Assembly: GCF_000973105.1 (NCBI RefSeq)
Contig: NC_015844.1
Span: 2,538,501-2,602,500, forward strand
Reading direction: 5' to 3'
DNA from: Zobellia galactanivorans
GTDB taxonomy: Bacteria > Bacteroidota > Bacteroidia > Flavobacteriales > Flavobacteriaceae
DNA length: 64,000 nucleotides
The translations under genes and the position numbers were made by a program. Below are positions 1 to 64,000 of this stretch, in pieces. The stretch's first letter is position 1; each line of letters begins with the position of its first letter. The notes beneath the pieces were generated by a model. The model searched no databases, was not told the origin of the DNA, and saw only the letters and a program-made list of their open reading frames with translations.

Positions 1-769
1 CCCATGAAATTCCGTAGCGTGCAGAGTCGAGGCATCCGAGTGGGGCCCCTAGGCCCGATTTATTGGGCAATAAATTCGCTTTAGGTACTTTGACGTTGTC
101 AAATATCAATTCGCCCGTAGCCGAGGCTCTTAAAGACCATTTGTTGTGCGTTTCGGGTGTTGAAAAACCTTCCATACCGCGTTCAACGATAAGTCCGTGA
201 ATACGGCCTTCCTCATTTTTGGCCCATACTACGGCAATGTCGGCAAAAGGGGAATTGGATATCCATAATTTGGCGCCGTTCAATAGGTAGTGGTCGCCCA
301 TATCCTTGAACTTGGTTTCCATTCCGCTGGGGTTGGAACCGTGATTGGGTTCTGTAAGTCCGAAACAGCCCATCATTTCGCCCGAGGCCAATTTGGGCAA
401 GTACTTTTTTCGTTGTTCTTCGGTGCCGTAGGTGTAGATCGGATACATGACCAATGACGACTGTACCGAGGCCGTAGATCGCACCCCGCTATCACCACGT
501 TCTATTTCTTGCATGATGAGTCCGTAACTGATCTGATCGAGTCCCGCTCCTCCGTATTCCTCGGGAATATAGGGTCCGAAGGCCCCAATTTCGGCCAAGC
601 CCCCTAAGATTTGCTTTGGGAACTCTGCTTTTTGGGCATATGCTTCGATTATGGGCGAGACGTCTCTTTTAACCCATTGGCGTGCGGCATCACGCACCAA
701 TTTATGTTCTTCTGAAAGAAGGTCGTCAAGATGGTAGTAGTCTGGAGCTTCGAACAAATCAGGTCTCAT
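1..769 (-). CDS. Acyl-CoA dehydrogenase, glutaryl-CoA dehydrogenase type (3' part cut off by window edge)
   Basis: Reading from the ATG at 769 gives about 256 residues beginning MRPDLFEAPDYYHLDDLLS, open to the left edge, so the C-terminal third is missing. The segments YGLIMQEIERGDSG, SVQSSLVMYPIYTYG and GCFGLTEPNHGSNP match the N-terminal and middle domains of acyl-CoA dehydrogenases and most resemble glutaryl-CoA dehydrogenase. Those enzymes are cytoplasmic FAD proteins that oxidise and decarboxylate glutaryl-CoA to crotonyl-CoA in lysine and tryptophan breakdown. The catalytic Glu lies beyond the edge, so decarboxylating glutaryl-CoA dehydrogenase cannot be separated with certainty from another acyl-CoA dehydrogenase. 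Confidence 0.85.
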   Translation of the reverse strand, partial: MRPDLFEAPDYYHLDDLLSEEHKLVRDAARQWVKRDVSPIIEAYAQKAEFPKQILGGLAEIGAFGPYIPEEYGGAGLDQISYGLIMQEIERGDSGVRSTASVQSSLVMYPIYTYGTEEQRKKYLPKLASGEMMGCFGLTEPNHGSNPSGMETKFKDMGDHYLLNGAKLWISNSPFADIAVVWAKNEEGRIHGLIVERGMEGFSTPETHNKWSLRASATGELIFDNVKVPKANLLPNKSGLGAPLGCLDSARYGISW

Positions 770-824
770 AAAGTGAATTTTAATCAAATGTACTAATGAA
801 ACGTAACATTACGAATACAAATTG

Positions 825-1553
825 TTACATTTTTAAATAAAAATCTTTGGTAAGCGCGACATAGGCGTCGGTGTATTCGTGCCGGCCGATTTCAATGGTA
901 AGTTCGTCGGTAAGTGGGGTGGACTTCGTACGTGCGAACTGAAGCAGGCTACGCTTGATCTCGGAGGTGGGACTGCCTTTTACACGGGTGATACGCTGTG
1001 GATATAGTTTAAAGGAATCCGCCAGTTGCAAAAATGCGGCTTCTTCTTTATACGGAATAATGGTGGCAAAGGTACCTTCGGGAGCCATTAGCTTCGCTAC
1101 GCCTTCCAGGAGTTCGTCAAAGGGGAGGGATTGGTTCTGCCTCGCGTTGTCACGGGAAGCATTCCCGCTGGAAACCTCTTCTGTGTAAAAAGGGGGATTT
1201 GAAACGACCAGCTCGTAGGGGTCTTCCCATTCCTCTACAAACTCGTCAAGCCCTGCGTGATAGCAAAAGAGCCTATCGCCCCAATCGGAGGCTTCAAAAT
1301 TTGATACGCATTGCTCGTAGGCGTCCTCGTCGATCTCTAGGGCGTCAATGGTATCTGCTAGGCTGCGTTGTGCCATCATAAGGGCTATTAGGCCTGTTCC
1401 CGCGCCAATATCCAAAATGGATTCAGGAGCGCTTTCCAAAGAGGTCCAAGCGCCCAATAATACACCGTCGGTGCCCACTTTCATGGCACAACGGTCTTGA
1501 TCTACGGTAAATTGTTTGAATTTGAAGGGTTTCATTCTATAAGGGCGTTTCAT
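825..1553 (-). CDS. trmN6: tRNA1(Val) (adenine(37)-N6)-methyltransferase, TrmN6/YfiC type
   Basis: This 242-residue class I SAM-dependent methyltransferase has a DIGAGTG SAM-binding loop (residues 48-54) and the NPPF motif (119-122) typical of N6-adenine methyltransferases. The N-terminal KPFKFKQFTVDQ and KVGTDGVLLGAW stretches are characteristic of the YfiC/TrmN6 family, which methylates A37 of tRNA-Val. Length fits the family (about 240). Met7 could also be the start. The gene has the same orientation as the neighbouring acyl-CoA dehydrogenase but sits 55 nt upstream with no sign of functional linkage. The family call is firm; the exact tRNA target in this species is inferred. Confidence 0.88.
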   Translation of the reverse strand: MKRPYRMKPFKFKQFTVDQDRCAMKVGTDGVLLGAWTSLESAPESILDIGAGTGLIALMMAQRSLADTIDALEIDEDAYEQCVSNFEASDWGDRLFCYHAGLDEFVEEWEDPYELVVSNPPFYTEEVSSGNASRDNARQNQSLPFDELLEGVAKLMAPEGTFATIIPYKEEAAFLQLADSFKLYPQRITRVKGSPTSEIKRSLLQFARTKSTPLTDELTIEIGRHEYTDAYVALTKDFYLKM

Positions 1554-1821
1554 CCGTTTAGTGCCTTCCGTTCTCAGGAGAGGTCCATGGGCTGAAACGG
1601 CTGATTGTATTTTGTATGTTTAAAAGACAAGTGAAATATCGGAATATAATTTCAATGCAGGCCGCTTTTTGTTACAGCTGACATAAAAACTTGTCACTAG
1701 GGTTGAAAATACTTAATTTTCTTGTGATAATTCGTTCCTTTATGAATTATGGTTTTTCTTTTTTAGGGGATGGTTTTCCTTAAAAAAGCAAAATACGACT
1801 CAAACCAAAATATATACTCAA

Positions 1822-2868
1822 ATGCAAAACGATTCAAAGTCCGGAAGGCGCAAGTTTTTAAAGAATACCCTAGCGGTGGCCGCAGGGTCAACACTGATTA
1901 CGCCCTCGCTTTTTGGGGCTCCGTCCATTTTAAAACATTACAAAAAACCGAATTCCAGATTTAACGGGGTGCAAGTCGGGGTCATCACCTATTCGTTCAG
2001 AAGTATGGAAGACCAAAGTGCGGAAGCAACCCTAAAGTATATACTCGATTGTGGGATCAGTGCCATTGAATTGATAGGGGACCCTGCCGAAACCTTTGCG
2101 GGAAGGCCTGAGAACAAGCTGGATCGATCGGTGTTTTTTGGGTTGATGAAAAAGAAACGCAGTGGTAGCATTAGCGATGACGAAGCCAAACAACTTGCCG
2201 AAATACAGGCCGAGCAGGCAGCTTACAACACGCAGGTAGGCCAATGGCGAAAGACGGTGGATATGAAAAAGTTCGAGCAGTTCAGAAAGATGTACAATCG
2301 CGCCGGGGTCGATATTTACGCCTTTAAGCCACGGAACACCTTCGGAAAGAACAATTCCGATGCCGATATCGACTGGGGAATGAAGACGGCCAAAGTTTTG
2401 GGAGCCAGCCACGTTACCGTAGAGCACCCTGGTGATGATGCTACTACGCTCCGCTTGGGCAATTTTGCCAAAAAACACGGTATTTACATTGCCTATCACG
2501 GTCATGAACAGCAAACACCGACGTTATGGGATACGGCTTTGGAACAATCGAAATACAACGCCCTGAACCTTGATCTGGGCCATTTTGTGGCCGCTGGCAA
2601 CACGGCGCCGCTAGAAATAATAAAAAGCAAGCACCAACATATTAAAAGTATGCATTTAAAAGACAGGCAGACCCCTGAGCACGGCAAGGGCAATCTGGTA
2701 TGGGGAAGTGGCGATACCCCATTGGCCGGGGCTTTGCAATTGATGCGTGATGAAAAATATGCGTTTCCCGGAACCATTGAACTTGAGTATAATGTGCCCG
2801 AAGGCTCAAATGCCGTGGCCGAGGTTCAAAAGTGTGTGGCTTTCTGTGAAAAGGCCTTAAGTAAATAG
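1822..2868 (+). CDS. Tat-exported sugar phosphate isomerase/epimerase-like TIM-barrel protein
   Basis: The 348-residue product starts with a Tat-like signal (R9-R10 in SGRRKFLKN, then a hydrophobic stretch to about residue 30). The rest is an AP-endonuclease-2-like (xylose isomerase-like) TIM barrel. Metal-site residues typical of the family are visible: Glu in VTVEHPG, His in IAYHGH, Asp in LDLGHF, His in KSMHLKD and Glu in GTIELEY. Such proteins act as isomerases, epimerases or lyases on sugars; export implies a periplasmic sugar or glycoside rather than a sugar phosphate. It stands alone on the plus strand, so no substrate can be assigned. A second, divergent member lies in the sulfatase locus at 43479-44399. 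Confidence 0.8.
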   Translation: MQNDSKSGRRKFLKNTLAVAAGSTLITPSLFGAPSILKHYKKPNSRFNGVQVGVITYSFRSMEDQSAEATLKYILDCGISAIELIGDPAETFAGRPENKLDRSVFFGLMKKKRSGSISDDEAKQLAEIQAEQAAYNTQVGQWRKTVDMKKFEQFRKMYNRAGVDIYAFKPRNTFGKNNSDADIDWGMKTAKVLGASHVTVEHPGDDATTLRLGNFAKKHGIYIAYHGHEQQTPTLWDTALEQSKYNALNLDLGHFVAAGNTAPLEIIKSKHQHIKSMHLKDRQTPEHGKGNLVWGSGDTPLAGALQLMRDEKYAFPGTIELEYNVPEGSNAVAEVQKCVAFCEKALSK

Positions 2869-2905
2869 AAAGGAATAGGGTAGGTCTGGTCGAATTAGGT
2901 CGGGT

Positions 2906-3445
2906 TTACCCTAAATAAAGTTCTACTAGACCGTCGGGAGTGCTTACATGGATGGCTTTATTGTCGCGGTCCACTTTTTTTACGATCTGGTCTATGATGG
3001 GTACGAGAATTTCTTTCCCGTCTTTATCGATCTCAAAAATGGCTTGTGAGGTGGAATCGTTCACCCCGGTAATTTTTCCGATGTTGCCATGAACTTCGTC
3101 CAATACGTCAAAACCGATAACTTCGTGAAAGTAGAATTTATCGCCTTCCAGTTTTGGAAGGGCCGATAAGGGCAGGTAGAGTTCGTGGCCCATGATGCGG
3201 TTGGCCGCCGCCTCGTCTTTCACCTCTTCAAAATCGATTCGTAAAAGTTCCGATTTGTGCAGGCGACATCTATCAATAAAAAATGGAACCAGTGTATTGC
3301 CTTTCATCAAGACAAAAACTGATTCCATGTTTTCGTATATCTCAGGTTCGTCGGCATCTAGTTTAACTAGTACCTCACCCTTGAAACTATATTTTGAAAC
3401 GATCTTACCGAGGTAGAAACAATCTTCCTTACGCATCCGTTTCAA
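2906..3445 (-). CDS. rimM: Ribosome maturation factor RimM
   Basis: This 179-residue protein has the RimM layout: an N-terminal domain beginning DCFYLGKIVSKYSFKGEV and a C-terminal PRC-barrel domain with FYFHEVIGFDV and EILVPIIDQIVKKVD. RimM binds 30S subunits through S19 and assists maturation of the 16S rRNA 3' domain in the cytoplasm. It lies 7 nt downstream of rpsP in the same direction, the usual rpsP-rimM arrangement, so the two are surely cotranscribed. Met4 is an alternative start. Confidence 0.95.
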   Translation of the reverse strand: MKRMRKEDCFYLGKIVSKYSFKGEVLVKLDADEPEIYENMESVFVLMKGNTLVPFFIDRCRLHKSELLRIDFEEVKDEAAANRIMGHELYLPLSALPKLEGDKFYFHEVIGFDVLDEVHGNIGKITGVNDSTSQAIFEIDKDGKEILVPIIDQIVKKVDRDNKAIHVSTPDGLVELYLG

Positions 3446-3452
3446 AATTTAT

Positions 3453-4004
3453 TTATTCTTCTTCCTTAGAGGCTTCTGCTTCTGCGGCCGGAGCTTCTTC
3501 GGTTGCAGCAACTTCTGCTTCTGCTTCTTCACCTTCAGGTGCTTCTGGCAAGGCAGCTTCGGCAGCGGCTTGGGCTCTCTTGTCGTTTACTTCTTTTTCG
3601 GCTTTCAAGGCTTCGGCTCTCGCTTTTTCCTTTTCCTTGTCAAGACCATCTACCTTAGAGGCGATCTTGTTTTCTTTTTCTTCCAACCAAGCCTTGAATT
3701 TTTCTTCGGCTTGCTCTTCGGTCAAAGCGCCCTTGCGAACACCTCCCAATAGGTGGTGCTTTAAGAGAACGCCTCTGTAAGAAAGGATTGCTTTGGCAGT
3801 ATCGGTAGGCTGGGCACCGTTCTGTAACCATTTTACTGAACCGTCAATGTTCAGGTCAATGGTGGCAGGGTTGGTGTTTGGGTTGTAAGTGCCCAATTTT
3901 TCCAAGAATTTACCATCTCTTTTTGCGCGGCTGTCGGCAGCAACGATCCAATAGAATGGTTTTCCTTTTTTACCGTGTCTCTGTAATCTAATTTTTACTG
4001 GCAT
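3453..4004 (-). CDS. rpsP: 30S ribosomal protein S16 with long charged C-terminal tail
   Basis: The first 80 or so residues are a clear S16 core ([20 protein letters not shown], then [16 protein letters not shown]). The protein is 183 residues, about twice the length of E. coli S16. The extra C-terminal part (about residues 100-183) is rich in Ala, Glu and Lys and looks like a charged helix followed by an acidic disordered tail. Such extensions are common in Bacteroidota. It is the first gene of an rpsP-rimM operon whose promoter must lie in the gap before dnaE. Confidence 0.95.
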
Positions 4005-4311
4005 ATCACATTAATTTGTAGGGTGCCCGACCCTTGTTATTAATTCATTTTAAATTTTTCCCTTTAAAAGGGGTGCAAATATAGAATTTCTTTTTGAGGT
4101 AAGCACTCTTGGTCTGAAGAAAAATACAAAGGAAAGCGACTTTTTTGAAGGAAGGCGTATTGTGGTTGTAACTATCATCGAACTAGGGGTTTGTGGGTCA
4201 TTGGGCAGGGACTTTTGCCTTCGTTGATAACTCTTGACAAGTCATAGGGCTTATGAGCGCTCTTTTTACGTAATTTTACCTTCTCTTTTTTAAGCTCAAA
4301 CACGAACTTTT
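4005..4311. promoter_or_regulatory. Divergent intergenic region rpsP / dnaE
   Basis: This 307-nt gene-free stretch separates two divergently transcribed essential genes, so it should hold the promoters of both. I see no exact TAnnTTTG -7 element on either strand and no strong hairpin. No small open frame with a credible start stands out. Confidence 0.5.
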
Positions 4312-7300
4312 ATGTACCTCATTTTTGATACGGAAACCACCGGACTTCCCAAACGTTGGGATGCACCCATAACCGATACCGACAACTGGCCGCGCTGTAT
4401 ACAGATCGCTTGGCAGTTGCATGATGAAATGGGGCGGTGTATAGAGCATCAAGATTACCTAGTGCGTCCCGATGGCTTTAATATCCCCTATGATGCCGAG
4501 CAGATCCACGGAATTTCCACGGAGCTCGCCGAACAACAGGGGGTTGCCTTGTCGGAGGTCTTGGAGAAGTTCAACATCGCCATGTCGAAGACCAAGTTTA
4601 TCGTGGGGCAGAACGTTGGCTTTGATGTAAATATTATGGGGGCGGAATTCCACCGTATGGGCGTTGAGAACCCCTTGCAGGAATTGCCGGTTTTAGATAC
4701 CTGTACCGAGCATACGGCACAATTGTGCCAGATACCGGGTGGACGCGGGGGCAAGTTTAAGCTTCCTACCTTGACGGAGCTGCACCAGTTTTTGTTCGGG
4801 GAACCTTTCGGGGAAGCGCACAATGCCACGGCCGATGTTGAGGCCACTACGCGTTGTTTTCTCGAGCTTATCCGTAAAGAACAATATACCGCTGAACAGT
4901 TAGATGTTCAGCCCGATTATTTCAAGAATTTTTCAGAGGCGAATCCGCAAGAGATCCAGCTTATCGGATTGAAGCATATCAACCTTAAAAAGGCTTCCAA
5001 AAAAATAGCGGATGCCCTTTGGGAAAAAGATACCGGTGGGGTGTCGCAAGAGGAAATAGAGGAGAACCTGGCTACTTTGGAGTCGGCCAGTTTCGCCCAT
5101 TTGCACAACCATACCCAATTTTCCATACTTCAGTCCACCATAAGCGTACCCGATTTGATCGCGGCTACGGCCAAGGCTAAAATGCCCGCCGTTGCCATGA
5201 CCGACCACGCGAATATGATGGGCGCCTTTCACTTTGTCAATGGGGTGCTCAACCACAACAAAGGGGTGGTGGCCCGTAACGAGGAGAACCTGAAGCGTTA
5301 TGAGGCAACACGGAACGGAACCCTTGAAGAAGGCCAGGAGCCGTTGAACGAATTGCCCGAACCTGAATTGGAGATAACCCCGATTATCGGTTGTGAGTTT
5401 CAGGTCTGTGAAGACCATACCAACAAGTCGCAAAAAGACAACGGGTATCAAATTGTGATGCTCGCCAAGAGCAAAAAGGGCTACTTGAACTTGGCAAAAA
5501 TGTCTTCCATTGCCTTTGTTGACGGAAAATATTACGTACCCCGAATCGATAAAAAAATCGTTGAGCAGTACAAGGAAGATGTAATGGTGCTGACGGGTAA
5601 CCTTTATGGTGAGGTGCCCAGTAAGGTATTGAACGTAGGGGAGAAGCAGGCGGAAGAGGCCTTGATATGGTGGAAAGAGACTTTTGGGGATGACCTCTAT
5701 ATAGAGATCATGCGCCATGGTCAAGAAGATGAAGACCGTGTAAACCAAGTGTTGATACAGTTTGCCAAAAAGCACAATGTAAAACTGGTCGCCACCAACA
5801 ATACCTATTATGTAAACAAGGAAAACGCATATGCGCACGATATTTTGCTTTGCGTTAAAGACGGTGAGAAACAGTCTACACCTATAGGTCGGGGCCGTGG
5901 CTATCGTTACGGACTTCCCAATCAAGAGTATTACTTCAAGTCTTCCGAAGAAATGAAGGAGCTCTTTAAGGATATTCCCGAAGCCATTATCAATATTCAG
6001 GAAATCGTTGATAAGGTAGAGACCTTTACCTTGGCGCGTGATGTACTCTTGCCGGCCTTCGATATACCTGAGGAATTCCAGTTTGAAGAAGATAAGCTGG
6101 ACGGGGGGAAACGCGGGGAAAACAAGTACCTGCGCCATATTACCTACGAAGGGGCCAAAAAGCGATATGGGGAAATAACGCCAGAGATAGACGAGCGACT
6201 AGACTTTGAGTTGAAGGTAATCGAGAAAACCGGGTATCCGGGGTATTTCTTGATTGTGGAAGATTTTATTCGGGCGGCGAGAAAGATGGACGTTTCGGTG
6301 GGTCCGGGCCGTGGTTCCGCGGCGGGTTCGGCCGTGGCCTATTGCTTATGGATTACCAATTTGGACCCGATCAAGTACGACCTGCTTTTTGAGCGCTTCT
6401 TGAACCCCGACCGTGTGAGTATGCCCGATATCGATATCGACTTTGATGACGAGGGGCGTAGCCGTGTGATGGACTATGTAATCGAAAAATACGGGGCCAA
6501 CCAGGTAGCACAGATCATCACCTATGGTACCATGGCCGCCAAATCGTCGATTCGCGATACGGCAAGGGTATTGGACCTGCCCTTGGGCGATGCCGACCGT
6601 ATGGCGAAGCTGATCCCCAACATGTCTAAACTGAAAAAGATTATCGGGGTAGATGAAAAGGTGTTGAGGAGCAAGTTCAATAGCGAAGAGCTTGAAAAAA
6701 TAAACGAACTCTTGAATATTTCCGAGGGTGACGGACTTGAGTCGGAGACCTTGAACCAGGCCTACGTTTTAGAGGGGTCGGTGCGTAACACCGGTATCCA
6801 TGCCTGTGGGGTGATCATTACCCCCGATGATATTACCAAGTTCGTTCCTGTGGCCCTGGCCAAGGATTCCGATATGTACTGTACCCAGTTCGATAACTCG
6901 GTGGTGGAAAGTGCGGGACTGTTGAAGATGGATTTCTTGGGACTCAAGACCTTGACCTTGATCAAGGATACCGTAAAGATCGTAAAGGCGAAGCACGGTA
7001 TTGAGTTGGATCCCGAAAATTTTCCGCTTGACGACGAAAAAACATACGAGCTTTTCCAAAGGGGCGAGACCATTGGGGTGTTCCAATACGAATCGCCCGG
7101 TATGCAAAAGCACATGCGTGCGCTGAAACCTACGGTTTTTGCGGATTTGATCGCTATGAACGCCCTCTATCGTCCCGGGCCTATGGAATACATTCCTAGC
7201 TTTATCGCCCGTAAACATGGTACCGAGGAAATTGTATACGACCTCGATGCCTGTGAAGAGTACCTCGCCGAAACCTATGGTATTACGGTATACCAAGAGC

Positions 7301-8748
7301 AGGTGATGCTCCTCTCGCAAAAACTGGCCGACTTTACCAAGGGTGAGGCCGACGTCTTGCGTAAGGCCATGGGTAAAAAGCAAAAGCACGTACTTGATAA
7401 AATGAAGCCCAAGTTCATTGAACAGGCTTCTGCAAAGGGACATCCGGTAGATAAACTGGAAAAAATATGGAAAGACTGGGAGGCCTTTGCCGCCTATGCC
7501 TTTAACAAATCGCATTCTACCTGTTATGCGTGGATCGCATACCAAACGGCGTATTGTAAGGCCCATTATCCGGCCGAATATATGGCTGCCGTGCTGTCGA
7601 ACAACATGAACGACATCAAGCAGGTGACCTTCTTTATGGAGGAATGTAAGCGTATGGGACTCGACGTTTTGGGTCCCGATGTCAACGAATCGTATTATAA
7701 GTTTGCGGTGAACGATGCCGGTGCCGTCCGTTTTGGAATGGGGGCCATTAAAGGTGTGGGCCGAGGTGCGGTAGAGACCATTGTTGAAAGTAGAAAAGAA
7801 GGAGGACCGTTCAAGTCGGTCTTCGATTTTGCCAAACGTATAGATTTGCGTGCCGCCAATAAAAAAGCCTTTGAGAACCTTGCGGTGGCCGGGGGCTTCG
7901 ATTCCTTCGGGGATACGCACAGGGCCCAATATTTTCACGATGAAGGGGACGGCATTACCTTTTTGGAAAAGACCATAAAGTACGGAGCCAAGTTTCAGGA
8001 AAGCGAAAATTCTAGCCAGGTAAGCCTTTTTGGCGATGCCAGTGAGGTGCAGATACCGGAACCGCAAGTACCGCCATGCGAAGAGTGGGGTACTATGGAG
8101 AAACTACGGCGCGAGAAAGAAGTGGTGGGGATCTATATCTCAGGTCACCCCTTAGACGATTTTAAAACCGAAATCGATGCGTTCTGTAATGCAAGCTTGG
8201 CGAACCTGAGCGATCTTGAAAGTGTGGTAAACCGAGAGTTGGCCTTTGCGGGAGTTATTACCGACGTGCAACATAGGGTTTCAAAGAACGGAAAAGGCTG
8301 GGCGTCGTTTACGGTAGAAGATTATTCGGAGTCCTTCGAATTCAGGATTTTTGGGGAAGAGTACCTAAAGTTCCGCCATTTCCTTATGATCAACTCCTTC
8401 GTTTATATCAAGGTCTTTGTTCGTGAAGGATGGATGAACCGTGATACCGGTAAAAAAGGAGATCCCCGTATACAGTTCAATAGCTTTATGCTGCTTCAGG
8501 AAGTAATGGAAACCTATGCCAAAAAACTTACGATCAAGCTCAATATCGATGACCTAAAGGAAGAAGATATCCATCAATTGAAGGACACCCTATTGTCGCA
8601 TACGGGCAATCATCCGTTGAATTTTGTCGTGTATGAAATGGAGGAAGAAATCAAGGTGAGTCTAACAAGCCGAAAGCAAAAAGTGCAGATTAGCAGTGAA
8701 CTGTTGGCAACACTAAGGGAAAATGAGGTGCATTATAAGCTAAATTAG
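4312..8748 (+). CDS. dnaE: DNA polymerase III alpha subunit with N-terminal proofreading exonuclease domain
   Basis: This 1478-residue replicative polymerase begins with a DnaQ-like DEDD exonuclease: FDTETTG at residues 5-11, NVGFDVNIM near 105, and the final HNATADVEAT near 165. A PHP domain starts near residue 261 (HLHNHTQFSIL, then AVAMTDHANM). The C-family catalytic core contains PDIDIDF at 705-711, with D706, D708 and D710 as the expected metal-binding aspartates. An OB-fold follows near 1305-1385 (AFAGVITDVQHRV). The protein carries out leading- and lagging-strand synthesis. Having polymerase and proofreading domains on one chain resembles PolC in function, but the domain order and core are DnaE-like, as is usual in Flavobacteriia. 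There is no frameshift. Confidence 0.95.
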   Translation: MYLIFDTETTGLPKRWDAPITDTDNWPRCIQIAWQLHDEMGRCIEHQDYLVRPDGFNIPYDAEQIHGISTELAEQQGVALSEVLEKFNIAMSKTKFIVGQNVGFDVNIMGAEFHRMGVENPLQELPVLDTCTEHTAQLCQIPGGRGGKFKLPTLTELHQFLFGEPFGEAHNATADVEATTRCFLELIRKEQYTAEQLDVQPDYFKNFSEANPQEIQLIGLKHINLKKASKKIADALWEKDTGGVSQEEIEENLATLESASFAHLHNHTQFSILQSTISVPDLIAATAKAKMPAVAMTDHANMMGAFHFVNGVLNHNKGVVARNEENLKRYEATRNGTLEEGQEPLNELPEPELEITPIIGCEFQVCEDHTNKSQKDNGYQIVMLAKSKKGYLNLAKMSSIAFVDGKYYVPRIDKKIVEQYKEDVMVLTGNLYGEVPSKVLNVGEKQAEEALIWWKETFGDDLYIEIMRHGQEDEDRVNQVLIQFAKKHNVKLVATNNTYYVNKENAYAHDILLCVKDGEKQSTPIGRGRGYRYGLPNQEYYFKSSEEMKELFKDIPEAIINIQEIVDKVETFTLARDVLLPAFDIPEEFQFEEDKLDGGKRGENKYLRHITYEGAKKRYGEITPEIDERLDFELKVIEKTGYPGYFLIVEDFIRAARKMDVSVGPGRGSAAGSAVAYCLWITNLDPIKYDLLFERFLNPDRVSMPDIDIDFDDEGRSRVMDYVIEKYGANQVAQIITYGTMAAKSSIRDTARVLDLPLGDADRMAKLIPNMSKLKKIIGVDEKVLRSKFNSEELEKINELLNISEGDGLESETLNQAYVLEGSVRNTGIHACGVIITPDDITKFVPVALAKDSDMYCTQFDNSVVESAGLLKMDFLGLKTLTLIKDTVKIVKAKHGIELDPENFPLDDEKTYELFQRGETIGVFQYESPGMQKHMRALKPTVFADLIAMNALYRPGPMEYIPSFIARKHGTEEIVYDLDACEEYLAETYGITVYQEQVMLLSQKLADFTKGEADVLRKAMGKKQKHVLDKMKPKFIEQASAKGHPVDKLEKIWKDWEAFAAYAFNKSHSTCYAWIAYQTAYCKAHYPAEYMAAVLSNNMNDIKQVTFFMEECKRMGLDVLGPDVNESYYKFAVNDAGAVRFGMGAIKGVGRGAVETIVESRKEGGPFKSVFDFAKRIDLRAANKKAFENLAVAGGFDSFGDTHRAQYFHDEGDGITFLEKTIKYGAKFQESENSSQVSLFGDASEVQIPEPQVPPCEEWGTMEKLRREKEVVGIYISGHPLDDFKTEIDAFCNASLANLSDLESVVNRELAFAGVITDVQHRVSKNGKGWASFTVEDYSESFEFRIFGEEYLKFRHFLMINSFVYIKVFVREGWMNRDTGKKGDPRIQFNSFMLLQEVMETYAKKLTIKLNIDDLKEEDIHQLKDTLLSHTGNHPLNFVVYEMEEEIKVSLTSRKQKVQISSELLATLRENEVHYKLN

Positions 8749-8843
8749 GGGATTACCTGTGCAATTTAACGTTATAGATTACGTTGATAGTGCAATAGCT
8801 AAAACGAATGTATCCTTAGTAAGGAAACCCTAAGATATTTGAC

Positions 8844-8851
8844 TAAGTTTG
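8844..8851 (+). promoter_or_regulatory. -7 element of trxA promoter (TAAGTTTG)
   Basis: An exact match to the Bacteroidota -7 consensus TAnnTTTG lies 26 nt before the trxA ATG. No convincing TTTG -33 box is seen at the usual 17-23 nt distance upstream, so this is a partial match supported mainly by position. Confidence 0.5.
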
Positions 8852-8877
8852 CATAATATATCTAAAATTATAGAATC

Positions 8878-9195
8878 ATGGCATTAGAAATAACAGATGC
8901 TACTTTTGACGAAGTAGTTTTGAAAAGTGATAAACCGGTAGTAGTGGATTTTTGGGCAGCATGGTGCGGACCTTGTAGAATGGTCGGCCCTATCATCGAA
9001 GAAGTGAGCGCCGAATATGACGGTAAAGCCGTTGTAGGTAAAGTAGATGTGGATGCAAACCAAGAATTTGCCGCCAAATACGGTGTCCGTAACATCCCAA
9101 CAGTATTGGTATTCAAGAACGGGGAAATCGTTAACCGTCAGGTTGGGGTTTCACCAAAGAAAGTTTATACAGACGCGATTGACGCAGTTTTATAA
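8878..9195 (+). CDS. trxA: Thioredoxin
   Basis: This 105-residue protein has the canonical active site WCGPC (W29-C30-G31-P32-C33), the conserved cis-proline region [12 protein letters not shown], and full thioredoxin length with no signal peptide. It is therefore the cytoplasmic disulfide reductase that recycles with thioredoxin reductase. It follows dnaE by 129 nt, has its own promoter element and is followed by a strong terminator, so it is probably monocistronic. Confidence 0.95.
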
Positions 9196-9230
9196 GGTAC
9201 TTTTTCCTGAAAAAGGGAGATTATAGAGGA

Positions 9231-9256
9231 AATCCCGCTTATGGCGGGATTTTTTT
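9231..9256 (+). terminator. Rho-independent terminator of trxA
   Basis: A perfect 8-bp stem (AATCCCGC at 9231-9238 with GCGGGATT at 9244-9251), a 5-nt loop and an uninterrupted T-run lie 36 nt after the trxA stop. Confidence 0.9.
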
Positions 9257-9308
9257 ATGCCTAAAATTTCGCAGCTAGCGATTACGGTTTAATGTTTATC
9301 TTAGTCAT

Positions 9309-10238
9309 ATGAACCTGCAGTCAGAACTAAACAATGCCAGCCTTTTTCAAAACCTAGAGCTCTTGGCCAACCAAGTAGTGGAAGGTTTTATCAGTGGTAT
9401 ACACAAGAGTCCGTTCCATGGTTTTTCGGCCGAGTTTGCCGAACATAAGATCTACAATGTAGGGGAGAGTACCAAGCATATAGATTGGAAGCTCTTTGCC
9501 AAGACCGATAAGCTGTATACCAAGCGCTATGAAGAAGAGACGAACCTGAGGTGCCATATGATCTTGGACAGTTCGGCATCGATGTACTATCCCGAGGTCA
9601 AGAACCTAAGCCTGGGCAACCTGAATAAAATCGGTTTTGGGGTGCTGGCCATAGCCGCCCTGATGAATATTCTTAAGCGGCAGCGCGATGCGGTCGGGTT
9701 GAGTGTATACTCCGATAGCTATAATTTTTATGCCCCGGAAAAGGGGAGTGAAAGGCATCATCAAATGCTATTGGCCAAACTGAGCGAGCTAAGTCAGGAG
9801 ACCAAGCCGGCCCAACAGACCGAAACCTACACCTATCTGCACCAGATTGCCGAGAATATAAAACGGAGAAGCCTGATTTTTCTTTTTACCGATATGTTTC
9901 AGACCGCTGCGGATGACGAAAAAATTTTTGAGGCCCTCCGACATTTGAAATACAACAAGCACGAAGTAGTATTGTTTCACCTTTTAGACCGGTCTACGGA
10001 GTATCACTTTAATTTCGACAACACCCCCAAGCGCTTTTTAGATGTGGAAACGGGTGAATATATCGATTTGTATTCCAGTAATATAAAGGAAGCCTACGAG
10101 CGTAGTGTTACCGCCTATTTTGAAGATTTAAAGCAGAAATGTATACAGTATAAGATCAAATATGTAGAGGTTGACGTAAAGGGCGATTTCTCGAAAATAC
10201 TCAACACCTACCTAGTAGAAAGGCATAAATTTGTTTAA
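9309..10238 (+). CDS. DUF58 domain protein with vWA-like fold
   Basis: This 309-residue cytoplasmic protein matches DUF58: the N-terminal GFSAEFAEHKIYNVGE and the following HIDWKLFAKTDKLYTKRYEE are the family signature, and ILDSSASMYY carries a MIDAS-like DxSxS motif. DUF58 proteins are usually encoded beside MoxR AAA+ ATPases and are thought to be chaperone-like partners in assembly or metal insertion. Here there is no MoxR gene next door; the gene stands between trxA and tRNA-Asp. The family call is firm; the role is unknown. Confidence 0.85.
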   Translation: MNLQSELNNASLFQNLELLANQVVEGFISGIHKSPFHGFSAEFAEHKIYNVGESTKHIDWKLFAKTDKLYTKRYEEETNLRCHMILDSSASMYYPEVKNLSLGNLNKIGFGVLAIAALMNILKRQRDAVGLSVYSDSYNFYAPEKGSERHHQMLLAKLSELSQETKPAQQTETYTYLHQIAENIKRRSLIFLFTDMFQTAADDEKIFEALRHLKYNKHEVVLFHLLDRSTEYHFNFDNTPKRFLDVETGEYIDLYSSNIKEAYERSVTAYFEDLKQKCIQYKIKYVEVDVKGDFSKILNTYLVERHKFV

Positions 10239-10263
10239 TGACGAAATTTTTTATCAAAAATTG

Positions 10264-10294
10264 TTTGTGCAATTGAAATAGCGGTGTATATTTG
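10264..10294 (+). promoter_or_regulatory. tRNA-Asp promoter (TTTG, 19 nt, TATATTTG)
   Basis: TTTG at 10264-10267, a 19-nt spacer and TATATTTG at 10287-10294 exactly match the Bacteroidota housekeeping promoter. The first tRNA base follows 17 nt after the -7 box. Confidence 0.8.
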
Positions 10295-10311
10295 CACTCG
10301 CTAAACGCCAC

Positions 10312-10385
10312 GGTCTGGTAGTTCAGTTGGTTAGAATACCTGCCTGTCACGCAGGGGGTCGCGGGTTCGAGTCCCGTCCAGACCG
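10312..10385 (+). tRNA. tRNA-Asp (GTC)
   Basis: The 74-nt cloverleaf has acceptor arms GGTCTGG / CCAGACC with G as discriminator base. The anticodon stem CCTGC/GCAGG encloses the loop CTGTCAC, with anticodon GTC at 10346-10348. The T arm is GCGGG TTCGAGT CCCGT. CCA is not encoded. It stands alone between its own promoter and terminator. No integrase gene or repeated 3' end indicates use as an attachment site. Confidence 0.97.
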
Positions 10386-10390
10386 CGAAA

Positions 10391-10418
10391 GCCTTCAACG
10401 CAAGTTGGAGGCTTTTTT
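10391..10418 (+). terminator. Terminator after tRNA-Asp
   Basis: GCCTTCAAC (10391-10399), loop GCAA and GTTGGAGGC (10404-10412) form a 9-bp stem with one G-U pair, followed by six T. It starts 5 nt after the tRNA. Confidence 0.88.
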
Positions 10419-10749
10419 GTTTTCTGCTCCTGTGGCGAAATAGGCGGCGAAATCATTAGGCGCCAAGACAAAAACCACCCTGTCTACTACTGGGGGGCAG
10501 TGAACCACCACCAAAGTAGAAACTCAATCTTTATCCGTAATTAGTGTGTCGTTGGCTGTGTTCGGTATAGGATTATTTTTCTTAGTACTAAGTACTAAGT
10601 ATTTTGTACTCTCTACTTTGTACTCTCTACTTTGTACTCCCTACTTAGTCCTGACTACTTTGTACTAACCACTATCTCCTCCTTTACAGATTTCCGTAAG
10701 CTTAAAAGCGGGACTTTATCTAGATTTGTAGTTCACCAAAATTCGTCCC
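10419..10749. other. Intergenic region tRNA-Asp to EEP nuclease gene
   Basis: These 331 nt hold no credible gene. The middle is occupied by a 14-bp tandem repeat (annotated separately). The rest is unremarkable sequence with one copy of GATTTCCGTAA (10689-10699), a motif also found in two other intergenic gaps of this window. Confidence 0.6.
10582..10672. repeat. Degenerate 14-bp tandem repeat, about 6.5 units
   Basis: Units of 14 bp with consensus TTTGTACTCTCTAC run from 10603 to 10672 in five consecutive copies: the first two identical, the third with one change, the last two more diverged. They are preceded by a related unit TTAGTACTAAGTAC (10582-10595) and a 7-nt half unit. The repeat is AT-rich and made of TACTTTG/TACTnnn blocks. 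There are no spacers of unique sequence, so it is not a CRISPR array. Confidence 0.8.
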
Positions 10750-11562
10750 GTGTTTAGAAAAATCATACTTTTTGCCGTATTCTTCCTTTCGCTGACGGTC
10801 GTTGCACAAAAAAGCGAGATCCAACTGGTTTCATGGAATATTCAAGACTTTGGAAAGACCAAGAGTAGCGAGGAGCTGGAGCAAATGGCCGAGCTGGTCA
10901 GGGAATATGATATTCTCGCTATTCAAGAGGTAGTTGCCGGTTATGGCGGAGCCCAAGCCGTGGCCAAACTATCGGATATCCTGAACCGAAAGGGCGCTAA
11001 ATGGGACTACCTTATCAGTAACCCCACCAACAGTCCTAAATACGTCACGGAGCGCTATGCCTTTATTTGGAAGACGAAACACATTAAGATCAAAAACCGG
11101 GGGAAACTCATTCAGGAATTGGATAGCCTTATTGATAGGGAGCCTTTTTTGGTGGACTTTTTTATTGGGGACAAAAAGTTGAGCCTGATCAATTTTCATT
11201 CTAGGCCGTATAATAAAAGACCGGAGGCGGAAATAAAGGCCCTGACCCATTATATTGCCGAAAACTTTACGAACCCTACCATTCTAGCAGGGGATTTTAA
11301 CATTAACGAGGCCATGTCGGTTTTTGATACTTTTAAACAAAGCGGATACCGCGCCTGTGTTTCCGATACGAAGACCACCTTGAAAAGGGCGTGTAACGGG
11401 TATGGTTACCTGAATCACCCCATAGATAATATGTTTTATTCCGAAGATATCTTAAAGACCGACAGTGGGGTACTCGATTTTATACGTATTTGCGACAACT
11501 TGGAAATGGCAAGACGTTTATCGGATCATTTGCCTGTTTTTTTGAGGTTTCGTTTGGAGTAG
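10750..11562 (+). CDS. Secreted endonuclease/exonuclease/phosphatase (EEP) family protein
   Basis: This 270-residue protein has a signal peptide (MFRKIILFAVFFLSLTVVAQ) and an EEP/DNase I fold: SWNIQDFG (N30), AIQEV (E60), LAGDFNINE and the C-terminal SDHLPVF with the catalytic His. It is probably an extracellular or periplasmic nuclease, perhaps for scavenging nucleotides or phosphate; a phosphodiesterase of other substrate is possible. The start is GTG because no ATG lies between the upstream stop and the signal peptide. A bidirectional terminator follows. Confidence 0.8.
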   Translation: MFRKIILFAVFFLSLTVVAQKSEIQLVSWNIQDFGKTKSSEELEQMAELVREYDILAIQEVVAGYGGAQAVAKLSDILNRKGAKWDYLISNPTNSPKYVTERYAFIWKTKHIKIKNRGKLIQELDSLIDREPFLVDFFIGDKKLSLINFHSRPYNKRPEAEIKALTHYIAENFTNPTILAGDFNINEAMSVFDTFKQSGYRACVSDTKTTLKRACNGYGYLNHPIDNMFYSEDILKTDSGVLDFIRICDNLEMARRLSDHLPVFLRFRLE

Positions 11563-11624
11563 TTACCCTTGGTTTGATCGGTTTTTTCTGAACATAGTCT
11601 TGGCCTACAGTGGGCGTAATACAA

Positions 11625-11651
11625 AAAAGAACGGCACAGGGCCGTTCTTTT
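11625..11651. terminator. Bidirectional terminator between convergent genes
   Basis: AAAAGAACGGC (11625-11635) pairs perfectly with GCCGTTCTTTT (11641-11651) around a 5-nt loop. The A-run on one side and T-run on the other let it serve both the plus-strand nuclease gene and the minus-strand gene ending at 11672. Confidence 0.85.
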
Positions 11652-11671
11652 AAGAAAGGTCGGTTTGGTGT

Positions 11672-11890
11672 TTAATCTTCCCAGCCGCACAAGCCTCGCC
11701 CTATTTCCTTGGCTTGGTGGAGGGGTACTTGGTAAATACGTGTGGAACAGCGCGACAATCCGCGGCAGTTTTTTACGTAATGGTATTTTTTGCTTCCCTT
11801 TCCCTTGCAGATATAAACGGTGGTTTCGTTTGGTGTAGACGGCCCGAAAGACAAAAACAATAATGCTAGAAGAACTTTACTCATTTTCAT
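11672..11890 (-). CDS. Small secreted Cys-rich protein, unknown function
   Basis: This 72-residue protein has a hydrophobic N-terminal signal segment (KVLLALLFLSFG) followed by a short domain with cysteines in YICKGKGSKKYHYVKNCRGLS and a C-terminal RGLCGWED. The CxG...YH...NCRGL pattern recurs, to my knowledge, in small flavobacterial proteins without assigned function and resembles short zinc-ribbon-like or metal-binding proteins. The start overlaps the end of the upstream nuclease gene by 14 nt (8 nt if Met3 is used), implying cotranscription with it. Confidence 0.65.
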   Translation of the reverse strand: MKMSKVLLALLFLSFGPSTPNETTVYICKGKGSKKYHYVKNCRGLSRCSTRIYQVPLHQAKEIGRGLCGWED

Positions 11891-12929
11891 AAAAATCTAC
11901 GGTTTGCAATAGGGGAGCTTCAAATTGGTAAATGTCTTCCAAGGCACCTAGGGCCTGTCTGGTTTCGCTCTTGTCTTCATTGATAAGGCCCAGGTATTTG
12001 ATAGTGCCGTTAAAATGAAGTCTACAAAGCGGTTTTCTATTATTGTTGTCCAATAAGATTCCAAAATACGATTGGGTATCCCTATGGGCAATTCTGTCAA
12101 TGGCAATTTTTCGCCTTAGAATGGCAACTACAATTCGAAAACCTTCGAGTTCTTCCTCGGTCGTAACGATTTTACTGATTTCTTCGGGCTCTTGCTCTTC
12201 CTCTTGCTGTTGTACCGCTTCCTTACTTAAGGCCGCATTTAGACGGTCGTTTACTTTTTCGCTAATGGTCTGAACGAAGGCCTTGCCTACCAACTCGGTA
12301 AATTCTCCCATTACTTTTTCCGTGAGCCGACCGGTATAGACCTCGCTGGCAAACAGTTTTACGAAATGGTGTGAGGGAGATTGTAGCTCATCAGCAATAA
12401 GCTTTTTGATTTCTTTGGTATACTTTAAGGAACTGGCATTGTCCACAATTTTGTTTACGTCAAAATTGGACTTGTGAAACTTTGCTATTTCGTGAACCGT
12501 GTTTTCTTTTAGTTCGGTGATATTGAATTCAAGAAAAGGTTTTTCATCCATTTTATTGGCGGCTTCCAAATCAGTATAGAAGCGATATTCTATTCCGTTG
12601 GTCAATAGGGCAAACCTTGTTTTGGTGGTATGGAAATACCGGAACAGCTGTGAATTATGGGAATTGAGTTTTTCTTTCCAATTTTTACATTCAATAATGA
12701 TTATGGGCTGATCGTCTTGAAAAATGGCATAATCTACCTTTTCGCCTTTCTTGAGTCCAAGGTCGGCCGTGAACTCTGGCACGACTTCGGTGGGGTCAAA
12801 GGTGTCATACCCCAACAAATTGATAAACGGGAGTACAAAAGCGTGTTTGGTAGATTCTTCGGTGTCTATCTTCCCTTTTAACTTGGCGATTTTTTCGGCA
12901 AGGGCCTTAAGTTGGTTTTGGAGTGGCAT
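11877..12929 (-). CDS. Solo HsdR-N-type PD-(D/E)XK nuclease domain protein
   Basis: The 350-residue protein has the N-terminal domain of type I restriction HsdR subunits: a PD-(D/E)XK core with VPEFTADLG, D67 in KVDYAIF and E80-C-K82 in IIIECKNW. No helicase domain, HsdM or HsdS is present here. The C-terminal half (about residues 150-350) is helical with an acidic QQQEEEQEPEE linker and a small beta domain. Stand-alone proteins of this type are widespread and often annotated as type I or IV restriction enzymes. It could be a solitary defence nuclease or a housekeeping DNA-processing factor. It shares a 14-nt overlap with the small Cys protein downstream. Confidence 0.75.
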   Translation of the reverse strand: MPLQNQLKALAEKIAKLKGKIDTEESTKHAFVLPFINLLGYDTFDPTEVVPEFTADLGLKKGEKVDYAIFQDDQPIIIIECKNWKEKLNSHNSQLFRYFHTTKTRFALLTNGIEYRFYTDLEAANKMDEKPFLEFNITELKENTVHEIAKFHKSNFDVNKIVDNASSLKYTKEIKKLIADELQSPSHHFVKLFASEVYTGRLTEKVMGEFTELVGKAFVQTISEKVNDRLNAALSKEAVQQQEEEQEPEEISKIVTTEEELEGFRIVVAILRRKIAIDRIAHRDTQSYFGILLDNNNRKPLCRLHFNGTIKYLGLINEDKSETRQALGALEDIYQFEAPLLQTVDFYENE

Positions 12930-12990
12930 AGTTTTAATTTAGAGGTTAAGAATATGAGTCTTGAATTCTATTTAGTGCTTGGGGAAGCGT

Positions 12991-13146
12991 CTAGTTTTTA
13001 CACCCGTTTTTGCTACAGGTGATAGGTTTGCTCGTATTTGTCCAATGGCTCGGGCGCTCGGTCGTATCAAAACCGCACCCTGTGGTTCCTCCTTTTAATC
13101 CTTGGTGGATCTCTCCTGTGGCTATGTGTTTTACTGGCATGGTCAT
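12991..13146 (-). CDS. Small Cys-containing protein, 51 residues, unknown function
   Basis: A 51-residue frame starts at ATG 13146 (a second ATG at 13140) and ends at TAG 12991. The sequence MTMPVKHIATGEIHQG continues through GTTGCGFDTT, SHWTNT and the C-terminal ITCSKNGCKN. Three cysteines, a GFDT...HW core and the terminal CxKNGC suggest a tiny metal-binding or disulfide domain. I believe similar short proteins occur in Flavobacteriia, but I know no function. It has no signal peptide. The 60-nt gap to the nuclease gene downstream would allow cotranscription. The 256 nt upstream (13147-13402) show no gene. Confidence 0.55.
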   Translation of the reverse strand: MTMPVKHIATGEIHQGLKGGTTGCGFDTTERPSHWTNTSKPITCSKNGCKN

Positions 13147-13402
13147 CTCTGGTTTTAGTTAGTGATGGTTAAATGTAAAACCATTGAAAGACAATTCCTT
13201 ACGTAAAACCGTAAAGGGCGAAAATTGTTTCGTATAAATTGTAAAAGGGTGGGCTCCCTTCGGTCGGGTCCCTGCTATAATAAGTGACTAGCCGTTTTTT
13301 GGGCTGTCCCTTTGGGAAAGGTGTTTCCTTATCATGTTTAAAAGACCGAACCCGCAAATTTGATGATCCCCCAACCACCTCATAGGCAGGCCGGTCTTAT
13401 GC

Positions 13403-13624
13403 TTAATTATGGCATTCTTTGCAACAACGAATACAGGCACCGGTTTTTTTATACATTTTACCGGCTTCCATGACCGCTCCCTGACAGGTGGGGTGAAAGC
13501 CCAGGTCGGTCTTGCTTAAGATAAAGGCAAGCAAATTACAGTTGTGCTTGTGTACTTCGTAATTGCCGTTGCTTTGTCTGGTGTTGTTTACGTAATATTT
13601 GATCATCGGGTAATTTTCGGCCAA
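13403..13624 (-). CDS. Small His/Cys-rich protein, unknown function
   Basis: This 73-residue cytoplasmic protein contains EVHKHNCNLLAF, LGFHPTCQGAV and the C-terminal GACIRCCKECHN. The cysteines and histidines, including CxxCCxxC, would suit a small zinc-binding fold. It reads YPMIKYYVNNTRQSNGNYEVH at the N terminus with no signal peptide. I do not recognise a function. It is preceded by a perfect palindrome (13643-13672) that could control it. Confidence 0.6.
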   Translation of the reverse strand: MAENYPMIKYYVNNTRQSNGNYEVHKHNCNLLAFILSKTDLGFHPTCQGAVMEAGKMYKKTGACIRCCKECHN

Positions 13625-13642
13625 ACTAATACCATTAATAGA

Positions 13643-13672
13643 TAATCCCTTACGGATTTCCGTAAGGGATTA
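13643..13672. repeat. Perfect 13-bp inverted repeat with 4-nt loop
   Basis: TAATCCCTTACGG (13643-13655) and CCGTAAGGGATTA (13660-13672) flank ATTT. On the minus strand no T-run follows the stem, so it is a poor intrinsic terminator for the response regulator gene ending at 13714. It may instead be an operator or mRNA structure before the 13624 start. Confidence 0.75.
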
Positions 13673-13713
13673 AAAAATTGGTCGGGCGGTTAGAAATTTG
13701 TAATACAGAGGTG

Positions 13714-14388
13714 TTATATCCTGCCTTCTTTGATCAGCTTGGCTATAAGATGTTGGATGTTTTTGGCCCCGAAGGCGTCAAACAAGCGGCTTACTTTTTT
13801 ATCGATGGTACTTTCGCTATTGGGCGAAATGTTTTGACGTTTGAGTTTTTCCGAGATCTCTTTTTTGGTCAAGCCTTCGGCTAGGTCTTGCAAGATCATA
13901 CGGTCGTACTTGTCCAGTTCAAAAATAGTGTTGGCACTATTCAGGTTGATCTGGGGGGAAACATAGGTCCTGTTCTGGTAGGCCTCTTGTATGGCGGTCA
14001 CCAGTTCGTTGAGTCCGTTACGGCCTTTACAGACATAGGCATTTATCTTCAGATCGGTAAAAAGCGGATTGATCTCGACCGGATTGTCTATCATTGAATT
14101 GACAATGACCTTTATGTTCGGGTCGATGTCCCTGACCGCCTTTATAAGGGCCTGGCCTGAAGTCAGTTTACGGGCCGCGGGCCCTTCTTTGAACGAAAGG
14201 TCGGTTATTAAAAGCTCATAGGGCTCCCCTTCGTTAAAGGCTAGTTTAAACCTGTTGTACGCTTTGTCACAATAAAGTTCTTCTTGTATTTCTTCAATCT
14301 GCAGTCGATTTTCAAGGGCGTTAACGATGCCTTTGTTCGTGTCTTGGAAGTCTTCTGCAATCAGTATTTTTTTGAACATAGTCTGCAC
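13714..14388 (-). CDS. Response regulator, receiver + LuxR-type HTH
   Basis: The 224-residue protein has a receiver domain (FKKILIAEDFQDT with acidic residues near 12-13; phospho-acceptor D63 in LLITDLSF; Lys in AYVCKGRNG) and a C-terminal helix-turn-helix (about 160-224) with LAEGLTKKEISEKLK and SESTIDKKVSRLF, resembling LuxR/NarL. It starts 3 nt after the stop of the histidine kinase gene, so the two form a cognate pair. The receiver and HTH are separated by only a short linker. Its regulon is not visible from the sequence. Confidence 0.85.
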   Translation of the reverse strand: MQTMFKKILIAEDFQDTNKGIVNALENRLQIEEIQEELYCDKAYNRFKLAFNEGEPYELLITDLSFKEGPAARKLTSGQALIKAVRDIDPNIKVIVNSMIDNPVEINPLFTDLKINAYVCKGRNGLNELVTAIQEAYQNRTYVSPQINLNSANTIFELDKYDRMILQDLAEGLTKKEISEKLKRQNISPNSESTIDKKVSRLFDAFGAKNIQHLIAKLIKEGRI

Positions 14389-14391
14389 TAT

Positions 14392-16323
14392 TTAATTCGG
14401 AATTTCAATTTGGGCTCTAAAACCATCGCCCTTTTCTGAATCAAAAGTAAGACTTCCATTGATGGCTAGAATACGCTTTTCCGTATTCCATAGTCCATTT
14501 TTATGATTTAAATTATTTTTTGAGGCTCCTTTACCGTTGTCGGTGTAGTTGACTTTTAGCTTTGTTTTCAAGGCTTCAAAGTGTATGGAGACCACTGTGG
14601 CCCCGCTGTGCTTCTGCATATTGATCATAAGTTCTTGAAGTACCTTATACAAGGTTTTTTTGCTTAGTTCCGGTAGTTTGCCCCAATCGATTTCAGTACT
14701 TCCTGTGACGATCAATTGGGTGTTTCTACAGTAGCTGCTCAGCATACCGAAGAGGACTTCCTTGAACTTTGGCCCGGTGTCGATGTCGTTGATTTTCCTT
14801 GAAAAATTCCTGCTTTGGTTGTAGAGGCCATCGATGACGTTCAGAACCTCGGTATTGGGCGCCCCGTTTTGCAGCAATACCATGGCATGGTTTAACTTGC
14901 CTGCAAAATCGTCGTGTAGTTTTCTCGACAGTTCTGCTTCGGTGGCATAGGTGGCTTCTATTTTTGCCGTTTTATTTTCTTGTTTTAGGCGCTTGGCGCG
15001 CTGAACCGAAAAGAAGCCCGTGAAAACGGAAATGAGTACGATCAAGGCCAGGCCCGAGTAGGATATAATCTTTTGGTTGCGTTGCTTGGCCGCTTCCAAA
15101 AGGTGTTCGGCACTCTCCTTTTCTAAATGGAGAATGGATTCTTGCTTTAGCTTGTCGTCGTACCTGTATTTGGCAAATTGGGTCTTTACTTTTAATTCTT
15201 GGTCGTACAGGCTATCCTGCAAAAACACATAGCGGTCCCTTATTCCGATAGCGTTGGGTGCGAGTTGCATAAGCTGTTTCAGGGCATCTTTTTCCGCCCG
15301 TGGTATTTTTAACGATTTGGATAGCTGTATGACCGAATCAAGATACGAACGGGCCTTTACAGGATTGCTTTTACTGTGGAATTCCCCCAAATGGGTATAA
15401 CTGGCAATCTGCCCCCTTTTGTCCTTTTGCTGAATTCGTATGGACAAGGGTTCTTCAAAGGCTTCCTTTTTTACAGGAAGGCCCGATAACCATCTGGCAT
15501 AGGCCAAATTGTCCAAGACCCGGGCGTAATGTTTTTGATTTCGGCCCAAGGTGCTGTCCTTTACTATTTTGTTCAACAGTTCCATGGCCTTGTCGAAGGA
15601 CTTGCTATCGATATAGGTGGCTGCCAAATTGTTCTCGTAAATCAGGCGGTCATGGGCGCTTTCTTCAATGTGTATGGCTTTTTGGTAGTAGTCTATGGCA
15701 TCGGAAAAGTTCAGTAGCTTTCTATGGTTGGTAGCCAAAGCGTTGTAGCAATGGGCTACTTTTTTAGGGTTTTTTAAAAATTTTAAGGCGTCGGTCAGGG
15801 TTTCTTTGCTTCCGAAAAAATCGTTGTTGTTTTTTTGAATGGTGCCTATGTTCAGCAGGTTGATACCAATTCTACTGCTGTCCTTCAACTGCGTATAGTA
15901 TTCTTTTGAAAGGGAATAGTTTTCAATGGCCTTGTGGTAATCGTGTTCCACTTCTGAGAAATAATAGCCCATTAGGTAGTATTGTTCCGCCAAGACAGAA
16001 GCTTTCTTGACCTTCGGGGCGTGGTTTGCCAATTGATCGTGGTATATACGTAAGCTGTCGTATTCCTTTGAAAGCAGGTGTAACAGACTCTTTTGAAAGA
16101 GAACAGGGCCGTACAGACTGTCTTCAACGTCGTTTTTTAGATGTTGGTACGATTGGTTGATGGCTTGGTAGCGTTCTTTTACGGAAAGTGTTTTTTCCTT
16201 GGCACGCTTATAGTGAAATAAGGCACTGTCGGCATCCTTGCCCTCTTGGGTGAGGGGGGCATCATGCTTTGATGTGCAGCCGAAAAACAAAAAACAGAAC
16301 ACGATTAGTGCGAACCTATTCAA
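14392..16323 (-). CDS. TPR-containing membrane histidine kinase
   Basis: The 643-residue protein begins with a lipoprotein-like signal (LFFGC, C16) and has a TPR-rich sensor region (about 40-400; repeats such as AIDYYQKAIHIEES), probably periplasmic. A single transmembrane helix (about 419-440) and coiled linker follow. The kinase has the NarL-partner type HisKA_3 box RKLHDDFAGKLNHAM with phospho-acceptor H470, an N-box ELMINMQKHS, and the G-box TDNGKG. It is expected to phosphorylate the adjacent regulator. This architecture is common in Flavobacteriia and the ligand is generally unknown. A terminator-like hairpin sits just upstream. Confidence 0.87.
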   Translation of the reverse strand: MNRFALIVFCFLFFGCTSKHDAPLTQEGKDADSALFHYKRAKEKTLSVKERYQAINQSYQHLKNDVEDSLYGPVLFQKSLLHLLSKEYDSLRIYHDQLANHAPKVKKASVLAEQYYLMGYYFSEVEHDYHKAIENYSLSKEYYTQLKDSSRIGINLLNIGTIQKNNNDFFGSKETLTDALKFLKNPKKVAHCYNALATNHRKLLNFSDAIDYYQKAIHIEESAHDRLIYENNLAATYIDSKSFDKAMELLNKIVKDSTLGRNQKHYARVLDNLAYARWLSGLPVKKEAFEEPLSIRIQQKDKRGQIASYTHLGEFHSKSNPVKARSYLDSVIQLSKSLKIPRAEKDALKQLMQLAPNAIGIRDRYVFLQDSLYDQELKVKTQFAKYRYDDKLKQESILHLEKESAEHLLEAAKQRNQKIISYSGLALIVLISVFTGFFSVQRAKRLKQENKTAKIEATYATEAELSRKLHDDFAGKLNHAMVLLQNGAPNTEVLNVIDGLYNQSRNFSRKINDIDTGPKFKEVLFGMLSSYCRNTQLIVTGSTEIDWGKLPELSKKTLYKVLQELMINMQKHSGATVVSIHFEALKTKLKVNYTDNGKGASKNNLNHKNGLWNTEKRILAINGSLTFDSEKGDGFRAQIEIPN

Positions 16324-16350
16324 TGGCGGGAAGTATTAAGAGTTGAACAT

Positions 16351-16378
16351 AAAAAAAGCCATACCCGAAAGTATGGCT
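16351..16378 (-). terminator. Terminator/attenuator between small lipoprotein gene and histidine kinase gene
   Basis: On the minus strand AGCCATAC (16378-16371) pairs with GTATGGCT (16364-16357) around a 6-nt loop, followed by an uninterrupted T-run to 16351. Only 27 nt remain before the kinase ATG, too little for a full separate promoter downstream, so partial read-through is likely. Confidence 0.85.
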
Positions 16379-16407
16379 CAAATTACTGAATTTAATCGTT
16401 ATTTTCC

Positions 16408-16563
16408 TTATCCTCTTGGAGGGTCTGTTGGCGGATCGCCGTCATCCCCTTCCGTTGCTTGAATATGGTAAAGCTCATCGGTGTCTGCCGTAGATGGGCT
16501 GGAGCATGAAAATAAAAATCCGTTCATGATTACGACTAAGGTCGCTATATATACTTTTTTCAT
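16408..16563 (-). CDS. Small lipoprotein, 51 residues
   Basis: The frame from ATG 16563 to TAA 16408 encodes a classic lipoprotein signal (MKKVYIATLVVIMNGFLFSC, lipobox FLFSC with C20) and a short polar tail: SSPSTADTDELYHI, then ATEGDDGDPPTDPPRG. The tail is acidic and proline-rich without a fold I recognise. It lies directly upstream of an attenuator-like terminator and the sensor kinase, so it may be an accessory sensory peptide or simply a leader-type gene for the two-component system. Signal quality supports a real gene; function is unknown. Confidence 0.7.
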   Translation of the reverse strand: MKKVYIATLVVIMNGFLFSCSSPSTADTDELYHIQATEGDDGDPPTDPPRG

Positions 16564-16945
16564 CGTTTTGTTATTTTTTGGACATAGCTGTGGCTGTCCA
16601 GATTAGTATTTGGTCTGATGGGCACCGGATTAAAGGCGCTGAAAATGAAGGGGCGTCCCCCAGGTTTTTGGAAAGTGGAAATCTTATGCGGAGGTCTTAA
16701 GCCGCTTTCCATTCGACTTAATTCTTGCCGCATTATAGATTTCCGTAAAAATGATTTCTATAGAAAGGCTATGTTAGCAAAGCATAGCGGTTACCATTCT
16801 TGGGGCAAATTAAATTGAAGCTGGGGAGGTGGTTGCAGACACGGATCGGACTTGTGTTCGACATGTTTTAGACACCAATAAAATCAGGGGTTTACAGAGG
16901 TTGGTGTTAGGGGCGGATCTATCTAAAATTTGTATTTTTAGGATT
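16564..16945. promoter_or_regulatory. Divergent regulatory gap between small lipoprotein and HTH genes
   Basis: This 382-nt stretch must contain promoters in both directions. It has one copy of GATTTCCGTAA (16738-16748). Just before the HTH gene start is TAAAATTTG (16923-16931), which resembles a -7 box but has one extra base. A 66-codon plus-strand open frame in the middle has no homology-like features and is not called. Confidence 0.45.
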
Positions 16946-17704
16946 ATGGACGATAATAGGATCAAGAAAATTGTTCAAGAGGCTTTTGACAAGGCAAGGG
17001 AGAAATCCGTATCAAAGGCAAAATATGCCTTGGCCAAACAGATAAGTGAAGAGGTAAACCTTAGTTCCAAAACTGTTGAACGGGCTTATGATCGTTATAT
17101 CAATGGAAAAGAAAATCTCGGCCCGCAAAATCAGGAAACCATTGATGAATTATGTAGGTACATTGGATATAGAGATTATGCCGATTATGTGGATCGAAAC
17201 TACGGTTCACGGAAAAAAAGGGAGAAGAAACCCTCGATAATCGATGAAGGAAGAAAGGGGGTTTCAAAAACATGGATTTATGGGGCCATAGCGATAATCG
17301 CCATGGGAGGCCTTGTTTGGATGGCCTACACTAGCCTTATTCCCGAAATAGGAAGCTACAAAGGGGCGAACCAGTTGTGTATGACTTGGGCCGACTCCTT
17401 ATATCTTGAGGTAGATTGTAACCACATTCCGTTTTCACCACAGGGTACCAAGGTAGAACCCTTGGATCCGGTGAGGTTGGCCACTTTCAAAAAGGTAAAG
17501 GTCTCACAGTCGTACCCCTTCTTTAAAAAGGATACGGGCGAACCCTTGGTCTGGTATTTTAAGAATAAAGATGGTAGGATGGAGTATTATACGGCCCCGG
17601 GCCTGCATCCCACCAATGGGGAGACCTTGCGTAAAATCACTCCCTATATCATTCAGAAGTACGTTCCGCTACATAGTACCCGGGAAGATTCTTTTGTTCG
17701 GTAG
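16946..17704 (+). CDS. Membrane-anchored HTH-type putative regulator
   Basis: Taking the ATG at 16946 (MDDNRIKKIVQEAF) gives 252 residues; the frame is open 39 codons further upstream, but that part looks non-coding. Residues 20-55 contain a helix-turn-helix-like segment (YALAKQISEEVNLSSKTVERAYDRYI). Residues 60-90 form a small helical region (DELCRYIGYRDYADYV), and one transmembrane helix spans about 110-129. The C-terminal half (130-252) would be periplasmic. It has no catalytic motif. Such one-component membrane regulators could sense an extracytoplasmic signal. It sits at the very edge of the sulfatase locus, convergent with its last gene (24-nt gap), making it a candidate local regulator. 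Confidence 0.6.
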   Translation: MDDNRIKKIVQEAFDKAREKSVSKAKYALAKQISEEVNLSSKTVERAYDRYINGKENLGPQNQETIDELCRYIGYRDYADYVDRNYGSRKKREKKPSIIDEGRKGVSKTWIYGAIAIIAMGGLVWMAYTSLIPEIGSYKGANQLCMTWADSLYLEVDCNHIPFSPQGTKVEPLDPVRLATFKKVKVSQSYPFFKKDTGEPLVWYFKNKDGRMEYYTAPGLHPTNGETLRKITPYIIQKYVPLHSTREDSFVR

Positions 17705-17728
17705 AAAGGCCGGTGTATACCCAAAAGT

Positions 17729-19234
17729 TTAATGGGGCATGGCCCTGATAATCTTCTCCATCTCCACCTTTGATGGTCGGGGTCTTTTTCTGAAGGCATT
17801 CGATTTGCCGGTCTCGCGATCAAACTCATCGGGCGTCCTAAAATCGGGTAGGCTATCTTTTGATGTCTTTCTAATACGGTTCATTTCTGAACGTAGGGTT
17901 TTTAGGGTCTTTTGGTGATCGTGGTCTTCGGCCAGGTTTTTAAGTTCGTAAGGGTCGTTTACCACATCGTAGAGTTCCTCGCTTGGCCTCGGGCTTACAA
18001 AACAGGCCAATTGGGCTTCGTTGAGTTCGCCTTTTTTCTTTAGTTCGCGCATCGATTGAAAGGTTCCGCCCACGAAGGCATCTGCGGAAGGGGTGTTGGG
18101 CAAGTCCGTATAGAAATTGCGTATGTACTTAAATTCTTCCGTTCGTACGGCCCGTGTGTAGTCTTCGTAATCGTGCCAATGGTCCTCGGCATAGACCAAA
18201 TCCCTGATTTTTGCCTTGGGGTCTTCCAGTAGAGGGGAAAAATCCTTCCCTTCAAAACTCGGTAAGGCTTCCAATCCGGCAAGTTTTAGGAAGGTAGGGG
18301 CAATGTCTATCGCGCTCACCAACTTGGTGTTGACGGAATTAGCTTCTACTTTTTTCGGCCATTTTACGATCCATGGGGTTTTTATTCCGCTGTCATAAAG
18401 GGTCGTCTTATCACGGGGGAAGGGCCTGCCGTTATCGCTAATGAATAAGATTATGGTGTTGTCGGAAACGCCTTGCCTGTCTAGTTCGGCCACTACTTGG
18501 CCCACATAATTGTCAAGTCGGGTGATCTCGTTGTAATAATGGACAAAATCTTCACGTACTTCCTTGGTATCGGGAAAGTAGGGAGGGAGTACTACGTCTT
18601 TCAAGGCATGGGGATTCGCAATGATATCATCGTCATAAGGCCTGTGTGGGTCGACCGCGGCCAGCCATAAAAAGAAGGGGTGGTCTTGGGGCCTTTGTTT
18701 AAGCACGGGAACCCATTCCTCACAACCGCTGCCATCACCCTTCTGTTTTGTTTTTTCGCCGGTGGGCGATAGTTGAAAACCGTGGGTGCCTACGTCTTTT
18801 ACCAGGTCGAAGCGCGTTTTTATGGAATCGCCCAAATGCCATTTTCCCGCTTGTGCCGTCCAATATCCCGATTTTTTCAGCTGCTCGACAAAGGTAATCT
18901 TGCTTGTCGGTAGCGGCCAATGCAGCTGTTCCGCATCGGTATTGTGGGGGTAGAGACCGGTGATGATACTGGTTCTACTGGGGCTGCACGAACTGGTGGT
19001 CAAGAAGGCATTGTCAAAACGCATACCGTCTTTGGCCAGTTGGTCGATGTTGGGCGTCTGTATGTTGGGGTGGCCATAGGCTCCGCTATCGTCCCAGGCC
19101 ATATCATCGGCGATGATAAAAACAATGTTCGGGCGTTCTTGGGCAGGCTTTGCTTCCTCTTTTTTCTTCTCGGTACAGGAGCAGACCCATAAAAGACTTG
19201 AGATCAATAAGAGCAGTAAATGACTTTTGCGCAT
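17729..19234 (-). CDS. Sulfatase S1 family, heparan N-sulfatase-like
   Basis: The 501-residue lipoprotein (signal LLLLLISSLLWVCSC, lipobox Cys20) is a type I sulfatase. Metal ligands D43-D44 lie in IIADDMAW; the formylglycine signature C83-S-P-S-R87 is followed by TSIITG; K131 and H133 lie in GKWHLG. DPHRPYDD and SDNGRPFPR complete the site. The overall pattern (LPPYFPDTKEVREDFVHYYNEI) resembles the SGSH/S1_8-like group. It hydrolyses a sulfate ester or sulfamate on a sugar after Cys-to-formylglycine conversion by a maturase not in this window. It is the last gene of a three-sulfatase unit, 7 nt after the fusion gene. Confidence 0.93.
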   Translation of the reverse strand: MRKSHLLLLLISSLLWVCSCTEKKKEEAKPAQERPNIVFIIADDMAWDDSGAYGHPNIQTPNIDQLAKDGMRFDNAFLTTSSCSPSRTSIITGLYPHNTDAEQLHWPLPTSKITFVEQLKKSGYWTAQAGKWHLGDSIKTRFDLVKDVGTHGFQLSPTGEKTKQKGDGSGCEEWVPVLKQRPQDHPFFLWLAAVDPHRPYDDDIIANPHALKDVVLPPYFPDTKEVREDFVHYYNEITRLDNYVGQVVAELDRQGVSDNTIILFISDNGRPFPRDKTTLYDSGIKTPWIVKWPKKVEANSVNTKLVSAIDIAPTFLKLAGLEALPSFEGKDFSPLLEDPKAKIRDLVYAEDHWHDYEDYTRAVRTEEFKYIRNFYTDLPNTPSADAFVGGTFQSMRELKKKGELNEAQLACFVSPRPSEELYDVVNDPYELKNLAEDHDHQKTLKTLRSEMNRIRKTSKDSLPDFRTPDEFDRETGKSNAFRKRPRPSKVEMEKIIRAMPH

Positions 19235-19241
19235 GGTGGTT

Positions 19242-21515
19242 TTATTTAGAATAAGGTCTTAGGTTTACCCTTAACAGGGCATCGTCGGCGGTGATGAATA
19301 AGTATCTACCGTCATCACTGAATTCGCAATTGCCGGTATTTTTATCGGTTCTGATCGTTCCTAAATGCTTTCCCGAAGGGGAAATCACCAATACCCCATC
19401 GGGTCCCGCCAAGAAAATATTTCCCTTTTTGTCAATCTTCATACCATCGGGCGATTGCTTGCTAATGCTTGCATCGTGAAGGGCGGTAGCATCAAAAAAT
19501 ATCCTTTTGTTGCTTACTTTTCCATCCCCAATAATATCATAGGCCTGGATCTTCGGTTGTTCTTTAAAAGAATCGGCAACATAGAGGGTTTTATTGTCGT
19601 TAGATACCGCAATGCCGTTCGGGGCCTTTATCGAATCGTCCAAGAGCACTACTTCTTTGTCCTTTCCATAGAAATACACCCCGTTAAAACCGATGGCACT
19701 TTCACCCTTGCCCAGTCCGAAAGACGGATCGGTAAAATAGAGGTTTCCGTGAGCGTCATAATCGAGGTCATTGGGCGAATTAAAGGGTTGGCCTTTATAG
19801 CCGGTTACTATGGGGGCGAACTTTGGATGTAGTGAATCGCGTAAGCTGGTAAGCTTACTGATTCTGCGGTCGCCTACTTGGCAAATCACCAAATCACCCT
19901 GTGGGTCGAGAATGAGTCCGTTAGAACCCTTTCCCGTATTGCCGTTCGGGATTCCGGTACCTCCGGAAGGCGCCATGTAGAGACTCAATCCATCTATATC
20001 GTGCCATTGGTAAATTTTGTTTTCGGGAACATCGGAAAAAATGAGTTTTTGCTCTTTCGGAAGCCATACGGGACCTTCTGACCAATTGAAGCCTTCGGCC
20101 ACGAGTTCAATACGGGCATGTGGCGATACCAGTGAGTCGAATTCGGGGGCCAAGCGTTCGATCCATCCGTAAGCGGGATATTTTTTTAGGGAATCTAAGA
20201 CGGCATTGAATTTTTCTTTCAATCGTATTTCATCGGGAGACAACTTAGCGTCGGTCAGTTCGTCTTTTTCCAATACATCCTTCCTTGTATTGTAAAAGCG
20301 CCCATCACCGTAAAGTTTATAGTTTTCGTTTAAGACGAATTCTGCGGGGGCAAATTGTTTTTTGTCCCAGCCCGGTTTGGGGTCGTAGCTCATAAATACC
20401 CAATCTCTGCGCTGTACGGGTTCTCCTTTGAGAACGGCCAGGAAGCTTTCGCCATCGGTATGGAGGCCTTGGGGCTTTGGGGTCTGGGTCGCTTCAAGGA
20501 TGGTCGGCATAAAATCGATGGCATCGATGAATTCGTTCGATATGGTTCCTGCCTTAATGTGTCCCGGCCAGTTGGCAATAAACGGCACCTTGATACCCGC
20601 TTCGGTGGTCAGGCCTTTTCCGCCTTGTACCGTTCGGTCTCCCATTTTTGAAAAGATGCTTTGGTGGGTACCGTTATCGGAATACAACATGAGCAAGGTG
20701 TTCTCGCGAAGTCCTTTCTTCTCAAGATGGGCCACGATGTCACCAATGATCTTATCTAAGTATTCCACCATATCCTTAAAATATACGGTCTCGTCGTTCA
20801 ATCGTTTTTCGGCGTGTTTCCAATCCTTACTGTTTGGGGTGGGATTGAATGGGCCATGGGTCAATGCCATGGGGTAATACACAAAAAAGGGCTTGTCGGC
20901 CTGACGGTCAACAAAGTCATTTAAGTATTTTGAGAAAATATCAGGACCGTATTTTTCCTCGGTATCTTTTAAAAACTCACCGTTTTGATAAATGGTCGGG
21001 TTGGCAAAACGAGAGCCTTTATCTTCCGTATGGAAGGCGTGGAACATGCTGTATTCGTCAAAGCCGGCATCTTCGACCTTCATACCGATTCCTCTCCTGT
21101 GTTCGCCTCCGGGATAGCCGGGCGGGTCATAACTCTGTAGTTGCCATTTGCCCACCATACAGGTGGCGTAGCCCGCATCTTGCATGATATGACCAAAGGT
21201 TTTCTGTTTGGGGTTTAAGATCCCGAAGGCTTCCCAGTTCCGAAAGTTGTATTGCCCCGTCATAAGTTTTACACGCGTGGGGGTACAGAGGGGTTGGGCA
21301 TAGGCTTGATTGAACTGCATGCCCGTTGCCGCAAGTTTATCGATGTTGGGGGTATGGTAGGAAGTTCCACCGTAGCTGCCAATACCTTCGTAACCTAGGT
21401 CATCAACCATGATCAGAATCACGTTTGGGCGTTTGTCGGCACCGCTGTCCGCTTTTTGGGCGTAACATGAAAAGGACAGGAAGAATGGGAAAAGTAAAAA
21501 ATAAATGGTTTTCAT
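19242..21515 (-). CDS. Sulfatase fused to SMP-30/gluconolactonase-like beta-propeller
   Basis: This 757-residue secreted protein has a signal peptide (FLLFPFFLSFSCYAQ). Residues about 29-460 are a type I sulfatase: VDDLGYEG, formylglycine signature C77-T-P-T-R81, K123 in GKWQLQ and D280-N281 in YSDNGTH. Residues about 468-757 are a complete SMP-30/gluconolactonase domain. All four expected metal ligands are present with family-like spacing: E480 (SEGPVW), N582 (SPNDLDY), N633 (APNGIAV) and D690 (SPDGMKID). SMP-30 proteins hydrolyse aldonolactones with a divalent metal. The fusion suggests desulfation coupled to lactone hydrolysis or use of an oxidised sugar. Note Gln125 where most sulfatases have His, and Thr in place of Ser in the signature. 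Confidence 0.92.
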   Translation of the reverse strand: MKTIYFLLFPFFLSFSCYAQKADSGADKRPNVILIMVDDLGYEGIGSYGGTSYHTPNIDKLAATGMQFNQAYAQPLCTPTRVKLMTGQYNFRNWEAFGILNPKQKTFGHIMQDAGYATCMVGKWQLQSYDPPGYPGGEHRRGIGMKVEDAGFDEYSMFHAFHTEDKGSRFANPTIYQNGEFLKDTEEKYGPDIFSKYLNDFVDRQADKPFFVYYPMALTHGPFNPTPNSKDWKHAEKRLNDETVYFKDMVEYLDKIIGDIVAHLEKKGLRENTLLMLYSDNGTHQSIFSKMGDRTVQGGKGLTTEAGIKVPFIANWPGHIKAGTISNEFIDAIDFMPTILEATQTPKPQGLHTDGESFLAVLKGEPVQRRDWVFMSYDPKPGWDKKQFAPAEFVLNENYKLYGDGRFYNTRKDVLEKDELTDAKLSPDEIRLKEKFNAVLDSLKKYPAYGWIERLAPEFDSLVSPHARIELVAEGFNWSEGPVWLPKEQKLIFSDVPENKIYQWHDIDGLSLYMAPSGGTGIPNGNTGKGSNGLILDPQGDLVICQVGDRRISKLTSLRDSLHPKFAPIVTGYKGQPFNSPNDLDYDAHGNLYFTDPSFGLGKGESAIGFNGVYFYGKDKEVVLLDDSIKAPNGIAVSNDNKTLYVADSFKEQPKIQAYDIIGDGKVSNKRIFFDATALHDASISKQSPDGMKIDKKGNIFLAGPDGVLVISPSGKHLGTIRTDKNTGNCEFSDDGRYLFITADDALLRVNLRPYSK

Positions 21516-21554
21516 AGGGTGGCGATGGCTTGGTTATTGGTTGAAAAATAAGGC

Positions 21555-23039
21555 TTAGAAGGGGAAGAGTTCCGATTCTTCGCTGGCATTTTCCATAATC
21601 TGCTTCATTTCCGTAACTATTTCGGGGTGTTGGTCGGCCAGATTATGGGTTTCCTCGGGGTCATCGGCCAGGTTATAGAGTTCGAATGGGCCTTGCGGTT
21701 GTTTGTTGAAATTGTAGATTACTCCTTTCCAATCCCCCTTGCGAACGGCTTTACGGCCGTTTTGAATGGAAAACTCCCAATAGAGGTACTCGTGCTGCTT
21801 TTGGTCTTTTTTTCCGAGTAGGGTGGGAAGGAATGAAATACCATCACTACTTGCCGGCACATCGGTATTGGTGATTTCCGCGAGTGTTGGCATAAGGTCC
21901 CAAAATGCGGAGACGTGGTCTGAGGTGGATCCGGCTTTTATTTTATTGGGCCAAACCGCTAGAAAGGGTGAACGGATACCTCCTTCATAAAGGTCCCTTT
22001 TGATTCCTTTTAAGCCACCGCTACTGTTAAAGAATTCTGGGTCTGCACCTCCTTCGGCGTGGGGACCGTTGTCACTGGTGAACATTACGATGGTGTTGTC
22101 GGCAATACCGAGCTCATCTAATTTATCCAATATCTGTCCTACATAAACATCCATACGGTATACCATGGAGGCAAAGGCGGCATGTGGCTTGAGTTGTGGG
22201 GCATACTCTTGGGGAACGATATCCGGCCCGTAGTCGGAGGTATATAAATTCTCCGCTGTATACGGGGTTTCTTCGTATTTGTCCTTGAACTTGTCAAATA
22301 TGGAATCATTCGGTGAAATTAATTCCGCATGTGGCAGAACGAAGGGCACATAGGCAAAAAAGGGTTTTTCTTTGTTGGTCTCGATAAAGTTTAAGGTAGC
22401 GGCCTGAATTTTGTCGGGAGCATAGGTCTCTGTCTTGGTCCAATCGTTCCCTTCGAGCAAAACCTTTTCTTCGTTGTGCCATAAGTGGGTCGGGTAATAC
22501 CTGTGGGACATACGTTGGCAATTGTAGCCGTAGAATTCGTCAAAACCTTGGGCTACGGGGTCGCCTTCCGTACCGATGAATCCCAATCCCCATTTTCCGA
22601 AAGCTCCTGTAATATAGCCTGCTTTTTTCAACATCTCGGCAATGGTCACCGAATTGCCCGGTAGGGGCGTTTGCCCCTCGCCTTCCAACTCCATGTTGCC
22701 CCTTATGGGGGTGTGGCCGGTATGTTGTCCGGTCATGAGGGAAGAACGGGCCGGGGCGCAAACGGGCGCACCGCTGTAATGTTGGGTAAATTTCATCCCC
22801 CTTTGTGCCAATTCGTCTATACGGGGCGTTTCAAATTTTTCCTGGCCGTACGAACTTAAGTCGCCATAACCGAGGTCATCGGCTAGAATATAGATGATAT
22901 TCGGTTTTTGTTGGGCGTTTGCCGTGGTTGTAGTTACGGTTTTGGTTTCTTCTTTGCACGCACCTAAGCTTAGTAAAAGGGAAAAAACAAAAAGAATGGA
23001 TAGGTTGGGGACAAAACGTAATCTCATAGTGGTATTCAT
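21555..23039 (-). CDS. Sulfatase S1 family (arylsulfatase A-like)
   Basis: The 494-residue lipoprotein (lipobox SLGAC, C28) has D54-D55 in ILADDLGYGD, formylglycine signature C94-A-P-A-R98 (then SSLMTG), K149 in GKWGLG and D323-N324 in TSDNGPHAEG. The usual His of the GKWH motif is Gly here, which is frequent in arylsulfatase A-like sulfatases of Bacteroidota. It is the first gene of the 23.0-17.7 kb unit and is divergent from the beta-barrel gene across 287 nt that must hold its promoter. Substrate position is unknown. Confidence 0.92.
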   Translation of the reverse strand: MNTTMRLRFVPNLSILFVFSLLLSLGACKEETKTVTTTTANAQQKPNIIYILADDLGYGDLSSYGQEKFETPRIDELAQRGMKFTQHYSGAPVCAPARSSLMTGQHTGHTPIRGNMELEGEGQTPLPGNSVTIAEMLKKAGYITGAFGKWGLGFIGTEGDPVAQGFDEFYGYNCQRMSHRYYPTHLWHNEEKVLLEGNDWTKTETYAPDKIQAATLNFIETNKEKPFFAYVPFVLPHAELISPNDSIFDKFKDKYEETPYTAENLYTSDYGPDIVPQEYAPQLKPHAAFASMVYRMDVYVGQILDKLDELGIADNTIVMFTSDNGPHAEGGADPEFFNSSGGLKGIKRDLYEGGIRSPFLAVWPNKIKAGSTSDHVSAFWDLMPTLAEITNTDVPASSDGISFLPTLLGKKDQKQHEYLYWEFSIQNGRKAVRKGDWKGVIYNFNKQPQGPFELYNLADDPEETHNLADQHPEIVTEMKQIMENASEESELFPF

Positions 23040-23326
23040 TTAGGTTTTAAAAGGGTACGATCAATTTTTTAGGGTCGACAACTATTGGGTATAGCTATAC
23101 GATTCGTTTCATATGTTAAAGGAAAAAGATACCGAGCAATGTAGCTATTTTACCTCGTATAGGTTAGTCCCGTGATCATATGTTGCATAATTATAGCAAA
23201 TTAATCATAAGTTCTGTGGATTTTGTACTCCACAATACATTTCTTGTATTCTTATGTACAGGTGTTCAGTTCTTTCAAATTATCTTTAGCCTTGTTCATT
23301 TCGAATTATAATTCAATAAAAGTTTG

Positions 23327-26056
23327 ATGGTCAAGTTTCAATTAAAGTATGGTTTTATACTCATTCTTTTCATCCTATCGCTTACTTCAATGCAATCACA
23401 ATCTTCCGGTGCTATCTCGGGAAGGGTGCTTTCGGCGGAAAAAGAAGCCTTGGAAGCCGTTGCCGTGGTATTGCTCGGGGTAAAGGATTCCACTTATGTG
23501 GATTATACCATTACCGATGCGAATGGGGATTTCAACATAAGCGAGGTGCCCAAGGGGAATTATATCCTTAATATTTCGTCCTTGGGATACCTTTCGGTGT
23601 ATAAGGATCTGTCGTACACGGGGGAAGCCATTGCTTTGGGAGACCTCATTTTAAGGGAAGACACTTATGAGCTCGAAGGGGTGACCTTGACCGCCGTAGT
23701 GCCGGTGCAAATCAAACAAGATACCATAGCCTTTAATGCCAATTCGTTCAAGGTAGATTCCGATGATAACTTAGAGGAATTGTTGAATAAAATTCCAGGT
23801 ATGGAAATCGATTCCGACGGAAAGGTCAATGCCCAAGGCAGCGAGGTGACCAAAATTATGATCGATGGGAAGGAATTCTTCGGAGGGGATCCTTCCATCG
23901 TACTAAAGAACCTGTCCGCAGATGCCATTGCCAATGTTGAGATCATCGATCAGAAGAGCGACGAATCGGAACTCACGGGCGTGGCGGACGGAAACAAGGA
24001 GGTGGTCATCAATTTTACCTTGAAAGAGTCGCGAAAAAATAACGGCTTCGGAAAGATCTCTGCCGGAGGCGGATTGGATAATCGGTATTTTGGGAATTTG
24101 AATTACAACAAATTTACCTCTAAAACCCAGTTTTCGGTTATTGGTAAAATCAATAACATCAATATAACCGGGTCGAATATCCAAGATTTTTTAAAGAATG
24201 CCGACGGTGTTGATGGCGATGGCGACGATGAAGAAGAGCAGAACTCGGCGCAAAGGACCAAAAGCCTCAGCGGATATCTGAATACGGCCGTGGCCGGGGT
24301 GAACGTGGGGCACGAGTTCAAGGAAAAGGAATCGTTGAACGGCGATTATTTCTATAACTATTCTAAGAATGACGGTAGCTCCCTTTCTAAGCGTATCACT
24401 TTTTCGAATGCCAATAACTTTGATTATGAGGCCGAAAACGAATACATCAACACTAAGAACAACCACAACCTGAACCTCGATTATAAAAACAAGTCGAACC
24501 CTAACAACAGTCTTATCGTAAAAGGCCAGTTGATCTCAGATGAGGTCAATAGCTATTCCAACCGTAAGGGGAGGTATTTCAAGGAGGAAGGACTAAGCAC
24601 TAAAAATGACAATCTATCTACCGTTGATAGAGATAGAAAAAGAGGCAATATGGCCCTTAATTTCTATCAAAAACTGCGTAAAAAGGGGAGGAGCCTAGCG
24701 ACTGGTCTGAAAACTACCTTTAATCGGTCTACCATGAAGAACGATCAATATACTTTGATCACAAGGCAGGTCAATACCCAAAATGAATCGGTGAAGGAGC
24801 TGAATACCCTACGGGATCAGAAACTGAATACTTCGGCAATCAATTTCAATTTTAAATATACCGAGCCCCTTGGGGGAAACCATTATTTGAAGTTGGAGTC
24901 GTATATGGGGAATAAAATCGATAGGGAAAACGTCTATCAGAATAAGACGACCATTACTTCCAGTAACAAAGAAGAAATCTTACAGTACGACTACGACCAT
25001 AACGAAAACAATTATCAGACCCGCTTGGCACATAGTTATAACGTGGGGACCATCAATACCTATGCGGCCATGGAACTGCAAGACATCGTACGTTCTTTTG
25101 GCGTGGTCAATGAAGCGTCGATGACGACGGACCGCTTGTTCGTCAACCCGATAGCAACGGTTCAATATATCCCAAAAAGGGGAAGGAAGTATAGATTGAG
25201 CTATAAAAGGAACGTTCGTACGCCACGACCTACAGAAAGCTCGACGGTGGTCAACGACCTAAATCCTTTTTCCATTAGAAAGGGAAACCCCGACCTGGTT
25301 GCCGAAAAGATAGATGCCCTTACCGTATCGGCCATTGTTCATGACTTTAGGTCGTCTTTGAGTTTTAATACACGGTTACAGTACCAATACACCAAAGATG
25401 CCATTATAAAAAGTGTTGATGTGGATGAAGACTACGTTAGAACCCTCAGCTACCAAAACAACGGCATCAAACGTCGGCTTAATACTTCCTTGGGCTTTAG
25501 CCAAAAACTAAAAGGTCTGGGACTACGATATTCCATCCGTAACCGTAACTTTTTCAATACGAACAATGCGATTATCAATTTTCAGCTTAATGAGGTGACT
25601 TCCCGAGATTTTCTGGTAAGTGCAACCCTAGAGAACAATAACAAAAGTATGGTGGACCTTAAGGCGGGGGCTACCTATAGCGTTAACAACACCTCTTTTT
25701 CCATAGAACACGATTTGGACCGGAAGTATACCAAGCAGCAGTATTTTTCAATGCTCGATTGCGATTTGGGCGAAAAGGTGAATTTCAATACCCAATTCGA
25801 TTATTTTATTTATACCGATAATGCCTTTGCCTCAAACGAAAATATCCCCCTGTGGAATGCCACGGTGTCGTATGCCTTTACAAAACAGAAAAACCATGTT
25901 TTAAAACTGTTGTTCATTGACCTGCTCGATAAAAATATAGATATCTACAGGCGGAGTACGACCAACTACTTTGAGGAAACGACATCTGAAAGTTTGGGCC
26001 GTTACTTTATAGTGAGTTATATGCACAAGTTGAACAACCGGCCACGAAAGGGATAA
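23327..26056 (+). CDS. TonB-receptor-like outer membrane beta-barrel protein (OMP_b-brl_3 type)
   Basis: I place the start at ATG 23327 (a TTG one codon upstream is less likely), giving 909 residues. The signal peptide ends near residue 26 (LILFILSLTSMQSQ). A carboxypeptidase-regulatory-like beta-sandwich (about 28-110: ISGRVLSAEKEALEAV, ILNISSLGYLSVYKD) is followed by a plug-like region (about 120-230; IPGMEIDSDGKVNAQG, KIMIDGKEFFGGDP) and a large beta-barrel. This family resembles TonB-dependent receptors but differs from SusC and has no SusD partner. It is the only plus-strand gene within the locus, between two sulfatase blocks. It could import a small product or be an unrelated insertion. 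Confidence 0.82.
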   Translation: MVKFQLKYGFILILFILSLTSMQSQSSGAISGRVLSAEKEALEAVAVVLLGVKDSTYVDYTITDANGDFNISEVPKGNYILNISSLGYLSVYKDLSYTGEAIALGDLILREDTYELEGVTLTAVVPVQIKQDTIAFNANSFKVDSDDNLEELLNKIPGMEIDSDGKVNAQGSEVTKIMIDGKEFFGGDPSIVLKNLSADAIANVEIIDQKSDESELTGVADGNKEVVINFTLKESRKNNGFGKISAGGGLDNRYFGNLNYNKFTSKTQFSVIGKINNINITGSNIQDFLKNADGVDGDGDDEEEQNSAQRTKSLSGYLNTAVAGVNVGHEFKEKESLNGDYFYNYSKNDGSSLSKRITFSNANNFDYEAENEYINTKNNHNLNLDYKNKSNPNNSLIVKGQLISDEVNSYSNRKGRYFKEEGLSTKNDNLSTVDRDRKRGNMALNFYQKLRKKGRSLATGLKTTFNRSTMKNDQYTLITRQVNTQNESVKELNTLRDQKLNTSAINFNFKYTEPLGGNHYLKLESYMGNKIDRENVYQNKTTITSSNKEEILQYDYDHNENNYQTRLAHSYNVGTINTYAAMELQDIVRSFGVVNEASMTTDRLFVNPIATVQYIPKRGRKYRLSYKRNVRTPRPTESSTVVNDLNPFSIRKGNPDLVAEKIDALTVSAIVHDFRSSLSFNTRLQYQYTKDAIIKSVDVDEDYVRTLSYQNNGIKRRLNTSLGFSQKLKGLGLRYSIRNRNFFNTNNAIINFQLNEVTSRDFLVSATLENNNKSMVDLKAGATYSVNNTSFSIEHDLDRKYTKQQYFSMLDCDLGEKVNFNTQFDYFIYTDNAFASNENIPLWNATVSYAFTKQKNHVLKLLFIDLLDKNIDIYRRSTTNYFEETTSESLGRYFIVSYMHKLNNRPRKG

Positions 26057-26090
26057 AGGAACAAAAATGAATTCAGTATGCTCTAGATTC

Positions 26091-27581
26091 CTACTTAAGA
26101 CTGGCTTTATAGCCTTCTACAGCTTTTTTAAAGCCTATTTCTTCACCGGCTAACATTCTTTGGTAGTCTTCAGGCCTTTCCTTTTTCACCCATTCGAGAG
26201 CATCTACGGAAATGGCGTGTACCGGATGGTAAACCGAGCTTACGGGTTCCATTTGCCGGTCAAACTCCAAGGTCTTTTGGCGCATCTTTTGAAGCACCTT
26301 GTCATATTTGGGGTCTTCGGCCAAGTTGTGCAATTCCTGGGGGTCGTTTTTTAGGTCGTACAACTCTTCTTTGTCCTTGCGAGGCGCAAAGAACAACTTT
26401 TGGCTTTCGTTCAGTTTGCCTTCGGCCTTTAGGGCACGCATTCGGTGTACCGCAGGGCGGTAGAATTCCAAATAGGCCTGATGGGCGTCGAAGGGTACTT
26501 CGGGCATGTCGTTGCGGATGTATTTCCATTCGCCCGAGGTAATGGCACGCGATTTCTCTTCTATTTCATCCCATAGGTCCCGGGCTCCATAGACGTATTC
26601 GCGTTTGAAGTTTTTATCGAATATGGGTTTACCGGTCATGTAGTCGGGAATTTTTACATCGGCAAAATCCAATACGGTTGCGGTGATATCCGTAGCCGAA
26701 ACCACATCCCGTCTCACCTGGCCCGCTTTTAGGTCTTTGGGGTAATACACGATTAGGGGAATGTGCAACCCCGGGTCTTGCAGGTATCCTTTGCCCCGTA
26801 TATTACAACGGCCGTTGTCACCGATAAAAATGACCACGGTATTGTCGGCCATTCCTTTGTCTTCCAGTTCTTGAAAGATCATGCCGACTTCATGGTCCAA
26901 AAACTCGATTTGGTCTAGGTATTTGGCCCAATCCAAACGAATGACGGGGTCGTCTGCCATAAACTTGGGCAGCTCGACGTCGGCTGGGTCTACGGGGTGT
27001 TTTGAGTTTTCGCGGACTTCGTCCCACCAATCGCCCCTATGGCTGGCCACAAGTTGGATTTGTGCAAAGAAGGGTTGGTCTTCCTTTTCAAAGGTGTCGT
27101 ATTTGTCGAAGAGGCCGAACTGTGTTTTTCCGTCCCAAGGACCGATGGCCTCGTGCTTGAAATTGGCATCTATCTTACGGCCTTTGCCCATTACCCCGTG
27201 ATGACCCAAAATAGTGGTATAGCCAGCTTTTCTTAGCCAATAGGTGAAAGGTTTGAACCGTTCGTCTAAGGGTACGTCCCTGTTGCTTCTATGGTGATGG
27301 GCGTTGATTTTTACCTGATGCGTGCCGGTCAGCATGGCCGAACGACTGGGCGAACAGATGGGGTTGGTCACAAAGCAATTTTCAAATTTGACGCCTTCCT
27401 CCGCCATTTTGTTAAGGTTGGGGGTCTTTACGCCTTTCATACCGTAGCATTCAAGGTCAAGGCTCATATCTTCGGCCATGAGCCAGATGATATTGGGCTT
27501 TTCCTGGGCGAAGAGCATACAGCCGAACAAAAGGTATATACTGGCTGCAAACGTCTTTTTTATCGTGTTTTTTTTCATCAT
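26091..27581 (-). CDS. Sulfatase S1 family with Glu-Asp metal pair
   Basis: The 496-residue secreted protein (signal to about residue 26, ending CMLFAQ) carries the formylglycine signature C76-S-P-S-R80 (SAMLTG follows) and GDNGRCN. The N-terminal metal pair is E37-D38 (MAEDMS) rather than Asp-Asp. The GKWH motif is absent; the aligned position reads K136-I-D138. These changes recur in the sulfatase at 48278-49855, so they look family-specific, not random. It is the last gene of the 36.3-26.1 kb unit, 19 nt after the preceding sulfatase. Confidence 0.9.
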   Translation of the reverse strand: MMKKNTIKKTFAASIYLLFGCMLFAQEKPNIIWLMAEDMSLDLECYGMKGVKTPNLNKMAEEGVKFENCFVTNPICSPSRSAMLTGTHQVKINAHHHRSNRDVPLDERFKPFTYWLRKAGYTTILGHHGVMGKGRKIDANFKHEAIGPWDGKTQFGLFDKYDTFEKEDQPFFAQIQLVASHRGDWWDEVRENSKHPVDPADVELPKFMADDPVIRLDWAKYLDQIEFLDHEVGMIFQELEDKGMADNTVVIFIGDNGRCNIRGKGYLQDPGLHIPLIVYYPKDLKAGQVRRDVVSATDITATVLDFADVKIPDYMTGKPIFDKNFKREYVYGARDLWDEIEEKSRAITSGEWKYIRNDMPEVPFDAHQAYLEFYRPAVHRMRALKAEGKLNESQKLFFAPRKDKEELYDLKNDPQELHNLAEDPKYDKVLQKMRQKTLEFDRQMEPVSSVYHPVHAISVDALEWVKKERPEDYQRMLAGEEIGFKKAVEGYKASLK

Positions 27582-27600
27582 CGGTAGTCTTTTTTAGAGG

Positions 27601-28941
27601 TCAAAATTCAGGTACCGCCTCTTTTTCCCATTTTTCGAGTTGCTTCTTCATCTTCTTGGCCCGATCTACTTCTATATCGATAAGGTTTTTCGATTCGCTC
27701 CTATCCGTTCTAATATTGAATAGGTCGTGTCGGCCACTGTGGTATTTGACCATCTTCCAGTCGCCGTTCATAATGGCGGTATATTGGTCTTCATAACTTC
27801 GGAAAAAGAACAGGTTGCGTTCCTTGAATTTCTTACCTTGAAGCAGGGGCATCAGGCTTTTGCCTTGAATATCCTTTGTCTTTGGTTTTTTGCCGGAAGC
27901 GATCTCTACCAAAGTCGGGAAAAGGTCAATGGATTGCACCGGGACATCACATGAAATACCTGGTGTGGTCACCCCGGGATAGTGAACGATAAACGGAACC
28001 CTGGCCCCACCTTCACCGAGGGTATTGCCTCCGGTTTTTCCTCCCGATAAGGGAGCATTGCTAAAATAACCGCCTTGATCCGATAGCAATATGATAACGG
28101 TATTGTCGGCGATACCTTTCGCTTCGATGGCCTTTCTGACCCTGCCTACCGATTCGTCCATAGTACTGACCATGGCGGCATACTCGGCGTCCTTACCGGT
28201 TAAGCCTTCCTTTTTATAGCGTTCCACCCAGTCTTTTCGGCCTATATGTGGCCCGTGCACGTTATAGTACCAAAGCGATAGCATAAAGGGCTGTTCTTTA
28301 TCGTATTCGCCAATGAATTTTTCCGCACCATCGGTCAACACATCGGTCAGGTAGGTGCCTTCGGGGGAATCGGGTAGCGGATTTCCTTTTTTAAAGAAGG
28401 GTGCATAATAATTTCCAGGGTGGCCGTGGTCTCCGGTGCCGTATTGCGCATCGAAACCTTGATGAACGGGATGGTACTTTTTGCTTCCCAAATGCCATTT
28501 CCCAATAAACATATTGTAATAGCCGAATTCTTTAAGTCGCTCGGCATAGGTAACTTCCTCTAAGGGCAACCAATTTCTGGAGGGCATTTGTACCGGATCG
28601 GTAGGCCATAGGTTGAATTCCCCCCCGGGTACGTTGTTCTTGGCGGCTTTTTCTTTACTGTCTATGATGTGGCGTACCATTTGAAACCGCACGGGTTCCT
28701 TGCCCGTTAAGAGCGAAGCCCTGCTTGGACTACAGGTAGGTGTAGCGATGTAGGCCCGGTTAAAGTTCAAGCCATCTTTTTTGAGCTGGTCGATGTTCGG
28801 CGTATGAAATTTCGGGTTTCTAAATCCAACATCGGCCCAGCCGTAATCGTCTACAAAGAGCAATACGATGTTCGGTTGTTCTTGGGCTATACCTTTAAAA
28901 ATGCTGATAAAGAGTGCCGCTAAAAAAAGGGTATTTTTCAT
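27601..28941 (-). CDS. Sulfatase S1 family
   Basis: The 446-residue secreted enzyme (signal MKNTLFLAALFISIFKGIAQ) has D31-D32 in FVDDYGWADVG, formylglycine signature C70-S-P-S-R74 (ASLLTG), the intact GKWHLG motif and SDQGGYF in place of SDNG, so a metal-ligand Asn is replaced by Gln. The middle contains YNVHGPHIGRKDW. It is shorter than its neighbours and ends soon after the core, with no accessory domain. It resembles the protein at 55507-57027 more than the other sulfatases here. The gap to the upstream sulfatase gene is 16 nt, so they are cotranscribed. Confidence 0.92.
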   Translation of the reverse strand: MKNTLFLAALFISIFKGIAQEQPNIVLLFVDDYGWADVGFRNPKFHTPNIDQLKKDGLNFNRAYIATPTCSPSRASLLTGKEPVRFQMVRHIIDSKEKAAKNNVPGGEFNLWPTDPVQMPSRNWLPLEEVTYAERLKEFGYYNMFIGKWHLGSKKYHPVHQGFDAQYGTGDHGHPGNYYAPFFKKGNPLPDSPEGTYLTDVLTDGAEKFIGEYDKEQPFMLSLWYYNVHGPHIGRKDWVERYKKEGLTGKDAEYAAMVSTMDESVGRVRKAIEAKGIADNTVIILLSDQGGYFSNAPLSGGKTGGNTLGEGGARVPFIVHYPGVTTPGISCDVPVQSIDLFPTLVEIASGKKPKTKDIQGKSLMPLLQGKKFKERNLFFFRSYEDQYTAIMNGDWKMVKYHSGRHDLFNIRTDRSESKNLIDIEVDRAKKMKKQLEKWEKEAVPEF

Positions 28942-28957
28942 TTGACTAGAGTGTTTT

Positions 28958-31084
28958 TTAATTGTTGGAGTAAAATGCCGACTCAGGAATCGGGCCCTTT
29001 TCTATAGTAGGTCCGCTCCACTGTATGTCTAATGTAGGCTTTGTTCCTGTTTTCTTTTTGTAGTAAATTCGAATAGGATGGTAACCGGCTTTTAAATTCA
29101 TGCTACCTTCTTTTAAGGTGCCTGCCTCGTAGCCGTAATCGGCATCGATCACGCTTGCTTCGTGAATGCGTACAAAGGCCTTGCCGGAAGTGGCCAAGGA
29201 AAAGGTGTAATTGCCGTCCGTAGGTATTTTAATAAAGCCTTCAAATAGAAAGACCTCGCCTTTTCCTACGATGTTTTCCAATGTAGGGGTCTGAGACGTG
29301 CCGTTTGCTATAGGGCTTAGACCATCGACTTTAGGTAGCCAGGGTGCACTGTCTTCGAATGCGGCCCACTTTAGGCCCTTGCTTACCTTTGGTACGGGAA
29401 GGGGTGAAACCATGGCCGGGTCATAGGGCCTTGCGGCGGCGGTATCGGGCATACGTACTTGTAACGCGCGTTCTTTCATCCGTGATTGTAGGGCCGTCAT
29501 GTCGGGTTTGCCCGCTAGGTTTTCAGTTTGGTGGGAGTCTTTTGTGACATCGTAGAGTTCAAAGTCATCATCGGCACTTTGGATGTCGTACCGTAAACCG
29601 ACGATATCGCCCATGCGCATCATTTGCATCTGTTTTCGTCGCCTTCCCCGGTTATTGGGTGCGAATTCTTCGTATTCAGGAGTCTTTCCGCCTTGATTGT
29701 ACTCTACATAGATAAGGCTTTCCTCTTGTTCGCCCGTTCCGGTCAGGATGGGTAATAAGGAGATCCCATCGGTATTCGCCGGTGGTGTATAGCCTGCGGC
29801 TTCCGAAAAAGTAGGAAGCCAGTCATAGGAGATACTTGGGGCATCGATCACTTGGCCGGCGGGAATCTTGTTGGGCCATCGGGCTATTAACGGGGTGCGT
29901 TCGCCTCCTTCGAGCACATCTCTTTTAATACCGTTGAAGGGGCCGAAACTATTGAAGAAGTCGGCGGCATATTCTTCCTCGGGTAAATACGACTCTATTG
30001 ATGGGCCATTATCTGAGTTGAAAATGACCAAGGTGTTTTCATCAATGTTCAGGTCTTTTAGGAGTTGCAGCAGGTCTCCTACTTCATTATCGATTCTACG
30101 GGTGCTGGTTGCATAGCGTTTGTATACATCGGGCCAAGCGACTTCGGGCGTTTCTGGGTTTTTATCGTGGTCATAGGTAGCATGGGCATAATCGGGATGA
30201 ATGTAGGAGTCGACTTCCCCTGATGCGGTGTTGATCATGTTTCCGGCTTGGCCGATCCATTGTAAACCTCCGTTCAAACCACCTCCTTCTGGGTAAGCTT
30301 GTGTAGGTAGTTCGAGGACGGCATGGGGCGTGTCAAACGCCAAATACATAAAGAAAGGCTCTTGTGCGTCTTTTTCTTTCACTTGCTCTACGATCCATTT
30401 TTTGGCTACGGCCGTCCATAAATCGCCCGTATAGCACTTGTCGAGTCCTTCGCTTACCTCATTCTTGTTTTCGTAAACCTCTTTTTTACCGCGGTAAATA
30501 CCTTCAACGGGATAGTGCTCATGGCCATCCCTGTGGCGCATATAGCCGTAATAGTAGTCAAAGCCCCTATTGTTGGGGTGTGCCGGCCACGAATCGCCAT
30601 TTTCCGACCACCTGCTGGAGCCTTGGAGTCCCCATTTGCCTATAGCGGCGGTGGTATAGCCCGCCCGTTGCATAAGGTTGCCCAAGGTGTGGTTATCGGC
30701 CAGGGCCTTGTCAAATTGGCCATTACGGACATTGGCATGGCCTTGGCTGACCCCCAATAATAAGGAGGAACGCGAAGGGGCACATACCGGTGCCGCCGTA
30801 TAATGATGGGTGAGCATGGCACCTTCTGAAGCCATTTTGTCCAACTGTGGGGTCAGGGCCCAGGGTTCGCTACGGTCGTTTTCTTTTTGTCTCTGGTTCT
30901 GGAAAAATACGCCAATGTCTCCATAGCCGAGGTCATCGGTAAGAATGTAGATAATATTCGGTTTCTTTTTTGGTCCGGCCGTTTGGTCCGCTTTTTCTTG
31001 TTGCTTCTTTTCGGCACATGAGAGTAGGGTAGCTGTAAAAACCAGAACCGATAAGAGTTGAACTGAAAATTTTTGTATTGACAT
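28958..31084 (-). CDS. Sulfatase S1 family with C-terminal PA14-like domain
   Basis: The 708-residue lipoprotein (lipobox TLLSC, C23) has D50-D51 in ILTDDLGYGD, formylglycine signature C101-A-P-S-R105 (SSLLLG), GKWGLQ and NSDNGPS. From about residue 605 a PA14-like domain follows: LFEGFIKIPTDGNYTFSLA, KAFVRIHEA and YHPIRIYYKKKTG, ending at SAFYSNN. PA14 modules often bind glycans, so the enzyme may be held to its polysaccharide. It lies 31 nt downstream of the GH110 pair. Confidence 0.92.
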   Translation of the reverse strand: MSIQKFSVQLLSVLVFTATLLSCAEKKQQEKADQTAGPKKKPNIIYILTDDLGYGDIGVFFQNQRQKENDRSEPWALTPQLDKMASEGAMLTHHYTAAPVCAPSRSSLLLGVSQGHANVRNGQFDKALADNHTLGNLMQRAGYTTAAIGKWGLQGSSRWSENGDSWPAHPNNRGFDYYYGYMRHRDGHEHYPVEGIYRGKKEVYENKNEVSEGLDKCYTGDLWTAVAKKWIVEQVKEKDAQEPFFMYLAFDTPHAVLELPTQAYPEGGGLNGGLQWIGQAGNMINTASGEVDSYIHPDYAHATYDHDKNPETPEVAWPDVYKRYATSTRRIDNEVGDLLQLLKDLNIDENTLVIFNSDNGPSIESYLPEEEYAADFFNSFGPFNGIKRDVLEGGERTPLIARWPNKIPAGQVIDAPSISYDWLPTFSEAAGYTPPANTDGISLLPILTGTGEQEESLIYVEYNQGGKTPEYEEFAPNNRGRRRKQMQMMRMGDIVGLRYDIQSADDDFELYDVTKDSHQTENLAGKPDMTALQSRMKERALQVRMPDTAAARPYDPAMVSPLPVPKVSKGLKWAAFEDSAPWLPKVDGLSPIANGTSQTPTLENIVGKGEVFLFEGFIKIPTDGNYTFSLATSGKAFVRIHEASVIDADYGYEAGTLKEGSMNLKAGYHPIRIYYKKKTGTKPTLDIQWSGPTIEKGPIPESAFYSNN

Positions 31085-31115
31085 GCTTTGCTCTTAATCT
31101 TATTGTAGTGTTGTT

Positions 31116-33008
31116 TTATTTGAACTTCAACTTAGGCTGGCTTTCGTCTTTTTCTAAGATAGGCTTGGCCTTGCCCTTATAACCGTTTTTCTTGAACACG
31201 ATGTTTTTGGAGGCTTTCACCTTTATCGCCGGATTCTCGGGATGTAGCATAGGGAAGGTTCCCGAATTGGTGATTTTATTCCCTTCGAACAATAATCCGT
31301 CTACATTTGAAATCTCAAGGATCAGATTGTCGAATTGGTTAAAGGTGTTGTTCGTGATCTCAATATTTTTAAAGGCAATGTTATCATTGTCATCATCGGT
31401 TACGAAACGTATGACCCCTCTATTGAACCCACTGTGTTGGTTGTCTTGAAAGGTATTGTTCCTGATGACCAAATTAGCGGCATTGCCCGACTCGAACCAA
31501 TGACTGCTCTCTACAGGTACTAAGATAGCTTCCATTTCGGTACTGAAAAAGTTATTTTCTATCAAGGTGTTCTTAGGGTTGGAAATCAATAATCCACGTG
31601 CCCTGTTACGGCTAATGTTGCAATTTTGGACCAATAGGTCGGGGTAGCCTTCCAAATTTTCGATTAGGTCACCTACTTTTAGGGTAGCGGGAAGCTTTTC
31701 ATTGAAAGTAACGATCTGATACCGCCCATTGATGTTTTCAATGGCTTTCAGGGTCAAGTGGTCATAGGCAAAAAAGGAGTCGGACAGGCGAACCAGGCCT
31801 ATGGTGTCATTTGGGGTGCCGATAGGAAAGCCTTGTTGCTGTGCATGCCCCATTCTGACCCCAATGCTGTTTTCGCTTAAGATATCCACTACTTCCTGAT
31901 AGGTGCCATGTACGTTCGTGGCATCGTCCAACTGATTGTTGAAGGTGCAGTTCTTTAGTACCACTTTCCCGCGGCATCCCACGAAATGGGTGGCATCTGC
32001 AGAGGTGGAAACCATTCTACCATGGGAGGGTTTTACATGAAAACCATCTAAGATGAGGTCCGATGAGTTTTCGGCGATCAGGCCCATACCGCCGGCATGG
32101 TTTACCGTTACGTTATTTGCGTTAAAACCGTCGGTTCCGGAAATACGGAAGGCAGGGGCCAACCGGTTTAAGCTTTGGTCGCCTTTACAGACCAAGATCA
32201 TGCCTACGGGCGGCAGTTTTTTTCTGTGATTGTATATGCGAACGGTACCAGGTTTTATCTCTTTTACCCTTAAATTATCTTCCTTGCCCCTTACTTTTTC
32301 TACTTTAGAGCGTGGGTCAACTTTGTATTTGTATTTTATTTTATCGAAGTTGCGCTGCGTCTTTGAATTACGTATCGTTGTGATGGGTGTGTACGCTTCT
32401 GTGTCAAAGGCAATAGCATTTCTTATGGGGTCGTATAGAATGGACTGGCCAAGGTCGTGCTCATAGTATTCTTTTAGAAAGATGAGTTGTTCATTCCTAA
32501 TCTCATACGGATATTCATCTGAAAAATGGATGTCAAAAGTGTTGTTTTTTTCGTCGTTAGCTACTATAGTACCCTCGCTGTGAAAAGGCATGGCCCAATC
32601 TATAGTAACATTCTGCACCGTAATGTTTTCAGAGCCTTCAATTAAGAAAGGGATCATTCTGCCATGGTAAATAAAGGTTGAACCTTGACCATCAATTACT
32701 AGGTCTTTAAAACCGAGAAGGGGCAAGGCCGTTTTTGCCATTACGTCGTCATGGTTCGAGATGCGGGTAAAGCGTTCAAAAGCCTTATCGGGATAAAAGT
32801 GATAGGTGCCCTTTTCAAATTTTATTTGGGAAATAGGATGGTCTTTTGCTTGACGTATCCGTGCTAGAAGGGCAGGGGTGGCATCATCGGCAATATCGGT
32901 TTTAAAAAGTACTTTTTCGTTGAGGGATGCCGATTGTGAAAATCCCATAATACCCACAAGACATAGGGTTAGGGCGATAAGGTTTTTATAGGGAGATGTA
33001 TTCTTCAT
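31116..33008 (-). CDS. GH110 family alpha-1,3-galactosidase (copy 1)
   Basis: The 630-residue secreted protein (signal ending near residue 25, VGIMGFSQ) is a right-handed beta-helix matching GH110, inverting exo-alpha-1,3-galactosidases first known from blood-group B cleavage and later from marine red-alga degraders. As I recall, the family's catalytic aspartates are a lone Asp and a DD pair 23 residues later; here D338 (SADATHF) and D361-D362 (LDDATNVHGTY) fit exactly. It would remove terminal alpha-linked galactose from imported oligosaccharides. Its ATG overlaps the stop of the second GH110 gene (ATGA). About 55 extra residues near 205-255 distinguish it from copy 2. Confidence 0.85.
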   Translation of the reverse strand: MKNTSPYKNLIALTLCLVGIMGFSQSASLNEKVLFKTDIADDATPALLARIRQAKDHPISQIKFEKGTYHFYPDKAFERFTRISNHDDVMAKTALPLLGFKDLVIDGQGSTFIYHGRMIPFLIEGSENITVQNVTIDWAMPFHSEGTIVANDEKNNTFDIHFSDEYPYEIRNEQLIFLKEYYEHDLGQSILYDPIRNAIAFDTEAYTPITTIRNSKTQRNFDKIKYKYKVDPRSKVEKVRGKEDNLRVKEIKPGTVRIYNHRKKLPPVGMILVCKGDQSLNRLAPAFRISGTDGFNANNVTVNHAGGMGLIAENSSDLILDGFHVKPSHGRMVSTSADATHFVGCRGKVVLKNCTFNNQLDDATNVHGTYQEVVDILSENSIGVRMGHAQQQGFPIGTPNDTIGLVRLSDSFFAYDHLTLKAIENINGRYQIVTFNEKLPATLKVGDLIENLEGYPDLLVQNCNISRNRARGLLISNPKNTLIENNFFSTEMEAILVPVESSHWFESGNAANLVIRNNTFQDNQHSGFNRGVIRFVTDDDNDNIAFKNIEITNNTFNQFDNLILEISNVDGLLFEGNKITNSGTFPMLHPENPAIKVKASKNIVFKKNGYKGKAKPILEKDESQPKLKFK

Positions 33009-34810
33009 TTTTTGATTTTAAAGCCTTTATTGTTTTTTGTTTGCAGTGTTTTGGTCGAGGTCGGATCACTTTTGATGATGTTTTCGTTTGTGCCCGAATA
33101 ACTGTTCTTTATAATCTTAGTGGCCTTGCCCTTGGTGATTTCGAACATGGGGGCGTTCGGGTATAGCTCGGGGGCATCCTTGGTTTGAATAATGGTATTG
33201 CCCGAGACCTCCAATCCGTCTACCCGATCGGCCCATACGATACGGTTTCCGAAGGTCTGTATACGGTTGTTCACGAAGCGGATATTTCGGTCATAGCGAA
33301 TATTTTGGTCAAAGCCCTTGCCTAGACGTGGGGTAATATAGAGAACGGCGTGTTCCATACCACTATAGGCGCAATATTCAAAATTGTTGTTTTGTATGAG
33401 TACGTCTTGTACCGCGCCGCTTTCGAACCAGAAAAAGCTTTCTCCGCGAAAGAAAACGGAAGACATCATAGAAGAGAAATTATTGTTTTCGATAACCGTT
33501 TTTAAAGGGGTCTTCAGTACAATGTTTCGGGCCCTGTGGTCTTTAACGGTGCAGCCGCGCATGGTGAAGGTAGGGTTCCAGGTTTTGTTCTCCAGAATAT
33601 CGCCTACGGCCAATTCCGGGGGGAGTCCGTCGTTAAAGGAAAGGTCGATATACTTGTCGTTTACTACCGATACCGAAGCTACGGTATGAACCGAACCTCT
33701 TTTGGGGTTCGGTTGGTGTATAAACCAGATTTCATCATTGGGAGCGGCAAATTCGAATCCCATTTGCTCAAAATGTTGGAGTGCTACCCTTACCGTCCGT
33801 TGGTCAATGATCCGGTCGACGACCACATAGGTGCCATGTACGTTCGTACCATCGTCAAGCATGTGTTTAAAGGTGCAGTTTTCTATAAGGATATCACCTT
33901 TACAGTTGGCAAAATGTGTGGCGTCGGCAATGGTCGAGACCACACGGTCAGACCCTTCTCGTACATACACGCCGCAATTGTCGATTGTAATGTTTTCGGT
34001 TCGTTCGAACAAGAAGCCCATTCCAAGGGCGTGGTGGACCTTTATGTTTTTTAGGAGGATGTTTTGTGACGAGGTCACCTGAAAGGCCGGGGCATATCGG
34101 TTATGGTCATGGTCCCCCTTTGAATGGAGGATGGAGCCTACAGAAGGGTATTGCTTTAAATGTTCGTAAAAACGAAGCGTTCCATTGGGGCGTTTTTCAA
34201 CCCAACGTGGTCTACTGCTCATGTCCCAAGCGCCATGGGCCACCCGCTTGTGTTCGGGGTCAAAGGCCAAGGTGCTTCCCATTTCGGGGAAGACGAAGCC
34301 GTCTATATCGGGAAAAAGGATCCGCCCGTTGTTCAGTTTCCATGAATAGCCCTCGGTGAAGGGCTTGATATCACGCCAGCCTTCCTTTTCGTTCACTGCA
34401 ACTACTTCACCCTGAAAGGTAAAAGGGATATCCCAGTCTATACTGAGGTCGTTTACCGTGACTTTCTTGCAGTTTTTGAACTGAAAAGGGGCTACTTGGC
34501 CGTGGAAGATAAATTCGGCCCCATTGCCTTCAATGGTAACCGAATCAAAATCCTCCAACAGAAAAATAATATTCTTTAATCCATTGCCGTGATTGGTGAT
34601 ATACGAATATCGTTGGGTGGCATAATCTGGTAAAAATTTATAAACCCCTGTCTCAAAAACCAAGGTCAGGTTTTTATCGCTCACATTCTCTAAGGCTTTA
34701 CGGACCACGGGGGTCATATCTTCGGCATCGGGTTGAAATTGAATGGTTTGTTGTGCCGTAAGGTGGAATACCCCTAAAAGGAATATTACGAATACATATG
34801 TTGATTTCAT
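33005..34810 (-). CDS. GH110 family alpha-1,3-galactosidase (copy 2)
   Basis: The 601-residue secreted protein (signal FVIFLLGVFHLTAQ) has the same beta-helix architecture as its downstream neighbour. D296 (IADATHF) and D319-D320 (LDDGTNVHGTYVV) show the same 23-residue spacing expected for GH110. Shared landmarks include TRISNH/SYITNHG, FIYHGRM/FIFHGQV and RLAPAFRI/RYAPAFQV, but most of the sequence differs, so this is an old duplication, probably with different subsite preference. It is 27 nt downstream of the sulfatase at 34838 and translationally coupled to copy 1. Confidence 0.85.
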   Translation of the reverse strand: MKSTYVFVIFLLGVFHLTAQQTIQFQPDAEDMTPVVRKALENVSDKNLTLVFETGVYKFLPDYATQRYSYITNHGNGLKNIIFLLEDFDSVTIEGNGAEFIFHGQVAPFQFKNCKKVTVNDLSIDWDIPFTFQGEVVAVNEKEGWRDIKPFTEGYSWKLNNGRILFPDIDGFVFPEMGSTLAFDPEHKRVAHGAWDMSSRPRWVEKRPNGTLRFYEHLKQYPSVGSILHSKGDHDHNRYAPAFQVTSSQNILLKNIKVHHALGMGFLFERTENITIDNCGVYVREGSDRVVSTIADATHFANCKGDILIENCTFKHMLDDGTNVHGTYVVVDRIIDQRTVRVALQHFEQMGFEFAAPNDEIWFIHQPNPKRGSVHTVASVSVVNDKYIDLSFNDGLPPELAVGDILENKTWNPTFTMRGCTVKDHRARNIVLKTPLKTVIENNNFSSMMSSVFFRGESFFWFESGAVQDVLIQNNNFEYCAYSGMEHAVLYITPRLGKGFDQNIRYDRNIRFVNNRIQTFGNRIVWADRVDGLEVSGNTIIQTKDAPELYPNAPMFEITKGKATKIIKNSYSGTNENIIKSDPTSTKTLQTKNNKGFKIKK

Positions 34811-34837
34811 AGATCTAAAAAAATGTCGGTTTTGTGC

Positions 34838-36313
34838 TTAGAGGTTAACTCCGGTGCCTTGTAAAGAATTGTCGTGGTCCCATGTAATGAGCCAAGGGTC
34901 TTTGGTCTCTTTTTGAAAAGCTTTCATTTTGACTTTTAAGGCCTCTAGAACGTCTTTGTAATTTGTGTCATCCGCCAAATTATGGCTTTCACTGGGGTCT
35001 TTTGACAGGTCGAACAATTCAAATTCAGGTCTGAAGAGGTAGTCTTTGACCTTGCGTTTTCCAAAGTATTCTTTTTCGCTTCGGTATACTTCCTGCCAAG
35101 TAGATGCGGCCCAAAGATCCGATGCGAAGGGATATTCTTGACGCCATGCGATATTGCGGATAAGTTTGAAGTTTTTATCCCTGACTACCCGCATGGGGTA
35201 GTACATGGTAATCTCGTGGAAGGTATGGGAGGCATAGATTTCATCCCATCCCTTTGGGTTTTCCTCGGCGAGTATTTTTTTGAACGATTTACCATGAAAG
35301 GCGTTGGAGTCATAGCTGACGTTCGCCATATCTAAGATGGTGGGAGTAAGGTCGGTCCACGATATAAGGGCGTTGTTGACAGAACCACCCTTCAGGCCGG
35401 CCAGAGGGCCTTTTATAATGCAGGGCAATTTAATGCCCGGCTCATAAACGGTAGTCTTGGCACCGGGAAAGGCCATGCCGTTATCTGAAATATAGATGAC
35501 TACGGTGTTCTTGTCCTTGCCCGTATCTTTTAGCATTTTCATGAGCTTTCCAAAACCTTGGTCTATTCTTGAAACGCTTTGGTAGTATTGTGCTATTTCT
35601 TCTCGGGTTTCCTTGCTGTCGGGAAGGAAATCGGGTACGACCACATCTTTGGGGTCATAGGTAACGGTCTCTACGCCCTCGTATCCTTCTTTCTTATTGC
35701 CGAAACTGTTGGGAAGGTACCAAGGGTCCGATTGAAAGGGGGCGCCACGGTGGGGGTCGTCTGTACAGAAATAGAGAAAGAAAGGTTTTTCGGAATTAAG
35801 GACGTCCTTGCACTTCTCGGCCATTTCTACGGTATTCCGTGGGTCGGCCTCCAATACTTTTTGAAAGTGGTAAACCGATTCGGGGGCAACGTGGTATTTT
35901 CCTATTCGAGCCGTTTCGTAACCTGCTTTTTCCAGTAGGACGGGCAGGGATTTAACATTATCATAGCTGCTAAAGTGATGATAGTCGTGTACATGTCCGT
36001 ACGAACCGGTAGCGTGCCCATATAGACCGGTGAGTATAACCGATCGGCTGGCGGCACAGCTTGCACTGGTGCAATAGGCATTGTTGAAACGTACACCTTC
36101 GGCGGCCAGTTGATCTAGGTTGGGGGTTTTGATCACTTTGTTTCCATAGGCGCCGATAGCATCTGTGCCATGGTCGTCGGAAACAAAGAGAATGATGTTG
36201 GGCGATGTGTTTTTCGCGTCTTTTTTAGCAAGGTCTTTTGTTTTGTCTTTGGTGGTACAGCCAACAAATAGTAAAAGAAAGATAAGGACTGGGGTAAAAA
36301 GTTTTGAGGTCAT
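34838..36313 (-). CDS. Sulfatase S1 family with CAASR formylglycine site
   Basis: Starting at ATG 36313 gives 491 residues with a lipoprotein signal (LIFLLLFVGC, C19); the open frame extends 8 codons further upstream. D46-D47 lie in VSDDHGTDA. The formylglycine signature is C86-A-A-S-R90 with Ala in place of the common Pro (a variant tolerated by maturases). GKYH stands where GKWH is usual; DDPHRG and SDNGMAFP are present. The overall pattern resembles heparan N-sulfatase/S1_8-like enzymes. It is the first gene of a unit with two GH110 genes and three more sulfatases, downstream of a terminator. Confidence 0.9.
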   Translation of the reverse strand: MTSKLFTPVLIFLLLFVGCTTKDKTKDLAKKDAKNTSPNIILFVSDDHGTDAIGAYGNKVIKTPNLDQLAAEGVRFNNAYCTSASCAASRSVILTGLYGHATGSYGHVHDYHHFSSYDNVKSLPVLLEKAGYETARIGKYHVAPESVYHFQKVLEADPRNTVEMAEKCKDVLNSEKPFFLYFCTDDPHRGAPFQSDPWYLPNSFGNKKEGYEGVETVTYDPKDVVVPDFLPDSKETREEIAQYYQSVSRIDQGFGKLMKMLKDTGKDKNTVVIYISDNGMAFPGAKTTVYEPGIKLPCIIKGPLAGLKGGSVNNALISWTDLTPTILDMANVSYDSNAFHGKSFKKILAEENPKGWDEIYASHTFHEITMYYPMRVVRDKNFKLIRNIAWRQEYPFASDLWAASTWQEVYRSEKEYFGKRKVKDYLFRPEFELFDLSKDPSESHNLADDTNYKDVLEALKVKMKAFQKETKDPWLITWDHDNSLQGTGVNL

Positions 36314-36432
36314 GGTATGTCTTTGATTTTGAAACATAAGGCATTGCCGTACAAAGTAGATATATATTCTTGATTTCTATGTATGCAAGGGTTTATGAAA
36401 TGTATTTGGGAGTACAAATGTGGTTATAGAGA

Positions 36433-36464
36433 AAAAGTCATTCCCGATGAAAGGAATGACTTTT
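36433..36464 (-). terminator. Terminator after SusC1-SusD1
   Basis: AAAAGTCATTCC (36433-36444) and GGAATGACTTTT (36453-36464) form a perfect 12-bp stem with an 8-nt loop. On the minus strand it is followed by TTTTTCTC. It lies 27 nt after the susD stop and separates the transporter unit from the sulfatase/GH110 unit. Confidence 0.88.
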
Positions 36465-36491
36465 AGACTAAATAGGGTGAAGGCTAAGGCC

Positions 36492-38030
36492 TTAGTTTAG
36501 GTTAGGGTTTAGTGTAGTTTCGGTAGCGGGAATAGGGGTAAACCATAGGTTTTTGTCGGCGGGATCTCCGATTAAGGGAACCTCCCTTGCATCACGCGTG
36601 GCATTCGCTTCCGCAACTTTTTCTAAACGGACCAAGTCTAACCAGCGGTTGCCGCTAATTTCCCCTAAGAATTCATAGGCCCTTTCGTTAACGATCGCAT
36701 CGATCATCAACTGGGGAGTTGAAAGTTCGGCAAGTGTATAGTCGATGGCCGGGTCGGGAGTCATCCAAAATCCGGGTTCCAAGGCGGCTACTTCGGCTTG
36801 TTTGGTCGCTCCTTTGGCATAGGCCCTTCTTTTGACCCTGTTCAATTCTTCCAAGGCGGTAGCTAGGTCTCCTGTATTTGCAGCGGCTTCGGCATGCATT
36901 AGTAAAACTTCCGCATAACGCATGGCAATACGGTCGTTGGAGGTTTCCCATGTATGTTCAACGACCAGGTCAAGGGGATCGGTTGAATTGGGGGCCGGTG
37001 TACCCCAGGTATACTTGGTGACTATAGGGTTTTTGAATTCTTCAAAGAACTGATTTCCCTCTGTAGCGGTACAAAACTCTTTTCGGTAGCCTTCAGGGAA
37101 ATTGTTAAAATAGGTCCACTCCATGTACAAGTCCATCCAGTTGGCCCATCTGTAACCATATACCCTGTTTTGGGTAATTATTGGCCAAGATTCCTTAGAC
37201 ATAATATGGGCAAAAATGACTTCCTTGTTGATCTGATGGGGATCTTGAAAGTTATAGGCAAAATCATCGGTTAGGGAATAAACGCCGTCAGCAATAATTT
37301 CACCCGTCAGTTGTTTTACTTGCTCCCATTTATCCGCTTCATTGTAGGGATAGCCGGTCAACTGCATATATGTTTTCGCCAAGAAGGCCTTGGCCGCAGT
37401 TTTTGAAACCCTACCGTTCGATATCGTGGGATTGGAATCTCTCTCGTTAACGGCCCATTTAATGGCGAACTCAAAATCTTTGATGGCTTGGGCCATAACC
37501 TCTCTCATAGGGGTTAATGGAATTTCCAGGTCTGGAACGGGATCCAAAGGCATAGGCACATCGCCAAAACTTGTTGCAAGTCTGAAATAGCATAGGCCTC
37601 TAATAAAATAGGCGTTGGCATGGGCCGCGTTTATTACGGATTCCTCTACACCTTCTGGGTGGGCATCGGCGATATAGCTATTGCAGGCCAGAATGGTTTG
37701 ATAGTTCCCATTGTAATCATTGGTAGCCCACGAGTTACCTGCAGTCCTTGCAAATTGGTCCGATTCAAGAACGAGCCATTTGTTGCTGCCCAATCTTGAG
37801 GTTAGGTCATCCGCACCCGTGAAATGTGCATAATTATCTAAGCCCCAAGTATTTCTACGTAGGGTGCCGTAGATGCCTATTATACCGGCATCTAATGTGT
37901 TTTCGTCCGAATAGAACGTCGATGAGGCAACTACCCCGTCCGATCCTTCGTCTAACTTTTCACAACTTCCAAATCCTAGAAGGATAATGAAGGCAAAGAG
38001 TACTGTATATGTATTATAAATTCGTTTCAT
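36492..38030 (-). CDS. SusD/RagB-type glycan-binding lipoprotein (pair 1)
   Basis: The 512-residue lipoprotein (lipobox LLGFGSC, C23) has SusD features: N-terminal TLDAGIIGIYGTLRR, a TPR-like helical core (AHANAYFIRGLCYFRLATSFGDVP), and the C-terminal RMRYAEVLLMHAEAA-like helix (here IAMRYAEVLLMHAEAAANTG) and RAYEFLGEISGNRWLDLVRL. SusD proteins cap the SusC transporter at the cell surface and deliver oligosaccharides. It lies 16 nt after its susC partner and is followed by a terminator. Confidence 0.95.
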   Translation of the reverse strand: MKRIYNTYTVLFAFIILLGFGSCEKLDEGSDGVVASSTFYSDENTLDAGIIGIYGTLRRNTWGLDNYAHFTGADDLTSRLGSNKWLVLESDQFARTAGNSWATNDYNGNYQTILACNSYIADAHPEGVEESVINAAHANAYFIRGLCYFRLATSFGDVPMPLDPVPDLEIPLTPMREVMAQAIKDFEFAIKWAVNERDSNPTISNGRVSKTAAKAFLAKTYMQLTGYPYNEADKWEQVKQLTGEIIADGVYSLTDDFAYNFQDPHQINKEVIFAHIMSKESWPIITQNRVYGYRWANWMDLYMEWTYFNNFPEGYRKEFCTATEGNQFFEEFKNPIVTKYTWGTPAPNSTDPLDLVVEHTWETSNDRIAMRYAEVLLMHAEAAANTGDLATALEELNRVKRRAYAKGATKQAEVAALEPGFWMTPDPAIDYTLAELSTPQLMIDAIVNERAYEFLGEISGNRWLDLVRLEKVAEANATRDAREVPLIGDPADKNLWFTPIPATETTLNPNLN

Positions 38031-38046
38031 TTTCTTTGTTTTTTGA

Positions 38047-41000
38047 TTAAAAACTTACTTTGAGTCCGAGGGAAATAGTTCTTGTTAATGGGTATGAAAA
38101 GGCATCGACACCTGATTGGGAGTCACTGGATAGTGCCGTACTCGAACCTTCAGGGTCTAGACCAGAATAATTGGTGATAGTCAGTATATTGTCTGAACTA
38201 ACGTATAGCCTGATACTACTGAGCCCTAGGGCGTCGGTTGTATTATCGGGTATGTTGTACCCAAGGGTCATGTTACTGATCTTGAAGAAGGAGCCTTTTT
38301 CGATATACTGGCTTACGACATAGGTAAGGGAGTAGTCCGTTCCATAAGGCATCACCTGTTGGGTAGATGAGGTGTTGGTAGGTGACCACCTATTTCTGTA
38401 ATCCGTTGAAAGAATACCATAGTTCAACCTGTTGTCCGTCCAATTATAGATATCATTACCTACGGTTCCAATACATTGTATGGAAAGGTCGAGGCCTTTG
38501 TAGGCGATGCTTGTACCAAGTCCATACGTAAAATCGGGAGAAGCGTTACCGATAATTTGTCGGTCTTCCGCCGATATGGCTCCATCGTTGTCTATGTCCT
38601 CATAGCGCACTTCACCTGGTCTGGAGCTATACGAATCGGCTTCTACAGCCTCATCTTCTTGCCAAATACCTATGGCCTTCAATCCGTAGAACGAGCCCAT
38701 AGATTCACCTTTTCTTACAATGAATTTATTATTGCCCCCAACTAAGCTCCATATGCCTATGGGCTCTTCATTGGCGATAAAAATTTCTTCTACGGATTCA
38801 CCTCCCGATTGGCCTAGGTTTTGAACGATATTTTTGTTTTTTGAGAAATTGGCGTACGCACTCCATTGAAAATCATCTTTGCTCACGATATTCCAATTAA
38901 GGCCCACTTCAATACCATTGTTGTCTATATCGGCAAAATTGTCGGTAATGGAGGATTGACCGGTATATCGGGGTATGGATTTAGCGATGATTACATCAGT
39001 TGCCTTTTTTGAATAGACATCTATGGTACCGGTTAACCTATTGTCTAGAATACCGAAATCGATACCGGCGTTATAGGAGGTGGTGGTTTCCCATTTTAAA
39101 TCTTTATCGGTAATAGAGCCGGGCACGACCCCTTGAACGGATTCCCCATTGTCTAATTGGTACCAACCATAATTACGTCCGTCTCCACTATCGGAAGCTG
39201 CAAATGTTTGTTGAATGGTTCCATAACCGACCGCTTGGTTCCCCACGGAACCGAAACCTAACCTAAATTTCAGGTTGCTTACGAAGTCGGAGGTTTTAAG
39301 GAAATTTTCTTCGGAAGCCCTCCATGCAAAAGCAGCTGAGGGAAAATAACCCCATCTGTTGTCGGCGTTAAATCGAGACGATCCATCTGCACGCATAGAA
39401 GCTGTGAGTAGGTAACGGTCCTTAAAACTATAATTAAGACGTCCCATATACGAACGGAGTTTTCCTGTACCATAGCCTGAATTAAGTGACGAGGGAGAGC
39501 CATTGGCCAAAAGGTGCCATTCGTTGGCTAAGGTGGAAAGATTGCCGACGGTGGCCGTATTGTTTCGGTTTATCGATTTTGAAAACTCATATACGCCCGA
39601 TATTTTCAGGTTGTGATCGCCAAAGTTGTTTTCATAGGTAAGAATACTGTTGGCCAACCAGCTATTGTTTCTGCCGTAGGCTTGTTGTGCGGTAATGTTG
39701 TCTCTACTTATGTTGATAAAGTCCGGTAGGGTTCGCTGACCGTGATAATTCATTGAGAGGCTTCCGGCGGCACTTAGCGATAAGGTCAAATGGTTGGCCA
39801 CATCAATGTTAAGGTCAATGTTGGAAGTGATCTTATCATTGAGGGTTTCTTGGTTTTGCCTAACCTGCATTTCGGGGTTTATGAGTCTTCCCACAAGAAA
39901 AGCCCCATTATATCCATTATAGGTGGTTCCATCTATAAATTCACCGTTGGCGTCACGCGACTCCCACATTTGGGGGAATATCACGGCATTACCGATTGGG
40001 TTTGCCGTACCGCCCGTACCCCTTCCATTGGCTTGGGATTCGATATGGGTTCCATAGGTGTTAAATTTAAATTGGATACGTTCTCCAATATTTCCTGATA
40101 TATTGGAACGGATGGAAGTTCTTCTATAAAATGAATTTTTTATAACGCCTTCATCGTTTAAATGGTTGGCGGAGAAAAAGTATTTTAAATTTTCAGAGCC
40201 GCCCGTAAGATTCAAGGAATAGTTTTGTTTATATCCTTGGCGTGTGATAAGGTCGACCCAGTCGGTTCCGCCTTTAGACCTAAAACCGGCAATGTCCTCA
40301 GCTGAAAAGTAAGGGGATTTGTTGAGCGAAGCTTGTTGCTCGTTCATAAGTTCGGCCATTTCGTCGATGGGTAAGATCTCGTATTTATTGACCATGGAAC
40401 TCATGGAGATATTGGAATCGAAAGTAACCTTTAAGGGCCCTTCCTTCGGGGCGACGGTTGTTATCAAGACCACGCCATTGGCACCTCTTGATCCGTACAC
40501 GGCTGTTGCGGATGCATCTTTTAGAAAGTTTATCGTGGCGATGTCGTTAGGGTTGATGGTTGAAATATCGGCCCCTATAAAGCCATCGATTACATATAAA
40601 GGTTCGTTGCCATAGTTTATGGAACTTCCCCCTCTGATACGTATTTTCATTTTTTGACCTGGTGCTCCCGTGGTTTGTTGAATATTTACCCCACTGATCT
40701 TTCCCTGTAGACCTGCCCCGATTTTGGTAATGGGCGCCTTGAGTAGGTCTTTGGCGGAAATAGAGCCTACCGATCCGGTAAGGTCGCTTTTCTTTTGTGT
40801 ACCATAACCTACTACCACGACCTCATCTAGCCCTGCAGCGTTTTCTTGCATCACTATTTTTAGGGTTTTTTGGCCTTGTGTGGCGATTTGTTGTGTTGAG
40901 AACCCTATATATGATACCGTTAATACGGCATTGGGGCTTTTAACGGTTATGGAAAAATTTCCGTCAAAATCGGCAGTGACACCGTTTGAGGTTCCTTGTT

Positions 41001-41166
41001 CCAAGATGTTGGCCCCAGGTAAGGGTAAACCGGTTTGGTCTACCACCGTACCACTAACGGTAGTGTCTTGGGCATAAATAGTTGATGTTATAAGAAATAA
41101 CATCAAGAATGATACGCTTATCCTAAGCGTATGTTTCCAATTAATAAATAGTTGATCTCGCTTCAT
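38047..41166 (-). CDS. SusC/RagA-type TonB-dependent transporter (pair 1)
   Basis: The 1039-residue outer-membrane transporter has a signal peptide ending near residue 32 (ITSTIYAQ) and a CarboxypepD_reg-like domain (about 35-115; GTVVDQTGLPLPGANILEQG). The plug domain has the SusC signature VVVGYGTQKKSDLTGSVGSI and SINYGNEPLYVIDGF, and the 22-strand barrel ends in the aromatic-rich LGLKVSF. It imports oligosaccharides with energy from TonB-ExbBD. It begins a two-gene unit with susD and has its own 588-nt upstream region. No anti-sigma-interacting N-terminal extension is seen. Confidence 0.95.
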   Translation of the reverse strand: MKRDQLFINWKHTLRISVSFLMLFLITSTIYAQDTTVSGTVVDQTGLPLPGANILEQGTSNGVTADFDGNFSITVKSPNAVLTVSYIGFSTQQIATQGQKTLKIVMQENAAGLDEVVVVGYGTQKKSDLTGSVGSISAKDLLKAPITKIGAGLQGKISGVNIQQTTGAPGQKMKIRIRGGSSINYGNEPLYVIDGFIGADISTINPNDIATINFLKDASATAVYGSRGANGVVLITTVAPKEGPLKVTFDSNISMSSMVNKYEILPIDEMAELMNEQQASLNKSPYFSAEDIAGFRSKGGTDWVDLITRQGYKQNYSLNLTGGSENLKYFFSANHLNDEGVIKNSFYRRTSIRSNISGNIGERIQFKFNTYGTHIESQANGRGTGGTANPIGNAVIFPQMWESRDANGEFIDGTTYNGYNGAFLVGRLINPEMQVRQNQETLNDKITSNIDLNIDVANHLTLSLSAAGSLSMNYHGQRTLPDFINISRDNITAQQAYGRNNSWLANSILTYENNFGDHNLKISGVYEFSKSINRNNTATVGNLSTLANEWHLLANGSPSSLNSGYGTGKLRSYMGRLNYSFKDRYLLTASMRADGSSRFNADNRWGYFPSAAFAWRASEENFLKTSDFVSNLKFRLGFGSVGNQAVGYGTIQQTFAASDSGDGRNYGWYQLDNGESVQGVVPGSITDKDLKWETTTSYNAGIDFGILDNRLTGTIDVYSKKATDVIIAKSIPRYTGQSSITDNFADIDNNGIEVGLNWNIVSKDDFQWSAYANFSKNKNIVQNLGQSGGESVEEIFIANEEPIGIWSLVGGNNKFIVRKGESMGSFYGLKAIGIWQEDEAVEADSYSSRPGEVRYEDIDNDGAISAEDRQIIGNASPDFTYGLGTSIAYKGLDLSIQCIGTVGNDIYNWTDNRLNYGILSTDYRNRWSPTNTSSTQQVMPYGTDYSLTYVVSQYIEKGSFFKISNMTLGYNIPDNTTDALGLSSIRLYVSSDNILTITNYSGLDPEGSSTALSSDSQSGVDAFSYPLTRTISLGLKVSF

Positions 41167-41754
41167 AAGTGAACTTTTAAGTTGATTTTAAAATGTTAAA
41201 ATAAAGATGGATGGTTGGTTTGGTTTCAGTCTGTTTCAGAAATATCGTCTATTTTATCGACGTAAAATCTTTAGATTACGTGTTAATTATTTAATAAAAA
41301 AGTTAAATATATGTGAAACTTAGTGAAAATATTATAAAAAAAAGAGGTTTTGTCTTTTGAGTGTATTTTTTGTATCTGTCTGTAAATCAAATATTTCGGA
41401 GAGGGGGTGTTCCGTTTTTTTTGAGGGGGGAAATCGGTCGGTCGCGGATTCTGTATAGGGTCAAACACTTTAAAGTGTGTGTTTTATGCGTACAAAAGAA
41501 TAATGGGGTCGATTGCAATAATGAAGAAGAAAATGGAATAAAAACCAAAGTGTAATCGGAAGCGGTTAGGGGGTAAACGAAAAGGGGCTGCCACGGCAGC
41601 CCCTTTTTTTAACGGGAATATTTTGAAATCGACTTTCCCCATATTTTTTCAGGAATGGGTAATCATACGTTTCCATACAAAATGCATTTGAAATTACTTT
41701 GACCGATATCGTATTGCCTCGTTCAAAAGCAATTGAACCATTAGGAAGTTTTGT
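41167..41754 (-). promoter_or_regulatory. Upstream regulatory region of SusC1
   Basis: These 588 nt contain no credible gene. The right end holds the terminator of the preceding sulfatase (41580-41611). The half next to susC is very AT-rich and includes an imperfect inverted repeat around ACGTAAAATCTTTAGATTACGT (41260-41281), a possible operator. No exact TAnnTTTG element is seen on the minus strand. Confidence 0.45.
41580..41611. terminator. Terminator after the 41755-43269 sulfatase
   Basis: AAAAGGGGCTGC (41580-41591) pairs with GCAGCCCCTTTT (41596-41607) around CACG, one of the strongest hairpins in the window, with T-rich sequence on either exit. It isolates the single sulfatase gene from SusC1. 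Confidence 0.88.
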
Positions 41755-43269
41755 CTAGCGTTTTACCGAATACCCTTGGTCTCTATAGGTTTCTAAAATC
41801 GTGGCCATTTCCTGAATTACTTCGGGGTGCGCCTCAAAAATATTATTTCTTTGTTCGGCATCTTTGTCCATGTTGAACAGCAATGCAGGCGTGTCGAAAT
41901 CTGTATAAGCTCTTAATTTTTTAAAGGTTTCGGGCATTTTGGAATGCTCTCCCGAAGGTTTGTTGATATAAAGCCATTTCCCTTTTCGAAGTCCCCATAC
42001 ATGATCGAAGGTGTTGTGAACTGTAGCCTCGCGTAACGGGCTTTTGTATTTTTTTCCTTTGAGGAGGGGCAATAGGTTATAGCTGTCGGGAGCTGCATTT
42101 TCAGGAAGCTGGGCATCTGTGATTTCGGCCAGGGTCGCCATGATATCCACTTGTGATATTACCTCTTGTGAAACGGCTCCCGCCTTGATTTTACCGGGCC
42201 ATTTAATGATGAAGGGTACATGGTGGCCCCCCTCCCAAACATCGCGTTTTAGGCCTCTAAAATCACCCATGCTGAAATGGTCGTATTTTTCGGCACGTTC
42301 AAAAGCATATTTTTCCGGACCGTTATCCGCAGTGAAAATAACGATGGTGTTTTGGTCAAGACCTTTCTCCTTTAAGGCTTTCATAACCTGACCGGCAACC
42401 CAATCGGTTTGAAACATATAGTCGCCATAGGGGCCTGCTTTTGATTTGCCGATAAATTCTTCGTTCGGAATAATCGGGGCATGGGGGGGAGGAAGGGCCA
42501 AGTAAAGAAAGAACGGCTTGTCCGCCTCCTGCTGATTGATGTAGGCGACGGTTTTTTTGGTAAGTGTCGGAAGTACTTCGTATGGGTTCCAGCCTTTAAC
42601 CTTGGGGCCGGGCCTAAATTCCCATTCACCTTCGTTGACATCAAAGCCTACGTTATGTACATCCATTACTTCCCTAGGAAGTTCAACAAATTTGTCATTT
42701 TCAATCCATGCGTAAGGGGGGAAGTTGATGGTGCCATCACCAAAATAATAGTCAAAACCTTGGTCTAATGGGCCGCCCGTAAGTGGTTCGCTCCAATCGA
42801 TATCTTCGGGTTTGTAGAACTTTCGTTTTTTGTTCCATTGCACTACCTCGCCCGTAGGTTCGTTCTTGAATTTCCAGTTCCAACCCAAATGCCATTTTCC
42901 GATAGCGGCGGTTTTATAGCCATTGGTTTTTAAAATTTCGGGAAGGGTAACATCCGATTCGTTAAAGAAGGGAGGTCCAAAAGATTGCACGATACCATGT
43001 TGCCTTCTCCAGTGGTACGTGCCCGTGAGCAAGGCATATCTGCTGGGCGAGCAAATTCCGGAAGAACTATGGGCATCGGTAAAACGCATACCCTCGGAAG
43101 CCAGTTGGTTTAGGTTCGGGGTGGGTATTTTTGAATTGGGGTTTTGGCATTGCAAATCACCATAGCCCATATCATCGGCATAAATGATTACAATGTTGGG
43201 TTGTTGGGCTGCTATGGGAGTGTTTGTAAGCCCCCATAGGGCAAGTATCAATAGCGGCAATCTTTTCAT
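41755..43269 (-). CDS. Sulfatase S1 family (arylsulfatase A-like)
   Basis: I use ATG 43269 (504 residues, signal [20 protein letters not shown]); the open frame extends 23 codons upstream through non-coding-looking sequence. D32-D33 lie in YADDMGYGD, the formylglycine signature is C73-S-P-S-R77 (YALLTG), GKWHLGWN is intact and TADNGPEKY carries the late metal ligands. [13 protein letters not shown] provides another active-site His. It is flanked by terminator hairpins on both sides and so looks like an independently transcribed single-gene unit. Position specificity is unknown. Confidence 0.92.
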
Positions 43270-43322
43270 AGGGTCGGTCTTAATAATGATGTTTAAAGTA
43301 CTATAAATATTGGAAGTAGCAT

Positions 43323-43356
43323 AAAAGCCGGAGGGCAAATGGGTCTTCCGGCTTTT
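43323..43356 (-). terminator. Terminator-like hairpin ending the large upstream operon
   Basis: AAAAGCCGGA (43323-43332) pairs with TCCGGCTTTT (43347-43356) around a 14-nt loop. It lies 122 nt after the TIM-barrel gene stop and 54 nt before the next sulfatase ATG. On the minus strand only a short T-run follows, so it may be leaky. Confidence 0.7.
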
Positions 43357-43478
43357 TTTAAACTAACTCAACAATTAACACAAAAATAAAATTGTGAATG
43401 CTTTACTAAGTGCAACCTGTTTCTTGACAAAATTCACCCTACCCCATATACTGGAGGTAGGGGCAATGTTCTATAAGG

Positions 43479-44399
43479 TTAACGCGCAAAACTATCGACG
43501 GATTTGTAGGCGTCAATAACGGCTTGTTCTCCCTCTTTTCCGGGTCTTGAGTTTCCGTGTTCCATTCCTAAAATACCATTGTAGTTTTTTTCGTGAATGA
43601 ATTTCAAGATATTCCAGTAATTGATTTCTCCTGTCGTAGGTTCATTTCGGCCCGGGTTGTCGCCCATTTGTATATAGGCGATTTCGTCCCAACAGGCTTC
43701 CATATTCGGAAGGAGGTTCCCTTCCTGTATTTGCTGGTGATAGATGTCGAATAAAATTTTACACGAAGGGGAATCTACGGCCTTGCAGATGTCATAGGCC
43801 TGTGGCGAATCGGTCAGGAAGGCTCCTGGATGATTGAAAAAGTTAAGGGGCTCGAGCACCATGGTGAGACCGTGGGGTTCAAAAATTGCCGAGGCCTGTT
43901 TTAGGGTCTCTACTACATGGGCTTGCTGATAGCCTTTCTTTATTTTAGGGGCGAGGTTGCCGGGAACAACGGTCATCCATTTCGCATTGACCCGTTTGGC
44001 CACTTCCACCGATTCTTTACAGTGGGCTAAAAATGCCTTTCTTTTTTCCAGGTCACCGGAAGCTACATGGCCTTCCTTTAAAAAGACGGCTACAAAAACG
44101 CCCATCTCAATACCCCTTTTTTGCATGGTTTGCGCCATTTTTTCCTGTAAGGTGACATCGCGGGTGCGCATTTTATTGTCTTCAAAGGCGGTAAAACCTT
44201 GGTCGGCCATAAAATTCAATTGGTCTATGGGGTCTTTGCCCGCATGGTGTTCGAACATGCCCAAATGAGGGGCATATTTCAGCTTGAATTTATTGGAGGC
44301 TTTTGGATGTGTCGGGGTGGAGGCATAAGATAGTCCAGAACCCATGGTAATCGCCCCTGTGGACAATGCCGCTTTCTGTATAAAATTACGTCTCTTCAT
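43479..44399 (-). CDS. Tat-exported TIM-barrel sugar isomerase/epimerase/lyase-like protein (hydroxypyruvate isomerase-like)
   Basis: From ATG 44399 the 306-residue product starts with a twin-arginine signal (MKRRNFIQKAALSTGA). The barrel belongs to the AP-endonuclease-2-like group that includes hydroxypyruvate isomerase and D-tagatose 3-epimerase. The expected metal ligands are visible: Glu in MVLEPLN, Asp and His in LFDIYHQQ, Gln in IQMGDNPG and Glu in LGMEHGNS. It follows the GMC dehydrogenase and its small subunit after 50 nt. A GMC oxidase with a related TIM-barrel protein performs 3-oxidation and lysis in C-deglycosylation systems, so this may be the lyase or epimerase of an oxidised sugar. 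That role is inferred. Confidence 0.82.
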   Translation of the reverse strand: MKRRNFIQKAALSTGAITMGSGLSYASTPTHPKASNKFKLKYAPHLGMFEHHAGKDPIDQLNFMADQGFTAFEDNKMRTRDVTLQEKMAQTMQKRGIEMGVFVAVFLKEGHVASGDLEKRKAFLAHCKESVEVAKRVNAKWMTVVPGNLAPKIKKGYQQAHVVETLKQASAIFEPHGLTMVLEPLNFFNHPGAFLTDSPQAYDICKAVDSPSCKILFDIYHQQIQEGNLLPNMEACWDEIAYIQMGDNPGRNEPTTGEINYWNILKFIHEKNYNGILGMEHGNSRPGKEGEQAVIDAYKSVDSFAR

Positions 44400-44449
44400 T
44401 TTGGTGTGCTTGCTATGGTGCGGGTCGGTGGTATAAGGTGAATCTTGGT

Positions 44450-45013
44450 TTAAATAGACCAAGCTTTTCCTCCGGTCAACTCTTCTAGGTCGCCGCAGGC
44501 AATATATTGTCCGGGAATGGAATCATAGGCCAGTACTTCCTCGCCTACGTACTCCGTACATTTATAGCCCCAAATGGTCAGCTCCCTTATCTTTTTGGCA
44601 AAGGGTAGGCCCTTGGCTTTTTTGTCGGTAAGGGCCTTCTTCATTACGGGGGCCAGATCAATGGCGGTAAGGTCGCTTATCTTCTCTTTTTTGGAACTGT
44701 TTAAGGCGTTGATGGCCAATTGGTTCAAGGTGGTCTTAAACTGGTCTTGCTGCTTCGGGGGCATGACCTCCTTGGCGAAATGGTCTAAAAATACATGGAC
44801 GTTTACTTCCGAAGCCGAAAGGGTGTCCGTTTTGGGAAGTATACTATCGACCAAACCTATTAGCACAGTACCTTGGTCTTGGCTTAAGAATTTAGGGACC
44901 CAAATGGTTTCCTTTTTGTCATTACAACTTTGTAAAACGCTCATGAATGTCGGTGCGGCAATTACGTAGCCCATTGACATTCCTATCTGCATCAATGCTT
45001 TTCTTCTATCCAT
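44450..45013 (-). CDS. Gluconate 2-dehydrogenase subunit 3-like small subunit, Tat lipoprotein
   Basis: Starting at ATG 45013 (MDRRKALMQIGMSMGYVIAAPTF) gives 187 residues; the ATG overlaps the GMC gene stop by one base (TAATG). The N-terminus combines a twin-arginine motif with a lipobox-like VLQSC (C30). The rest matches gluconate 2-dehydrogenase subunit 3 (LIGLVDSILPKTDTLSASEV; ELTIWGYKCTEYVGEE). Such subunits carry the Tat signal for a leaderless GMC flavoprotein partner and help anchor it in the periplasm or outer face. The tight coupling with the GMC gene supports this. Confidence 0.85.
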   Translation of the reverse strand: MDRRKALMQIGMSMGYVIAAPTFMSVLQSCNDKKETIWVPKFLSQDQGTVLIGLVDSILPKTDTLSASEVNVHVFLDHFAKEVMPPKQQDQFKTTLNQLAINALNSSKKEKISDLTAIDLAPVMKKALTDKKAKGLPFAKKIRELTIWGYKCTEYVGEEVLAYDSIPGQYIACGDLEELTGGKAWSI

Positions 45014-46725
45014 TATATATTTCCTTTTTTGAGTTCTTGTGCTGCGTGATTGGCGGCCCTTGCCGAAAAGGCCATATAGGTCAATGAAGGGTTGACACAA
45101 CTCGATGAGGCCATAAAGGCACCGTCGGTTACGTATACGTTCGGTACTTCGTGTATTTGGTTGTGACCGTTCAGTACCGAAGTTTTGGGGTCCCTTCCCA
45201 TGCGTGCCGTTCCCATTTCATGAATGCCATGTCCCATGTTATAGGAGCTGTTGTGGGTATTGATATCGCGAAAACCGGCCTTTTTTAGCATTTCGGCGGC
45301 CTGAACCACTATGTCTTCACGCATTTTTAGTTCGTTGTCCCTTATTTCGGCATTGAAGGTCACGGTCGGGAGTCCCCATCCATCCAGATTGTCATAGTCT
45401 AGGGTCATGCGGTTGTCTTGATAGGGTAAGATTTCACCAAAGCCCCCTATCCCCATGGTCCACCCGCCAGGTTTTAAGATGGCTTCTTTCAATTCTTGGC
45501 CCATGGTGAGTTCCGCTACGGCATCTTTCCAGTTTTTACGGCTTGCGCTACCTTGATACCCAAAACCGCGCAGATAGTTCGTGCTTTTCGATTTGGCATC
45601 GATGTTCTTAAAACGGGGAATGTATACGCCGCCAGGTCTTCGTCCTTTGTAATATTTGTCCTCAAAGCCATCGAATTTGCCATTGGCCCCTGCCCCTAGG
45701 TGATGGTCCATGATATTTCGGCCTACTTGGTCGGAATCATTGCCCATTCCGTTCGGAAAACGGTCCGATTTTGATTGTAGAAGAATAGAGGCCGAGGCAA
45801 TGGCCGATGCGCACAAGAAAATGACCTTGGCATTGAACACCAACTCTTCTTTGGTCAAGCGGTCGATGACCTTGACTCCGGTCGCTTTTTTTGTGTCGGG
45901 GTCGTACATCACTTCGGTGACGATGGAGTCGGGTCTTAGGGTCAGGTTGCCGGTGCGTTCCGCGGCCGGTAGGGTAGAGGAGTTGCTGCTAAAATATCCA
46001 CCGAAAGGACATCCTCTGGAACAACGGTTCCTGAACTGGCATTTGGTGCGTCCTTCAAATTCCTTGTCGCCCGTAATATGAGCGATCCGCCCCGAGGTAA
46101 CCACCCTTCCGTCTAGGTTTTCATAAACTTTGTCCCTAAAGTGCTGTTCCACACAGTTCAATTCCATCATTGGTAAAAACTGACCGTCGGGCAGTTGTCT
46201 CAGTCCCATTTTTTCACCCGATACACCAATGTAACTTTCTACCTTATCGTACCAAGGGGCAATGTCTTTATAGCGAACGGGCCAATCAACGCCATGGCCG
46301 TCATTTTTATTTGCTTCAAAGTCGATTTCACTCCAGCGGTAACTATGGCGCCCCCAGGTTATGGATCTGCCACCTACATGGTAGCCGCGCATCCAGTTAA
46401 AGGGTTTGGTTTCGTTATATGGGTGTTCCAGATCATTCACGAACCATTTGTACGAATCCGCACTTCTGCCTTTGTTGGTCCGACTCTGTTTGGGGCGCTT
46501 TGCCTTTTCGGCAATAGAAAGCTCACCGCCAAATTCAAAGTCCCAATCATCCATATGGGCCGTAGTGTAATCTTTTATGTGTTCCACCATTCTGCCCCTT
46601 TCGAGCATTAAGGTCTTTAGTCCGTTTTCGCACAATTCCTTGGCGGCCCAGCCTCCGCTGACACCCGTACCTACAACAATGGCATCATAGGAACTTTGTT
46701 CTTCGTTAAAATAAAATTTGCTCAT
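45013..46725 (-). CDS. GMC family FAD-dependent sugar dehydrogenase, large subunit
   Basis: The 570-residue protein has an N-terminal FAD-binding motif (AIVVGTGVSGG, residues 15-25), no signal peptide and the GMC C-terminal active site (HGIHEMGTARMG; then VTDGAFMASSSCVNPSLT). C229-x5-C235-x3-C239 (CQFRNRCSRGC) falls where bacterial FAD-glucose dehydrogenases carry cluster-binding cysteines, so a small Fe-S cluster is possible. The family includes glucoside 3-dehydrogenases and gluconate-type dehydrogenases passing electrons to cytochromes. It is probably exported folded, piggyback on the Tat-borne subunit. No cytochrome c gene is next to it. Oxidation of a sugar hydroxyl is the likely reaction; which carbon is unknown. 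Confidence 0.88.
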   Translation of the reverse strand: MSKFYFNEEQSSYDAIVVGTGVSGGWAAKELCENGLKTLMLERGRMVEHIKDYTTAHMDDWDFEFGGELSIAEKAKRPKQSRTNKGRSADSYKWFVNDLEHPYNETKPFNWMRGYHVGGRSITWGRHSYRWSEIDFEANKNDGHGVDWPVRYKDIAPWYDKVESYIGVSGEKMGLRQLPDGQFLPMMELNCVEQHFRDKVYENLDGRVVTSGRIAHITGDKEFEGRTKCQFRNRCSRGCPFGGYFSSNSSTLPAAERTGNLTLRPDSIVTEVMYDPDTKKATGVKVIDRLTKEELVFNAKVIFLCASAIASASILLQSKSDRFPNGMGNDSDQVGRNIMDHHLGAGANGKFDGFEDKYYKGRRPGGVYIPRFKNIDAKSKSTNYLRGFGYQGSASRKNWKDAVAELTMGQELKEAILKPGGWTMGIGGFGEILPYQDNRMTLDYDNLDGWGLPTVTFNAEIRDNELKMREDIVVQAAEMLKKAGFRDINTHNSSYNMGHGIHEMGTARMGRDPKTSVLNGHNQIHEVPNVYVTDGAFMASSSCVNPSLTYMAFSARAANHAAQELKKGNI

Positions 46726-46760
46726 TTGCTATGTTTTGAAAAAGAGGTTTTGATTTGTTT

Positions 46761-48263
46761 TTATTCTAAGCCGATACGAAAAACGTAGGCCGCCTCGCAA
46801 GGCTTTTGGCCATCAACGGAAATGGATAGGCCTTTAGAGGTCTGCTTCCATTTGATGTCGTTTTTGCCGCTTATGAATTCTACCGATTTAATTCGTTTTG
46901 ATGTATTGGGATTGTTTTTTGAAAGGGATTTAATATTGAATTTGCCATCTTTTGGCCAACCCAATGCCGTAGCATATAGGGTTTTTCCTTTGGTGGTAAA
47001 GCGAAAGTCTTCGGGGCCGGATTCTTTATTGTTCTTTTCGGAATGATGACCCGTTTCAACTTTCGTAGGGCCCTCGCCAAAGATGGTCCAGGGTCGGGTG
47101 TCGTATATGGCTTCGCCGTTAAGACTCAACCATTGGCCCATTTCGTTCAATATTTTTTGAGCTTCATCGGGAATGGTGCCATCTGCCTTCGGACCTATGT
47201 TCAACAACAAACATCCGTTTTTGCTTACGATGTCTATCAATTCGTCGAGGAGGTAGTTTGAAGTCTTGTATTCTTCATTGGTAACATATCCCCAAGAAAT
47301 CTTTCCTATGGAAGTATCGGTCTGCCACGGGTATTTGAAGATCCCGTCCATACGGCCGCGTTCAATATCGAGTACTATCAGGTCTTCGGGAAAGGATTTG
47401 TTTCTCATGTTCTTGTTTTGAAAAACAACGCCTTTGTTCCATTCTTCGCCCTTATTGTAGTAATAGGCAAGTATTTTTTTATGCACGACCTCAAAACCGG
47501 GTTTGTCCAATCCGAAATCGAACCAGAGCAAATCGGGCTCATAATTGTCAATGATATCGGTGGTACGGTTCCACCAAAGGTTCAGGAATTTTTTAGTGGG
47601 TAGGGTATCATTGCCTATGGGCTCGCCGTACAGGTCGTAAAACTCCGGATTATTGGTGTCCCAGGTCGGGTCGTCCTTACGGTAATAGACCCTGTGGCGG
47701 GCAAAGTGGGAGGATACCCCGAACTTCATTCCCTTGGCCTTGACCGCATCCGACAACATACGCATAACGTCTTTTTTCGGGCCTGTATCCTTAACGTTCC
47801 AGCGCGTGTGCTTAGAAGCGTACATGGCATAGCCGTCATGGTGTTCGGCAACCGGTACTACATAGCGGGCCCCTGCATTTTTAAATAGGGCGGCCCATTC
47901 CTCTGCGTCAAATTTCTCCGCTTTAAAATCAGGTATAAAGTCTTTATAGCCGAATTTCGAGGGGTCGCCATAATGGGCCCTATGGTAGGTGTAGGGCTTT
48001 TTGCCGCCTTTTGACCATTTTTCGTCATAGATACCTCTGGGGTATTTTTCACTGCTGTAAGCGGGTACGGCATAGGGGCCCCAATGCAGGAAAATACCGA
48101 ATTTGGCATCCCTGAACCATTCGGGAATCTCATATCCGGCGCGTATCGATTCCCATTCGGCTTGGAATTTTTTCGGTTGAAGTTGGGCGTGTAGTGCGGT
48201 AATCCCCATGAACAATAAAAGGGTCATGGCTACTTGGCTTACAAATTTGTTTTTTGTTGTCAT
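46761..48263 (-). CDS. GH29 alpha-L-fucosidase
   Basis: The 500-residue secreted enzyme (signal TLLLFMGITALHAQ) shows GH29 landmarks: WFRDAKFGIFLHWGPY (about 49-64), VAEHHDGYAMY (139-148), and LLWFDFGLD with likely nucleophile D249. Retaining GH29 enzymes release terminal alpha-L-fucose. A C-terminal beta-sandwich starts near residue 400. It is encoded 14 nt downstream of a sulfatase, consistent with action after desulfation of fucose residues. The general acid/base residue is not obvious by eye, as usual in this family. Confidence 0.93.
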   Translation of the reverse strand: MTTKNKFVSQVAMTLLLFMGITALHAQLQPKKFQAEWESIRAGYEIPEWFRDAKFGIFLHWGPYAVPAYSSEKYPRGIYDEKWSKGGKKPYTYHRAHYGDPSKFGYKDFIPDFKAEKFDAEEWAALFKNAGARYVVPVAEHHDGYAMYASKHTRWNVKDTGPKKDVMRMLSDAVKAKGMKFGVSSHFARHRVYYRKDDPTWDTNNPEFYDLYGEPIGNDTLPTKKFLNLWWNRTTDIIDNYEPDLLWFDFGLDKPGFEVVHKKILAYYYNKGEEWNKGVVFQNKNMRNKSFPEDLIVLDIERGRMDGIFKYPWQTDTSIGKISWGYVTNEEYKTSNYLLDELIDIVSKNGCLLLNIGPKADGTIPDEAQKILNEMGQWLSLNGEAIYDTRPWTIFGEGPTKVETGHHSEKNNKESGPEDFRFTTKGKTLYATALGWPKDGKFNIKSLSKNNPNTSKRIKSVEFISGKNDIKWKQTSKGLSISVDGQKPCEAAYVFRIGLE

Positions 48264-48277
48264 TCTGAATTTTGGCT

Positions 48278-49855
48278 TTAATTCTTTTTCTTCTTTTTGA
48301 TAATGCCAATTTCAGGACGAGGTATGTTTTCCGATGCCCCTCTCATAACGTAAGGTTCCCATTTTTTTCGGGCCTTTTGCCATTCTTGAAGCGTTTTTGT
48401 AGGATACCATGCAGGCCAGCCTATACGGTTAAAATCGTAATTTTTTTGGTTTTTGGCGACCCATTCGTCCACTGTTGAAAATGGATTCTTATCAGGAAAA
48501 ATGCCAATGGCCTTGAACTCATCGCTAACACCTTGGTCTTTGATCACGTTGGTGCGCCAGTTCTGAAGTTCGGCCAATAGCTCTTTTTTCACAGGGCCAT
48601 ATTCGGGATTATCGGCTACATTCTCTACCTCATATGTGTCTTTTCCTAGATCATATAGTTCGATTTCGGGTTTTACGGGTGCAAAGAAGGCGGCCTGCTC
48701 GGGCGTAAGTTCGCCTTTTAGGTACATGATGCTCATTTCTGCCAATACGGGGTAGGCGTTTTCCTTGTATTGGTTGTACTGTAAGTATGGTCTTTCAGGC
48801 ATCAGATTGAGAATGAGCTTGTAGTCTTTTGATCGTATGGAACGCATGGCATCATGGGTTTCGTCCATTTTGTCACGGGCGGCAAAAACGTATTTTCGTT
48901 TTTTAATGGCTTCCCCTAGAAGGTTTTTTCCGTGTAAGGGAAGCGGAGGGGTAACATGGGCCGCATCAAGTATGGTGGCATCAATATCCAAAGACATGAC
49001 CAGGTCGTCGCTTACCTGACCGGGTTCTACTTGGCCTGGCCACCGCATGATCATAGGGATACGGGTACCGCCATCGTATAAAAATTGTTTGCCCCGAATG
49101 TGGCAACGGCCATGGTCGCCTATAAAAAATACAATGGTATTATCGGCCAAGCCTTCATCTTCTAGTCGCTTTAACAAGGCGCCTACTTCGCGGTCTACCA
49201 ATTGCATTTGTTCCAGTCCGTTGGCCCAATCACGGCGAACAAAGGGCGTGTCGGCATAATAGGGAGGGAGCTCAACGTCTTTAATGTCGATAGGTCTTTC
49301 GGGATCGCGCTTCCACGAACGGTGGGTTCCGCTAAAGGTGATTCTTGCAAAAAATGGTTGGCCCGGATTGCGATCGGCCCAGTCGTTGGTGTTCATAAAG
49401 AGCTCTTCCTTGGTGTCGGGCAAAAAGTTCATGTCGGTTTTCCAACTCATTAAAGTGGTGAAATACCCAGCCTCTTCTAAGAGTTTAGGAATGGGTTTTA
49501 TACCGTAGGGCAAGGCTTCTTTGTTGTGCTCACGGTGTTGGTTGGCGCCAATGTAGTTTTGGTGGAAACCGGTCATCATGGCGGAGCGCGAGGTCGAACA
49601 AACGGGAGAGGTCGTAAAGGCCTTGTTGTAGCGAATGCCCTCGGCCGCCAATTGGTCTACGTTAGGGGTGTAAATGCCCTTTGTGCCGTAACAGGAAAGA
49701 TCAGGACTCCAATCCTCAATGGTAATCCATAAGATATTGGGGCGGGTGTCGCTCGTTTCCTTTTGGGCCTTTTTTTTGGTATCTCCGCACGAGGCGAACA
49801 TAAGAAGGCAGGAAGATAAAATGGGGAACACAGTTTTTTTTACCGAAGGAATCAT
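48278..49855 (-). CDS. Sulfatase S1 family with CSTSR site and Glu-Asp metal pair
   Basis: The 525-residue lipoprotein (lipobox LMFASC, C23) has E47-D48 in TIEDWSPD, formylglycine signature C86-S-T-S-R90 (Thr in place of Pro) and GDHGRCH, with His where Asn is usual. The GKWH motif is replaced by K139-T-D141. The LPPYYADTPFVRRDWANGLEQMQLVDREVG stretch parallels the 26091-27581 sulfatase, which shares the Glu-Asp pair and K-x-D. The Thr in the signature is unusual but seen in this sulfatase group to my knowledge. It precedes GH29 by 14 nt and follows the TIM-barrel hydrolase after 105 nt, where an internal promoter could lie. Confidence 0.88.
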   Translation of the reverse strand: MIPSVKKTVFPILSSCLLMFASCGDTKKKAQKETSDTRPNILWITIEDWSPDLSCYGTKGIYTPNVDQLAAEGIRYNKAFTTSPVCSTSRSAMMTGFHQNYIGANQHREHNKEALPYGIKPIPKLLEEAGYFTTLMSWKTDMNFLPDTKEELFMNTNDWADRNPGQPFFARITFSGTHRSWKRDPERPIDIKDVELPPYYADTPFVRRDWANGLEQMQLVDREVGALLKRLEDEGLADNTIVFFIGDHGRCHIRGKQFLYDGGTRIPMIMRWPGQVEPGQVSDDLVMSLDIDATILDAAHVTPPLPLHGKNLLGEAIKKRKYVFAARDKMDETHDAMRSIRSKDYKLILNLMPERPYLQYNQYKENAYPVLAEMSIMYLKGELTPEQAAFFAPVKPEIELYDLGKDTYEVENVADNPEYGPVKKELLAELQNWRTNVIKDQGVSDEFKAIGIFPDKNPFSTVDEWVAKNQKNYDFNRIGWPAWYPTKTLQEWQKARKKWEPYVMRGASENIPRPEIGIIKKKKKN

Positions 49856-49960
49856 AAGCGTTATATTATCTATAGGTCAAATGAAATAGAAATCGGGCGG
49901 ACTTATGTATGTATCGGTTTATCTGTTGTCTCTCTCGGTACATTCGAGGCTTTTTGAACC

Positions 49961-51403
49961 TTACGAATAAAAATCGGAAATGATGTGTCTGGCCCCTTTT
50001 TCATAATCCCATAAATAATCGCCGGTAGCTTCGACACACTTTTGACTGATATGGTGCGGAAGTACCGAAACCAAGGGGTATCCTATTTTTGACTTGAACA
50101 TTTCCAAATGCTTCAAGTATTTTTCTTCGGTAATATCATTTTCGGCATTTCCCCCAATATGGTCAAGGTTGATACCACGGCCGGGAGAAGATTTATATGA
50201 GATTTCATAATGTGTCTTTACACGTGCGGGCCAGTCGTATTTATCGTTGAGCCATACATCGTTGGTACGGGTAACATCGGTGAATTTGGTAAAGAAAATA
50301 TCGGGGACGTGGAATTCCATTTCAATGGAGGGGTCAATGCCTTTTGCTGCTTTGTACAGTTCTTTGTGTATGTGGAGCATGTCTGATTTGGTGTTGTACG
50401 ACATATCAATTTTAAATTTCCGTACCCCCATTTTATGAAAGCGGTGAATGGTCTCCGAAGCGTATTCGAAAATGTCGGCCTTGGGGTTCAACCATCGCAC
50501 GCCTTTGTCGTATTCCGTTTTGCCTTGGGCCCGATAGGCTCCCAAGAGGTTCGGGTTGTTCTGGGCCGCGATACTTGAGGCGTGTATTTTAGGAAAGCCT
50601 ATCCATAGACCGGGCGTAAACCCTTTTTCGTTTATAAGGTCCATGGTCTTTCTAAAATCGGGAAATTTTTTGGGGTCGGGATGCCATGAGCCGTAGCCGG
50701 AGTTGAGACTGCCGTCGGGAAATTGGCCCCAACCGTGATCCAAGGTCATTTTTCCCTTGGGAAATCCGTATTCGATAACTTTGTCTAAATACTTCGCTAC
50801 AAAGTCGTGATTCAGTAGATTAAAATGCCCTTTGGGAACATTGGATTGTATCTTCTGCTCTACCCAGGTGCAATATTCCACATCGGCCCAAAAGTGGGGA
50901 AACACTTTATAAGGCTGAATGTTCAGGCGGTGCATCATTTGGGTATTGTACGTCTTCCACGCTTCATCGCCCTTACCGCTTTCATCCACAAAAAGTTCCT
51001 GTCCCTCGGGAACGTTTATGGTCAGGGTTTCTTTTCCGTCGAAACTAAAGGTAGAATTTTCAAAACCGAAGGTGGTCATAAAACCCACGAACTTACCGGC
51101 AGCGTCTCTGATAACCGGCGAACCGCTCATTCCACTAGCCGGAATGGTGAAGGGATTGTGGGTAAAGGCATCGCTTTGAAAGTAATAGGCATCACCACCT
51201 TTTTGGGCTGCGGTGCCATTGCTGTTATAGGGACAAAACAATGGTTTGGTGACTTTTATTTTTACCTGTTCCCCTTCAACCTTATCGTTTTTGTTCAAAA
51301 CCTCATAGTGTGTAGAGGTGGCTTGTGCCGCCAATGGGCCTGAAACTCCTGCAAGGGCAATACCCATACCTGCTTTTTTTATAAAATCTCTTCGGTTGTT
51401 CAT
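49961..51403 (-). CDS. Tat-exported clan GH-D-like TIM-barrel glycosidase (GH31/GH36/GH27-like), putative
   Basis: The ATG at 51403 gives 480 residues with a twin-arginine signal (MNNRRDFIKKAGMGIALAG). An N-terminal beta domain (about 40-150) precedes a TIM barrel with TLDHGWGQFPDG (220-231), GFTPGLWIGFPKIH, KFKIDMSY with candidate nucleophile D333, and TRTNDVW with candidate acid/base D382. These resemble clan GH-D enzymes (alpha-galactosidases, alpha-glucosidases). It does not match a family well enough by eye for a GH number. It starts 7 nt after the propeller gene stop, so the pair probably works together. Confidence 0.65.
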   Translation of the reverse strand: MNNRRDFIKKAGMGIALAGVSGPLAAQATSTHYEVLNKNDKVEGEQVKIKVTKPLFCPYNSNGTAAQKGGDAYYFQSDAFTHNPFTIPASGMSGSPVIRDAAGKFVGFMTTFGFENSTFSFDGKETLTINVPEGQELFVDESGKGDEAWKTYNTQMMHRLNIQPYKVFPHFWADVEYCTWVEQKIQSNVPKGHFNLLNHDFVAKYLDKVIEYGFPKGKMTLDHGWGQFPDGSLNSGYGSWHPDPKKFPDFRKTMDLINEKGFTPGLWIGFPKIHASSIAAQNNPNLLGAYRAQGKTEYDKGVRWLNPKADIFEYASETIHRFHKMGVRKFKIDMSYNTKSDMLHIHKELYKAAKGIDPSIEMEFHVPDIFFTKFTDVTRTNDVWLNDKYDWPARVKTHYEISYKSSPGRGINLDHIGGNAENDITEEKYLKHLEMFKSKIGYPLVSVLPHHISQKCVEATGDYLWDYEKGARHIISDFYS

Positions 51404-51410
51404 GTTCGTG

Positions 51411-53123
51411 CTATTCTTGAAGTGTGAGTGTTTGGGTAAAAGTTTCAACGGTACGTCCGTTTGAGCTGATGGTGTTTTTTAGGGTATAGGTGGTCCCTTT
51501 TTGCAGATGGACCTTGGTCGTGAGGCTAACTGTTGTAGATTGAAAGGGTTTTATGGAATCTAGCGCTCCTGAGGCCAACTCCGTTTCTTTTCCGTTCTCA
51601 ACAAGGGTTATGGCGATATGGGCGGATGAGGATGCGACTTGCCCGAAATTTTCGACTTTTACGCTTAGGTCGTATTCGCTTGTGGTTTTTGTGAAGACCG
51701 GGGCCCGAGAAGAAAGAATGGGGGTGATGTATTGAACTTCGGGTAAACGTGCATAGCCAAAGAGCAGTTCCCCGTTTTTGTCCTTCCCCAATAATTTTCC
51801 AGCGAAATTTTCGTCGGTAAGGCCATTGCCTTTTCCTTCAAAAATGAGGATAAGGTCATCTCCCGATTTTTCCGTACGTGATAATTTACTTCCTTTTCCG
51901 AAATTTACTTCTTCAGAGGCACCAAAACGTAACGAACCTAAATCAATATCGCTATGTGGGTCAAAATCGTTTTCCGCCTCAATTTTAAGCTTGATTTCTT
52001 TTGTATTGGAAGTGATTTTTTTGGTGTTTAGAACGGTCAACAACTTTTCCTTTCTAAGGGGCACGACAATGAGTTTTGAACTGTGATTATCCTTGGGGAG
52101 GTCTTCGTATTTTAAGGTGTCGATTACCGCAAAGTTGGCGGCAATGGCCCTTCCTTTTTCATCTTGTAGTATACGGATACGTTCGTATTTGTGCCAACCT
52201 TCCTTAGTACCGTCTTTATGGACGGAAATACCAGGCGTATAGGCTTCCCCGGGGTCTACCTTCCAGTTCACGCCATCTTTAGAGCGAAGGTACCACGCAA
52301 TCCTGCCCAACCAATCGTTGACGATGAGGTGGTACTGTACGTGGTCTTTCCAGACGACGGGGTCTTCATACTTGCCTTCCACTGGGGGGTAAACCGATTT
52401 TTCGCCTACCATGTTCCAGGTGGCCAGGCCATCTTTGCTGAACCAAGGGTAGCCATGGCGGTTTATCATTAAGAAGGAGCCGTCTTCGCGTTGGGCAAAG
52501 GTGCAATTGTGCATGAAATTGGAAGCACTCGAGGTTTTGCGGTCCCGTTTGTCGAATTCAAATTGTCCTTCTCGCCACGGGCCGTTAATGTGTTGCGCTA
52601 CATAGTATTTATCGGTCACGTAAAGAACATATCGTCCTTTTTTGGTTACGTACCATGTGGGATTGTGTCCATGGCCTACTTCGCCGGCAATTTTGAAAGG
52701 ACCGAAAGGAGATTCCGAAACACCGTGTACCACACGGCTGTTAGGGTAGGCCATATGCCCTTTTTCTGCACTTTCTGGCCAACGGCAAACGAACAAATGG
52801 TATTTTCCATCTTCCTTTTCGAGCAAGGTATTGCCTCCCCAATAGGACCAAAGCGGACTTTCAACGCCATTGTTGATGTCTCTAGGGATGACATTGGGGG
52901 AGCCCCAAGTATCGGAAGTCCTTCCCCCGAGATCGGGCATGGGTAAAAAACGGTCCATAAAACGGCCTCCCCAAACGAGCTTGTCCCAAGCTGCCGGACG
53001 CTCCCTTTTTACGACCATTTCGTGGGCTTTCTTTTTTTGTTTTTTTGAAGGGGTACTTTGTTGTGCCTCAATTGATGAAATATTGAGAATTGCGAAGGCA
53101 AGGAGAAGGTGACTGAGTTTCAT
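51411..53123 (-). CDS. Secreted five-bladed beta-propeller protein (GH43/GH117-like fold) with C-terminal Ig-like domain
   Basis: The 570-residue protein has a signal peptide (LLLAFAILNISSIEAQ) and a propeller-like region (about 50-350) with repeated blade motifs: SYWGGNTLLEKEDGKYHLFV, HNPTWYVTKKGRYVLYVTD, NCTFAQREDGSFLMINR and YEDPVVWKDHVQYHLIV. This resembles GH43/GH32/GH117-type five-bladed glycosidases or phosphorylases. The C-terminal part (about 450-570) looks like a CARDB/Ig-like module. I cannot fix a family or catalytic triad. In this context it is likely a glycosidase for a sugar other than fucose or alpha-galactose. Confidence 0.6.
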   Translation of the reverse strand: MKLSHLLLAFAILNISSIEAQQSTPSKKQKKKAHEMVVKRERPAAWDKLVWGGRFMDRFLPMPDLGGRTSDTWGSPNVIPRDINNGVESPLWSYWGGNTLLEKEDGKYHLFVCRWPESAEKGHMAYPNSRVVHGVSESPFGPFKIAGEVGHGHNPTWYVTKKGRYVLYVTDKYYVAQHINGPWREGQFEFDKRDRKTSSASNFMHNCTFAQREDGSFLMINRHGYPWFSKDGLATWNMVGEKSVYPPVEGKYEDPVVWKDHVQYHLIVNDWLGRIAWYLRSKDGVNWKVDPGEAYTPGISVHKDGTKEGWHKYERIRILQDEKGRAIAANFAVIDTLKYEDLPKDNHSSKLIVVPLRKEKLLTVLNTKKITSNTKEIKLKIEAENDFDPHSDIDLGSLRFGASEEVNFGKGSKLSRTEKSGDDLILIFEGKGNGLTDENFAGKLLGKDKNGELLFGYARLPEVQYITPILSSRAPVFTKTTSEYDLSVKVENFGQVASSSAHIAITLVENGKETELASGALDSIKPFQSTTVSLTTKVHLQKGTTYTLKNTISSNGRTVETFTQTLTLQE

Positions 53124-53137
53124 TTAAAAGGATTCAA

Positions 53138-53887
53138 TTATTTCATTAATTTTTGGATATCGGCATCCAGTGCTTTGAACATTAGTAAATGTCCTTCTGC
53201 ATTGGGGTGCAGGTAATCGGGCATAAGTTCTTTGTTGACCTTTCCACTCTCGTCAACATATTTAGAGCTGATATCTATATAATGGATTTTTGAATTCTTT
53301 TTTGGGAAGGATGAAATCAGCTTGTTCGTAGCCTTGTTGATATTATCTCTGTGATTAGGTTTGTACCCATAGGGAAGAATGCCCATGAGGAGAATCTCGG
53401 TATTCGGTAGTTTTTGGGTCAATAGACTACATATTTTGTAAATACCATCGCCCAGTTCTTCTGGGGTGCTTATGTTTAAATAATGGTTGCCGTCCGTATT
53501 ATTTGTACCTATAAGTACAATGGCTACTTTTGGATTGATACCTTCTAAGGTGCCATTTTCGATGCGCCATATGACATTCTCGGTACGGTCACCGCTGATG
53601 CCCATATTGACGGTGCGGTAGCGATCTAAGTACTTGGTCCAAACCTCTTTTCGGTCTTCTTTTTCCAACGTGTGAAAAATGGAATTGCCCACCAAAATCA
53701 GTTCGGGGTCAGATTTAAGTCGACTTTTAATAGTCTCGTGCCGTTTGTTCCACCATTCACCTTCTAGTTGAACGGATTGGGCTGCCGGGTTTTCCTTTTG
53801 AGAACCAAGTTTCGTACTAGAACATGATGCTAGTAGGTATATGAGTAAGAGGAGTAGGGTGTGACCGGGTTTGATTTTGTTAAGCAT
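53138..53887 (-). CDS. SGNH/GDSL hydrolase lipoprotein
   Basis: The 249-residue lipoprotein (lipobox YLLASC, C22) has SGNH blocks: S69 in LVGNSIFHTL (block I, with Asn where GDS is usual), NMGISGDRTENVIWRIENG (block II), LIGTNNTDG with N129 (block III) and D224/H227 in DYLHPNAEG (block V). The pattern resembles the PAF-acetylhydrolase-like group that includes carbohydrate esterases. It may remove acetyl or other acyl groups from the polysaccharide. It lies in a tight operon (17 and 14 nt gaps). Confidence 0.87.
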   Translation of the reverse strand: MLNKIKPGHTLLLLLIYLLASCSSTKLGSQKENPAAQSVQLEGEWWNKRHETIKSRLKSDPELILVGNSIFHTLEKEDRKEVWTKYLDRYRTVNMGISGDRTENVIWRIENGTLEGINPKVAIVLIGTNNTDGNHYLNISTPEELGDGIYKICSLLTQKLPNTEILLMGILPYGYKPNHRDNINKATNKLISSFPKKNSKIHYIDISSKYVDESGKVNKELMPDYLHPNAEGHLLMFKALDADIQKLMK

Positions 53888-53904
53888 AATAGTTCAACTT
53901 GGTT

Positions 53905-55488
53905 TTAAACTTTTTTTTGAACGGGGCCAATACCATTTTCCCAGTTTTCATTGCATTCCTTAAAAAGTGTCGCTTTTAATTTTTCAGTTGTTTCAGGATG
54001 CTCTTGGGCCAAATCATTTACTTCTTCGTAATCATCGGGTAGATAATAGAGCTGAAAAACATCTGCCTTCAGAAAATATCGGAGCTTCCATCCTTCTTGG
54101 GTGACCAAGGCGGGACCCATTTTAGAGCTATAAACCGTATAATCACGGAGTTTAGGCGTGCCGCCGAATAGTACCTGTGCATAAGAAACCCCATCTTTTT
54201 CATCGCGCTGGGGCACACCTACGATCTCGGCTAGGGTATTCAAAAAGTCATAGTTACTTACCATTTGGTCCGAAACCGTACCGGCTTTTATGTGGTCTTT
54301 CCAGTACCAGAATAGGGGAACGCGAACCCCGCCTTCCCAGTTGTCACGTTTTTTTCCCGACATACCGTCATTGCCGTCAAAAATATCACCGGCAACGCGA
54401 CTGTTGAAGCGTGTGGTGATATTATCAAATTCTTCTCCTTTTACGTTGACGTTGTTTTTTGAGGTACGCCCTTTTTCGGGGTAGTAAATTTCATGTCCGT
54501 TGTCGGAAGTAAAGACAATGATAGTGTTGTCAAGAATTTCCATTTCTTCGAGTTTGGAATAAATTCGGCCCACATCGTCATCCAACATCTTTACCATAGA
54601 AGCATATTCTTTTTCCCATTGGGTCAAGTTGGGGTTATTGGCTAATTCAGGATGTACCTCGGGAACCATGGTCGGCCCGTGGGGCAACTGTGTAGGGAAA
54701 TAGATAAAGAAGGGTTTGTTTGTTTTTTGGGGGTGGTTAGCTTCCATAAAACCCAACATTTTTTCCATGATAATATGCTCCGAATAGACGGCCTTACCTT
54801 CCATATTCCACCGATCCTTAAAATTTTCGGAAGAGTCGTATTCCGTGGTTTTGGCACAATCGACATGGGTGTTTCCTGGGATGTCGACTTTTTTGCCGTT
54901 CTCAAAAAGGAAAGGGGGGTAAAAACCATGGCACCGAAGATGGTCGTAATACCCAAAATGATGGTCCCAACCATGACGTTCCATACGTTCGGGAGTGGTG
55001 GCAAAACCCCATTCCAATTTTCCGAACTGCCCTGTGGTATAGCCTGCCTTTTGCGCAATTTCACCCAAGAACACCTCGCCTTTTTCGGCCGGAAGGGCTA
55101 CTTTGTGGATTTTAGCCTTGATTTCTTCCAGGGTGAGCCCATTATCCAATTCCTTATAGATGCCCGCTTTTACAATGGTCATGGCATCACCCCCATGGCA
55201 GTCGTGCATTCCGGTCAATAGGCTGGCCCTTGCTGGGGCACAATACATGGCGCCGTAGGCCCTTTCAAATTGCATGCCTTGCGAGGCTAACTTGTCAATA
55301 TTGGGCGTAGTCAACATCTTTTGCCCGTAGGTGCCTAACATGCCACGGCCTAGGTCATCGGCGTAAATAAGCACAATGTTGGGCTTCTTTATCTTTTTTT
55401 GGGCTTGGCACTGGGGTACGTTCCACAGGATGAACAGCAGCTGGATAAAGAGAAGTTTTGTGGTATACAATAGTGGTGGCCGGTTCAC
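53905..55488 (-). CDS. Sulfatase S1 family (arylsulfatase A-like)
   Basis: The 527-residue secreted protein (hydrophobic signal KLLFIQLLFILWNVPQCQAQ) has D44-D45 in IYADDLGRGM, formylglycine signature C83-A-P-A-R87 (ASLLTG) and TSDNGHE. The GKWH motif is replaced by GKLEWG. An insertion containing HDCHGGDAMTIVKAG and ERHGWDHHFGYYDHLRCHG gives a His-rich region not seen in the other eleven. The family assignment is firm; the substrate is unknown. Part of the module A operon (18 nt after the next sulfatase upstream). Confidence 0.92.
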   Translation of the reverse strand: MNRPPLLYTTKLLFIQLLFILWNVPQCQAQKKIKKPNIVLIYADDLGRGMLGTYGQKMLTTPNIDKLASQGMQFERAYGAMYCAPARASLLTGMHDCHGGDAMTIVKAGIYKELDNGLTLEEIKAKIHKVALPAEKGEVFLGEIAQKAGYTTGQFGKLEWGFATTPERMERHGWDHHFGYYDHLRCHGFYPPFLFENGKKVDIPGNTHVDCAKTTEYDSSENFKDRWNMEGKAVYSEHIIMEKMLGFMEANHPQKTNKPFFIYFPTQLPHGPTMVPEVHPELANNPNLTQWEKEYASMVKMLDDDVGRIYSKLEEMEILDNTIIVFTSDNGHEIYYPEKGRTSKNNVNVKGEEFDNITTRFNSRVAGDIFDGNDGMSGKKRDNWEGGVRVPLFWYWKDHIKAGTVSDQMVSNYDFLNTLAEIVGVPQRDEKDGVSYAQVLFGGTPKLRDYTVYSSKMGPALVTQEGWKLRYFLKADVFQLYYLPDDYEEVNDLAQEHPETTEKLKATLFKECNENWENGIGPVQKKV

Positions 55489-55506
55489 TTGTGGGGCTTT
55501 TTTTGA

Positions 55507-57027
55507 TTACTTGGAAAGGATTGAATTCGGGGGCAGGGGCACCCTGTTCATTTTACGCCAGGCCACGAGTTCATCGAGCAGGGCCTTGGCGGTTTTTGGC
55601 TGTTCCTTGGCCAAGTTGCTCGCTTCCCTTGGGTCGTTCTGTAAATCGTATAGTTCGAGCCTTCCATCGGCCAAAAATTGGATCAGTTTGTACTTCCCCT
55701 TACGGATGACCGAACAGGTACCATGCTTGTATTGGCTGGCCAAATGCCAGAACAAGGGGCGTTTTTTAAAACTGTTCTTGTCTTTTTGAAATAGGGGCGT
55801 AAGGGAATTTCCATCTAGTTGCCCAGTGTAATCTACATGGGCAACATCCATTAGTGTCGGAAAATAATCGGTAACCGAAATAGGAATCTCCGTTCTACGG
55901 GCTTTTACCTTGCCGGGCCAATGAATTAAGGCGGGAACTTTTATTCCTCCTTCATAAATTTCCCCTTTGGAACCTCTTAACTTTAAATTCTCGGAGGCAA
56001 TACCGTGATAGCCATTATCGGAGGTAATGATAATCAATGTATTTTCTTCTAAATTATTCTTTTTGAGGTATGTTATGATTCTACCGATATTCTCGTCCAT
56101 AGACTGTACCATGGTGGCGTAACTGGCCATCCGTTCTTTGTTTTTGCCTATACCTTGTCCCGTTATGGGGTCGCCGGGTTTGTTCATGTATTTATCAAAG
56201 AGCTCATCGTTTCTGTTCTTTATGGGACGATGTACCGCATAGAAATGAAGGTTGATCAAGAACGGGGCGTTTTTATGGTTGTCCATAAATTCAATGGCAT
56301 CGCTGGAAAGTCGGTCCGTGAGCCATTCATCATCGGGTTTTGGGGATATAAACGGATTGCTGAACGGGGCGCGATACCCTCCACGTTCACTTTTGTAGCC
56401 TCCTTCTTCTAGGGCCGGGTCTCCGCGAAATGTACCGCCGACGTTTTTGATAAAGCCCCTGCCTTCGGGGTAGTATTGTTTTACGGCTGGTGTCTTATGG
56501 TTCTCTACCCAAGTGAAATCCCCAGGTCGAGGTTGATCCAATTTTTGCTGGATGGGCCAGTTCATGGCCAGTTCTTTTTCAGGATAGGGCCCTACAATAT
56601 GCCATTTCCCTAAGTGAATGGATTGGTAACCTGCGGCAGCAAGGGCTTCTGCATAGATGGGATGTTCCTTTCCGACCGTCCAACGAGAGAAGATATTTTC
56701 TTGGGCATCTCCTTTCTCCAATACGGGAACGGTGTACACCCCGGTCCGGAATGATTGTTTCCCGGTGAAAAGGGCGGCTCTTGAAGGCGAGCAGGTAGGA
56801 TACATATAGGCATTATCGAATACCAAGCTTTCCTTGGCCAACGCATCTAGTGCCGGGGTTTCGAAATAAGTGGAGCCGTTGAAGCCGACATCGGCATAAC
56901 CGAGGTCGTCTACAAGAACAAAAATGATATTAGGTTGTTTTTCTTGGGCCCAGCTGAACCCAAAAGACATTAGAAATAGCAATGACAGAAAAAAAGAGCC
57001 CTTTTTTAGAAGCATGGTGCCAAACAT
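55507..57027 (-). CDS. Sulfatase S1 family
   Basis: The 506-residue secreted enzyme begins immediately after the upstream stop codon (TAA then ATG); Met5 (57015) would give a better-shaped signal peptide (MLLKKGSFFLSLLFLMSFG). It has D40-D41 in LVDDLGYADVGF, formylglycine signature C79-S-P-S-R83 (AALFTG), GKWHIV and TSDNGYHG; YAVHRPI supplies a further active-site His. It is most like the 27601-28941 sulfatase in this window (PTCSPSRA and the ADVGF region). Confidence 0.92.
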   Translation of the reverse strand: MFGTMLLKKGSFFLSLLFLMSFGFSWAQEKQPNIIFVLVDDLGYADVGFNGSTYFETPALDALAKESLVFDNAYMYPTCSPSRAALFTGKQSFRTGVYTVPVLEKGDAQENIFSRWTVGKEHPIYAEALAAAGYQSIHLGKWHIVGPYPEKELAMNWPIQQKLDQPRPGDFTWVENHKTPAVKQYYPEGRGFIKNVGGTFRGDPALEEGGYKSERGGYRAPFSNPFISPKPDDEWLTDRLSSDAIEFMDNHKNAPFLINLHFYAVHRPIKNRNDELFDKYMNKPGDPITGQGIGKNKERMASYATMVQSMDENIGRIITYLKKNNLEENTLIIITSDNGYHGIASENLKLRGSKGEIYEGGIKVPALIHWPGKVKARRTEIPISVTDYFPTLMDVAHVDYTGQLDGNSLTPLFQKDKNSFKKRPLFWHLASQYKHGTCSVIRKGKYKLIQFLADGRLELYDLQNDPREASNLAKEQPKTAKALLDELVAWRKMNRVPLPPNSILSK

Positions 57028-58572
57028 TTATTCGGTTTTTTTAATGTACTTGAGCGGGGCGATACGTTTGCCTGTTTTGTAGTCCAGTCGCTTACCGTAA
57101 TAGATGTAGTTGTCAAAGATATCTCCTTGTCCCAATGTTCGGGGGTCGCCCTGTGCTATGAGTTCAGTTTCCATTTGGGTACGAAGCTTTGTAATGACCT
57201 CGGCATTTTCAGGTCGGTCGGCCAGGTTATCGATGCAATGCGGGTCTTTTTGAATATTGTAAAGTTCGTGCTCCGGTCTCTTATCAAAATTCATCTCAAA
57301 GAAGTGATATTCGTCATCATCCGGTTTTAGGGAAGTGATATAACTCTTGGTAGGCGAACCATCGGTATTCATAAAACCATATTCCGGATTGCCAACGGGC
57401 CATCTTTCGGGTTTTATGTTGTGAACGTATAAGAGGGAGTCGTTTCTAATGGCCCTTACGGGATAGGCAAGGTTGGTGCCATCTTCATTGGCCCGGCCCA
57501 CATCGTGGCGTTCCTTACCTAAAAGAACGTGATCTCTACTAGAATCGATCCGACCGGATCGAGAATCGAAAAGTTGCTTTGTAATACTGCTTCCCGTCAT
57601 TTGCGGATGGGGCGTTTCCCCGACTACTTCCATAAAGGTAGGGGCTAGATCTGAAAAGCTGACGAAATCGCTCACGGTACGCCCAGAGATAATCTTGCCC
57701 TTCCAATATGCGATGAGTGGAACATGGAAACCTTCTTCGTAAATCTGGCCTTTTACCCTTGGAAAGGGCATACCGTGATCAGAAGTGATTAGAACCAAGG
57801 TGTTTTTCAAGAGTCCCTTTTTCTCCAGGATCTTTATGGCCTTCCCTACATGGGTGTCGAACCATTCCACCTCATTGGCATAGTCGAGCAGGTCGCCGCG
57901 AATAATTTCGTTGTCGGGGTAAAAAGGGGGAACGTCGGCTTCCTCTAGTTTGCGACCGGCTTTTTTCCAAGAATCCAATTCGTAAAAACGATGGGGTTCT
58001 TTGGTTCCCAACCAAAAACAAAAGGGAACGTTCTTGGGGTTTTCGTTTAGAAAGGCCTCGAAATTTGAGGCATAGTCAACATCGGTGATTCCCTTATAGG
58101 GGGGCTCGAGTTTAATGGTGTTGTATTCAGGTCCGGCGGGGTTGTCTTTGGTGTCGTAAACGCCAGGTCCCCAGCCTTTACCCGTATATCCTACGCGATA
58201 ACCTTTTTGGGCCAGTAGCTGCGGATAGGTTTTGAATTCCAGCGGAAAACGCCCGTTGTGATCGGTGGCCTCTTTCAACTGCCAACTGTACTTGCCCGTT
58301 AAGATACAGGCCCTTGCCGGTGAACATTTGGGATTGCCGTTATATGCATTTTCAAAAACCGTACCCTCTTTGGCCAAGCGGTCGATGGCCGGGGTGTTGA
58401 TGAAGGTGTCGCCATAGGCGCCAAAACTCTTCATGGAGGCATCGTCCGCAATACAGAATAAGATGTTCGGGCGTTCGGGCGGTGTACTTGGCGGGTTCGC
58501 GCTAAGTGAGAGCATCCCGACAATACCGAATTTGAGGATAGATTGCAGAAATTGAAAAGTATATGTTATCAT
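57028..58572 (-). CDS. Sulfatase S1 family
   Basis: The 514-residue secreted protein has a rather weak signal (FQFLQSILKFGIVGMLSLSA). D43-D44 lie in IADDASMKSFG, the formylglycine signature is C83-S-P-A-R87 (ACILTG), and GKGWGPG stands where GKWHLG is usual. TKEPHRFYE and TSDHGMPFPRVKG complete the site, with His replacing Asn. The C-terminal part contains HELYNIQKDPHCIDNLADRP, the standard sulfatase tail. It is the first sulfatase of module A, 60 nt after the small SusD-linked lipoprotein gene. Confidence 0.91.
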   Translation of the reverse strand: MITYTFQFLQSILKFGIVGMLSLSANPPSTPPERPNILFCIADDASMKSFGAYGDTFINTPAIDRLAKEGTVFENAYNGNPKCSPARACILTGKYSWQLKEATDHNGRFPLEFKTYPQLLAQKGYRVGYTGKGWGPGVYDTKDNPAGPEYNTIKLEPPYKGITDVDYASNFEAFLNENPKNVPFCFWLGTKEPHRFYELDSWKKAGRKLEEADVPPFYPDNEIIRGDLLDYANEVEWFDTHVGKAIKILEKKGLLKNTLVLITSDHGMPFPRVKGQIYEEGFHVPLIAYWKGKIISGRTVSDFVSFSDLAPTFMEVVGETPHPQMTGSSITKQLFDSRSGRIDSSRDHVLLGKERHDVGRANEDGTNLAYPVRAIRNDSLLYVHNIKPERWPVGNPEYGFMNTDGSPTKSYITSLKPDDDEYHFFEMNFDKRPEHELYNIQKDPHCIDNLADRPENAEVITKLRTQMETELIAQGDPRTLGQGDIFDNYIYYGKRLDYKTGKRIAPLKYIKKTE

Positions 58573-58632
58573 GGTCCTGGTTTTTACAGGTAAGTTACAA
58601 ATTGTTTACAGCGGTTGGATTCAATATGGTAC

Positions 58633-59097
58633 TTACTTATTGAATTCCGAAATGATCAAGCTCCAGATGACCTTGGTGCCATCCGCTGCGGTAACTTCGT
58701 AGTTCATGTCACCTTTGCCGAAATCGGCTATTTCACCGAGGGCAGGGGCGCCATTTGAAGGGGCCAATGTAGCAGCCGTGGATATGTCGGCATAACCGAC
58801 AATGGCCGAAAGGCTTACTTGCGAACGGATTTCCTCTGGAAAATCGCTACTGGCAGGGGGAACCGATATGATGCAGGCGACTTTTTGATTCACGGTGTCT
58901 ATGGTCGCTTCCGTATCAAGTTGAACTACTTGGAGGCGATTGTAGTCTTGGGTGTCATCTATCCACCTATATTCAAATCTGAAATTGGTGATTTCGGCTT
59001 CGCTAAATGCAGGTAGCTCCTCTAGGTCGGATTTCAGGCAAGAGGTCATTGTAAGACCTACAAACAGAAACATCAAGTATTGTATATGTTTTTTCAT
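58633..59097 (-). CDS. Small surface lipoprotein, DUF5018-like, possible glycan-binding partner of SusCD2
   Basis: The 154-residue lipoprotein (lipobox TMTSC, C20) has a single beta-rich domain: AEITNFRFEYRWIDD, VNQKVACIISVPP, SQVSLSAIVGYADISTAATLAPSNG and the C-terminal VTAADGTKVIWSLIIS. This pattern is typical of DUF5018-type Ig-like modules found after SusD in Bacteroidota loci. It lies 28 nt downstream of susD. It is probably displayed at the surface and binds glycan or stabilises the transporter. It contains no catalytic motif. Confidence 0.7.
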   Translation of the reverse strand: MKKHIQYLMFLFVGLTMTSCLKSDLEELPAFSEAEITNFRFEYRWIDDTQDYNRLQVVQLDTEATIDTVNQKVACIISVPPASSDFPEEIRSQVSLSAIVGYADISTAATLAPSNGAPALGEIADFGKGDMNYEVTAADGTKVIWSLIISEFNK

Positions 59098-59125
59098 CGT
59101 ATGTGATTTAATATGGTGCGTTAAT

Positions 59126-60928
59126 TTACCAACCTGGGTTCTGGTCTAGTTTTTCGTTGAGTATTCGTTCGTTTTCCGGTACGGGAAATAGATAGCGTCT
59201 TGTGGAAAAACGTTTCTTTTGGTTGCCAGGCTTAAGTACCACGGGCTTGCTTTCAAAGCTTTTTCCATCTGCGGAAATTTCAAAGAAGGAATATTCTTTG
59301 TCGTTCAGTTCAGGGATAACACCACCGCCTGCTTCTTTGCCCCATCGCAGTAGGGACCAGTAGCGGTCGTTTTCAAAAAATAATTCTACCCGACGCTCTA
59401 TTTTGTACCAATCCCAAACTTGGTCTAGGGTCATACCCGCCATAAGTTCGGGGAGTTTTCCGTGCTGCGCCCGTGTTTTGTTGATGTACTGCACGGCCGT
59501 TTCGGCATCGTTCATACGGAGCATGACTTCGGCATAGTTCAAATAGGCGCGGCCCAATCTGGTAATGACCTGATGGTAATTGGTGAAGTTTACGGCCTTG
59601 TACCCTTCAATGTCGTAAATGCCCTTTCTTATAAAATAGCCCGATATGGTAGAGGCCCCGGTTCCCTTTGTACTTTGGGCGTAATGCATGTTCCCCCCAA
59701 TTCTTGTAGTTACCGTATTCGTGAAGAGTTGAGAGGAGTCTTGTACAATGGAAGCGAAGAAACGGGCATCGCGGTGCTCGTTATAGATGGCGTCGGAAAG
59801 AAAACCTCCGTTCATTTCAAAATCTTGGTAATACGAGGTTTCGTCCCACCTTTTGGCTACGCCGTCGGTATCCGTAACCAAATAATCGTCGATTAGGTCT
59901 GTTGAGGGCATTGCCGTTGTCCAACCTAAGAATGATTCGTTGAGTTTGGGAGTCCCTTCGGTTTTGGCTACCTCCATATTGGGTACAATACGTTGCATTG
60001 GGGTCAGCACACAAAGGGTGGCGTCTATATTGGTGTATAGCCCTAGTATGATTTCCGAAGAGTTCAAGGCCCGATCGTAATCGTTGAATAGCTCACCGTA
60101 ATTGGGGTCTAGGGCATACCCTAGGGTAAATAGGTCTTCACTGGCTTTCTTTGAGATGCTGTAATAGTCTTGTTTTCCACTTTCTATATATGCGGCACCG
60201 TGCAAGGCAATTTCGGCCAACATGGCGTAGGCTGCCCCTTTGGTAAGTTCACCGACCTCCGCATTATTGGCAATAGGTAGGTCAAGGGCCGCTTCCTGCA
60301 GGTCTTTGATGATGAAATCATAGGTTTCTTTAATCGTTTCGGTTCGAGGAAGCTTTAAATCGTCTTGGGGGGTAAGCACTTTGTCGACAATGACGTATTT
60401 GCCGAACAAGCGAGCTTTAGAATAATAGATCAAAGCCCGTAACATCTTGCCCTGTGCTATCAATTTGGGTTTGATGTTCTCAGGAATGCCCTCTGAGGCA
60501 GCGACTTTCTCAATGATCAAGTTACAGTCCCTGATAACTTCAAAGGAATTTTGCTTGATAGGGGCTTTAAGTCCTAATGGGGCATTGCCATAGAAGTAAT
60601 AAGAATTGTTCTTGGCCCAACCCGCATCATAAAACGGGTCAATAAGGTCTAAGGCTACTTTGTTGGCATTTACCAAGACCGTGTTATCGGTAAAGTCATC
60701 GTTACCGGCACCACCACCTTTTGGGTCAGGGTCTTCTGGGTTGACCAACAATTCGGGTAAGACCGAATTATAGGTGTTATAGATAAAACCTTGGGCCAGA
60801 TTGGCATCGCTCCACACATCTTGTTCGGTGTATTTATCTAGGGGCTCGGTATCTAATAGGTCGTCGCTACACGAGAAACTCATGAGGGCGATCGAAATGG
60901 AAAATAGGGATATATATACGTTCTTCAT
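59126..60928 (-). CDS. SusD/RagB-type glycan-binding lipoprotein (pair 2)
   Basis: The 600-residue lipoprotein (lipobox LMSFSC, C20) shows DLLDTEPLDKYTEQDVWSD at the mature N-terminus, the helix GKMLRALIYYSKARLFGKYV, and the C-terminal RAYLNYAEVMLRMNDAETAV and IERRVELFFENDRYWSLLRW, all SusD hallmarks. At 600 residues it is clearly longer than SusD1 (512), with the extra length in the middle (about 230-430), so its ligand is likely different. It lies 18 nt after susC2. Confidence 0.95.
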   Translation of the reverse strand: MKNVYISLFSISIALMSFSCSDDLLDTEPLDKYTEQDVWSDANLAQGFIYNTYNSVLPELLVNPEDPDPKGGGAGNDDFTDNTVLVNANKVALDLIDPFYDAGWAKNNSYYFYGNAPLGLKAPIKQNSFEVIRDCNLIIEKVAASEGIPENIKPKLIAQGKMLRALIYYSKARLFGKYVIVDKVLTPQDDLKLPRTETIKETYDFIIKDLQEAALDLPIANNAEVGELTKGAAYAMLAEIALHGAAYIESGKQDYYSISKKASEDLFTLGYALDPNYGELFNDYDRALNSSEIILGLYTNIDATLCVLTPMQRIVPNMEVAKTEGTPKLNESFLGWTTAMPSTDLIDDYLVTDTDGVAKRWDETSYYQDFEMNGGFLSDAIYNEHRDARFFASIVQDSSQLFTNTVTTRIGGNMHYAQSTKGTGASTISGYFIRKGIYDIEGYKAVNFTNYHQVITRLGRAYLNYAEVMLRMNDAETAVQYINKTRAQHGKLPELMAGMTLDQVWDWYKIERRVELFFENDRYWSLLRWGKEAGGGVIPELNDKEYSFFEISADGKSFESKPVVLKPGNQKKRFSTRRYLFPVPENERILNEKLDQNPGW

Positions 60929-60946
60929 TACTAACTTTTTTTTGAA

Positions 60947-63900
60947 TTAAAATCCAAGGTTTATACCAAATGAATAGGTGCGTTGAACAGGGTAGCCGTA
61001 GCTGTTGATCCCATTGTTGTCGGCCTGTACTTGTTCCGGGTCAAAAAAGTCTTTCACAGGGGAAATGGTGAACAAGTTGGTACCACTTGCAAATATTTTG
61101 CACGAAGAAATCCAGTTGTTGTCGGCCAAAATCGATTTCTTTAGGTCGTAGCCCAGTTGAATGTTCTTCAATCTGAAATATTTGGCGTTCTTTAAGAAGT
61201 AATCCGAAGGGTTGCTTATGATGTTATTGTTTCCTCCATTTACATCTACGGAGGTAACCGGTCTTGGGTATGTGGCATCGGGATTTGTTGGGGTCCAATA
61301 ATCCAATTGATACACATAGGTCAGGCGTTTGGCTTCCGCCGCAATAAAACGGTCAAAACCAATATATCGGTTTCCGGCACCTTGAAAGAGGCCGTTCATG
61401 AACCATCCTTTGTAGCTCATATTAAAATCGATGCCATAGGTCAGGTGGGGTTGGGAAGGAAGGCCTGCCAAGCGTTTGTCTTGCTCATCTATTTTTCCAT
61501 CGCCGTTAGAGTCGACATAGCGGATATCGCCGCCTTGTGTTTCGGTAGAACTTAGTAGACGGGGTGTATTCAAGATGTCTTCGTCATTTTGGTACAATCC
61601 GTCGGTGATATAGATTTTTCCACCTTGCCAGTAATCGGTCCTATGGGTTTCCCTAGTGTATGGGTTTTTGAGGGTAGCCTCGTCTTCGGTGTCTAATTGC
61701 TCCCATAATTGATTAAAATAAGAGACGTTTCCGCCCAATCCGAATTTGAATTCGTTGATATGGCTCTTGTAGCGAAGCGAAACTTCGTATCCTGCCCTTC
61801 GCTGTTTAGATCCGGAACGGATTTGCGGCAAAGGTTTGCCTAATGGTTGGGAATATACATTTTGCGGACTCACCAAAAATCCGGAGGTGAGGTAGTAGAA
61901 ATATTCCAAGGTACCGCTGAACTTATCGCCAAAGGTAGAGAAGTCCAATCCGTAGTTGAACGATTCCCTATTGTACCAAGTGAGCTCGTCGGGGTTGACC
62001 AAGTTGCCTTCCGAATAGCCGTTGACCAAGGAGTTTCCAATAGTATAAATGCCCGATTCAAGGTTGTAGACCGGAATATAACCGAATCGGTTCACTCCTT
62101 CGGAAACTCCGGTTTTACCATAAGAGCTTCGTAGTTTTAAGGAGTTGACGATGTTGTCTTCCTTTAATTTTTGCATAAAATTCTCCTCGGCAATATTCCA
62201 GGCGAATGACATGGCCGGAAAGAAGCCCCATCTTTTTTTAGGGGCAAAGTTGTCGTTACCATCGTATCGGCCACTAAGCTCAATAATGTATTTGTAATCA
62301 AAGTCGTATTTCAAACGGAAGACATACCCCGCATTGGCGGCTTCACGTTCGCTGCCATCATTGTCTTTTCCTACGGCCGGGCCGGCAAAAAGTTGATCGA
62401 CCGCACCTGATAGGTAGTTTCTTCTCGAGGCCGCTAAATTGGCATAGTTGCTGGTGGTCTGGTTATAAACAAAGGTAGCATCAAGACCGTGCATGCCGAA
62501 AGTTCTGGAGTACGAAGCGCTAGATTCAAAATACAATCGGTTGCTGTAGTATGAACTTAAGCTTAGTGCGGGGGGCGTTTGCGCCATGAGTGAGCCGTCT
62601 TGCATATAGAGGGGCACATTGTATTCCCATAATTTTCCCCAACCGTCACCATCGCGGTAATTGGCCATCATACCTAGTTTTAGGCCTTCTACGTTCGGAA
62701 CTTGCCATTTTAGGTCTAATTGGGCATTGATAAACTTATCCCTTGTTTTGTTGTAGCCGGCGTCTTTGTCGGTGAGGGCGAGCGGGTTGTCGCCGTTACC
62801 ACCTCCAGCCAAGGTGCCGTCAAGGTTATACCCCCTGTAAAGCGGGTCGGTGTTTTGGTTTACGGCACGCCATATGCCGTACATTCCTGACGATGGTTCT
62901 TGATAGTTTTCAATACTTGAGTTGAGGTTTATACCCACGTCAAGACCTATTTTTTCGAATTTGGTAGTAACGTTACTTCTAACGTTGAACCGGTTATAAT
63001 TGACTACGTCTGCCTTTAGTAGGCTGCCTTCGTCGATATATCCGAGGGAAACGAAATAGTTGGTCTTTTTATCACCGCCCGACAGCGAAAGGTTGTGGCG
63101 TTGTTCGGGTGCAAATTCCTTTAAGGTCAGGTCTGGCCAGTTATTATCGGGATAGGTGTCGAGGTCGGCATGCGTCCTGATGGTCTCCAATTGGTCTGGG
63201 GAGTATGGAACCGGTATGCCTTCATACGCACTGGCCGCATTCTGGACTTGGGCAAATTCATAAGAATTCATCATTTCAGGAAGAATGGTAGGCTGGCTCA
63301 TTTGGTAGTTGTACGAGTAGTTGACATTGATCTTGCCGTCTTTACCCCGCTTGGTGGTGACCAAGACAATACCGTTTCCTGCCCTTGAACCGTATACGGC
63401 CGTAGCTGCAGCATCTTTAAGGAAGCTAATGCTTTCAATATCGTTGGAATTGATGGTGTTGAAATCTTGCTGCTCCGTAATGACCCCGTCAATGACGTAT
63501 AAAGGGGCGCCACCCCCACGAATGGAAATAGCCGGCGAACTACCTGGAGCACCACCACTGTTTTCGACGATCAGACCTGAAACTTGCCCTTGAAGCGCTT
63601 CGCCCACGTTGTTAAAAGGGGTCTGTTCCAATTTTTCGGGTGCCAAGGTCGTAACGGCTCCTACCATTTTTCGTTTGGTAGAGGTTCCGTAACCGATGAC
63701 TACTACCTCGTCTAACTTGGCGGAGTCGGTATCTAGGGAAATGTCTATGGTTGTTTTTCCATCGATAGCTACTTCTTGTGTGCTATAACCGATATAGCTA
63801 AAGATCAGGACATTGGAGCCTTCGGGTACTTCGATGGAATAGTTGCCGTCAAAATCGGTGACGATACCTACTGTAGTGCCCTTTACGAGTACGTTTGCAC

Positions 63901-64000
63901 CGGGAAGGGGCATGCCGTCTTCCGTGCTAATTACCGTTCCGTTCACTGTGGTTTGTGCATATGCGGCACCGCAGATGAGCATGTTGAGAATGCATAGTGG
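60947..64000 (-). CDS. SusC/RagA-type TonB-dependent transporter (pair 2), start beyond window
   Basis: At least 1017 residues are visible; the frame stays open to the right edge (PLCILNMLICGAAYAQ reads as the second half of a signal peptide), so the true start is a few to a few tens of codons outside. After it come a CarboxypepD_reg-like domain (GTVISTEDGMPLPGANVLVKG), the plug (VVIGYGTSTKRKMVGAVTTL; GGGAPLYVIDGVI) and the barrel ending YSFGINLGF. It heads the largest operon of the locus: SusD2, the small lipoprotein, sulfatases, SGNH hydrolase, propeller and further enzymes. Confidence 0.95.
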   Translation of the reverse strand, partial: PLCILNMLICGAAYAQTTVNGTVISTEDGMPLPGANVLVKGTTVGIVTDFDGNYSIEVPEGSNVLIFSYIGYSTQEVAIDGKTTIDISLDTDSAKLDEVVVIGYGTSTKRKMVGAVTTLAPEKLEQTPFNNVGEALQGQVSGLIVENSGGAPGSSPAISIRGGGAPLYVIDGVITEQQDFNTINSNDIESISFLKDAAATAVYGSRAGNGIVLVTTKRGKDGKINVNYSYNYQMSQPTILPEMMNSYEFAQVQNAASAYEGIPVPYSPDQLETIRTHADLDTYPDNNWPDLTLKEFAPEQRHNLSLSGGDKKTNYFVSLGYIDEGSLLKADVVNYNRFNVRSNVTTKFEKIGLDVGINLNSSIENYQEPSSGMYGIWRAVNQNTDPLYRGYNLDGTLAGGGNGDNPLALTDKDAGYNKTRDKFINAQLDLKWQVPNVEGLKLGMMANYRDGDGWGKLWEYNVPLYMQDGSLMAQTPPALSLSSYYSNRLYFESSASYSRTFGMHGLDATFVYNQTTSNYANLAASRRNYLSGAVDQLFAGPAVGKDNDGSEREAANAGYVFRLKYDFDYKYIIELSGRYDGNDNFAPKKRWGFFPAMSFAWNIAEENFMQKLKEDNIVNSLKLRSSYGKTGVSEGVNRFGYIPVYNLESGIYTIGNSLVNGYSEGNLVNPDELTWYNRESFNYGLDFSTFGDKFSGTLEYFYYLTSGFLVSPQNVYSQPLGKPLPQIRSGSKQRRAGYEVSLRYKSHINEFKFGLGGNVSYFNQLWEQLDTEDEATLKNPYTRETHRTDYWQGGKIYITDGLYQNDEDILNTPRLLSSTETQGGDIRYVDSNGDGKIDEQDKRLAGLPSQPHLTYGIDFNMSYKGWFMNGLFQGAGNRYIGFDRFIAAEAKRLTYVYQLDYWTPTNPDATYPRPVTSVDVNGGNNNIISNPSDYFLKNAKYFRLKNIQLGYDLKKSILADNNWISSCKIFASGTNLFTISPVKDFFDPEQVQADNNGINSYGYPVQRTYSFGINLGF

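What the first reader, a model, noticed from the sequence alone, without database searches (positions are those of the whole stretch)
43479..46725. Exported oxidative trio (GMC dehydrogenase, Tat subunit 3, Tat TIM-barrel) inside a sulfatase locus
Seen: a leaderless GMC flavoprotein, a small subunit with Tat motif and lipobox whose ATG overlaps the GMC stop, and a Tat-signal TIM-barrel with a full set of isomerase/epimerase metal ligands, in tight order after GH29. Known: GMC plus subunit-3 pairs form periplasmic sugar dehydrogenases such as glucoside 3-dehydrogenases, and in C-deglycosylation a GMC-type 3-oxidase is followed by a TIM-barrel lyase of this superfamily. Inferred: the locus may oxidise a sugar hydroxyl so that a glycosidic bond or sulfate leaves by elimination, or epimerise a released sugar. 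I know of no described sulfated-polysaccharide pathway using this.
Basis: partly seen in the sequence, partly recalled or inferred. Interest (0 to 1): 0.72.

Follow-up and report, generated by a model that had tools for sequence, protein, structure and literature searches.

The report
Sugar-oxidising module in seaweed-sulfatase operon
A marine seaweed-degrading bacterium carries, at the end of a long gene run for sulfated polysaccharides, an exported enzyme set that probably oxidises one hydroxyl of a sugar and rearranges the product; the enzymes are of known kinds, but their repeated presence inside sulfatase loci points to a little-explored oxidative step in algal polysaccharide breakdown.

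Summary
On the minus strand GMC (45013-46725), its Tat/lipobox partner (44450-45013, ATG sharing one base with the GMC TAA) and a Tat TIM barrel (43479-44399) end a 20.5-kb same-strand run of SusCD, sulfatase and GH29 genes in a Zobellia genome. GMC has the catalytic His, Asn and the Cys triad that binds [3Fe-4S] in FAD glucose dehydrogenase; the pair matches FAD-GO/GlycDH glycoside 3-dehydrogenases, down to the ATG/TAA overlap. A paralogous trio sits in a core-genome cluster with 3-keto-disaccharide hydrolases and a Gfo/Idh oxidoreductase. The sulfatase-locus GMCs form one clade; all 14 examined lie among sulfatases. An eliminase-like barrel (SPIE2) occurs in 3 of the 14 sulfatase loci and in core clusters; one sister locus also has a 3-keto-disaccharide hydrolase. 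Best reading: periplasmic C3 oxidation of a terminal sugar, then isomerisation of the keto product. Enzyme kinds are known; their placement in sulfatase loci was not in the papers my searches listed. No activity is shown.

The parts
45013..46725 (-). GMC flavoprotein, predicted FAD/[3Fe-4S] glycoside 3-dehydrogenase catalytic subunit; C229/C235/C239, H502, N545
   Evidence: Pfam, PDB alignments, motif invariance in 116 of 116 rows
44450..45013 (-). Sub3: Gluconate_2-dh3 family Tat partner (hitchhiker) with lipobox; ATG overlaps GMC TAA by one base
   Evidence: Pfam, sequence
43479..44399 (-). TIM: Tat-signal xylose-isomerase-like TIM barrel, predicted keto-sugar isomerase/epimerase; E183, D218, Q244, E280
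   Evidence: Pfam, model with mean pLDDT 82.4, Foldseek, profile search, ligands
43437..43462 (-). terminator-like hairpin after TIM (9 pairs); a second one, 43327-43352 followed by TTTT, read by eye
   Evidence: 26 terminator-like sites found in 9 kb against 13.2 expected, so weak alone; sequence
46761..48263 (-). GH29, closest solved relative exo-alpha-L-galactosidase 7ljj (1.6e-127)
48278..49855 (-). sulfatase (Sulf_g), closest solved relative S1_8A 9bb9 (1.1e-105)
49961..53123 (-). Tat-signal 495-aa protein and 570-aa protein; neither has a Pfam match over its cut-off
53138..58572 (-). GDSL esterase (53138-53887) and three sulfatases (53905-55488, 55507-57027 nearest S1_16, 57028-58572)
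58633..63982 (-). DUF5018-related protein (58633-59097), SusD-like (59126-60928) and SusC-like (60947-63982) frames at the head of the run; the SusCD names are by size, order and comparison by eye, not by a family search

Best explanation
GMC and Sub3 form a periplasmic, lipid-anchored FAD/[3Fe-4S] glycoside 3-dehydrogenase. The leaderless GMC folds with its cofactors in the cytoplasm and is exported on Sub3's Tat signal (hitchhiking); electrons leave through the iron-sulfur cluster to a cytochrome or quinone rather than directly to O2. It oxidises the equatorial C3-OH of a terminal pyranose (most likely galactose, L-galactose or fucose) exposed after sulfatases and GH29 have trimmed the oligosaccharide, or of the released sugar. 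The co-exported TIM barrel then moves a proton next to the ketone (epimerisation or isomerisation, as in YcjR or ketose 3-epimerases), and the product feeds the genome's core 3-keto-glycoside cluster. Shown by sequence: anatomy, family, cofactor motifs, gene order, conservation, paralogy to the core trio. Inferred: position 3, substrate, electron acceptor, TIM reaction, link to the core cluster.
For: GMC best PDB matches are fructose and glucose dehydrogenase large subunits; its CX5CX3C aligns with the [3Fe-4S] ligands of B. cepacia glucose dehydrogenase. Tat partner gene, ATG/TAA overlap and the GI-H-EMGTAR context equal those of FAD-GO, which oxidises equatorial C3-OH of pyranosides (PMC4650693). 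Zobellia clade-A AA3 proteins are 53-58% identical to FAD-GO (PMC6950322 section 11). The core paralogue lies with two PF06439 3-keto-disaccharide hydrolases, a Gfo/Idh oxidoreductase and further barrels in L065; the window's genome has this cluster with one PF06439. Sister sulfatase locus L006 reads GMC, Sub3, TIM, SPIE2, PF06439-esterase fusion. TIM fold and profile: 3ngf, 1k77, ketose 3-epimerases, YcjR.
Against: No assay. No CXXCH protein among window frames of 90 aa or more, so the electron acceptor is not local. TIM is missing after Sub3 in 5 of 14 sulfatase loci, so it is not strictly needed. TIM scores far below every NCBIfam cut-off (125 against 353 bits for the best). FAD-GO papers call the enzyme oxidoreductase/oxidase-like; acceptor not established here. 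Substrate guesses rest on nearest solved relatives only.
Confidence: 0.6

Rival explanations
1. One reading: C3 oxidation followed by beta-elimination of the glycosidic bond (or a sulfate) by the window's own TIM barrel.
For: GMC oxidase followed by a TIM-barrel lyase is known for C-glycosides (PMC12724307 abstract) and O-glycosides (PMC10628242 sections 7 and 8).
Against: TIM lacks the catalytic His (Leu185 in 37 of 37) and its profile matches none of the C-glycoside deglycosidases that SPIE2's does. Only the best 50 of 351 Foldseek matches with E<=0.001 were shown, none named deglycosidase.
Confidence: 0.12
2. Elimination or hydrolysis of the 3-keto glycoside does occur in this pathway, but by SPIE2 and PF06439 proteins encoded in the core cluster (window strain) or in the locus (L006, L011, L014), with TIM handling the released keto sugar.
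For: SPIE2 profile matches C-glycoside deglycosidases at 4e-11 to 7e-5 and has invariant E184-x-H186; L006 order.
Against: SPIE2's closest match is the uncharacterised 4ovx (1.2e-109); the His that the deglycosidases have on the last-but-one strand aligns with Ser, so its activity is unsure. PF06439 and SPIE2 are absent from 11 of 14 sulfatase loci within the DNA held.
Confidence: 0.35
3. The trio is an ordinary spare copy of the core glycoside/monosaccharide oxidation module, unrelated to the sulfated substrate and merely parked at the operon's end.
For: The same trio is widespread in core genomes without sulfatases; FAD-GO is broad in specificity.
Against: One 100/100 clade of 14 GMCs found among sulfatases in Zobellia, Kriegella, Arenibacter, Cellulophaga and unnamed relatives although neighbouring genes differ; GMC-Sub3 kept in 14 of 14.
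Confidence: 0.15

Closest known systems
FAD-GO / GlycDH glycoside 3-dehydrogenases (Rhizobium GIN611, A. tumefaciens C58, Stenotrophomonas, Sphingobacterium)
   Same: GMC flavoprotein with the same catalytic-His context, downstream Tat partner, ATG/TAA overlap in A. tumefaciens and S. maltophilia (PMC4650693 section 16); operon with TIM barrels in A. tumefaciens (PMC10628242 section 7)
   Different: there the neighbours are barrels and an oxidoreductase, not sulfatases; substrates tested were plant glycosides
Direct-electron-transfer FAD glucose/fructose dehydrogenases
   Same: three [3Fe-4S] Cys and a small hitchhiker subunit (PMC6719666 passages)
   Different: no cytochrome c gene next to it; intersubunit-disulfide Cys213 is Gln here
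YcjR, E. coli 3-keto-D-glucoside 4-epimerase (6wn6)
   Same: same fold (Foldseek 2e-12; profile 1.2e-6); acts on a 3-keto glycoside by its title
   Different: 18% identity; cytosolic E. coli protein by recall, here Tat-exported
CGE/OGE beta-eliminases (DgpB/C, DfgA/B, AtOGE 8BVK)
   Same: same superfamily; partner of a 3-oxidising enzyme
   Different: the window TIM lacks the catalytic His; SPIE2 of sister loci is the nearer relative
Lambda-carrageenan PUL of Pseudoalteromonas distincta U2A
   Same: S1_8 sulfatases and GH110 enzymes; relatives lie in this window
   Different: a hydrolase/sulfatase cascade; the word oxidoreductase does not occur in its main text (PMC12549532)

Membership tests
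FAD-GO / GlycDH glycoside 3-dehydrogenase | catalytic His in the GI-H-EMGTAR context (mutagenesis primer of PMC4650693, translated by eye) | tested here: met
   H502, invariant in 116 of 116 rows
FAD-GO / GlycDH glycoside 3-dehydrogenase | downstream Tat partner whose ATG overlaps the TAA stop | tested here: met
   TAATG at 45013; literature
FAD-GO / GlycDH glycoside 3-dehydrogenase | high identity to a characterised member | tested here: inconclusive
   53-58% reported for Zobellia clade A; I had no FAD-GO sequence and cannot say that this copy is one of those rows
FAD-GO / GlycDH glycoside 3-dehydrogenase | C3 oxidation of pyranosides | not testable with these tools
   needs assay
Direct-electron-transfer FAD dehydrogenase complex | three [3Fe-4S] cysteines | tested here: met
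   C229, C235, C239
Direct-electron-transfer FAD dehydrogenase complex | hitchhiker small subunit | tested here: met
   Sub3, PF13618, Tat motif
Direct-electron-transfer FAD dehydrogenase complex | multihaem cytochrome c subunit in the operon | tested here: not met
   no CXXCH in window frames of 90 aa or more
C-/O-glycoside beta-eliminase (CGE/OGE), for the window TIM | catalytic His two residues after the first metal ligand | tested here: not met
   Leu185 in 37 of 37; literature
C-/O-glycoside beta-eliminase (CGE/OGE), for SPIE2 of sister loci | E/H-x-H plus Asp, His, Glu metal site | tested here: inconclusive
   E184, H186, D213, E284 invariant in 19 of 19; the further His aligns with Ser
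Hydroxypyruvate isomerase (NCBIfam TIGR03234) | curated score cut-off | tested here: not met
   125 against 353 bits
Keto-sugar isomerase/epimerase barrel (YcjR, ketose 3-epimerase) | fold and two-Glu metal site | tested here: met
   the third ligand is Gln as in 1k77/3ngf
Keto-sugar isomerase/epimerase barrel (YcjR, ketose 3-epimerase) | activity on a 3-keto sugar | not testable with these tools
   needs assay
Part of the sulfatase PUL operon | same strand and short gaps with SusCD, sulfatases, GH29 | tested here: met
   gaps -38 to 105 bp from SusC to TIM
Part of the sulfatase PUL operon | co-transcription | not testable with these tools
   supplementary RNA-seq tables were not available

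The most novel reading that the evidence does not exclude
Some marine Flavobacteriaceae degrade a sulfated galactan or fucan through a 3-keto route built into the sulfatase locus: terminal residues that glycosidases cannot remove are oxidised at C3 in the periplasm, then cleaved by elimination or by a 3-keto-glycoside hydrolase and isomerised, so that sugars leave without a classical glycosidase. Locus L006, with dehydrogenase, Tat partner, isomerase, eliminase-like barrel and a 3-keto-disaccharide hydrolase in one row beside sulfatases, would be the complete version and the window a shorter one that borrows the rest from the core cluster.
Probability: 0.3. Interest if true: 0.75.

Novelty: new variant of a known kind. 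Interest (0 to 1): 0.5.

Why it matters
The lambda-carrageenan cascade I read releases its sugars by hydrolases and sulfatases alone, and in the kappa/iota-carrageenan work oxidation is described for the freed anhydrosugar. A conserved, exported oxidation-isomerisation module inside sulfatase loci would add a redox branch, could explain how awkwardly linked or substituted residues are released, and would tie polysaccharide use to periplasmic electron transport. It also gives a concrete, testable role to the AA3 enzymes of Zobellia, which a 2019 comparison left as candidates for further work.

Tried and rejected
TIM as the C-glycoside lyase: rejected. Pocket residues as a marker of the sulfated substrate: P108 and H499 are in all 11 sulfatase-locus GMCs first aligned and in none of the other 105 rows, but a pattern for the H499 motif hit 14 of 397 Flavobacteriaceae genomes, the window's own included. 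Of the 13 other loci fetched, 6 are sulfatase loci (3 of them repeats of loci at hand) and 7 are not (L112, L115, L116, L118-L121; GMC 56-64% identical to the window's), and L118/L119 carry both residues in a core cluster. Idea dropped. First tree: its very long outgroup fell on the side of the sulfatase-locus rows, so it could not show a clade; I repeated it with nearer outgroups and three more loci. TIM in viral contigs: none. Published PUL numbers: PUL26/27 'of unclear function' respond to Laminaria and FCSP (PMC9296495 passages), but I could not map the numbers to this window. PMC12502800 opened: its '3-keto' compounds are bile acids.
Full report
WHERE. The window is C1:2538501-2602500 of a 5,521,712-base, one-contig genome. 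The nearest named loci are Zobellia (GMC 94-99% identical); from memory the size fits Z. galactanivorans DsijT, which I did not prove. A hybrid two-component regulator lies just upstream of the SusC-like gene (L088:410-4525).

ANATOMY. On the minus strand SusC-like, SusD-like, DUF5018-related, three sulfatases, a GDSL esterase, two proteins without a family, an S1_8-like sulfatase, GH29, GMC, Sub3 and TIM follow with gaps of -38 to 105 bp. TIM is 140 bp from the next sulfatase frame (209 bp from its likely ATG at 43269), with hairpins between. The trio is thus probably the end of a 20.5-kb transcript; co-transcription was not tested.

GMC AND SUB3. GMC best matches fructose and glucose dehydrogenase large subunits in the PDB. 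C229, C235 and C239 align with Cys212, Cys218 and Cys222, the [3Fe-4S] ligands of B. cepacia glucose dehydrogenase; the disulfide-forming Cys213 is Gln here (fructose dehydrogenase alignment; PMC6719666 passages). The triad, H502 and N545 are invariant in 116 of 116 aligned rows. The Tat partner gene, the ATG-over-TAA overlap and the GI-H-EMGTAR context are those of FAD-GO glycoside oxidoreductases (PMC4650693, passages and sections 13 and 16), which need an equatorial C3-OH on a pyranose and are broad in aglycone. That Zobellia AA3 proteins resemble FAD-GO is in print (PMC6950322 section 11); the window's genome has five GMC places by this query.

TIM. Profile and model point to the hydroxypyruvate-isomerase-like proteins 3ngf and 1k77, D-tagatose/psicose 3-epimerases and YcjR. 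Ligands E183, D218, Q244, E280 are invariant in 37 of 37 aligned rows. It lacks the catalytic His of AtOGE (PMC10628242 section 8). It is below all NCBIfam cut-offs, so its exact reaction is unknown.

CORE PARALOGUE. Of 217 relatives found in GTDB genomes the best 80 were kept, and these 80 were typed by neighbourhood; the other 137 were not seen. Ten (L005-L014, 82-99% identical) lie in sulfatase loci; 70 (L015-L084, 73-79%) do not, and most share a core cluster. In L065 this holds the trio, a second GMC, a Gfo/Idh oxidoreductase, a nucleoside-type permease, two more barrels and two 3-keto-disaccharide hydrolases. An SPIE2 frame lies next to the GMC match in 63 of the 70. The window's genome has such a cluster at 2.23-2.25 Mb: GMC 75%, Sub3 50%, TIM 62% identical to the window's, SPIE2, permease, Gfo/Idh, second GMC, a barrel and one PF06439 gene; it has 15 PF06439 places in all. 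This company is the main reason to assign 3-oxidation.

SULFATASE-LOCUS CLADE. Sulfatase frames (blastp to the window's) occur in 10 of 10 sulfatase-locus rows and 1 of 70 others; Fisher p 7e-12 is descriptive only, since rows are related and 17 of the 70 loci are shorter than 21 kb. In a tree of 47 hand-picked rows (14 sulfatase-locus, 19 core, 8 second GMCs, 6 more distant) the 14 are one side of a 100/100 branch with the distant rows on the other side. An earlier tree of 51 rows also set 11 of them apart from 39 others at 100/100, but with its distant outgroup on their side. TIM directly follows Sub3 in 9 of 14 (window, L005-L008, L010, L014, L114, L122); SPIE2 is in 3 of 14 (L006, L011, L014); 4 of 14 (L009, L012, L013, L117) have neither in the DNA held. 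Neighbours vary, yet GMC-Sub3 stays. In L006 the row is GMC, Sub3, TIM, SPIE2 and a PF06439-esterase fusion: much of a 3-keto pathway inside a sulfatase locus.

SPIE2. Its profile retrieves the uncharacterised 4ovx (1.2e-109), then C-glycoside deglycosidase subunits at 4e-11 to 7e-5 along with epimerases; the Foldseek list mixes the same groups. E184-x-H186 is invariant in 19 of 19, but a His conserved in the two deglycosidases shown aligns with Ser. It is the better eliminase candidate, and it is not in this operon.

SUBSTRATE. GH29 is nearest to exo-alpha-L-galactosidase, one sulfatase to S1_8A, one to S1_16; the neighbouring SusCD locus has two proteins with GLAA-B domains, which I take as GH110. 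S1_8A is described as galactose-2-sulfate-specific (PMC12549532, passages and Discussion). This suggests a galactose-containing sulfated polysaccharide, on weak evidence.

LITERATURE. Nine full-text searches bore on this; one search was for the hitchhiker subunit. By title and abstract start, none of the papers listed places a GMC/subunit-3/TIM module in a sulfatase locus. AA3 does appear in the legend of a carrageenan-PUL comparison (PMC5698469 section 11), so AA3 genes near such loci have been seen. Subscription papers are not covered; I recall, and did not read, a 2024 paper on a broad 3-keto glycan pathway in gut bacteria. NCBIfam has glycoside/disaccharide 3-dehydrogenase families (BT_2158, BT_2159), to which the core Gfo/Idh is only weakly similar.

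VERDICT. A real, conserved and well-bounded module of known enzyme kinds in a place I found undescribed. The dehydrogenase half is well supported (about 0.85); the barrel as isomerase/epimerase less so (about 0.5).

Noticed in passing
window 19242-21515: One 757-aa protein joins a sulfatase domain to an SMP-30/gluconolactonase domain, an unusual fusion in the same sulfatase region.
   Followed up: no
L085:6464-10766 and L086:7944-11324 (own genome, about 0.21 and 3.68 Mb): Two 98%-identical GMC copies (32% to the window's), each followed by a PF13618 partner; one sits 154 bp after a sulfatase, the other is followed by a further TIM barrel.
   Followed up: partly
window 49961-51448 and 51411-53123: A Tat-signal protein with barrel-like sequence and a propeller-like protein, neither with a Pfam match over cut-off, conserved in most sulfatase loci seen; possibly new glycosidase families.
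   Followed up: no
L115, L116, L120, L121: A further, more distant GMC-Sub3 pair (57-60% to the window GMC) in a repeated neighbourhood with a 396-403-aa and a 313-336-aa gene before it.
   Followed up: no
L114:16555-17541: Di-haem cytochrome c peroxidase (MauG-type) frame near the trio in one sulfatase locus; a possible but untested redox partner.
   Followed up: no
window 11877-12929: Protein of 350 aa with an HSDR_N domain (type I restriction R-subunit N-terminus), apart from the polysaccharide genes.
   Followed up: no
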